NCBI GenBank assembly: GCA_029432815.1
Contig: JAROBA010000050.1
Span: 1 to 33,010 of the forward strand
Direction of reading: 5' to 3'
Length of the DNA stretch: 33,010 nt
From: Pontiellaceae bacterium B1224
GTDB lineage: Bacteria; Verrucomicrobiota; Kiritimatiellia; Kiritimatiellales; Pontiellaceae
Notes under the pieces: generated by a model
What the model was told of the DNA's origin: nothing
What the model saw: only the letters and a program-made list of their open reading frames with translations
Database searches by the model: none
In this document: positions 1 to 33,010 of the stretch, piece after piece
Position numbering within the stretch: position 1 is the first letter of the stretch
Layout of the letters: the number at the start of each line of letters is the position of its first letter
Translations under genes and position numbers: made by a program

Positions 1-27
1 ATCTTCGCTATGCGGGGTAGTCGTCAT
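1..27 (-). CDS. Possible 5' end of a reverse-strand gene cut by the window edge
   Basis: On the minus strand an AGGAGG Shine-Dalgarno core (38-33) lies five bases before an ATG at 27-25, which opens MTTTPHSED and runs off the window. A second ATG at 31-29 is too close to the ribosome site and stops after seven codons. Only nine residues are visible, so no function can be given. The gene would diverge from the PPC-repeat gene. Confidence 0.35.
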
Positions 28-89
28 TCATGCCTCCTTTGTTAGTTGTGTATCAAAGGATTATAAGGCCGATGTAAACCCCCACATAG

Positions 90-2036
90 CATCTACTGGT
101 TTTTGCCAGCACTTTCGTCACGCACGCCGCAGGCCTCACCAACGGCGGAAATCACACCGGCAGCATTACAACAAACGATGTGAGCGACACATGGACTTTT
201 TCAGCAGACGCAGGAGATTCCATAATCTTGCGGATCGGGGAGGTCTCAACCTCCTATGGGACCTTTTCACCCTGGATCCGGCTTTACAGTCCGGGCGGAG
301 TGCTCATTGAAGAGGACGCGTCGGCCTCGGATGCGCAGATCGCCCATTCGGTCACCAATGGCGGCGTGTATACGGTGGTGGTGGAGAATTATGATTCAGG
401 GGGCGCGGGCACGTATAATCTGCGGTATGCCAATGCCGGAAAAACGTTCGTTGTTCCGGTCGGTGACGAGGGTGGTGGACTGGCGAACTGCGAAAATCAT
501 TTCGGGGTGATCGGCCTCGCGGATATCGATATGTGGACCTTCAGCGCGGATGCCGGTGATTCCATTCGATTGCGGATTGCCGAGGTTTCGACCGATCTGG
601 GGGCATTTTCGCCCTGGATTCTGCTTTATGGCCCGGACGGATCTTTTATTAAAAACGATACGAATTCGTCCGATGCGGAGATCGTCTATTCGGCCACGAC
701 CGGCGGTGTCTACACGGTGGTGGTTGAAAACTATATTTCGGGGGGAGCGGGGACGTACAACCTGCGGTATGCCAACGTCGGAAAGTCCTTTGTTGTTCCA
801 GCCGGCGACGAGGGCGGTGCGCTGACCAACGGGGCGAATCATGTGGGCATCATCGATCTGGCGGATGTGGATCTGTGGACGTTCAGCGCGGACGAGGGTG
901 ATTCAATCATTCTGCGAGCCGGCGAGGTTTCGACTGAGCTGGTTTCTTTTTCGCCCTGGATTCTGCTCTACGGACCGGACGGATCGTTCATTAATCACAG
1001 CGCGAGTTCCTCCGATGCGCTGATCAGTCATTCGATTACCACTGGCGGCGTGTATACTGTCGTGGTCGAAAATTATGTTTCGGGAGGTGCGGGCACGTAC
1101 AACCTCCGCTATGCGAACGCCGGGAAAGCTTTCGTGGTGCCGGCCGGCGACGAGGGCGGGGCGCTGACCAACGGAGCGAATCATGTCGGCACCACCGATC
1201 TGGGGGATGTGGATCTGTGGACGTTCAGTGCGGATGAGGGGGATTCTATCATGCTGCGGGTCGGCGAGGTTTCGACTGAGCTGGTTTCCTTTTCCCCCTG
1301 GATTCTGCTCTACGGACCGGACGGATCGTTCATTACACACAGCACGAGTTCCACCGATACGCTGATCAGTCATTCGGCCACCGCCGGAGGGGTCTATACG
1401 CTGGTGATTGAAAACTATATTGCAGGGGGCGCAGGGACTTATAACCTGCGTTTTGCCAACATCGGAAATCCCTTTATGGTCCCGCCGGGGGATAACGGCG
1501 GAGCGCTTTCTGCTGAAAGCTTCCCGGAGGGGGAGTTGGAACTGGGCGATCTGGATCTGTTTGAATTTTCAGCATGCGCAGGTGATCCGATTCAGCTGGA
1601 TTGCATTGAATTGGTGGATGCGGGCGGCATGACCCTGCAGCTGAATCTTTACGACCCGGACGGTGTGCTCATTAATTCTGACACCGGATCATCAGAGGCC
1701 ACGATTCCGTTGTTGGCTGCGCCTGCTGCCGGGACCTATACCATTCTGGTTTTCAGCTATAGCGCAGGAGGGACCGGGACCTACCGGCTGGAGCATAACG
1801 GGCTGCAGGACGGCATTCGACTCTGCTCCGCTGAAGTGAACGGATTGGATGAAACGGTTTTCGGGGTTGGGGCCGAGCCGGGGTCGACGAATGTGCTCTG
1901 GTCAACCACCAATCTGGTGACCGGCACATGGGAGCCCACGGCCACCAATTTTGCCGACTCCGCCGGGTTTGTCATCCATTCGAACGAACTGGATACGGCT
2001 GAAGATCAACGCTTCTTCAAGGTGGAGCGGCATTAA
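90..2036 (+). CDS. Secreted PPC-repeat protein with nonsense codons in its signal peptide
   Basis: The body consists of five tandem 114-residue units with an exact 342-bp period: the Trp/Phe of the WTFSA or FEFSA motif falls at 192, 534, 876, 1218 and 1560. Each unit has the DxDLWTFSA...GDSI...LYGPDG...G.YTVVVENY..GGAGTYNLRY pattern of bacterial pre-peptidase C-terminal (PPC) beta-sandwich domains, which normally accompany secreted enzymes. No catalytic domain is present. The tail (about 1830-2036) with TNLVTGTWEP and QRFFKVE resembles C-termini of large exported Verrucomicrobia/Kiritimatiellota proteins. The first conventional start (GTG 180) lies inside repeat one. The frame continues upstream through a signal-peptide-like stretch (HLLVFASTFVTHAAG) to TAG at 87, TAA at 75 and an in-frame ATG at 72. 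The gene is therefore probably a recent pseudogene, or misread at its 5' end. Role unknown; surface adhesion or matrix is possible. Confidence 0.75.
   Translation, partial: HLLVFASTFVTHAAGLTNGGNHTGSITTNDVSDTWTFSADAGDSIILRIGEVSTSYGTFSPWIRLYSPGGVLIEEDASASDAQIAHSVTNGGVYTVVVENYDSGGAGTYNLRYANAGKTFVVPVGDEGGGLANCENHFGVIGLADIDMWTFSADAGDSIRLRIAEVSTDLGAFSPWILLYGPDGSFIKNDTNSSDAEIVYSATTGGVYTVVVENYISGGAGTYNLRYANVGKSFVVPAGDEGGALTNGANHVGIIDLADVDLWTFSADEGDSIILRAGEVSTELVSFSPWILLYGPDGSFINHSASSSDALISHSITTGGVYTVVVENYVSGGAGTYNLRYANAGKAFVVPAGDEGGALTNGANHVGTTDLGDVDLWTFSADEGDSIMLRVGEVSTELVSFSPWILLYGPDGSFITHSTSSTDTLISHSATAGGVYTLVIENYIAGGAGTYNLRFANIGNPFMVPPGDNGGALSAESFPEGELELGDLDLFEFSACAGDPIQLDCIELVDAGGMTLQLNLYDPDGVLINSDTGSSEATIPLLAAPAAGTYTILVFSYSAGGTGTYRLEHNGLQDGIRLCSAEVNGLDETVFGVGAEPGSTNVLWSTTNLVTGTWEPTATNFADSAGFVIHSNELDTAEDQRFFKVERH
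132..1800 (+). repeat. Five tandem 342-bp PPC units
   Basis: The five in-frame units are spaced exactly 342 bp apart. Units 3 and 4 are the most alike, sharing long near-identical stretches such as the LYGPDGSFI region, which suggests recent duplication or gene conversion. Unit 5 is the most diverged. Confidence 0.85.
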
Positions 2037-2046
2037 CCGGAAGAGG

Positions 2047-2068
2047 GGCCGCCTGCGGGCGGTCTTTT
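2047..2068 (+). terminator. Intrinsic terminator after the PPC-repeat gene
   Basis: GGCCGCC (2047-2053) pairs with GGCGGTC (2058-2064) across a four-base loop, seven pairs including one G-T, followed by TTTT. It begins ten bases after the stop codon. Confidence 0.6.
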
Positions 2069-2158
2069 GCCGGTAAGACGGTCTATCTGGAACTGATTCA
2101 GGATGGTGCTTTTGCAGAAATGCTGGTGGCCGAAAAGCCGCCGAAAATGTGGCTTTGA
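2069..2158 (+). pseudogene. Possible coding remnant between the two exported-protein genes
   Basis: A frame without a start runs from about 2069 to TGA at 2156-2158 and reads ELIQDGAFAEMLVAEKPP near its centre. The composition looks coding, but it lacks an ATG, begins inside the terminator tail and has no recognisable family. It may be the tail of a deleted gene. Hairpins at 2134-2156 (AAAGCC/GGCTTT) and 2164-2183 (CGGGATT/AATCCCG) follow. The rest of 2037-2292 shows nothing else. Confidence 0.25.
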
Positions 2159-2292
2159 TTCTCCGGGATTAGATCGAATCCCGATATCACGTTCTGGTGC
2201 GTGGGATCCTCTGCAAAAACCTAATTCCTCTTTTGCTGGATTGTTTCATAGATGGGGGCTATGTTGTCACCTTTCTTATGGAGGTAATGAAT

Positions 2293-3078
2293 ATGAGGAT
2301 ACTGGTCGTGTGTTTGCTGGTCGGGATGGTTTCAGCCATTCAGGCAGGTGTTGTGCTAGAGGATTCTTTCAACGATGGTGTGCTCGCCACATCGCAGGAG
2401 TTGAATGGCGGATTCTATGAAGTAAGCGATAGCGCTCCCAAGGATCTCTTTTCGGATGAAGTTGACGGAGTTGCGAGACTGCGAAACGGAAGCCAACCCA
2501 ACCTCACCGGATTGTTGAGTTCGAATACGGTAACCCTTCTGCCCGGATCGGTTACCACATGGAGCGTCCGTGATTACGCGATCTCCTCCGCTTCAAGTTA
2601 CTTTGCCATGACCTGGCAAGTGACGGATGCGGTCGCAACAGAGCTTTCTCTTGTTGCAGACCTTACTGGTGGTGGATTTCTTTTCTATCAAGGAGGAACA
2701 AATCTGTTAGCTCAGGAGAATGTGACCTTGGCGTTCTCCGATTCCGACGGATTCTCTTTAAGCGCCTCTTTTGATGAGGAAGGGTACACGATTGAGGGAA
2801 TCAGTATGAACGTGGCTAATGTAGGGAATACGAACGTGACTTATTCAGCGACCTGGGCCGAGGTTGGGCTGGCCTACGACGATCTCTTTTTTGACGACTA
2901 TCACGTGGGAGCACATGTCAGCGGATCAAACGATGCAGGTGATTCTTTTAATATAGAAAGCGTGACGGTCGATTCGGTCGTGATTCCCGAACCTGCGGTG
3001 TTGAGTCTGATTGGAATCTTCGGGGGGGGATTTGTTTTTTGCCGCCGATTATTCGGCCGGAAAAATAAGCAACAGTAA
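2293..3078 (+). CDS. PEP-CTERM sorted exported protein
   Basis: The start ATG at 2293 follows a GGAGG at 2280-2284 by eight bases and gives a clean Sec signal peptide, MRILVVCLLVGMVSAIQAG. In-frame ATGs at 2287 and 2197 are alternatives with poorer context. The mature part, about 240 residues, is Ser/Thr/Asp-rich and beta-like (LEDSFNDG at its start) and resembles a lectin or jelly-roll exoprotein, but no family is certain. The C-terminus carries the tripartite PEP-CTERM signal: IPEPA, a hydrophobic stretch LSLIGIFGGGFVF, then basic CRRLFGRKNK. Known biology: such tails are processed by an exosortase (EpsH-like) and the proteins go to the envelope or extracellular matrix. No exosortase gene lies in this window. 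Confidence 0.85.
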   Translation: MRILVVCLLVGMVSAIQAGVVLEDSFNDGVLATSQELNGGFYEVSDSAPKDLFSDEVDGVARLRNGSQPNLTGLLSSNTVTLLPGSVTTWSVRDYAISSASSYFAMTWQVTDAVATELSLVADLTGGGFLFYQGGTNLLAQENVTLAFSDSDGFSLSASFDEEGYTIEGISMNVANVGNTNVTYSATWAEVGLAYDDLFFDDYHVGAHVSGSNDAGDSFNIESVTVDSVVIPEPAVLSLIGIFGGGFVFCRRLFGRKNKQQ

Positions 3079-3109
3079 CTGTTCTCTAAAATCACTTTAA
3101 TTCGACCTT

Positions 3110-3138
3110 AAAAAGCGCTCTTCCGAGGCGCTTTTTTT
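3110..3138 (+). terminator. Intrinsic terminator after the PEP-CTERM gene
   Basis: AAAAGCGC (3111-3118) pairs with GCGCTTTT (3128-3135), and the T run continues to 3138. It lies about 30 bases after the stop codon. Confidence 0.85.
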
Positions 3139-3202
3139 CTTCCAAAGGCTGGAGTTTCTGCGCGTTCGATCCCCCGATCAGCAGCAACTTCAAAAGTGTT
3201 GA

Positions 3203-3218
3203 ATTTGCGTGCGCAAAT
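3203..3218. promoter_or_regulatory. Perfect palindrome upstream of the aldolase gene, possible operator
   Basis: ATTTGCG-TG-CGCAAAT is a perfect inverted repeat with seven-base arms, about 80 bases before the aldolase start. It has no T tract, so it is not a terminator. Its size fits a dimeric repressor site, but no cognate regulator can be named. Confidence 0.35.
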
Positions 3219-3296
3219 AAGTCGTTGAAATTATTCGCCTCCGAGTCCTCCAATGCTACATTACCTGACCTTTTATTAATGGAGAGAGGAGTCATC

Positions 3297-4268
3297 ATGA
3301 GTGAAGCAATAGACAAGAGTGCGGGCTGGGTCACCTTCGACCCGAATCTGAAGATCATTGACTGCACAGTACGTGACGGAGGGCTGTGCAATGCCCATAA
3401 ATTCAAAGATGGATTCTTCAAGGGGGTCTACGATAGCTGCGTGGCTGGCGGAATCGATTATATGGAAGTCGGCTACAAAGCGGATAAGAAGCTTTTTCCC
3501 GGCGATGCCAACGGACCATGGAAATTTTCGAGCGAAGAGGATATCCGCCGGGAGCTGGGCGAAAATGATTCCAGCCTGAAGTTGTGTGCGATGGCTGATA
3601 CCGGTCGCACAAACCTTGATGATATTCTGCCGAAGAGCGAGTCCGTGCTTGATATGATCCGTGTTGCAACCTATATCCATCAGATTCCCGCCGCGCTGAA
3701 AATCGTTAAGGATGCAAAGGATAAGGGGTATGAAGTGGCGTTGAACCTGATGGCGGTTTCCACGGTTCCGGATTTTGAGCTGGATAACGGCCTTGAGGCG
3801 GTTGCCAACGTGGAAGAAATTGACTACCTCTACGTGGTTGATAGCTTCGGCTCCCTTTATTATGAACAGATCGCTGATTTGATTGAGCGCTATGCGGAAA
3901 CGGGTAAAACCCTGGGAATACATGCCCATAACAACCAGCAACTGGCGTATGCCAATACGATTTATGCGGCCATAAACGGCGTTAAAATGCTCGATACCAC
4001 CATGATGGGGATGGGGCGAGGTGCCGGAAACTGTCCGACTGAGCTGCTCGTCGGTTTCCTGAAAAACCCAAAGTTTAACTTGCGACCCATTCTGGATTTT
4101 GTGCAGAACACGATGTATCCGCTAAGTCAGGAAGTCGACTGGGGCTACAGCATTCCGTATATGATTACCGGCCATCAGAACGAACACCCGCGCGCGGCCA
4201 TTGCCCTACGCGATGGTGAACGAAAAGATGATTATGTTGGCTTTTATGATGAAATTACCGCGATTTAG
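3297..4268 (+). CDS. DRE-TIM / HMGL-like aldolase domain protein
   Basis: 323 residues, starting at ATG 3297 with AGAGGAG five bases upstream. The motif DCTVRDGGLCN (about residues 21-31) is the divalent-metal-binding signature (D-x-T-x-RDG) of the DRE-TIM metallolyase superfamily. That superfamily includes 4-hydroxy-2-oxovalerate aldolase, HMG-CoA lyase, isopropylmalate synthase and homocitrate synthase. GIHAHNN (about residue 205) supplies the two metal-ligand histidines, and MMGMGRGAGNCPTE matches the G-x-G-x-x-G-N-x-x-TE loop near the barrel end. No C-terminal regulatory or DmpG communication domain follows, so it is a catalytic-domain-only member. Substrate is unknown. It is probably a cytoplasmic acyl-transfer or retro-aldol enzyme. 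It leads a forward run of genes. Confidence 0.85.
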   Translation: MSEAIDKSAGWVTFDPNLKIIDCTVRDGGLCNAHKFKDGFFKGVYDSCVAGGIDYMEVGYKADKKLFPGDANGPWKFSSEEDIRRELGENDSSLKLCAMADTGRTNLDDILPKSESVLDMIRVATYIHQIPAALKIVKDAKDKGYEVALNLMAVSTVPDFELDNGLEAVANVEEIDYLYVVDSFGSLYYEQIADLIERYAETGKTLGIHAHNNQQLAYANTIYAAINGVKMLDTTMMGMGRGAGNCPTELLVGFLKNPKFNLRPILDFVQNTMYPLSQEVDWGYSIPYMITGHQNEHPRAAIALRDGERKDDYVGFYDEITAI

Positions 4269-4363
4269 CGGAAATGGTTGTAAGGCGGTTGGTTATTGAG
4301 CTATAACCCAGCCTTCAATTTATGGGAAACCTCGTTAAATGAGGATAGATAAGGAGTTTTGTA

Positions 4364-5038
4364 ATGAATGTTTTACATGTATGCGCGAACCCGAAACCGA
4401 CCGAAGAGTCTGTTTCGAAGCAATTGGCTGCTGCTTTTTTCGGAAAGCTGATTGAACTGAAGCCGGACGTTGAACTGGTCAATGTTGATCTTTACGACGA
4501 AAAACCGCCTTTCTATTCCTACGAGCTGTATCGTGCCGCTTGGTATCCGGTCTTTCAGGAAGGCTACGAGATTTCCAAAGTGGAAGAAATGTCCATGAAC
4601 TATGCCTCCAAGCAGGCTGAAATGTTCAACGAAGCCGATGTGCTCGTACTGACGATGCCGATGTGGAACTATTCCGTACCGGCCATTATGAAAGCCTGGA
4701 TGGACCAGATTCTCTGTCCCGGCCTGACCTTTGATATCAGCAAGGAAGACGGCATTAAAGGACTGCACAAAATCAAAACAGTGGTGTTGTTGGCAGCCTC
4801 TGGGGGCGTTTATATGGAAGATGATCCTCGCGATGCCCTGTCACGTCAGGTTCGTCACGCCTTCGACTTCATCGGAATTGATGACATTGAAATCGTTTGG
4901 GCCGATGGACAGAACCCGATGTTCTTCATGGATGGCGATGACCGTAAAGCCATGGCTCTCGAAGCTGCAGTCGAAATTGCGGAAGACGTTGCTGAACTCG
5001 ATCTGACGTCCATTGCCGACGAGGTTGCGGTCGACTAA
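4364..5038 (+). CDS. FMN-dependent NADH:quinone / azo oxidoreductase (AzoR/flavodoxin-fold)
   Basis: 224 residues, with AAGGAG well placed before ATG 4364. The N-terminal MNVLHVCANPKPTEESVSKQ is the beta-strand and phosphate-binding loop of the flavodoxin-like NAD(P)H dehydrogenase family. PMWNYSVPAIMKAWMDQI (about residues 105-122) corresponds to the AzoR PMYNFxxPxxLKxWxD motif that contacts FMN. LLAASGGVY fits the second flavin loop. Family members reduce quinones or azo compounds by two-electron transfer in the cytoplasm, often protecting against electrophiles. The 95-bp gap upstream contains a GGTTAT/ATAACC hairpin. The next gene starts four bases after its stop, so translation is likely coupled. 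Confidence 0.85.
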   Translation: MNVLHVCANPKPTEESVSKQLAAAFFGKLIELKPDVELVNVDLYDEKPPFYSYELYRAAWYPVFQEGYEISKVEEMSMNYASKQAEMFNEADVLVLTMPMWNYSVPAIMKAWMDQILCPGLTFDISKEDGIKGLHKIKTVVLLAASGGVYMEDDPRDALSRQVRHAFDFIGIDDIEIVWADGQNPMFFMDGDDRKAMALEAAVEIAEDVAELDLTSIADEVAVD

Positions 5039-5042
5039 GACG

Positions 5043-5660
5043 ATGAGTACCTTCATCAAGATCTGCGGAATCTGCTCCGAGGGCGACCTCGGGCAGATTT
5101 CTGCTTTAAAGCCCGATGCGGTCGGCTTTATTCAATGGCCGAAATCGAAGCGCTATGTCGAGCCGAAGACTGTGGGCCAATGGCAGACCCCAGAGGGTAT
5201 TAAGCGTGTCGGCGTGTTTGTATGTCCCTCCGAAACGGAGCTGGCGCATGCCGCACAGTACGGCCGGTTTGATATCCTTCAGGTGCATCAAACTCCTGAC
5301 CACTGGAAACTCGATCGGGAACTTTTCCAGGGATTGGAAGTTTGGCGTGCGCTGGGTCCGGCCGATCTCTATCATTCTGAATCGTGGTTTGAATACGACC
5401 GGTTCCTGCTCGATTCCTTCGACCCGAAAACCGTTGGCGGTACTGGAAAAGTCTGCGACTGGAGTATGGCCAAAACTCTGGTGAATGCCGTTGAAAAACC
5501 CATTCTTCTGGCAGGCGGTTTGACGCCCGAAAACGTGGCGGAAGCCATTGCCGATGTAAAACCGTGGGGCGTTGATGTCAGCTCCGGTGTCGAAATCGAG
5601 CCCGGCATAAAAGACATTAAAAAGGTCGAGGCTTTCATTGCCGCTGCACGAGGATCGTAA
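5043..5660 (+). CDS. trpF: Phosphoribosylanthranilate isomerase
   Basis: 205 residues, normal for TrpF, a TIM-barrel enzyme. It converts N-(5-phosphoribosyl)anthranilate to CdRP, the third step of tryptophan synthesis. FIKICGIC at the start holds the catalytic Cys (residue 8). GFIQWPKSKRYVEP matches the GFxFxxxSxRYV segment. LAGGLTPENVAEAI and GVDVSSGVEIEPGIKDIKKVEAFI give the phosphate-binding loops and the catalytic Asp. ATG 5043 follows the previous stop by four bases with no clear Shine-Dalgarno. A dispersed palindrome at 5325-5339 is read in frame as FQGLE (residues 95-99). trpB is 1.9 kb downstream; no other trp gene is present. Confidence 0.95.
   Translation: MSTFIKICGICSEGDLGQISALKPDAVGFIQWPKSKRYVEPKTVGQWQTPEGIKRVGVFVCPSETELAHAAQYGRFDILQVHQTPDHWKLDRELFQGLEVWRALGPADLYHSESWFEYDRFLLDSFDPKTVGGTGKVCDWSMAKTLVNAVEKPILLAGGLTPENVAEAIADVKPWGVDVSSGVEIEPGIKDIKKVEAFIAAARGS
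5325..5339. repeat. Dispersed palindrome copy in trpF
   Basis: TTCCAGGGATTGGAA, an exact match to TTCCARNNNYTGGAA, is in phase with trpF and encodes FQGLE. Confidence 0.8.
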
Positions 5661-6487
5661 TGATCACCCGTTTTGCGCCCAGTCTAACCGGCTATCTACA
5701 CCTCGGGCATGTGCTGCACATGCTCTATGTATGGGGCATGGCACAAAAGTTGGGAGCGAAAGTCCTCTGCCGGATCGAGGATCACGACCTTTCCCGCGCT
5801 CGTCCGGAATACGAATCCGCCATTTTTGAAACCATGGACTGGCTGGGATTTGTTCCAGACCTTGGAATTCGCGCGGCAGATGAAAAACCATCTGAATTCC
5901 GCCAAAGCGATTGCCCGGAATATTACGAATCGGTTCTCCAATCTTTGGAAAAACGGGGGCTGGTTTACGGGTGTGAGTGCAGTCGGAAACAGATTGCTGC
6001 CAGTCAGCCTAAAGGGACAGAGGAGCTCTGTTATTCAGGAACCTGCTCTGAAAAAGGGCTGCCGCTCGAAGGCAACACGGTCCGTTTCCGAACTCTGGAA
6101 GGAGAAACCATTTTCCATGATCTGAAACTCGGCGAACAGCGCCAAGCACCCCGCAATCAATGTGGCGATTTTTCGCTGCGCGATCGAAATGGGCAGTGGA
6201 CCTATCAATTCGCCTGCGTCTGCGACGACATTCGGCACAGCGTCGACCTCGTTATTCGTGGTGAAGACATCCTGTTCAGCACCGCCCGGCAAATCCAGCT
6301 TTTCCAAACATTGGAAGCCCCGGTCCCGCAATACTATCATCATCCGCTGATTCACGATGCCACCGGGAAAAAACTCAGTAAGCGCCAACGCTCGGTAAGT
6401 ATTACGTCGATGCGAGAGGCCGGACTCGCTGCATCGGAAGTCATCGGGCAATCGCTGTTGCAGGCCGGCTTTTCCGATATCGCTTAG
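5660..6487 (+). CDS. gluQ: Glutamyl-Q tRNA(Asp) synthetase
   Basis: 275 residues, close to the usual ~290 for GluQ-RS, a truncated glutamyl-tRNA synthetase paralogue without an anticodon-binding domain. GluQ attaches glutamate to the queuosine base in the anticodon of tRNA-Asp. FAPSLTGYLHLGH is the HIGH-type ATP motif and KKLSKRQRS the KMSKS-type motif. YGCECSRKQ...ELCYSGTC supplies the Cys/Tyr zinc site typical of GluQ. ATG 5660 overlaps the trpF stop (TAATG), so the two are translationally coupled. Four palindrome copies or near-copies lie inside this one gene: 5853 (VPDLG), 5936 (LQSLE), 6086 (FRTLE) and 6302 (FQTLE). That is unusual for a short housekeeping enzyme. Confidence 0.93.
   Translation: MITRFAPSLTGYLHLGHVLHMLYVWGMAQKLGAKVLCRIEDHDLSRARPEYESAIFETMDWLGFVPDLGIRAADEKPSEFRQSDCPEYYESVLQSLEKRGLVYGCECSRKQIAASQPKGTEELCYSGTCSEKGLPLEGNTVRFRTLEGETIFHDLKLGEQRQAPRNQCGDFSLRDRNGQWTYQFACVCDDIRHSVDLVIRGEDILFSTARQIQLFQTLEAPVPQYYHHPLIHDATGKKLSKRQRSVSITSMREAGLAASEVIGQSLLQAGFSDIA
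5853..5867. repeat. Dispersed palindrome copy in gluQ
   Basis: TTCCAGACCTTGGAA is exact and identical to the copy at 24370-24384. It is read out of the FQxLE phase, as VPDLG. Confidence 0.8.
6302..6316. repeat. Dispersed palindrome copy in gluQ
   Basis: TTCCAAACATTGGAA is exact, in phase, and encodes FQTLE (residues 215-219). One-mismatch copies lie at 5936-5950 and 6086-6100 in the same gene. Confidence 0.8.
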
Positions 6488-6517
6488 CCTCTTGCGCTTC
6501 AAACTGCGCTGGAAAAG

Positions 6518-6558
6518 TATATCATCTAATTGCCCCGATCGCGGTAGTTAGATGATAT
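6518..6558. repeat. Twin palindrome, copy L, at the 3' end of the PaaX-like gene
   Basis: This is a near-perfect inverted repeat centred on CGATCG (6536-6541). The outer arms read TATATCATCTAA on one side and TTAGATGATAT on the other; one true mismatch plus a few G-T pairs interrupt it. It is 35/41 identical to copy R at 7376-7416. Its right arm overlaps the last codons and stop of the PaaX-like gene (stop 6550-6548). It separates that gene from convergent gluQ. There is no T tract, so if it terminates transcription it is not by the classical intrinsic mechanism. Confidence 0.8.
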
Positions 6559-7372
6559 GCCTTTTGAGTTGGAGCCGGATGGCTGATCGAATCTGTTTCC
6601 GCAATTGATACACGTCCTTGCCGAGATATCCTTTGGGGAGAAGCTCGTTCGGTAGAAGCGGATCCGAGCGCATGCATTGAATGTAGGCCTCTGCCTCATT
6701 TCGTAGCAGGATCATCAGTGCGGAGGGGTCGTGATCGGTTTCTTCCAGCCGCTGGAGGTTGGAGTTGAAAACGTTCATGTAGCGTTCGTGCAATTCCGAC
6801 AAATGATCAAAGTTCCATGCATCCAATACCATTTCTTCGGTTTCATGATGGAGGACGGTACGGGATTCAAAGAGATAGGAAACGGCATGAATATTGGCGG
6901 CCTGTTCCAGATCGTCGTATTCCGGTCGAATGTCGCGCGGTGTAATCCAGACACTTTTCTGAAGACATCCCATGCGCAGGCGTTTCAGAAAGCCACGGAG
7001 CGTATCGCGGTAGTGTCGTTCTTTTTCCGGGACATCAAAAATGAGGGTATACCAGATCTGATTCCAATGCGTATTCCACAGCTTTTCGGGAAAGAGGTAA
7101 TTCGGCAGGAAGTTATGGCCCTGTTCGGTCAGTTTGAGGTGCGGCAGCTTGCCGTCATCATGATGGTGAACGAGCAGACCGGCTTTGCGGAGGCGGGACA
7201 TGGAATTATGGTAGGCTCTGAGGTTTGGATAGGTGTGTTTCCAGAATTCAGACCGTCCGCCGGTTGCAATCAGATCGCCGAGATCGGACACGAAATCCAG
7301 CCATTCTTCCTGTGCGCGCCGGCGCACCACAGGCAGGGACCAGTCGGGGTGATGAAAGTTTTTCCAGTTCAT
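6548..7372 (-). CDS. PaaX-family transcriptional regulator
   Basis: 274 residues. The N-terminal ~100 residues look like a winged helix (SRLRKAGLLVHHHDDGKLPHLKLTEQG: recognition helix and wing). Next comes WYTLIFDVPEKERHYRDTL..FLKRLRMGCLQKSVWITPRD (about residues 106-148), which matches the PaaX middle domain with a Cas2-like ferredoxin fold. The C-terminal helical part is PaaX-like. PaaX itself represses phenylacetate catabolism and responds to phenylacetyl-CoA; no paa genes are present here, so the effector is unknown. The ATG (7372-7370) lies almost directly beside palindrome R, which leaves little room for a Shine-Dalgarno and suggests autoregulation. A one-mismatch dispersed palindrome at 6743-6757 encodes LQRLE. 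Confidence 0.8.
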   Translation of the reverse strand: MNWKNFHHPDWSLPVVRRRAQEEWLDFVSDLGDLIATGGRSEFWKHTYPNLRAYHNSMSRLRKAGLLVHHHDDGKLPHLKLTEQGHNFLPNYLFPEKLWNTHWNQIWYTLIFDVPEKERHYRDTLRGFLKRLRMGCLQKSVWITPRDIRPEYDDLEQAANIHAVSYLFESRTVLHHETEEMVLDAWNFDHLSELHERYMNVFNSNLQRLEETDHDPSALMILLRNEAEAYIQCMRSDPLLPNELLPKGYLGKDVYQLRKQIRSAIRLQLKRHII

Positions 7373-7375
7373 AGA

Positions 7376-7417
7376 TATATCATCCAGTTACCACGATCGT
7401 GGTATTTAGATGATATA
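7376..7417. promoter_or_regulatory. Twin palindrome, copy R, between PaaX-like gene and trpB
   Basis: A 42-bp inverted repeat is centred on ACCACGATCGTGGT, with outer arms TATATCATC and TAGATGATATA and three mismatched pairs. It starts three bases upstream of the PaaX-like start codon on the minus strand and lies in the divergent gap before trpB. It is the natural candidate for an autoregulatory operator. TATACT at 7414-7419 resembles a -10 box towards trpB, but no good -35 is seen. Confidence 0.7.
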
Positions 7418-7420
7418 CTT

Positions 7421-7477
7421 ATGGCTGGCAAGGGAAAAGGGGTGTGCGGGAATCGGCAAATAGCCTTGAATTGGTAA
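7421..7477 (+). CDS. Possible trp leader peptide
   Basis: A short frame, MAGKGKGVCGNRQIALNW, is 18 codons long and ends with a Trp codon (TGG 7472-7474) directly before TAA. The stop abuts the left arm of a terminator hairpin in front of trpB. A ribosome stalled at the Trp codon would cover that arm. There is one Trp codon only, no clear Shine-Dalgarno, and the TATACT box at 7414-7419 would put the transcript start after this ATG. It is a hypothesis from position. Confidence 0.35.
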   Translation: MAGKGKGVCGNRQIALNW

Positions 7478-7509
7478 GGTTCGGACCACATTATCGAACC
7501 TTCTTTTTT
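7476..7509 (+). terminator. Terminator or attenuator hairpin upstream of trpB
   Basis: AAGGTTCG (7476-7483) pairs perfectly with CGAACCTT (7495-7502) across an 11-base loop, then C and TTTTTT (7504-7509). It sits in the trpB leader, 17 bases before the trpB start, not after any complete forward gene. This placement is typical of attenuation. The trpB ribosome site (AAGGA, 7513-7517) follows. Confidence 0.7.
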
Positions 7510-7525
7510 ACCAAGGATTTTTATC

Positions 7526-8719
7526 ATGAAACCAACCCAACCTGATAGTCATGGTCATTTCGGCGATTATGGCGGCATGTTTGTGCCGGAAACGCTGATG
7601 GAACCGCTGAATGAACTGACCCGTGTGTATAAGGAAGTCCGCAAGGATCCGGAATTTAAGAAGGAACTGCAGTATTATCTGCGGGAATATGTGGGGCGCC
7701 CGACCCCTCTCTATTATGCCGAGCGTATGACCAAAAAGCTCGGAACTGCGAAGATTTACCTGAAACGGGAAGATCTCTGCCACACGGGCGCACACAAGAT
7801 TAACAACTCCATGGGCCAGATACTATTGGCCAAGCGTATGGGCAAAAAACGCATCATTGCTGAAACCGGGGCGGGGCAGCATGGCGTGGCCACGGCTACG
7901 GTCTGTGCGATGTTCGGCCTGGAATGCGTGGTCTATATGGGCGCGGTGGATATGGAACGCCAGGCGCTGAATGTTTTTCGGATGGAAAGCCTCGGAGCAA
8001 CTGTGGTGCCGGTTACGGTGGGGCAGCAGACGCTGAAGGAGGCAGTGAATGAAGCGATGCGCGATTGGGTCACTAATATCCGCTCGACGCATTATATTCT
8101 CGGTTCTGCGCTCGGGGCGCATCCGTATCCCATGATGGTGCGCGATTTTCAGAGTGTCATCGGCATCGAAGCTCGTAAACAGATTCTGAAGGCGGAAGGG
8201 CGGTTGCCGACAGCTCTAATCGCCTGTGTCGGTGGCGGCAGTAATTCGATCGGGCTGTTTCATCCCTTCATTAAAGACGACGGCGTTCGGATGATCGGAG
8301 TTGAAGCCGGCGGTTTCGGGGTGGAAGGCGGTATGCACGCCGCACGTTTTGCGGAAGATAAAATCGGCATTCTGCAGGGAACTAAAACGTATGTACTGCA
8401 GGATAACGATGGGCAGATTGCGCTGACGCATTCGATCAGTGCGGGGCTGGACTATGCGGCCGTTGGGCCGGAACACAGCCTGTTACGCGATCTGGGCCGC
8501 GCTGAATATTCGTATGTCACGGATGTGGAGGCGGTTGATGGTTTTGATAAGCTCTCGCAATGGGAAGGCATTCTGCCGGCGCTCGAAAGTTCGCATGCGA
8601 TTGCGTGGATGCTCAAAAATGCGGACACCTTTACTAAAGATGACCTGATCATCATTAATGTTTCCGGTCGCGGAGATAAAGATGTGATGCAATTGGCAGA
8701 GTGGAAAAGTAAAAATTAA
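7526..8719 (+). CDS. trpB: Tryptophan synthase beta chain
   Basis: 397 residues, the standard TrpB1 length. It condenses indole and serine to tryptophan using PLP in the alpha2-beta2 complex. [16 protein letters not shown] is the typical N-terminus. [16 protein letters not shown] holds the PLP-binding Lys91. [13 protein letters not shown] is the conserved catalytic/cation region with Glu and Gln. [10 protein letters not shown] is the PLP phosphate-binding loop. VSGRGDKD is the C-terminal Ser motif. trpA, normally adjacent, is absent: the gene is followed by a strong terminator and the Tad locus. Expression may be controlled by the leader hairpin and by palindrome R. Confidence 0.97.
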
Positions 8720-8750
8720 CAGGTCGGATTTTTGAGTTCGAAAGATTGCA

Positions 8751-8782
8751 AAAAAAAGGGCGCTGAAAGGCGTCCTTTTTTT
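8751..8782 (+). terminator. Intrinsic terminator after trpB
   Basis: AAAAAAAGGGCGC (8751-8763) pairs with GCGTCCTTTTTTT (8770-8782) across a six-base loop: 13 pairs with one G-T. The A-rich left arm makes it likely to act in both directions. Confidence 0.9.
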
Positions 8783-8834
8783 AATTGTGACAAAAAATTC
8801 ATGAATGAAAGTATCTGGCTGTAATGAGTGGCTA

Positions 8835-8848
8835 TTAATACGTATTAA
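8835..8848. promoter_or_regulatory. Perfect 14-bp palindrome upstream of the Tad locus
   Basis: TTAATACGTATTAA is a perfect palindrome about 70 bases before the first pilin gene and just upstream of the likely -35 region. It is a candidate activator or repressor site; the binding protein is unknown. Confidence 0.4.
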
Positions 8849-8851
8849 AAG

Positions 8852-8894
8852 TTCCAAACTCTGGGAAAATGCGTACAATTTCCAGACATTGGAA
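8852..8894 (+). promoter_or_regulatory. Likely Tad promoter framed by two dispersed palindromes
   Basis: A -10-like TACAAT lies at 8874-8879. Sixteen bases upstream, TTCCAA (8852-8857) could serve as a weak -35. That hexamer opens a 16-bp variant palindrome, TTCCAAACTCTGGGAA (8852-8867). An exact copy, TTCCAGACATTGGAA (8880-8894), covers the expected start site. Two sites with this spacing would suit a repressor or activator. The promoter call is by eye only. Confidence 0.45.
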
Positions 8895-8917
8895 AACGTT
8901 ATGTTTAGGTGCACAGG

Positions 8918-9082
8918 ATGAAGACGATAAATAAGAAACAGCATAAACGCGGTCAGGTGATGTTGGAGTATGTCGTTGCGATCGGCATTTTCATTACATT
9001 GACCGGATTGAGTGCGATGCTTTTGTATGCATTTAAGTCGTTTGGAAGTCGTGTTTTGGCACTGATGGCGCATTCGGTCTAA
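8918..9082 (+). CDS. Flp-type type IVb pilin (short)
   Basis: 54 residues: a basic N-terminus (MKTINKKQHKR), then GQVMLEYVVAIGIF. The Gly, with Glu at +5 and Tyr at +6, is the Flp prepilin cleavage motif G-xxxx-EY, followed by a hydrophobic helix. It ends at TAA 9080-9082. Prepilin peptidase would cut after the Gly and leave a pilin of about 42 residues, small even for Flp. It is the first gene of the locus, with AGG nine bases before ATG 8918. The second pilin starts 31 bases later. Confidence 0.8.
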   Translation: MKTINKKQHKRGQVMLEYVVAIGIFITLTGLSAMLLYAFKSFGSRVLALMAHSV

Positions 9083-9113
9083 AACAATTCCCGTAAGGAT
9101 AAGGAGAGTGGGT

Positions 9114-9332
9114 ATGAAAACTAGTATGAAACGCAAAGAAGGCCAGGCGATGGTCGAATACATCATCATTGTGGCCGTAGTGGCGGTTGCGGCATTAGTG
9201 ATTTTCGGTCTGTTTGGCGATGCCATTCAGAAAAAACTCGGAGGGGCCGTTGATGCTCTTGATGGTGATGGAGAAGGCGCAGCCGCGGTTCAGGATTCCA
9301 AGGGCTATCTCGAAGATCTCGGTGATGACTAA
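9114..9332 (+). CDS. Flp-type type IVb pilin (major-type)
   Basis: 72 residues, starting at ATG 9114 with AGGAG seven bases upstream. An in-frame GTG at 9108 is less well placed. The sequence MKTSMKRKEGQAMVEYIIIVAVVAVAALVIFG carries a perfect Flp cleavage motif (G-QAMV-EY) and hydrophobic helix. The C-terminal third is acidic (DALDGDGEGAA). This is the better candidate for the pilus subunit. Flp pilins are exported, processed and assembled by CpaF/TadB/TadC into adhesive pili. Confidence 0.88.
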   Translation: MKTSMKRKEGQAMVEYIIIVAVVAVAALVIFGLFGDAIQKKLGGAVDALDGDGEGAAAVQDSKGYLEDLGDD

Positions 9333-9345
9333 CCGGATTCAATGA

Positions 9346-10011
9346 ATGCAAAAAACCCGAACAGCAAGGAAGGAAGGAGCCGCGATTGTTGAGTCCTGTC
9401 TCGTGATCATCGTGCTCTGTCTGATTCTATTCGGGTTGCTTCAGGTTTCCTATCTGATCATGTCGCGAGATGTGATTTCATTCAGTGCATTTGCTTCAGC
9501 ACGGGCATTAACCGTTGGAATGAATGAAGAGTTTGTGGAGCGCGTCGCCCGTGTAACCACCATTCCGTCGGCCGGACCGCCATTCCGGAGTGGCCCTCAG
9601 CACACTACGCTGGCGCAGGATACACCAGGAAGAATGTGGGACAATGCGGTAGAAAGCTCACCGGGCTCTGACCAGTTCTGGTATGAGCATTATCTGATTC
9701 CATGGTATCTGGGGGCCGAAGATGAGTCTCAGTTGGACAGCCTGCTCAATTATCATTATTGGGTTTCATCGGATACCGCTGTAAGTGCACAGTCATCTGC
9801 GGCCGGTTCTCAGGAGGCTGAAGTGACGGTCAGTCAGAATGTGCCGCTCGCCTTTCCGTTTGCCCGCGCTTTTTTTCACGAGGCGGATATGGGCATGATG
9901 TTGCGTGGAACCGAAGGGGGCGCCTATGTCTATGAAGAGGTTCCGGTATATTTGATTGAACAGACCATTCGGCTTGAAAATCATTCTGAACTCTATTTGA
10001 TTAATAATTGA
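9346..10011 (+). CDS. TadE-like pseudopilin
   Basis: 221 residues. KEGAAIVESCLVIIVLCLILFGLLQVSYLI (about residues 10-40) has the Gly-xxxx-Glu prepilin site and transmembrane helix of the TadE-like family. DVISFSAFASARALTVG is the conserved region just after that helix. Such minor pseudopilins are needed for Tad pilus assembly. The rest is periplasmic and unassigned. It ends one base before the next start. Confidence 0.82.
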   Translation: MQKTRTARKEGAAIVESCLVIIVLCLILFGLLQVSYLIMSRDVISFSAFASARALTVGMNEEFVERVARVTTIPSAGPPFRSGPQHTTLAQDTPGRMWDNAVESSPGSDQFWYEHYLIPWYLGAEDESQLDSLLNYHYWVSSDTAVSAQSSAAGSQEAEVTVSQNVPLAFPFARAFFHEADMGMMLRGTEGGAYVYEEVPVYLIEQTIRLENHSELYLINN

Positions 10012-10012
10012 T

Positions 10013-11611
10013 ATGAAGAAATGCGATCCCCATTTCAACGACCGGAAGTCCGGCCAGGCGATCATTTTTCTGATCATGGTACTGGTGATTGGCAGTATTG
10101 TAGTGCTGTGGAATTTTGATCTGCACCGGATTGTCTCCACCAAAATCCGAATAGACAATGCCGGCGATGCCGCCGCGCTTTCCGCCGCCCGCTGGCAGGG
10201 TATAACGCTGAATATGATCGGGGAACTGAACCTCGCTCAGGTGGCTTTCATCTGTGATCGCCTCGCAGAAGATTCTCCAGAAAATCAGGAGGAATTTGAT
10301 ATCATTAGCGATATCATCGCTGACGAGATTGATGACACGTATGGCGATCTCAAAAGGCGGTTGGCTTTGGTTGGTCCGTTGATGGGGTTGGTGGCTGCCC
10401 AGTCGAGTGCGCTCAAAAATATGACGGAGAAAGATGCGCAGATGGTCGAAGAGGCCACGTCCAGCTATATGAAGACGCGCGGCCTCGACTTTGAAAACAG
10501 CGGCGGATCGTATATGGGCGTAGTTGAAGAGCCGTATGCCGGTGCGTGGGCGGAATACGGCGGTCTGCTCACGGCGATTGCGAATAATAGCGTGATGGCG
10601 GAATCAGGAAATACGGAGTATTTTCTCTTTTATTCGGGTAGTCATCGGTTGCTGAATCCCGACTTCTACAACGCCGTACTGGCACCGTATTATTGCTACT
10701 TTAAGTATTCAGCGGATTTTGTGAACAGTTTTGAGGATTTCACCAGCTGGGATCCGCTGCCGGAATTAATGCAGAGGAATACAGTTAACTCCGAATATTT
10801 CAGTACAGATGTCTATGAATACAGTGCCCGGTTTTCTATCGCCGATTATTACGGAGATACGGACTATGGATATGTTGTGTCTCTTACCAATTATTATCCG
10901 GACCTGGATGTTGATGCTGAATCGCTGACTGAGGATTTTCAGGAGTATCTTGAAGAAACATCACCGGCGGCCGATGCCGATCTCGATTGGATGAGCATTT
11001 GGGGCATGTATCTGGACTGTTCCTGGCACTATTTCAATAAGTCTTCCTGGATGCAGAAGCGAAGTGCTGAAACCGGTAAATATATGCCCAATTCCGATGA
11101 TTTTCCGTTTCATGAGGGCTGGGGATTTAAAGACGAATATAACTATGGCGGAGCCAATGCGGCGGTAGATGTTCGGATTGGTTCAACCATCAATACGCCG
11201 GGCATGCAGCTTGCGATCGGCGATATCTACTGGCAGGCCGCAGCCAAACCCTTTGGTTATCTGGAAGAACCCAATGGTTCGGGGCGTGTTGCTCCAATGT
11301 ACTACGGGCTTGTGCTTCCCGCTTTTCATGATATCCGCCTCATTCATAACGACCTTTCCACCCGTCCAAGCGGTGTCGATGCTCCGGGCTGGGAAGAGCA
11401 CATCTATGAGCATGTTCCGGATTATCTGGAGGGCGGGGTGTCAGCCATTGAAGAGAATGATTGTCCCTACTGCAGGGCGCTCATTATTTGGGAGGATGAG
11501 AGTTTTCGAGACGACTTAAGTTCCTGGCTTGATGATAATGATGAAGGCATCAAGAACGGGACCAAATGTAATGAGGAATACGAAGGTAACCCTAACATGG
11601 GGCGTGGCTGA
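10013..11611 (+). CDS. TadG-like pilus assembly protein
   Basis: 532 residues. KSGQAIIFLIMVLVIGSIVVLWNFDLHRIVSTKIRIDNAGDAAALSAARWQG matches the putative Flp pilus-assembly TadE/G-like N-terminal domain, with the typical D.AGDAAALSAA segment. The prepilin Glu at +5 is missing (G-QAII-F), so cleavage is doubtful. The long periplasmic region is rich in Tyr, Asp and Trp and near the C-terminus has a Cys pair, CPYC. Canonical TadG proteins carry a VWA domain; none is recognised here. The stop overlaps the next ATG (TGATG). Confidence 0.75.
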   Translation: MKKCDPHFNDRKSGQAIIFLIMVLVIGSIVVLWNFDLHRIVSTKIRIDNAGDAAALSAARWQGITLNMIGELNLAQVAFICDRLAEDSPENQEEFDIISDIIADEIDDTYGDLKRRLALVGPLMGLVAAQSSALKNMTEKDAQMVEEATSSYMKTRGLDFENSGGSYMGVVEEPYAGAWAEYGGLLTAIANNSVMAESGNTEYFLFYSGSHRLLNPDFYNAVLAPYYCYFKYSADFVNSFEDFTSWDPLPELMQRNTVNSEYFSTDVYEYSARFSIADYYGDTDYGYVVSLTNYYPDLDVDAESLTEDFQEYLEETSPAADADLDWMSIWGMYLDCSWHYFNKSSWMQKRSAETGKYMPNSDDFPFHEGWGFKDEYNYGGANAAVDVRIGSTINTPGMQLAIGDIYWQAAAKPFGYLEEPNGSGRVAPMYYGLVLPAFHDIRLIHNDLSTRPSGVDAPGWEEHIYEHVPDYLEGGVSAIEENDCPYCRALIIWEDESFRDDLSSWLDDNDEGIKNGTKCNEEYEGNPNMGRG

Positions 11612-12096
11612 TGAAAAACCGAACGTCCAGCGAGGGGCAGGCGATGATCGAGTTTCTGCTCGGGCTGGTGGCGATTTTGATATTGCTGCTGGGGATTAAT
11701 CAGATCGCAACCATTGTCTATTATGATTTCACCACCATCTATTCTGCGCGGGAACAGGTGGCCGACAGCTTGATGGACCAGGTGGCCGGTTCGGCCGGGA
11801 GCTCATCAGACTATGATTTCAGTTCGCTGAGTACACTGTTCACCACCGCATTGAACCCAAGCGACGATTTACACTCGCAGCTCGATGCCTATCCCGGCGA
11901 CCGGGACAACCAGTTCAGTTTTCTCTGGGGTGACAGTGATCCCCTTCAGGATATGGTCGGTGCTGAAAAGGGTTCCTCCAGCCCAGTCACTTCTTCGCTG
12001 ATGCAGGAGATTCTAGGGAGAAGCTCGATCACCATTAACAACGCCGTTTATATGCCGCCGTGGGAAGATTTGCTGGAATCGGGTGGTGTAAATTGA
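11611..12096 (+). CDS. TadE/TadF-like minor pseudopilin
   Basis: 161 residues. SEGQAMIEFLLGLVAILILLLGINQIATIVYYDFTTI has the G-xxxx-E prepilin site followed by F and a hydrophobic helix, as in TadE/TadF minor pseudopilins. AREQVADSLMDQVAG resembles the segment after the helix. The remainder is Ser/Asp-rich. Its TGA overlaps the TTG start of the next gene (TTGA). Confidence 0.75.
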   Translation: MKNRTSSEGQAMIEFLLGLVAILILLLGINQIATIVYYDFTTIYSAREQVADSLMDQVAGSAGSSSDYDFSSLSTLFTTALNPSDDLHSQLDAYPGDRDNQFSFLWGDSDPLQDMVGAEKGSSSPVTSSLMQEILGRSSITINNAVYMPPWEDLLESGGVN

Positions 12097-12809
12097 TTGG
12101 TCCGGGTTCCAATATCTGGAAAGCAGCAATGTTGCTTTCCATCTCTTTTCTTCTGGTTTTTCCAGTGTCTGGAAAAGTATTTCGCCTTTTTGGCGGTGCA
12201 GGGGAGGATGCCTTTCAGGACGGAACGCTCCCCTGGGACACCGCCTATCGAACCGAGATGTCGGTTAATGGCCGTCCCGCCGTTGTGACAGTCTATTCAG
12301 CTCGTTATTCAGAACCGGTGGTGAATCAGCTGAAAAAGCGGTTTGAGCAATTGGGTGCGACCGTGCAGCTGGTCCAGTCCGGCGATGGTGCCACCGGCCG
12401 CGCTGCCTGGCCCGACCGCACCGCCGGCTTTATGGTTGTCAAACCGCCGCAGGAACCGGTACAGCAGATTTTCATTTATGAACCCACCGGCAAGCAGGAG
12501 CGTGCAGCAGAAATGCCGGTGCCGGACTTTAATCGGGCAAAGGTGCGCAACACGATTACAGACGATGACACCGGAACTTATTTAGCAACGCTGCAAACCT
12601 CGGCATCCTGTACGGAAGTGCATTCATTCTATGCCTCCGCCTTGCAGGCCGAAGGGTGGGAAATGGTGGCACCGGCCCTCGTTAAGAACGGGCGGATCAG
12701 CGGCATGGCAGTGTATCAGAAGAAGCAGAAAATTTGTTATGTGCAGGCAGTCGACCGGGTGGGCGGTCTGAATTTGATTACATTACTTGTTAAGGGTGGA
12801 GCGCTTTGA
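12093..12809 (+). CDS. Exported protein of unknown function in the Tad locus
   Basis: About 238 residues. TTG 12093 overlaps the previous stop and gives a signal peptide with MLLSISFLLVFPVSGKVF as its hydrophobic core; ATG 12129 is the alternative start. The mature part has two similar alpha-beta stretches: PAVVTVYSARYSEPVVNQLKKRFEQLGATVQL and, later, VHSFYASALQAEGWEMVAP. The second resembles the small domains in which a single-use variance term is compared across a short helix and strand, but no family is certain. Two exact dispersed palindromes fall in the signal-peptide coding region (12107 and 12160). Position suggests a periplasmic pilus accessory factor. Confidence 0.6.
   Translation: MIGPGSNIWKAAMLLSISFLLVFPVSGKVFRLFGGAGEDAFQDGTLPWDTAYRTEMSVNGRPAVVTVYSARYSEPVVNQLKKRFEQLGATVQLVQSGDGATGRAAWPDRTAGFMVVKPPQEPVQQIFIYEPTGKQERAAEMPVPDFNRAKVRNTITDDDTGTYLATLQTSASCTEVHSFYASALQAEGWEMVAPALVKNGRISGMAVYQKKQKICYVQAVDRVGGLNLITLLVKGGAL
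12107..12174. repeat. Two dispersed palindromes in a signal-peptide coding region
   Basis: TTCCAATATCTGGAA (12107-12121) and TTCCAGTGTCTGGAA (12160-12174) are exact copies 53 bp apart. They are read in two different frames (SNIW and FPVSG), so neither gives FQxLE. Confidence 0.8.
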
Positions 12810-12839
12810 TAACTTGCCCGGTTACTGGAGATATTGGTT

Positions 12840-13631
12840 ATGAAGAATAAGTTGGTTTTGGTGGTTGCGTTGCTGGTGGGGATTCTTGCGTTCTGGATGA
12901 GTGCGCGGTATCTCGCTACAGAGCGTGCAAAACTTATGGAAGGCGCGGTCAAAGTCAAGGTGCTTGGGGTGAACAAGGATATGGCTGCGATGACTGAAAT
13001 TACACGCGAAGATCTTGGCATTAAGGAGGTTTTCAAAAGTGCGGTCGGTGAAAATGTATTCACGCCGGAAGAGGCCGATCGAGTCATTGGTAAGCGCCTG
13101 AAACATTCTCTGAAAAAGAACGAACCGCTCTGGTGGACACATGTGGATATTCCACGGGATATTGCGTCGGGGCTGGCACCCGTCATTCAATCAGGAAAAC
13201 GCGCGCTTTCCATTGCCATCGCGGGAGCCGCATCGGTCAGCGGATTAGTAAAGCCGAACGATCACGTTGATATTCTCGGAACCTTTACCTTCCCGTCCCG
13301 TACCAATCCGAGCCAGGTGGAGTCGGTGACCCTTACGCTGCTGCAGAATGTGACGGTGCTGGCCACCGGTACGAATCTGGCCCGGCAGAATACCGAAAGC
13401 GGCGGGGAGACTCAAACCGGCTACAGCATGCTGACCTTCGAGGTCTCAACCGAAGAGGCAGAGCTGCTGGTGTTTGCCCAGCAGACCCGCGGGCAGCTAT
13501 ATCTCTCGCTGCGGAATCCGAATGAAGTCGGAGGAAAGAGCGATTTCCCATCGGTCAATTTCGAATACCTTGAATCGATGCTTCCATCGATTAATGAACA
13601 GCGTCAGCTGGACAACCGGACTTCAATGTAA
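12840..13631 (+). CDS. cpaB: Flp pilus assembly protein CpaB/RcpC
   Basis: 263 residues from ATG 12840, with TGGAG nine bases upstream. One N-terminal transmembrane helix (KLVLVVALLVGILAFWMSARYL) is followed by a SAF-like domain (VKVKVLGVNKDMAAMTEITREDLGIKEV..., about residues 35-100). Next is the RcpC/CpaB region: GKRALSIAIAGAASVSGLVKPNDHVDILGTF. CpaB is periplasmic and works with the secretin. No secretin gene follows here, although cpaC usually lies next to cpaB. The next gene starts 12 bases downstream. Confidence 0.9.
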   Translation: MKNKLVLVVALLVGILAFWMSARYLATERAKLMEGAVKVKVLGVNKDMAAMTEITREDLGIKEVFKSAVGENVFTPEEADRVIGKRLKHSLKKNEPLWWTHVDIPRDIASGLAPVIQSGKRALSIAIAGAASVSGLVKPNDHVDILGTFTFPSRTNPSQVESVTLTLLQNVTVLATGTNLARQNTESGGETQTGYSMLTFEVSTEEAELLVFAQQTRGQLYLSLRNPNEVGGKSDFPSVNFEYLESMLPSINEQRQLDNRTSM

Positions 13632-13643
13632 GGTCTCTTTTCT

Positions 13644-15326
13644 ATGAGCGATTTGAAGATAAGCATTACACACCCGAGCCGCGGTCTCCAAACATTGGAA
13701 GCTCCGTATGGGGTGTATATGATCGGGTCTGATGCCTCCAACCGCATTGTGCTCGACGACGGCAGTGTGGAAGAAGCTCACGGCGTGCTGACGCTGATGG
13801 CGGATGAATCCTACATTGAAGATCTGATGGGCGGGGGCATCTTTGTCAACGGCGACCGGGTCATGAATCGGCAGCGCGTCTATCACGGTGCGCCCATTCA
13901 AATGGGCAACTACACCATTCTGTTCGGTACCGAAGCTGAACTTTCACCAGACAGCAAAGCCGAGCTCAAGGCTGTGCCGACTGCAGCAACCTCCCCCGAG
14001 CCGTTTAAACCGAATTCGGTCTCCCGCAACGTATCGGCCAGCCAGGCCGTGAAACAGCAGATCCATAGTGAACTGGTGGAACGTCTGGACCTGAAACGGC
14101 TCAGCATGAGCAAGCTGCAGCAGGATGAGCTGCAGAGCAAGATCCAGGCAACGCTTAAAGAAATTATCGAAGAAATCCAGGGGCGCCTCCCAGCCGGGTT
14201 AGAGCCGACCCGGCTGGCTAAAGAAATTTTTGATGAAGCGGTGGGCCTGGGTCCGCTGGAAGATTTGCTGGACGATGACTCCGTGACGGAAATCATGGTG
14301 AACGGGCCGTCACAGGTATATGTCGAGCGCGCCGGTAAACTGATTCTGACGGACTGCAGTTTTATTAACGACACCTCGGTGCATTCGGTGATTGAGCGGA
14401 TTGTATCGCCGATCGGACGCCGTATTGATGAAAGCCAGCCCTACGTGGATGCCCGTTTGGCAGATGGCTCGCGTGTGAATGCGATCATTCATCCGCTTTC
14501 CCTGATCGGGCCGTGCATCACGATTCGTAAATTTTCCAAAGATCCGTTCAAGGTGCAGGATTTGATCAATTTCGGGACGCTGACCCCGGATGTTGCTGAG
14601 TTCCTTCGCGTATGCGTGATGCTGCGCAAAAACATTATTGTTTCAGGTGGTACCGGATCCGGTAAAACCACACTGTTGAATGTACTTTCGAGCTATCTGC
14701 CCTCTGATGAGCGTATTCTGACTATTGAGGATGCGGCAGAACTTCGTTTGACGCAGGATCATATTATTCGTCTGGAAGCCCGCCCGGCCAATATTGAAGG
14801 GCGCGGCGCTGTCACGATTCGCGATCTGGTTAAAAATGCCTTGCGTATGCGCCCGGACCGTATTGTGGTCGGGGAGTGCCGTGGTTCTGAAGCGCTTGAC
14901 ATGCTGCAGGCCATGAACACAGGGCATGAAGGCTCGCTTACCACGATTCACGCCAACACCCCGCGCGATGCGCTGGCTCGTCTGGAAACCATGGTGCTGA
15001 TGGCCGGGATGGAATTGCCGGTGAAGGCAATTCGTGAGCAGGTCGGTTCGGCGGTGCATATGATCTGTCAGATTTCCCGTTTTTCCGATGGTTCACGTAA
15101 AGTGAGCAAGATTACTGAAGTGTCGGGCATGGAAGGCGACCGCCTGACACTGCAGGATATCTTCGATTTCAAACAGACGGGGCTCGATGATAACGGCAAG
15201 GTACTTGGCCAGCTTTTACCGACCGGTGCGGTTCCAACCTTTATTGAAGAAATCGCAGTGCGTGGGATTCCATTTGATCGAACGATTTTTGAAACACAGC
15301 ATGCCGGCGGGCAGTGGGGGAAATGA
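13644..15326 (+). CDS. cpaF: Tad secretion ATPase CpaF/TadA with N-terminal FHA domain
   Basis: 560 residues. Residues 1-100 form an FHA-like domain ([27 protein letters not shown] ... FVNGDRV), which usually binds phosphothreonine peptides. The rest is a CpaF-type ATPase: [14 protein letters not shown] Walker A (about residues 335-348), [13 protein letters not shown], the Asp box [12 protein letters not shown] and the His box [19 protein letters not shown]. It powers Flp pilin assembly at the inner membrane. The canonical FHA residues are partly degenerate (GS in place of GR). A one-mismatch palindrome at 13686-13700 encodes LQTLE in the FHA start. Its TGA overlaps the tadB ATG. Confidence 0.95.
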
Positions 15327-16201
15327 TGTTCTGGCTGATTCCATCTCTGTTTGCTTTGTGTGCCATTCTGATGGGGTATGTGGTTCTGTGTTCGCTTCGT
15401 GAAGCGGAAGAGAGTTATGCCAGTGAATACACCACTGATACCGCCCGGCAGTTCGAGGACCTGTTCCTGTTTATTTCGCCGGCACAGATGCTGAATGTAT
15501 CGCGCCTGTTAGCAATTATTGTTTTCTTCCTGCTCTTTTTTACAGCCGGAAATATTAATTCGGCGATGGGCTTTGTGAGCGGAACTTTTGTCGGAGCGCT
15601 GGGCGGAATGCTGGCTCTGTTCATGCCGCGGGTGATTCTACGGGTGCTGCGCATCCGAAGGTTGGAACGTTTTAACGCGCAGTTAGTGAATGCTCTGACC
15701 GGTATGAGCAATGCATTGAAAGCCGGCTTCAGCATTCAGCAGGCTTTTGAAGCCATTGTGAAAGAGCAGCAGAATCCGATTTCACAGGAGTTCGGTATGT
15801 TTCTACAACAGCTCCGCGTCGGTATGACCTTCGAAGAAGGCCTGGCGGATATGGACCGGCGGGTCGGCAGCGAAGACCTGACGCTCATGATCCAGTCGGT
15901 GGAGATTGCGCGCCAGACCGGGGGTAACCTGACCGAAGTATTCGACCGCATTGCGAATACCATTCGCGAGCGCCGGCGAATTGAAGGCAAGATTAAGTCG
16001 CTGACAGCCCAGGGCAAGATTCAGGGCAATGTGGTCGGGGCCATGCCGTTCGTACTCGGCTTTGCTATTTTTTTGCTGGATCCGGGCATGATGACCGCAT
16101 TTCTAAAATCGTATATAGGCATGATTATTATCGGGATGGTACTGGTGATGGTATCTCTGGGCATGGTGGTCATTCGAAAAATTGTAAATATTGACGTGTA
16201 G
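15323..16201 (+). CDS. tadB: Tad inner-membrane platform protein TadB
   Basis: 292 residues; ATG 15323 overlaps the cpaF stop (ATGA), with GGGGG just upstream. The topology is N-terminal helices, a cytoplasmic GspF/T2SSF domain and C-terminal helices. ALTGMSNALKAGFSIQQAFEAIVKEQQNPISQEF and VGSEDLTLMIQSVEIARQTGGNLTEVFDRIANTIRERRRIEGKIKSLTAQGK are textbook TadB segments. It forms the assembly platform with TadC under the CpaF ATPase. Confidence 0.93.
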   Translation: MMFWLIPSLFALCAILMGYVVLCSLREAEESYASEYTTDTARQFEDLFLFISPAQMLNVSRLLAIIVFFLLFFTAGNINSAMGFVSGTFVGALGGMLALFMPRVILRVLRIRRLERFNAQLVNALTGMSNALKAGFSIQQAFEAIVKEQQNPISQEFGMFLQQLRVGMTFEEGLADMDRRVGSEDLTLMIQSVEIARQTGGNLTEVFDRIANTIRERRRIEGKIKSLTAQGKIQGNVVGAMPFVLGFAIFLLDPGMMTAFLKSYIGMIIIGMVLVMVSLGMVVIRKIVNIDV

Positions 16202-16206
16202 GTAAA

Positions 16207-17136
16207 ATGACTACCCAAATTTTATTAATCAGTTCCATGTTCCTGCTGGCGGCGTTGATTATCGCCTGGCAGGTCATACGCACGGCACAGCACGTCACTT
16301 ATATTACGCTGGCGGACGGGCGCCGTCAGGAACGCAGTCTGCCGCTGCTGATTCGTTTGGTACTGCCCTTTTCCAGTGTGGTGCCCGCTTTTATTACCGA
16401 GCATAAATCGCTTGAAGAGAGTCGGCATCGCATTTCCAGAAAACTGATTGCCGGCGGCTACGAAGGGTTGATCGAGTCGCACGAAGTGATTTCGTTGCGC
16501 GTTATGATGCCGCTGGGTCTGGGCATCTTGCTGTGTGTGCTGCTGGGCTTTTCGTTCGGCAGCATGCCGCAGGGCATTGGGAAAATGATGGCTGAGCGAC
16601 AGTATCTTCTCTATATGATCATCCTCCTGCTGCTGGGTTTCTATCCGGATGCCTGGTTGAAGACATCGGTCAAACAGCGACACAAGAGTATCGAGCGGGC
16701 TCTGCCGTTTGTGCTCGATCTGCTGACGCTCTCCGTGGAATCCGGTCTCGATTTCATGACGGGGATTAACCGCATCATTCAATATCGAAAAATCGATCCG
16801 CTGGGAGAGGAGCTGATCCGCGTGTTCCGGGAAATTCAGGTGGGCCGCTCCCGGAAAGTAGCATTGCAGAATTTTTCGGAACGGATTAACCACACAGATA
16901 TCCGTTCCGTGACCAATGCGCTGGTTCAGGCCGACGAACTCGGCACGGGGATTGGAACCGCATTGCGCATTCAGTCGGACCAGATTCGTGTGAAACGTTT
17001 CCAGCGTGCGGAAAAACTGGGTAACGAAGCGCCGGTCAAAATGCTCTTCCCTTTGATTGCTTTCATTTTTCCGTCCGTATTTCTGATACTGTTGGGGCCG
17101 GTCATTCTTCAAATGATGATTCGCGGGGGATTTTAA
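16207..17136 (+). CDS. tadC: Tad inner-membrane platform protein TadC
   Basis: 309 residues. A GspF-like domain is seen in SIERALPFVLDLLTLSVESGLDFMTGINRIIQYRKIDPLGEELIRVFREIQVGRSRKVALQNFSERI and in ALVQADELGTGIGTALRIQSDQIRVKRFQRAEKLGNEAPVKMLFPLIAFIFPSVFLILLGPVI. Hydrophobic helices lie on both sides. It follows tadB by five bases. It pairs with TadB as the second half of the platform. Confidence 0.93.
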   Translation: MTTQILLISSMFLLAALIIAWQVIRTAQHVTYITLADGRRQERSLPLLIRLVLPFSSVVPAFITEHKSLEESRHRISRKLIAGGYEGLIESHEVISLRVMMPLGLGILLCVLLGFSFGSMPQGIGKMMAERQYLLYMIILLLLGFYPDAWLKTSVKQRHKSIERALPFVLDLLTLSVESGLDFMTGINRIIQYRKIDPLGEELIRVFREIQVGRSRKVALQNFSERINHTDIRSVTNALVQADELGTGIGTALRIQSDQIRVKRFQRAEKLGNEAPVKMLFPLIAFIFPSVFLILLGPVILQMMIRGGF

Positions 17137-17258
17137 GAAATTTTAGATTGCCGATTTTAGATTGATGATTTGTGGGTCTGCGTTCGCCTCGCAGGCAGTG
17201 TACTCAGGAAACAGACCCGACAATCAAAAATCAAAAATCAAAATTCAAAAATAGGTAA
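17136..17258. repeat. Inverted-repeat element built of degenerate heptamers
   Basis: The left arm is 7-bp periodic (GATTTTA, GATTGCC, GATTTTA, GATTGAT). The right arm repeats AATCAAA several times (17222-17251). The inner ends GGGTCTG (17174-17180) and CAGACCC (17212-17218) pair perfectly, and the AT-rich arms extend the pairing imperfectly, so the whole gap could fold into one long hairpin. It splits the Tad locus between tadC and the FHA membrane protein. Confidence 0.65.
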
Positions 17259-17261
17259 AAC

Positions 17262-18599
17262 ATGTCTCATTTAATAATAGAACAAGGCAAAGAGGTCGGC
17301 AAAGAAGTCGAGGTTCCTGCTGCGGGTATAAAGTTCGGCCGGTCGCCGGCCAACGATCTCGTGCTGGACGATGACGTTGCGATGCTCTTTCATGGCCGGT
17401 TTTTCTTTAAGTCCGACGGGACCCTCTGGGTAACTGATTTCGGGGCTGGAGAAAAAACCATGGTTGGCGGCAAGCCGGTCGACGAGCATCAGCTCAAAGC
17501 CGGCGATCTGGTGGAAGTGGGGAAGACCTCCTTTCGGATTATTAATGCAACAAAAGGCACCGGTGCTGAACCCGTCGCTGCCGCATCCAAAATGCCGAAA
17601 GAAGAGCCTGCGGCGGCACCGGACGGAGAAGATGACATTGATCTCGGGTTTAAGCGCGAGAAGCGTTCACGCAAAGCTCCGGAAAAAAAGGCGGAACATA
17701 AACCGGCTTCCATGACCTCTCGCCTTCTACAGGTCGCGGTCATTGTGTTAGTGCTGATTGTGCTGATGGTCGTAGGTCCTTCATTACTTGAAATGTCGAA
17801 TATGGGCGCAGATGTCGTTCAGCAGGAAGAATCCCTGACATTGTCTTATGAGCGGGTTGAGGGAACCACGGAAAATATTTTCCGCTATCATGTAGAGCTG
17901 AATGATCAGGGAATCTTCTCGGTTCGGATTGACGACCTGGCAACGGGAAGCCACCAGATAGAAAGTGAAGAGATTTCTCAATCCGTCATTGAGCAGCTTT
18001 CCCACGGGATTGCGTCGTCCGGGTTTTTTGATGTTGATTCCGATTTTGAAGGCACCGTGGAGAATCAGTACGACCTTTACGACATAGCCGTTCAGCGAAA
18101 CCGTCGGTTTCACCACGTTCAGGTATTGAACTGGACTCCGCCGCCGGCCATTGAGCGCACCACCGAACTGATTGAAGATTTTGCGCGCAGCGAACTGGGA
18201 ATCTCTTTCAACTGGATGAAGAGTCCCGAAGAACTCATGCTGCTTGCCGAACAGGCGGTGAAAATCGGCGAGGCACGCTTTGCCGAACGGGATGTACGCT
18301 ACAGCAATCTGGCAACGGCCATTGCCCAGTTCGAGGAAGCCAAGCTTTATCTGGAAATACGCGAGCCGAAGCCAGCTCTGTACCACCGTGCCAACGATCT
18401 TTTGGTTGCGGCAAAAGCCGAGCGGGATCTCCGCTATGATGATTACCTTTTCCGTGCCGATGGTGCCATCCGTCGAAAAGACTGGGATGAAGCGGCAAAA
18501 CATTTGAGAATTTTAAGCGAGCTGGTAACGGATCGGTCAGATCCGCGTTATGATAAAATACGCACCAAGCTCCTGAACGTTGAACAGCATTTGAGGTAG
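17262..18599 (+). CDS. FHA-domain single-pass membrane protein in the Tad locus
   Basis: 445 residues. Residues 1-95 are FHA-like (IKFGRSPANDLVLDDDVAMLFHGRFFF ... VGKTSFRI), keeping the GRS but with the later Ser and Asn positions altered. A charged linker follows (SRKAPEKKAEHK), then one transmembrane helix near residues 154-176 (LLQVAVIVLVLIVLMVVGPSLL). About 265 periplasmic residues remain, the last ~110 helical and TPR-like (LAEQAVKIGEARFAERDV..., AAKHLRILSEL). It may link cytoplasmic phosphorylation signals or the FHA-CpaF ATPase to the periplasmic part of the pilus. It precedes the PEGA lipoprotein by six bases. Confidence 0.7.
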   Translation: MSHLIIEQGKEVGKEVEVPAAGIKFGRSPANDLVLDDDVAMLFHGRFFFKSDGTLWVTDFGAGEKTMVGGKPVDEHQLKAGDLVEVGKTSFRIINATKGTGAEPVAAASKMPKEEPAAAPDGEDDIDLGFKREKRSRKAPEKKAEHKPASMTSRLLQVAVIVLVLIVLMVVGPSLLEMSNMGADVVQQEESLTLSYERVEGTTENIFRYHVELNDQGIFSVRIDDLATGSHQIESEEISQSVIEQLSHGIASSGFFDVDSDFEGTVENQYDLYDIAVQRNRRFHHVQVLNWTPPPAIERTTELIEDFARSELGISFNWMKSPEELMLLAEQAVKIGEARFAERDVRYSNLATAIAQFEEAKLYLEIREPKPALYHRANDLLVAAKAERDLRYDDYLFRADGAIRRKDWDEAAKHLRILSELVTDRSDPRYDKIRTKLLNVEQHLR

Positions 18600-18600
18600 G

Positions 18601-18615
18601 ATCCAATGATTGGAA
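18601..18615. repeat. Near-copy of the dispersed palindrome over a start codon
   Basis: ATCCAATGATTGGAA differs from the consensus at the first base. Its centre contains the ATG (18606-18608) of the PEGA lipoprotein gene, so a protein or hairpin there could affect initiation. Confidence 0.6.
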
Positions 18616-20018
18616 GAATTAGCCACATGAAACGATCGGCCGCGGCCGTACTGCTGACGATGCTTTCGTTTGCGTTCCTGACCGGATGCAACCTCGAAAC
18701 GCCGGCCGGGAAAGGGTCCATCACGATCAAGTCGAACCCTGACGGCGCTGCAGTTCTAGTGAATGGAACCCCTCGGGGAACGGCTCCGGTCACCATTTCC
18801 GGGTTGGTTGCCGGCGACTATATTATTGAACTCCGGAAGGATGGGTTTGAACGGGCCTATAAAAGTGTCAGCCTGCTCGAAGGGCAGGTGATGGACGTGG
18901 ACCTCAAGATGAAGCCGATCACCGGGCTGTTGCTGGTGGATTCCAATCCACAGGGAGCGGAGGTAGTGATTGAGGGGATTTCCAAAGGAGACACGCCGCT
19001 ACTGCTGACGGACCTTCCGTTGGGTGAATTCTCATTAGAGTTCCGGTCCATGAAGCATCTTCCGCGAACGCTGAAAGTCAATGTGACAGATCGGACCCCG
19101 GTGCGGGCTTTTGCCGAACTGGTCTCCAATACAGCCCAGTTGAAAGTCAGCTCGGATCCGGGAGAAGCTTCGGTCAGTATCAACGGAATAGCTGTAGGAA
19201 AAACGCCGATTACTGTTGAAGAGGTTGAAGCCGGTGAGGCTGAAGTTCGGGTATCTAAACGAGGTTATATACCGTTTGTGTCTAAGATAAATTTCGAAGC
19301 ACAGAAGCCGTACAGTATAGAAGCTAAACTCGAATCATTACCATCGGGTCTCAGTGTGCTGTCAACTCCGGAGGGTGCAAAGGTCTTGATCGACCGGGTC
19401 TCTGTTGGAAAAACACCCCTGAATCTGAAGGATTTAAAAATCGGCCCACATGAAGTGACCGTTTCGCTGGAGGGGTACTCCACGAAGACCAAAACCATCT
19501 ATTTAGAGCCCGATACAAATGACAGTGTCGAGTTCGATATGGAGAAGAACAGCGGAACCTTGGTAATTGATACCGAGCCGGCCGGTGTTCAGGTTTATGT
19601 GGATGGAAAGTTATTCACGACCACGCAGCCGAAGGGAGGATCGGAAGCGATTTCCCAACCGATTCGGATTACGCTGAAATCGGGCGAAGACCATATTTTG
19701 CAACTGGTGCGGGAAGGATATGTTTCGCATACCACCTCAATCCAGACGGAAGTCGATCAGGTCGTCACCCGGCATCTGGTGCTGAAGCGCATCTTCGTCT
19801 ACGACACAAAAATTACGACGAACGATGAAATCATCAAGTGCCGGATAGAATACACGTTGCCGAACGGAAATATTTACTACGAACGGTTCCCCGGGGTTTT
19901 CTACACCGCCAAAGCGGAAAACATCCGTAAGGTCGAGCCCATCTCTTTGGACGATGAAAGCAATCGGGACGCCCGTCGTTTAATCGAAATGAATCGGGAA
20001 GCGGTTCCGGCCGAATAG
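18606..20018 (+). CDS. PEGA-repeat lipoprotein
   Basis: 470 residues. The signal peptide is KRSAAAVLLTMLSFAFLTGC with lipobox LTGC, so it is probably lipid-anchored. Five PEGA-type beta repeats follow (about residues 38-85, 101-145, 178-220, 245-290 and 315-375), each with a NPDGAxVxVNGxxxGxTP-like turn and ending in GY or GF. PEGA domains are small surface modules often found with secretion or pilus machinery. The extreme C-terminus is a separate short domain (FVYDTKITTNDEIIKC). ATG 18606 sits in a dispersed palindrome; ATG 18627 (MKRSA) is the alternative start. It is the last gene of the Tad locus, ending at the palindromic terminator. Confidence 0.85.
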   Translation: MIGRISHMKRSAAAVLLTMLSFAFLTGCNLETPAGKGSITIKSNPDGAAVLVNGTPRGTAPVTISGLVAGDYIIELRKDGFERAYKSVSLLEGQVMDVDLKMKPITGLLLVDSNPQGAEVVIEGISKGDTPLLLTDLPLGEFSLEFRSMKHLPRTLKVNVTDRTPVRAFAELVSNTAQLKVSSDPGEASVSINGIAVGKTPITVEEVEAGEAEVRVSKRGYIPFVSKINFEAQKPYSIEAKLESLPSGLSVLSTPEGAKVLIDRVSVGKTPLNLKDLKIGPHEVTVSLEGYSTKTKTIYLEPDTNDSVEFDMEKNSGTLVIDTEPAGVQVYVDGKLFTTTQPKGGSEAISQPIRITLKSGEDHILQLVREGYVSHTTSIQTEVDQVVTRHLVLKRIFVYDTKITTNDEIIKCRIEYTLPNGNIYYERFPGVFYTAKAENIRKVEPISLDDESNRDARRLIEMNREAVPAE

Positions 20019-20079
20019 TTCCAATCATTGGAACGTACGATTTCCAACCATTGGAATTTTCCAATGGTTGGATTTTTTT
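20019..20079 (+). terminator. Tad-locus terminator made of three dispersed palindromes
   Basis: TTCCAATCATTGGAA (20019-20033) starts directly after the stop codon. TTCCAACCATTGGAA (20042-20056) and TTCCAATGGTTGGA (20059-20072) are inverted relative to each other. The arms from 20043 and 20059 pair over 14 bases with a two-base spacer, and a seven-T run (20073-20079) follows. The palindrome family has thus been built into a strong intrinsic terminator, whose T run ends in the stop codon of the convergent gene. Confidence 0.85.
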
Positions 20080-20413
20080 AGTCCAGAGAAAGTGAATCGC
20101 CCACTTCAACGGGGTCGAGTACCCCCGTTGCTGTTTCAAGTACAGAGTGGGTTTTTCCGGGGGCAAACGCCAGCTGCCATGGTTTCAGGTTGCGGGAAAT
20201 CTTGAGTACCCGCAGTTCGGTATCCAGAAAAGCGGCATCGATGGGGAAGCGCATAAACCACATGTGAATACTCCGGCAGGGCCGGATGAGCATGGCCGTG
20301 TTCCGGTCCAGACTGGCGCGCCCGAGCAGGCCTTTCATGCGTTCGGGTGTGGTCTCGGCAAGGAGGAGGTGTTCCACCAGCTCAAAGCCCTCTTTCATCA
20401 AAATGCGTGACAT
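20078..20413 (-). CDS. DUF192 family protein
   Basis: 111 residues. ERMKGLLGRASLDRNTAMLIRPCRSIHMWFMRFPIDAAFLDTELRVLKISRNLKPWQ carries the DUF192 pattern (R.xGLMxR, HMxFMxFPID, V). The W.AAxxVLE-like end is represented by KTHSVLETATGVLDPVEVGD. Function is unknown across the family; many members are small periplasmic proteins, but no signal peptide is visible here. It is convergent with the Tad locus and divergent from yicC. Confidence 0.85.
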   Translation of the reverse strand: MSRILMKEGFELVEHLLLAETTPERMKGLLGRASLDRNTAMLIRPCRSIHMWFMRFPIDAAFLDTELRVLKISRNLKPWQLAFAPGKTHSVLETATGVLDPVEVGDSLSLD

Positions 20414-20418
20414 ATTCC

Positions 20419-20480
20419 CTCAAATCCTAAATCCTGTTTGTCGATTTAAATTTGAGTTTCAGGTTTCAGGTTTCAGGTTA
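20419..20480. repeat. Inverted repeat and TTTCAGG heptamer array
   Basis: CTCAAATCCTAAATC (20419-20433) is nearly complementary to GATTTAAATTTGAG (20443-20456) across a nine-base loop. Directly after it, TTTCAGG is repeated exactly three times (20457-20477). The element fills the divergent gap between DUF192 and yicC, so it sits where both promoters must lie. Confidence 0.75.
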
Positions 20481-20491
20481 CAAGGACAATT

Positions 20492-21373
20492 ATGGCACTT
20501 AAAAGTATGACAGGTTTTGGCGAAGGCGCCGCATCGGCATCCGGCATCCGGGTATCGGCGGAGTTGAGCTCTGTAAACCGCAAGCAGCTCGACATCAATA
20601 TCAACCTTCCGCGGAATCTGGTCACACTGGATGCTCAGGTTCAAAGTAAAGTCCGTGCCGAATTTTCGCGCGGGCGCGTCTCGGGAATCATTCGGGTGGA
20701 AGCGGCCGATGGTTCCATCGGTTCCGTGGTGCTGAATGCAGATCTTGCCGCGCAATATATCGTGCACCTTCGTTCCACCGCACAGAAACTGAACCTGCCG
20801 GATGATCTCGGAGCCGACTGCCTCACCCGCCTTTCCGGCGTAACAAGCATTGAACAGCATGACCTGAATGCCGATCATGTTTCCGCCGTGCTGGAGGAGG
20901 CGCTCGATAACGCCCTCAAAGGCCTCGCAAAAATGCGCGCCACGGAAGGTAAGGCGCTGGAGAAAGACTTGCGCGCGCGGATTACCCTGCTCGATCAGTC
21001 GGTTAAGGAAATCCGAAAGCAGGCTCCGTCCGTGGTGGTTGCGTATCGGGAAAAATTGTTCCAACGTCTGGAAGAGGCCGGTCTTGAAGATCTCGCATCC
21101 GATGAGCGGGTCGTGAAAGAAGTCGCCATCTTTGCCGACCGTTGCGATATCAGCGAAGAGCTCACCCGGCTGAAAAGTCATCTGGCGCAGGCCCGCAAAC
21201 TGCTGCGTTCAGACGAGCCGGTGGGTCGTACGCTGGATTTTCTGTGTCAGGAGCTGTTCCGCGAAATTAACACCGTGGGTTCAAAAGCCAACGAAGTGGA
21301 AATTACGCGGCTGGTGGTTGCATTTAAAACCGAGCTCGAACGAATTCGCGAGCAGGTTCAGAATATTGAGTAA
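20492..21373 (+). CDS. yicC: YicC/YloC family endoribonuclease
   Basis: 293 residues. MALKSMTGFGEGAA is the hallmark YicC start (KSMTGFG), and VELRSVNxRxLDI appears as AELSSVNRKQLDINI. The C-terminus, RTLDFLCQELFREINTVGSKANEVEITRLVVAFKTELERIREQVQNIE, is the conserved end (GKxLDFLxQEMxREINTxGSKA). Some YicC proteins have endoribonuclease activity; the general role is still debated. The ribosome site AAGGA lies eight bases before ATG 20492. An exact palindrome at 21059-21073 encodes FQRLE. gmk follows by 18 bases, the common yicC-gmk order. Confidence 0.95.
   Translation: MALKSMTGFGEGAASASGIRVSAELSSVNRKQLDININLPRNLVTLDAQVQSKVRAEFSRGRVSGIIRVEAADGSIGSVVLNADLAAQYIVHLRSTAQKLNLPDDLGADCLTRLSGVTSIEQHDLNADHVSAVLEEALDNALKGLAKMRATEGKALEKDLRARITLLDQSVKEIRKQAPSVVVAYREKLFQRLEEAGLEDLASDERVVKEVAIFADRCDISEELTRLKSHLAQARKLLRSDEPVGRTLDFLCQELFREINTVGSKANEVEITRLVVAFKTELERIREQVQNIE
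21059..21073. repeat. Dispersed palindrome copy in yicC
   Basis: TTCCAACGTCTGGAA is exact, in phase, and encodes FQRLE (residues 190-194) in a helical, charged region. Confidence 0.75.
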
Positions 21374-21391
21374 GATGGGCAGGTATTAAAA

Positions 21392-22042
21392 GTGGAAGAT
21401 AAGAAGCATCGTTTAATTGAACAAGAACCGCAGGTGGTATCCCGCCCATCGCGACCGCTGATGATTGTCGTGTCTGCGCCTTCCGGCTGTGGGAAAAGCA
21501 CCCTGTGCGATCGACTGGTGGATGAATTTCCCCGCATCACCTATTCCGTTTCCTGCACGACGCGGGAACCGCGCGGCGAGGAAAAGGATGGAGTTCACTA
21601 CTTCTTTCTCTCGAAGAAGGAGTTCAAGGAACGAATCAAAAACGGTGAGTTCCTGGAATGGGCCAAGGTGCACGGAAACTATTACGGCACGCTGGAAGAC
21701 ACCGTTCTCTTTGCAATGGAGGAGGGGAGTCATGTGCTGCTCGATATTGATGTGCAGGGCGCCAAACAACTGCGGGAATCGCTGATTAAGTTGGATATGC
21801 GGCATCCGATCCGCCGCGGCTTTACCGATATTTTCATCTCTCCACCTTCCCTGGAAGAGCTGGAGAAACGCTTGCGCGGACGCGGAACCGATGAGGAGAA
21901 GGTCATTCAGAAGCGGTTGGCCAATGCGGCCTCCGAAATGGAATCCGCCAACGAATATACCTTCCAGATCGTTAACGATGATCTGGAGAAAGCCTATCAC
22001 GAACTTAAGACCGTCATCCTATCCGGTCTTGGGCTCGGCTGA
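21392..22042 (+). CDS. gmk: Guanylate kinase
   Basis: 216 residues. It phosphorylates GMP to GDP using ATP. MIVVSAPSGCGKSTLC is the P-loop, YSVSCTTREPRGEEKDGVHYFFLSKKEF the GMP-binding segment, and GNYYGTLEDTV and LLDIDVQGAKQLRE are standard. IFISPPSLEELEKRLRGRGTDEE is the lid region. GTG 21392 is used because no ATG lies before the P-loop except one at its start, which would trim the fold. A ~22-residue N-terminal extension results. It converges with the SLC12-like gene. Confidence 0.95.
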   Translation: MEDKKHRLIEQEPQVVSRPSRPLMIVVSAPSGCGKSTLCDRLVDEFPRITYSVSCTTREPRGEEKDGVHYFFLSKKEFKERIKNGEFLEWAKVHGNYYGTLEDTVLFAMEEGSHVLLDIDVQGAKQLRESLIKLDMRHPIRRGFTDIFISPPSLEELEKRLRGRGTDEEKVIQKRLANAASEMESANEYTFQIVNDDLEKAYHELKTVILSGLGLG

Positions 22043-22061
22043 AATTGACCATGGAACTCTA

Positions 22062-22087
22062 AACTTCGAACAGCCAGTTTCGAAGTT
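22062..22087. terminator. Bidirectional hairpin between convergent gmk and the transporter gene
   Basis: AACTTCGAA (22062-22070) pairs perfectly with TTCGAAGTT (22079-22087) across eight bases. Only a weak T-rich stretch follows (CTATTTTA). Its place between converging genes supports a shared terminator. Confidence 0.5.
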
Positions 22088-22099
22088 CCCGATTCTATT

Positions 22100-24331
22100 T
22101 TACACCCGCTCTGAGATACCGATGACTCTTCGGAATTCGATGGCTTCGGCCGCCAGCACAAACGCAAGTGGCGGCATTTCTTTGGAGGCTTCCATCAGGT
22201 TGCCGTAATACCGGCCGTATTCTTCATGGGTTTCATCTTCGTTCGGCGGGCGCATGCCCATGAAAACGAGTCCGGCCTCGGTAGAGGACTTGCGGATCAT
22301 ATCGTAAAAGCTCGGCAGGTCTTTAATGAGTACATCGGCTACTGCCGGAATGCGCTGCTCTTCAATAAAGTTTTCGAGCCGTTCTTTTGCGGCATCCCGT
22401 TCGTCTTCCGTATCCACAATCGTTTTAAGAATGAGTTTCGACTGTTTCCAGACCGGACTCTTCTGAATCTGGTAGGCCAGCGTCAGGATTAAACCGATAT
22501 TATCTTTATTGCCGCCCCACCAGACGTGGATCTCTTCGGCTTCCTCGCTGAGCTTTATTTCACTTTCCCGCAACATGATCAGATTGCGCTGGGTGCGATA
22601 CACCAGCTGGATCAGCTCGGCAAAGTCGCTGAAGTTGGAACGATCTTCTGTATCTCCCAGTAGAATCGTATTCGGTACCAGCGGACCGTAGCCATAGGCG
22701 CGAACCAAAGCTTTTGCGCCGGATAGCATATTGGGCGAGGGGAAGATTTTGACCATGGCATCCACCTCCCGTTTCTCGAGATATTCGCGCATGGACGTTT
22801 CCATACTCTGGACTTTTTCGGCCGACCAGTCTTCCACGGGCAGGATGCTCGCCACCGTCAACGCACTGCTGTGCTGGGTCAGCGAATGGGCCATTTCCAC
22901 CAGATGCCAGCGCGATTTCGGCGACCCGCTCAGAGCCATGATGTTTGGCCTCCACGTGCGTTCGTCCGGTTTGAGTTTATTCAAGCGGTGAATGGCAAAA
23001 CGGACCAGCAGGGTGAGAATGCCGTAGCGCATGTCGATCCAGTGCGCATTCAGTCGGCGGCGCTTGACGAGATAAAATACAATGCTGATCGTGGTGATGG
23101 CCACGAGCGTGGCACCGGCGTCGATCATGAGCATCACCGTGAAGCACCCGGCTGCTCCGAGCAGGGAAATGCCGTAATGCACTTTAAATTTCGGCCGCCA
23201 CGACGGGCTTTCAATCAGGCCTTCGAGCCCGGCGGAAAGGTTAAGCAGGCCGTACGAGGTTAGGAAAAACATGGAGAGAATCGGGGCAATCAGATTGAGG
23301 TCGCCCAGCAGAACGGCCGCCATGGCCACGGCAAATGAGATGGCGGTGGCAATGCGCGGGTCGGCTTTATCCTTACCGTATCCCCGGCCGATAAAGCGCG
23401 GGATGATCCGGTCGTGGGCCAGCGCCTGCAACATGCGCGGAGCACCGAGCAACGAGCCGAGCGCGCTGGAAAGAGATGCCGCAAACACCCCGGCCACAAT
23501 GAGCGAACCCCAGCGGGCAATGGAACTCAGAATGTTGAGATCAACCAACAGGATATCGGAATTGTGCACTTTGGCAGAAATGAAGATCGGCAGAATCATA
23601 TAAACCACGTAGCCCACAATAACTGCGGCGAGTGTACCCAGCGGCAGCGATTTTGCAGGATTTTTCAGGTCGCCCGACAGGCCGAGCCCGGCCTCGATTC
23701 CGGTCACTGCCGGGAAGAATACCGCGAAGACCACCCAGAAACTGGCCTTGGGCGGTATGAGCGTTCCTGCGGGAACGGCCACATCGGCCATGTCTGGATT
23801 GCCCATAAAGAGAGAAACCAGTGAGGCACCAATGGCGACAAAAATGAGGAACTGGACCTTCAGCGCTAAGTCGGCGGAGATATAGGCCAGTGCCGTCAGG
23901 GCAATCAGTGTGGCCGCCGAAATTACTTTGGCGGCAATGGCCGGGTCGAGCATGGGAAGCGGGTTGACCACGGCCATTAGGGCTTCAGAAAAACCGGCCA
24001 CATAAAACGCCACGCCGAAGGCCCTCGCAAAAAACAGGGGGAGGCCGATGGCCACGCCGGCCTCCAGACCAAGCGATCGCGAAATGATATAATACGCCCC
24101 GCCGGTGCCGACTTTCATATTGGTCGCCATGGCCGAGATGGAGAGTGCGGTGAAAAACGTGATGGAGGTGGCAATCGTGACAATCAACAACGTGGCCGGA
24201 AGCCCGACGTTACCCAGCACCCAACCGAAGCGCAGATACATGATCACGCCGAAAATCGTTAGAATGCTCGGAGTGAAAACCCCTTTAAACGTTCCAAACG
24301 CATAGCCCTGTTTTTCGATTTGTTCGCCCAT
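22100..24331 (-). CDS. SLC12-type (cation-chloride cotransporter-like) APC permease
   Basis: 743 residues. GVFTPSILTIFGVIMYLRFGWVLGNVGL (about residues 18-45) and KVGTGGAYYIISRSLGLEAGVAIGLPLFFARAFGVAFYV are the core of bacterial Na-K-Cl cotransporter-like APC proteins. Roughly twelve hydrophobic segments run to about residue 415. The soluble C-terminal ~300 residues (ALSGSPKSRWHLVEMAHSL ... GLVFMGMRPP) match the SLC12 C-terminal domain. Substrate is unknown: ion/chloride or amino acid. It is the last gene of the minus-strand transport array. The start lies just after a near-palindrome (24351-24337) whose GAGG may serve as the ribosome site. Confidence 0.85.
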   Translation of the reverse strand: MGEQIEKQGYAFGTFKGVFTPSILTIFGVIMYLRFGWVLGNVGLPATLLIVTIATSITFFTALSISAMATNMKVGTGGAYYIISRSLGLEAGVAIGLPLFFARAFGVAFYVAGFSEALMAVVNPLPMLDPAIAAKVISAATLIALTALAYISADLALKVQFLIFVAIGASLVSLFMGNPDMADVAVPAGTLIPPKASFWVVFAVFFPAVTGIEAGLGLSGDLKNPAKSLPLGTLAAVIVGYVVYMILPIFISAKVHNSDILLVDLNILSSIARWGSLIVAGVFAASLSSALGSLLGAPRMLQALAHDRIIPRFIGRGYGKDKADPRIATAISFAVAMAAVLLGDLNLIAPILSMFFLTSYGLLNLSAGLEGLIESPSWRPKFKVHYGISLLGAAGCFTVMLMIDAGATLVAITTISIVFYLVKRRRLNAHWIDMRYGILTLLVRFAIHRLNKLKPDERTWRPNIMALSGSPKSRWHLVEMAHSLTQHSSALTVASILPVEDWSAEKVQSMETSMREYLEKREVDAMVKIFPSPNMLSGAKALVRAYGYGPLVPNTILLGDTEDRSNFSDFAELIQLVYRTQRNLIMLRESEIKLSEEAEEIHVWWGGNKDNIGLILTLAYQIQKSPVWKQSKLILKTIVDTEDERDAAKERLENFIEEQRIPAVADVLIKDLPSFYDMIRKSSTEAGLVFMGMRPPNEDETHEEYGRYYGNLMEASKEMPPLAFVLAAEAIEFRRVIGISERV

Positions 24332-24336
24332 ATTTT

Positions 24337-24384
24337 TTCCAACCTCTGGATCTGAATTTCCGCGGATGGTTCCAGACCTTGGAA
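24337..24384. repeat. Two dispersed palindromes between the MATE and SLC12-like genes
   Basis: TTCCAGACCTTGGAA (24370-24384) is exact. TTCCAACCTCTGGAT (24337-24351) has one mismatch and, on the minus strand, ends six bases before the SLC12-like start codon with GAGG inside it. Confidence 0.75.
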
Positions 24385-24397
24385 CAAAAGGGAAGCT

Positions 24398-25720
24398 CTA
24401 TCGGAGCTGTCTGCGCGCGATGAAATAGGCGTTTGTGCCGGAGAGCAGATTGCCGGTTGTAATGCCGCCGACGAGCCCGTAGAACCCGAAGAGATGACTG
24501 CCGAACAGACTGAGCGGAATGATGAAAAGGAACACGCGGCAGAGGTTGATGGCCATGACGGGGCGGGGTTTCCCGATGACATTCAGCATTTGACTCGTCC
24601 ACATACTCGTGAGTAGGCCCGTCATGCCGAGGGTGGCAATAATCAGATAGGCCGAGCTCATCCGGATCACTTCGGGGTCGTGACTGAACAGGCTGGAAAG
24701 CGGTCGCGCTGTGGGGAGCAGAATGAGCAGAATAATGCCTGAATAAATGAAAGACAGCCGGTTACTGATTCGACAGGTTTCCTGCACACGGTGGTGGGCC
24801 TCTGCGCCATAGTTGTGGCCAACGAAGGGGACCAGCGCAATGCCGTATGAAATGGCAATGAGCAGAAGAAAGGCTTCGATGCGCGTTCCGGTGGCCATGG
24901 CCGCAACGGCCTGCACGCCGCCAGCGCCGGCGGCCAGGCGAATGTAAACTCCCTGTGCAATCGGGTTGAGGGCCTGTGTCAGCGCGGCCGGAATGCCCAG
25001 CCGTATAATTTCTTTCCACGAGCGAAGCAGTTCCGTGATGTGCGGGCGGGTCCAGTCGATCAGCTGATGTTTGAAATGCAGGAAGCTCAGCGAGGCCGTC
25101 ATGGCAACAATACGTGCAATGATGGTGGCCAGTGCAGCACCCTGCATTCCCATGCTTGGAAAGGGGCCCCAACCGAAAATCAGAATCGGATCAAGAATGA
25201 TGTTCATAATGGCGGCAACGCACATGACGATCATCGGGCGTTTAACATCGCCGGCCGCACGCAGGCAGCCGTCGCTGACGGGAGGCATAATGGCGGCCAC
25301 CGCGCCGATATACCAGATGGCCATGTAGTCCTTCACTAAATTCAGAATATGCCCTTCAGCCCCGAGTAGACTGAAGAGCGGGGTCATGGTCAGCAGGCCA
25401 ACAACGCTGACGATCAGCGTACCGGCAATGGTCAGGGTGATGCCGTCCGAAACCGTGCGGGCTGCGAGGGTTTTATTGCCGGCACCGAGTGCGCGGGTGA
25501 TGATGGATGCCGCTCCTGATGAAAAGCCGATGGCCAGCGAGCCGACAATCATCACCACCGCAAAGGTGAATCCCATCGCCGCCAGCTCGTCGGTCCCAAG
25601 CCGGGAGACAAACCAGGTGTCGGTTAGGTTGAACACCATGATGGCAAACATGCCTCCAATGCTTGGAAGCGTCAGCCGGGTGAGGTGTTTTAAAACACTG
25701 CCTTTAAGAAGATGGCTCAT
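24398..25720 (-). CDS. MATE family efflux pump
   Basis: 440 residues, the usual MATE length, with twelve hydrophobic segments. LTLPSIGGMFAIMVFNLTDTWFVSRLGTDELAAMGFTFAV (residues 16-55) and a matching mid-protein LGIPAALTQALNPIAQGVYIRLAAGAGG give the twofold MatE domains. It probably exports cationic drugs or metabolites using Na+ or H+. It lies 60 bp downstream of the RND pump gene in the same direction. Two near-palindromes are in the coding sequence (25654-25668, LPSIG; 25147-25161, FPSMG). Confidence 0.92.
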   Translation of the reverse strand: MSHLLKGSVLKHLTRLTLPSIGGMFAIMVFNLTDTWFVSRLGTDELAAMGFTFAVVMIVGSLAIGFSSGAASIITRALGAGNKTLAARTVSDGITLTIAGTLIVSVVGLLTMTPLFSLLGAEGHILNLVKDYMAIWYIGAVAAIMPPVSDGCLRAAGDVKRPMIVMCVAAIMNIILDPILIFGWGPFPSMGMQGAALATIIARIVAMTASLSFLHFKHQLIDWTRPHITELLRSWKEIIRLGIPAALTQALNPIAQGVYIRLAAGAGGVQAVAAMATGTRIEAFLLLIAISYGIALVPFVGHNYGAEAHHRVQETCRISNRLSFIYSGIILLILLPTARPLSSLFSHDPEVIRMSSAYLIIATLGMTGLLTSMWTSQMLNVIGKPRPVMAINLCRVFLFIIPLSLFGSHLFGFYGLVGGITTGNLLSGTNAYFIARRQLR

Positions 25721-25725
25721 GATAG

Positions 25726-25780
25726 ACGTGACAAGTGACCCGTGAAACGTGACCGAAAATCAGGCCTCACGTATCAATCG
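25726..25780. repeat. Heptamer array between RND and MATE genes
   Basis: Four degenerate 7-bp units, ACGTGAC, AAGTGAC, CCGTGAA and ACGTGAC (25726-25753), are followed by roughly complementary units in inverse order (TCACGTA, TCAATCG, TTACG, to 25785). The gap could fold imperfectly between the two pump genes. Confidence 0.6.
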
Positions 25781-28700
25781 TTACGCTTTGCCTTTAAACA
25801 GTCGGCCGATGTCTTCGAGGATCATGATCAGCGAAGGGATCAGAATGAGGGTAATGCCGGTGGCGAACAGGATGCCGAACCCGAGCGAGATGGCCATTGG
25901 AATCAAGAACCGCGCTTGGCGCGACGTTTCGAGAATCATCGGCATCAGCCCGAAGAAGGTTGTGAGGGTGGTCAGGATGATCGGCCGGAAGCGCTGAATA
26001 CCCGAGGCCAATACCGCGTCGTGCATATCCATTCCTTCCCGTCGTTTCTGGTTGGCGAAGTCGATGAATACCAACGAGTCGTTCACCACCACACCGGAGA
26101 GAGCCACTACACCGAACAGGCTCATCAGACTGAGCGTATATCCCAGCAGGAGATGGCCCGCCACGGCTCCGACGACCCCGAACGGGATCGAGACCATAAT
26201 GATCATGGGTTGCCAGTAGCTTTTGAAGGGAATGGCCAGCAAGACATAAATCATGATGAGTGCGGTAAGCAGTCCGGTAATAAGTCCGCCGACGCTTTCG
26301 CGCTGATCGGCCTGGCGTCCTTCAAAGGAATAGGAAAGTCCACTGTGTCGTTGCATCAGATCGGGGAGAATCTCATGGGTCAGGACGGTCAGCATCTGCG
26401 GCACCTGATCACGTGGTTTAATGTCGGAAGAAACCGTTATTACGCGGCGTCCATCGCGCCGGCTGATAGTGGTATACGCTCGGCCGCGCTCTATGTTCAC
26501 GACTTCCCGCAGGGGAACCTCGGTTCCTGCAGGAGTGCGCACAATCATTTCCTCCAGACTGAACTCCGTATCGCGTTCCACTTCCGGCAGGCGCACCATC
26601 ACCTTGATCTCGTTGCGGCCCCGCTGCTGACGGATTGCTTCCGAGCCGTAGTAGGAGTTCCGAACCTGCCGCGCAATTTCGGTGGAGGTCAGCCCCAGGC
26701 TGCGACCTTCATCATTAATCGAAAAGTCGATCTGTGGTTTGCCGGGCGTGAAGCCGTCGTCGATATCGAGCACCATGGGATAGGCGCTTAGTGCTTCCGC
26801 CAATTCTTTGCTGGCCACTTCCAGAACATTCATATCACGATGGGAAAGATCCACCGTCAAGGCATCGGACCCGCCGCCCGGACCACCGGAGTCGGCGCGG
26901 AAGCGAATGTTTTTTAGTCCACTGATCGATCCGGTGGCTTCGCGCCAGCGGTCGGCAAATTTCTGAGTGGAAAGGGGGCGGCTGTCGGCATCAAGCAGTT
27001 CATAGGAAATGTTTGCCACATGGCCACCGGACGGGCCGCTGCGGCTGGCAGCACCAATGGTTGAGATGACGCCTTTCACGATGGGCTTGCCATACTCTGC
27101 TTCAATTTCCGCAATCACTTTTTCACCGGCGGCCATCACCCGGTCATGCACCTTCTGTGTGTTTTCCACCGGTGCGCCGTAGGGCAGGGTGAAGCTGCAC
27201 ATGGCAATATCGGATTCCACGCTGGGAAACAGTTCAAAACCCATGCGTCCGCTTTTCACATAGCCGAGCGTTACAATCAGAACCACGATGCCAATGCTGA
27301 GCGTGATATAGCGGAAGTGCAGCACCTGATCCAGAAACGGGCCGTAGATATCCCGGACAAAATGAGTAAACTTCTGGCTGAACCGCTGCTGCAGCCGATG
27401 CAGCATATGCGGGTTCTTAAGATCTTTCTGATGCGCCAGATGGGCGGGCAGAATATAGAGTGCTTCCACGAGGGAAATGAGGAATGTTGTGCACACAATC
27501 AGCGGAATATGCCGGAAGAATTTACCCATCACACCCGGCACAAAATAGAGCGGCATGAAGGCAACAATGTTGGTGAGAATACTGAAGGTGACCGGCACGG
27601 CAATCTGACGGGCGCCCGCAATCGCCGCCTGTATGAACGGCATGCCGTCCTGATGTTTGTGGTAAATATTTTCACCCACTACAATGGCGTCATCCACCAC
27701 AATCCCCAGCGCAATCAGAAACGCAAACATGGTGATCATGTTCAGGCTCACATCCATCGGCCCCATGAAGAGGAAGGTGCCGAGAAAGGAAATCGGAATA
27801 CCCAGCATCACCCAGAAGGCCAGCCGCATTTCCAGAAAAAGACCGAGCAGAACGAAAACCAGTACGAGGCCCATGGCGCCGTTTTTCAGGAGCAGATTCA
27901 TGCGGCCGCGGAACGAGTCTGCCCGATTGTTCCAAAGGGTGAAATCCACGCCGTCCGGCATGGTGGCCTCCAGTTCTTCCAGCACGCCGATCACAGCTTG
28001 TTCGACAGAGATCGGCGTCTCTTTTCCCACCCGGTAGGCCGTCATGGTCATGGCCGGCTTCCCGTTGAAATAGGTGAATTTATCCGACTCGTCAAAGTTG
28101 TCGCGGATCTCCGCAATATCCTCCAGCAGCACGCGTGTTCCATCGGTGGTGGTGATGATAGGAATATTTTCAAATTCACGGCCGAGATCGCGGCGGTCTT
28201 TCACGCGTACGAGAATTTCGCCGGACGTAGTTTTCATGCCGCCGCCCGGAAGTTCCACGGAGCTGCGTGAAATAATATCCGAAACATCCTGCAGCGATAA
28301 ATTGAGTTCGCGCAGTTTGGCCTGCGGAATTTCAATGGCAATTTCGTAGCTCCGAACATTGGAAAGTTCCAGCTGGGTCACTCCTTTGGAAGCCAGCAGG
28401 GCATCGCGTGTTTGTTCGGTCAGCTCGCGCAGTACTGTTTCGGAAACATCGGCTGAAACAATAATATCCATCACCGATCGGGTTAAGGTGGCCGCACTGA
28501 TGACGGGTTCTTCTGCATCGAGCGGGAAGGTGCGAATACGATCCACCTGATTGCGCACGTCGTCCGTAACAATGTTGACGTTGTATCCTTCCAGAATATC
28601 AACAGAGACCGTTCCGCTGCCCTCATTCGCATCGGAGTATACCTTTTTCACCCCGTCAATGCCGCGCACCGCTTCTTCGATGGCGAGCAGAATGCCCTGT

Positions 28701-28903
28701 TCCACTTCCTGCGGGCTGGCACCGGGATAGGATACACTGATGTTCACAAAGTCCATTTGGGCCTGCGGCAGAAACTCCTGCTTAATCTGCGTGGCTGCAA
28801 AAATACCGCCGCCCAGCAGAACCACCATCAGGATATTGGCTGCGACGATGTTGTTGGCCATCCATGCAATCGGGCCGCGCTTCTGTTCTAAATCAGTTGT
28901 CAT
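25781..28903 (-). CDS. RND efflux pump inner-membrane subunit (AcrB/HAE1-like)
   Basis: 1040 residues, the normal RND size. The N-terminal helix is NIVAANILMVVLLGGGIFA, followed by the porter domain (VSYPGASPQEVEQGILLAIEEAVRGIDGVKKVYS). ALGIVVDDAIVVGENI (TM4) carries the proton-relay Asp pair. GVVALSGVVVNDSLVFIDFANQKRREG is the equivalent TM10 segment. Twelve transmembrane helices and two periplasmic loops form the homotrimeric drug/proton antiporter. Substrate is not predictable. It follows the adaptor gene by 33 bp, with a one-mismatch palindrome at 28919-28905 ending one base before its ATG. Confidence 0.95.
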   Translation of the reverse strand: MTTDLEQKRGPIAWMANNIVAANILMVVLLGGGIFAATQIKQEFLPQAQMDFVNISVSYPGASPQEVEQGILLAIEEAVRGIDGVKKVYSDANEGSGTVSVDILEGYNVNIVTDDVRNQVDRIRTFPLDAEEPVISAATLTRSVMDIIVSADVSETVLRELTEQTRDALLASKGVTQLELSNVRSYEIAIEIPQAKLRELNLSLQDVSDIISRSSVELPGGGMKTTSGEILVRVKDRRDLGREFENIPIITTTDGTRVLLEDIAEIRDNFDESDKFTYFNGKPAMTMTAYRVGKETPISVEQAVIGVLEELEATMPDGVDFTLWNNRADSFRGRMNLLLKNGAMGLVLVFVLLGLFLEMRLAFWVMLGIPISFLGTFLFMGPMDVSLNMITMFAFLIALGIVVDDAIVVGENIYHKHQDGMPFIQAAIAGARQIAVPVTFSILTNIVAFMPLYFVPGVMGKFFRHIPLIVCTTFLISLVEALYILPAHLAHQKDLKNPHMLHRLQQRFSQKFTHFVRDIYGPFLDQVLHFRYITLSIGIVVLIVTLGYVKSGRMGFELFPSVESDIAMCSFTLPYGAPVENTQKVHDRVMAAGEKVIAEIEAEYGKPIVKGVISTIGAASRSGPSGGHVANISYELLDADSRPLSTQKFADRWREATGSISGLKNIRFRADSGGPGGGSDALTVDLSHRDMNVLEVASKELAEALSAYPMVLDIDDGFTPGKPQIDFSINDEGRSLGLTSTEIARQVRNSYYGSEAIRQQRGRNEIKVMVRLPEVERDTEFSLEEMIVRTPAGTEVPLREVVNIERGRAYTTISRRDGRRVITVSSDIKPRDQVPQMLTVLTHEILPDLMQRHSGLSYSFEGRQADQRESVGGLITGLLTALIMIYVLLAIPFKSYWQPMIIMVSIPFGVVGAVAGHLLLGYTLSLMSLFGVVALSGVVVNDSLVFIDFANQKRREGMDMHDAVLASGIQRFRPIILTTLTTFFGLMPMILETSRQARFLIPMAISLGFGILFATGITLILIPSLIMILEDIGRLFKGKA

Positions 28904-28904
28904 T

Positions 28905-28919
28905 TTCCAAGCCTCGGAA
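28905..28919. repeat. Near-palindrome at the RND pump ribosome site
   Basis: On the minus strand TTCCGAGGCTTGGAA ends one base before the ATG. Its GAGG lies eight bases from that ATG, a good Shine-Dalgarno position. It has one mismatch to the consensus. Confidence 0.65.
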
Positions 28920-28936
28920 ATCAGTTTCGATGAAAA

Positions 28937-30088
28937 TTATTTATTGGTTTCTGCAGGCGTGCCCGTGTTCACATCCATTTCGTTAATCGGGGTGTTGATA
29001 TCCGAAATGATGATTTGATCGCCGTTATTCAAACCGTCGCGAAAGAGAACCTGATCGGCATCGCGCCAGAGCACTTCAACCTCGCGGATTGCCAGTTTCT
29101 GATCGTCGGTGGCAATCCACACCACGGAGCCTTCCCGCAGTGAATTACGCGGAATGGAAAAGACCTCTTCAAGTTCGGTTCCATCGATGATCGTCTGCAC
29201 AAATTCGCCGAGCAGCAGCGGTTTCTTATCGGCATTTTCCGGTGTTAAACAGAGCGGGTCTTTCACCTCAACCAGCAGGCGCGCCATGCGTCCCTTCTCT
29301 TCAAGACTACCCATGAGTTTAATCACAGTGCCCGTGCGAACCGCACCGCTCATCGATTGAATTTCAACCGAGCTTCCGGGAATGGTGACCCAGCTCAATC
29401 GATCAACCGGAATGGAAATGGTAATCCAGTAGGCATCGGTTCCAATGAGCTCTCCGAGTTGGGAGGTCAGGTTGGCCTGCGAACCGATATTGACATTTCG
29501 GTCCAGCACCAGCGCATTGAACGGGGCGGTGAGTTCCGTGCGCTCCAGATTAACCTGCGCTCGTTTTAGAGCCGCTTCCGCCGCTTTCAATGCGGCTTCA
29601 TCGGCGGCAAGGTGCGGTTTGCGCAACGCGAGTTCCTTTTCGAGGTCGGACGCATCGTCATACTTCAGCAATTCCCATTCGCGTTTAGCCACTTCCTGTC
29701 GCCCGAGCTCCTGTTTGTAGGAAAATCGTGCCGTCTCCAGTTTTGATTCTGCATCGGCCAGCGCGAGTTCATAGTCCACCGGATCGATGGTCAGAATCGA
29801 TTCGCCCTTTTTCAGTATTCCTCCGTCAATAAAGTTCGGCGACATGGAAACCACTTCGCCGGAAATACGCGATTGCAACTGAATCAATTCCGCCGGGGTG
29901 ACGGTTCCCGTGAGCTGCAGCTGCACAACTTCGGTGGTGGCCATCAGGGTCTGGGTTTCCACCAGCGGGGCCATTTTCGGCGGCACCTTTTTTTCAGCTT
30001 TCGGGGCGCTGGCAATGAGCACTTTTGCGATGACAATACCGCCGACAATCAATACAACACAGATGATGGCTTTAAGAAGTTTAGACAT
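28937..30088 (-). CDS. RND periplasmic adaptor (membrane fusion protein)
   Basis: 383 residues. An N-terminal helix (LLKAIICVVLIVGGIVIAKVLIA) anchors it. RISGEVVSMSPNFIDGGILKKGESILTIDPVDYELALADAESKL is the lipoyl half-motif leading into a helical hairpin (about residues 105-195). NLERTELTAPFNALVLDRNVNIGSQA is the second lipoyl half. A beta-barrel and membrane-proximal domain complete it. It bridges the RND pump and the outer-membrane channel. Its ATG lies two bases after the stop of the channel gene. Confidence 0.93.
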   Translation of the reverse strand: MSKLLKAIICVVLIVGGIVIAKVLIASAPKAEKKVPPKMAPLVETQTLMATTEVVQLQLTGTVTPAELIQLQSRISGEVVSMSPNFIDGGILKKGESILTIDPVDYELALADAESKLETARFSYKQELGRQEVAKREWELLKYDDASDLEKELALRKPHLAADEAALKAAEAALKRAQVNLERTELTAPFNALVLDRNVNIGSQANLTSQLGELIGTDAYWITISIPVDRLSWVTIPGSSVEIQSMSGAVRTGTVIKLMGSLEEKGRMARLLVEVKDPLCLTPENADKKPLLLGEFVQTIIDGTELEEVFSIPRNSLREGSVVWIATDDQKLAIREVEVLWRDADQVLFRDGLNNGDQIIISDINTPINEMDVNTGTPAETNK

Positions 30089-30090
30089 GG

Positions 30091-31494
30091 TTATTCTCCA
30101 GTAGAAGGGGCTGAAAGTTCGTTGGGCCAGGAACCGCCCAGGGCTTTATATAAATCAATACGGTAGCTTAATAAATTGAACTGGGCCTCAACGCGGTCGC
30201 GTTCCAGACCCTGGAGAGTATTGAGCTGAATCAGCACCGTGGTGTATTCCACCAGACCGTTACGATAGCGATTCACCGATTCTTCATAGGATCGCTTTGC
30301 GGCAGTCAGGCGCGCATCGAGTCGGTCAATATACTGGTGCTGTTTCTGTTCAGAGGTGAGTGCATTCTCCACTTCCTTAATAGCATTCAAAACGGTTTCC
30401 CGATAGGTCGCCAACCGCTCGTCGGCAATCGCCCGCTGCCGGGCCACTTCGGCCTTGCGGCGGCCTCCATCGAAAATCGGCCCGGTCAGACTGGCGGCGA
30501 GGTTGGCCGCCCAGTCATCAAACAAATCGCCGATATCGTCGCTGCTGTAATCGAGCGAACCGGTCAGCCGCAGGGCGGGGAGTCGATCGGCCCGCGCCGC
30601 GCTGACCTGCCAGTCGGCGGCATATAAATTGAGGCCGGCCGTTCGCACATCGGGGCGGTTGGCCAAAACTTCCGCCGGAATTCCAAGGGCTGGAAGCTTT
30701 CCAATGGTTGGAAGTTTTTTCTGGGTGACTTCCAATGATTGGAAATCAGCCAGGCCCAGCAGCACGGCCAGTTCATTCTGCTGCAGCGCTTCGTTGCGTT
30801 CTGCGAGCGGGATGAGCGATTCCGTTCCGGCCACCGTCTGGCGTTGCTGAAAGACATCCAGCGCGGTCGATATCGCTGTTTTGAAACGCAGCTCAATCAG
30901 TTCCAACGACGTCTGGTTGGCTTCGAGCTGGAGAAGAATGACTTCCGTCTGCAACCGCTGTGCAAGCAGGGCGGTCCAGGCTTGCGCCACGCGAGCCGAG
31001 AGGGTGATGGCTGCCGTATTCAGTTGTTCGCGGGTTGCTTCGCGATCCAGTGCCGCGGCCTGATTTTCGGATTGAATGCGGCCCCATAGATCGACTTCAT
31101 AGGCGGCATCGAGCCCGATGTTATAGCTTTCAACCGGTGAGCTGCTGCCCTGCGTCCAGGTGGCACCAGCGCTGCCGGCGTAGCCGATGGTCGGGAAAAG
31201 GGACGATCGGGTCTGCGCGTACACGGCATCGGCCTGCGCAAGTTTTGCCCACGCCTTCTGAATCGTCGGGCTGTTGGTCAGCGCCTCATTAATCAGGCCG
31301 TCGAGTTCCAAGGATTGGAAGGTTGACCACCAGCGGTTGGTCGTGTTGTACGGATCGTCGGAATAGAGGGTAAACTTTGGCGGAAGCGACTGGTTTAAAT
31401 CCCGCTCTTCTGGCGCATAGATGGCGCAGGAAAAGAGCAGGGCGGTGGTTGTGGTGATTAGGCAGATCTGACCAATCGGGCGGGCTATTTTCAT
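30091..31494 (-). CDS. Outer-membrane factor lipoprotein (NodT/OprM family)
   Basis: 467 residues. The signal peptide ends in the lipobox LLFSC (Cys near residue 23), as in NodT-type efflux lipoproteins. Two OEP repeats are seen: WWSTFQSLELDGLINEALTNSPTIQKAWAKLAQADAVYAQTRSSLFPTIG and, in the second half, NRPDVRTAGLNLYAADWQVSAARADRLPALRLTGSL. It forms the trimeric channel of the pump. Its ATG overlaps the TetR stop (ATGA), so the regulator and channel are co-translated. Five dispersed palindromes lie inside: 31306 (FQSLE), 30730 (FQSLE), 30699 (LPTIG), 30681 (LPALG) and 30202 (one mismatch, LQGLE). Three of them fall within 64 bp. Confidence 0.93.
   Translation of the reverse strand: MKIARPIGQICLITTTTALLFSCAIYAPEERDLNQSLPPKFTLYSDDPYNTTNRWWSTFQSLELDGLINEALTNSPTIQKAWAKLAQADAVYAQTRSSLFPTIGYAGSAGATWTQGSSSPVESYNIGLDAAYEVDLWGRIQSENQAAALDREATREQLNTAAITLSARVAQAWTALLAQRLQTEVILLQLEANQTSLELIELRFKTAISTALDVFQQRQTVAGTESLIPLAERNEALQQNELAVLLGLADFQSLEVTQKKLPTIGKLPALGIPAEVLANRPDVRTAGLNLYAADWQVSAARADRLPALRLTGSLDYSSDDIGDLFDDWAANLAASLTGPIFDGGRRKAEVARQRAIADERLATYRETVLNAIKEVENALTSEQKQHQYIDRLDARLTAAKRSYEESVNRYRNGLVEYTTVLIQLNTLQGLERDRVEAQFNLLSYRIDLYKALGGSWPNELSAPSTGE
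30681..30744. repeat. Cluster of three dispersed palindromes in the outer-membrane factor gene
   Basis: TTCCAAGGGCTGGAA (30681-30695), TTCCAATGGTTGGAA (30699-30713) and TTCCAATGATTGGAA (30730-30744) are all exact. The stretch encodes FQSLEVTQKKLPTIGKLPAL, a linker between the two channel repeats, where extra residues should be tolerated. Confidence 0.85.
31306..31320. repeat. Dispersed palindrome copy near the 5' end of the outer-membrane factor gene
   Basis: TTCCAAGGATTGGAA is exact and in phase; on the minus strand it encodes FQSLE (residues 59-63). Confidence 0.8.
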
Positions 31495-32153
31495 GAGATA
31501 GTTCCAGTGTTCTTTATCAAATCACGGGTGGCGAGCAGACCGCCAATGGCAAAGGTTTCAACCTGATTCGCCAGTTCCGGGAGATTTTCGAAGGACGGCA
31601 ACCGATGTTTCGGCCCGTCGGGGAGTTCCCCCTTCTTCGCTTTCTGATGGCCGACATTCAGGAAAATGTGCAGTCCCATAAAATTATGCACAGCCAGTTT
31701 AAGTTGGTCTTCCGTAATCTCAGGCCCGATCAGGCTTTTGATGGCTCGCTTGACGAGTTCATGGGTCGGTTTCAGGTGGGTTTGGAAAAGGCTTTCATGC
31801 ATTTCTGTGGGCTCGCCCATCTCCCGATGCAGCAAGCGGGGAAGCCGACCGGCAAAGCCTGTGTCGAAAATGTTTTCAATGCGCGAGCGAATGAACCGGC
31901 GTAACCAGACTTCGGCACCGATGTCGCTGAAGTCAGCAGTGAGCGGGTTTCGGGTTGCTTCTTCGGCAAAGAGATAAGCCCAGACTTCACGATAAAGGTT
32001 GGATTTGTCACCAAAGTGATAATTGACCGCCGCAATGTTCGCATCGGCGGCTTCGCAGATTTCCGCCACGGTGGCCTCGCGGTAGCCTTTATCCGCAAAG
32101 ATTACGCTCGCAGCATCGATGAGTCGTATTTTGGTTGTCGATGGTTTGCCCAT
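31491..32153 (-). CDS. TetR-family repressor of the efflux operon
   Basis: 220 residues. TKIRLIDAASVIFADKGYREATVAEICEAADANIAAVNYHFGDKSNLYREV (about residues 6-57) is a typical TetR helix-turn-helix with the Y/FHF-K-L recognition end. The C-terminal domain (RRFIRSRIENIF...LLHREMGEPTEMHESLFQTHLKPTHELV) resembles CecR/YbiH-type regulators. It heads the efflux genes and is translationally coupled to the channel gene. It very likely represses its own promoter until a pump substrate binds. Confidence 0.92.
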   Translation of the reverse strand: MGKPSTTKIRLIDAASVIFADKGYREATVAEICEAADANIAAVNYHFGDKSNLYREVWAYLFAEEATRNPLTADFSDIGAEVWLRRFIRSRIENIFDTGFAGRLPRLLHREMGEPTEMHESLFQTHLKPTHELVKRAIKSLIGPEITEDQLKLAVHNFMGLHIFLNVGHQKAKKGELPDGPKHRLPSFENLPELANQVETFAIGGLLATRDLIKNTGTIS

Positions 32154-32166
32154 AATTGAAACGCCG

Positions 32167-32215
32167 ATTTTAATTAATTGTTCTGGAAACTAAAATTAGC
32201 GCCGTAGGAAGTCAA
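32167..32215 (-). promoter_or_regulatory. TetR-efflux promoter with operator-like inverted repeat
   Basis: On the minus strand a -35 TTGACT (32215-32210) is followed after 17 bases by TAGTTT (32192-32187) as a -10. The inverted repeat ATTTTAATT (32167-32175) / AACTAAAAT (32188-32196) matches at eight of nine positions and covers the -10 and the expected start site. This is the usual arrangement for an autoregulated TetR gene. Confidence 0.6.
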
Positions 32216-32294
32216 CTTTTCCGGCGGATAGAGTGAATGGGAAGGTCGCTCCCCATTTCGAAGGACCGGCCCGGGCACGAGACGTATTATTGTT

Positions 32295-32798
32295 TTACGG
32301 TTCAGTGTCGAATTTACTGATGATGTTCGTGACGAACCGCTCTGAAAAGCCTGCAACAAATGACCAAAACAGCAATTTTGCATAATCCACTGCTTCGCCA
32401 TGAACATAAAATATTTCAGAGAACCCTTTATGCCGGGATCGGTTTGAATCCACAACATCGGGCACAAACTGCGGGAAAAGTTCTCCGCTTATAAGCGTTG
32501 AGATAAAGAGGATATAAAGCACCACCGCAAGAACGCCGCCGACGAACGGCGAGATACACACATAGACCCATGAGTTTGCGAGCAACGTCAGGTCGTCCTC
32601 TGACATGCTTTTCAACCTTCGTTGCAGACCCACAAAGCCTCCAAGGATTCCCGCCGCAAATGTGGCCAGCGGAGGGGGGATGCTTTTTTTAGTTATGTAC
32701 GCAACAAGGGTTCCAATGAAAATTACGATGACCAGGGCCACAAGAACCATCGCGAGGCGATTGGTTATCTTTCGAATAAGTTCCAGATTCTCATTCAT
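32295..32798 (-). CDS. Small multi-pass membrane protein of unknown function
   Basis: 167 residues. Likely transmembrane segments are LAMVLVALVIVIFIGTLVAYI, PLATFAAGILGGFVGLQRRL, VYVCISPFVGGVLAVVLYILFIS and, near the end, LLFWSFVAGFSERFV. A soluble stretch (DVVDSNRSRHKGFSEIFYVHGEAVDY) lies before the last one. I do not recognise a named family. It lies 140 bp upstream of the TetR start on the same strand and is separated from it by the TetR promoter, so it is not clearly part of the efflux operon. 32799-33010 holds no convincing complete gene. Confidence 0.65.
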   Translation of the reverse strand: MNENLELIRKITNRLAMVLVALVIVIFIGTLVAYITKKSIPPPLATFAAGILGGFVGLQRRLKSMSEDDLTLLANSWVYVCISPFVGGVLAVVLYILFISTLISGELFPQFVPDVVDSNRSRHKGFSEIFYVHGEAVDYAKLLFWSFVAGFSERFVTNIISKFDTEP

Positions 32799-33010
32799 GG
32801 TTTTTGTGTGACACGTATTGATGAGTATTCAGTGGACGCCAAATTGAATAAACTTCGTGAACTTTATGGAATACCAAGGCCGTGCGCGATGATTTAAATT
32901 CTGTTTCTTCCCCACCCGCAATCTTACCTTTCCTCCACCCACTGCATAATTTTCGGATGCCGGAGCTGTTAAGTGCTTTGATTTTCCAACGCGGCATCAA
33001 GATACGCTGC

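Follow-up and report, generated by a model that had tools for sequence, protein, structure and literature searches.

The convergent junction between a PEGA-domain gene and a DUF192 gene of Pontiellaceae bacterium B1224 carries, at 20042 to 20079 of the 33,010-nucleotide stretch of contig JAROBA010000050.1 analysed here (the window), a sequence for which predicted structure and compensatory conservation provide good evidence of a conserved intrinsic terminator, assembled from two adjacent copies of a short palindrome. The palindrome unit, TTCCA-RNSNY-TGGAA, is abundant far beyond chance, and we lean, without great confidence, towards a two-layered view of the junction, in which the sequence would act as a terminator for the PEGA gene and the palindrome would primarily be a double-stranded DNA site for a putative dimeric protein.

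The two genes (Pfam) and the palindrome copies of the window considered below are placed as follows:

18601 to 18615, unstranded: palindrome copy with one mismatch, spanning the PEGA start codon; intact in B12219
18606 to 20018, plus strand: PEGA-domain protein gene with stop codon TAG (ORF list, Pfam), putatively ended by the terminator
20019 to 20033, unstranded: third palindrome copy, TTCCAATCATTGGAA, abutting the TAG of the PEGA gene
20042 to 20056, plus strand: palindrome copy TTCCAACCATTGGAA, 5' arm of the terminator hairpin
20059 to 20073, plus strand: palindrome copy TTCCAATGGTTGGAT, 3' arm of the terminator hairpin
20073 to 20079, plus strand: terminator T tract of seven T, its end overlapping the DUF192 stop codon; kept in B12219 and B12227
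20078 to 20413, minus strand: DUF192 gene, convergent with the PEGA gene (ORF list, Pfam)
24337 to 24384, unstranded: two copies 33 bp apart between two minus-strand genes; the second unchanged in B12219 and L105
30681 to 30744, unstranded: three copies, 18 and 31 bp apart, within a coding sequence

Inspection of the sequence agrees with the preliminary description on the positions of the three copies at the junction, on the 14-bp complementarity and on the seven T. Upstream of the PEGA gene lie genes for a TadE-like protein (9346 to 10011) and an FHA-domain protein (17262 to 18599; both by Pfam), and the terminator may close a putative Tad-pilus-type gene cluster.

Positions 20043 to 20056 are complementary to 20059 to 20072 over 14 bp with 2 nt in between, and the RNA is predicted to form a hairpin of 13 closed pairs around a 4-nt loop (-21.8 kcal/mol, z -6.35), a stability equalled by 0 of 200 shuffles. 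This stable, GC-containing hairpin is followed directly by the T tract, as expected of an intrinsic terminator, and its 13-pair stem is the longest among 20 terminator-like sites found in a scan of 15001 to 33010. The unit is its own reverse complement except at the centre; hence the head-to-head placement of the two copies in the preliminary description holds for their complementary centres (CCA versus TGG) only, since the rest of the unit is self-complementary and gives the arms no orientation.

Comparison with relatives bears on the same point. The product of the gene that we take to be yicC (the adjoining gmk is confirmed by Pfam) is 87% identical to that of Pontiellaceae bacterium B12219 and 85% to that of B12227, the nearest named relatives, which would place the genome in Kiritimatiellales. 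At the same junction, both retain a hairpin of 12-13 pairs and the T tract. The centres, CCA/TGG in the window, read CCT/AGG in B12227, where one pair is G-U, and in B12219 the pairing is retained with G-U pairs plus an inner mismatch. Compensatory change thus preserves pairing in the relatives, a pattern expected of an intrinsic terminator, and because these two genomes keep both hairpin and T tract in this way we accept the element as one, in line with the earlier proposal that the pair terminates transcription. The third copy, which abuts the stop codon, has degenerated in B12219 and is lost in B12227, and therefore falls outside the conserved terminator. No such pair is seen upstream of yicC in Pontiella sulfatireligans (L113) or the other relatives compared.

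In the 5.38 Mb genome as a whole, the strict form of the palindrome, TTCCAANNNTTGGAA, occurs in 1,177 exact copies as against 0 for a reversed-pattern control, and a looser form, TTCCANNNNNTGGAA, in 2,237 copies as against 3; the control count was 0 or near 0 in every genome checked. The window alone has 30 matches at two or fewer mismatches; 100 shuffles average 2.26 and never exceed 7. The spacing of the half-sites is sharply fixed, with 461 at 5 bp and 0-6 at any of the other spacings between 0 and 15. About 94-98% of copies have G or C as the central base, the most frequent variant replaces A by G at the inner position of the arm, and an outer T/A extends the dyad to 15-17 bp, placing information outside the arms. 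An Rfam scan of the window gave 0 matches; in the open-access literature, spelled-out forms of the motif and the combination of Kiritimatiellota with "palindromic repeat" each retrieved 0 papers, and no description of the motif was recognised by titles and abstract starts.

The genomic setting of the copies was analysed in a 993 kb sample, made up of the window and 48 further stretches of 20 kb each, with twelve short contigs left out; genes were called by a simple hexamer script rather than a standard gene finder, and the coding and intergenic counts are accordingly approximate. Predicted coding sequence holds 137 of the 235 strict copies, distributed over the three frames as 55, 55 and 27, and the remaining 98 lie in the non-coding 12% of the sample, a roughly five-fold enrichment. 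Intergenic copies are found within 25 bp of stop codons 2.15 times as often as expected (39 vs 18). Their density is highest between divergent genes, at 1.25 per kb, compared with 0.84 between convergent ones, and within genes it is 0.235 and 0.265 per kb in the lower two GC quartiles and 0.392 and 0.340 in the upper two.

Conservation of the parts of the unit was measured at orthologous sites. Across 15 sites aligned with B12219, identity is 94% in the arms, 76% in the centre and 78% in the flanks, a difference matched by 0 of 5,000 random draws; across 7 sites in B12227 the corresponding values are 93, 63 and 79% (p 0.019), and across 9 sites in the more distant L105 they are 66, 49 and 61%, which is not significant (p 0.24). 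At 13 of the 15 sites the alignment with B12219 is gap-free, and it is thus mostly by substitution, not by insertion, that copies are kept or lost.

Terminators built from paired copies are real but few. In the sample, neighbouring pairs with a gap of 25 bp or less number 62 as against 14 expected under a Poisson model, and only 3 of the 62 have complementary centres. A palindrome copy lies within 115 nt of 136 of 829 gene ends; terminators are predicted at 109 of these 829, and 12 of the 109 overlap a copy, yet the two-copy construction is seen only in the window's own. T tracts after copies near stop codons are similarly rare on the sense (5/126) and antisense (2/126) sides. Across the order, 18 pairs followed by T5, counted regardless of gene ends, occur in 9 of 43 genomes, four of them in B1224; other paired copies, whose absence would have counted against the preliminary description, thus exist, 17 of them besides the one at hand. 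All five centre positions can pair in 9 of the 18 (7 with Watson-Crick pairs only), compared with 2 of 29 close pairs that lack the T tract in the sampled stretches of the order (Fisher p 0.0012, or 0.006 on dropping the window pair and one pair letter-identical to that of B12227). Hence, the earlier suggestion that inverted pairs serve as terminators is supported for the pair at hand and a few similar ones but not as a general use, and pair-type terminators would be an occasional second use of the palindrome.

The motif has a patchy distribution. Among 288 genomes surveyed across the phylum, many families of the class have TTCCAANSNTTGGAA in abundance, as in G054 (1,319), G103 (830) and G125 (459), and others have a count of zero; in the other classes it never exceeds 4 among the rows inspected. 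Within the single family f11, genus g17 is motif-rich and genus g18 is without the motif. Likewise, in the window's own genus the looser form has 2,237-2,297 copies in the B1224 genome and G016, and 5-20 in G003, G010, G015, G018, G019 and G022. The sites in these six low-copy genomes were examined for a regulator beside a possible ancestral site; most look like fortuitous matches whose centres are atypical, and no neighbouring gene stood out as shared.

Where copies are close together, their spacing in the relatives follows the turn of the helix. In G040, from another genus of the same family, all 50 of the pairs listed are 21-22, 30-32 or 42 bp apart from start to start, i.e., two to four helical turns, and the 78 pairs listed for seven further genomes of the class are without exception at 22 or 30-32 bp, i.e., two or three turns; the total of close pairs is 356 in G040 and reaches 1,219 in G344. 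Longer arrays extend the pattern, as in G125, with successive spacings of 22/30/31/31/31/22. The spacers of phased pairs look unrelated, and their centres are complementary in 9 of the 42 pairs listed for G103, G054 and G153, at a shuffle mean of 9.2. Phasing is weak in the B1224 genome itself, where 16 of the 25 pairs listed keep to the phase, the expectation being 32% (p 0.0011, for phase windows set post hoc), and where spacings of 17 and 28 bp, both off phase, are seen repeatedly; the terminator pair, at 17 bp start to start, is itself off phase. The combination of a fixed half-site spacing with integer-turn spacing between sites, weak as the latter is in B1224, is that of a cooperative dimer operator array.

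Four phage-type contigs also carry pairs, at 21, 31 or 32 bp, and in two of them an array begins 2-5 bases past the end of an ORF. Pfam searches of ten proteins from the array-bearing phage-type contigs identified Clp protease, terminase and a Mu-type portal, and no obvious DNA binder. In the phage-type contig L240 (3429 to 3505), three copies 31 bp apart lie in what is by eye an open frame, so that each would be read in a different frame, which suggests that selection there acts on DNA, not protein. Separately, a sheep-rumen Kiritimatiellae record (L132, 20.9 kb, 69% GC) has six copies at 3531 to 3671, spaced 22/30/22/30/22, whose A-rich spacers make the array an AT-rich island.

In the two-layered view, the palindrome would be the double-stranded recognition site of a dimeric protein, with half-sites one helical turn apart; neighbouring dimers would lie on the same face of the helix, two or three turns from each other, probably cooperating, and the sites might form an architectural, nucleoid-type array along the chromosome. 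A dimeric reader of double-stranded DNA with contacts between neighbours is proposed because the half-site spacing is fixed and the sites are helically phased. At gene ends where two copies came to be neighbours, complementary centres and a T tract could have been retained by selection as a secondary use; at the PEGA gene, the nascent RNA would fold the two adjacent copies into one hairpin of 13-14 bp followed by seven U. The exclusive enrichment of the 5 bp half-site spacing, the better conservation of the arms than of flanks and centre in B12219, the phased pairs of the relatives with their unrelated spacers, the reversed-pattern counts at or near 0, and the presence of copies in all three coding frames as well as between genes favor a protein site. 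On the other side stand the weak phasing in the own genome, the 17 and 28 bp spacings, the off-phase position of the terminator pair itself and the arms in L105; additionally, it would be unusual for the sites of a core architectural protein to vary in number, among genomes of a single class, between none and more than a thousand.

NrdR has a different consensus and few sites per genome, and an architectural protein is favored over an NrdR-like regulator because the unit is far more abundant than such a regulator would lead one to expect, at hundreds to over a thousand per genome. The geometry is nonetheless alike: PMC12051234 describes two palindromic NrdR boxes, separated by 15-16 bp, whose centres are about three helical turns apart and which are bound in helix phase; the spacing is that of the palindrome pairs at 31-32 bp.

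By analogy with Neisseria and Pasteurellaceae, the palindrome could instead serve natural transformation as a DNA uptake sequence, a word that marks DNA as the cell's own and whose close pairs double as terminators, which we consider unlikely. The copy number, strict or loose, falls in the range of hundreds to thousands expected of DUS and USS, and the intergenic excess alongside many genic copies, the conservation of orthologous sites by substitution, the patchy spread, the existence of a few pair terminators and the lower density in low-GC genes are all in keeping with it. The search for competence genes urged in the preliminary description did locate ComEC in the B1224 genome, but it is equally found in 139 of 146 genomes of the class, motif-free ones included, and a search of the motif-rich G153 did not find it; since ComEC is present regardless of the motif, competence genes carry no weight for or against uptake. 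Under an uptake role one would not expect the phased pairs and arrays of the relatives. Phage-type contigs, too, carry arrays. To our knowledge, helical phasing of copies is not a feature of DUS or USS. For these systems PMC2397512 reports an abundant short word and close pairs forming Rho-independent terminators, and the likeness lies in the abundance and, for a few pairs, in the terminators; the Kiritimatiellia unit differs in being itself palindromic, in having few pair terminators (18 in 43 genomes) and in the helical phasing of the relatives' copies.

It is more doubtful still that the unit is a HIP1-like palindrome, maintained by an orphan DNA methyltransferase or by repair enzymes linked to it. 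The unit is hyperabundant both inside and outside coding DNA, and a single substitution predominates at the inner position of the arm; these traits would fit, as would gain and loss among related genomes, which PMC4390886 describes by lineage for the hyperabundant cyanobacterial palindrome. HIP1 is, in contrast, an 8-bp word tied to methyltransferases, while the present unit has a variable centre, a strict half-site spacing, information outside the arms and phased pairs that such maintenance leaves unexplained. Its dyad of 15-17 bp is long for a methyltransferase site.

That the palindrome is a REP/BIME-type element, with a REP-associated tyrosine transposase as the agent of its spread, appears very improbable. 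The abundance, the regularly spaced palindromes in arrays and the excess near stop codons do resemble REP/BIME elements, characterised in PMC2817692 as abundant palindromes that are often regular in spacing and often near gene ends, and Y1_Tnp is present in 125 of 146 genomes of the class. This origin is disfavored, however, because the Y1 transposase was not found in four pair-bearing genomes, G322 (77 pairs), G184 (90), G091 (16) and G324 (5), which are 87-96% complete. Further, the gap-free alignments show no insertion signature, spacers differ and centres vary, and over half of the strict copies are coding rather than extragenic as REP elements would be.

That RNA hairpins are the main role, whether as terminators or as 3'-end stabilisers, is likewise highly unlikely. 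A single copy can fold as RNA (-7.3 kcal/mol), some predicted terminators overlap a copy, and two phage-type contigs place arrays just past an ORF end; yet a hairpin would tolerate other loop lengths whereas only the 5 bp spacing is enriched, the density peaks between divergent and not convergent genes, the sense-strand excess of T tracts is not clear, and helical phasing is a property of DNA. Three further candidates were rejected: a xenogeneic silencer by the lower density in low-GC genes, REPIN-like hairpin units by the chance-level complementarity of phased-pair centres and the unrelated-looking spacers, and amino-acid-driven repeats by the use of all three frames and the frame shift that a 31-bp spacing entails.

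Extending the protein-site reading from the junction to the class, we regard it as possible, though only tentatively so, that Kiritimatiellia possess a chromosome-wide architecture of up to over a thousand palindromic sites per genome, located in and between genes and in phages and set in pairs or arrays at two or three turns for a putative cooperative DNA-binding protein, with adjacent sites recruited as terminators at some gene ends. If true, this would amount to a dense, phased, protein-readable chromosomal grid in a bacterial class, distinct from HIP1, REP and uptake sequences. The terminator would illustrate a route, exaptation, by which such a grid could feed gene expression, and the system would open to testing a long-standing question, the reason for which some genomes retain thousands of copies of one short palindrome.

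Certain other features of the window and of a relative may be recorded. A PaaX-family regulator gene (6548 to 7372, minus strand) is flanked by 44-bp near-palindromes at 6515 to 6558 and 7377 to 7420, which are 84% complementary to each other and unrelated to the main palindrome; they are perhaps operators for the regulator itself or the termini of a mobile unit. In the class relative G156, ComEC reads through three in-frame TAG codons (C1:1409676-1410500) and a Y1 transposase through one (C1:1893839-1894171), which hints at TAG recoding. Finally, a repeat of 300-342 bp occurs four times in tandem at 264 to 1589 of the window, within one long ORF (228 to 2036) that probably encodes a repeat-domain surface protein.
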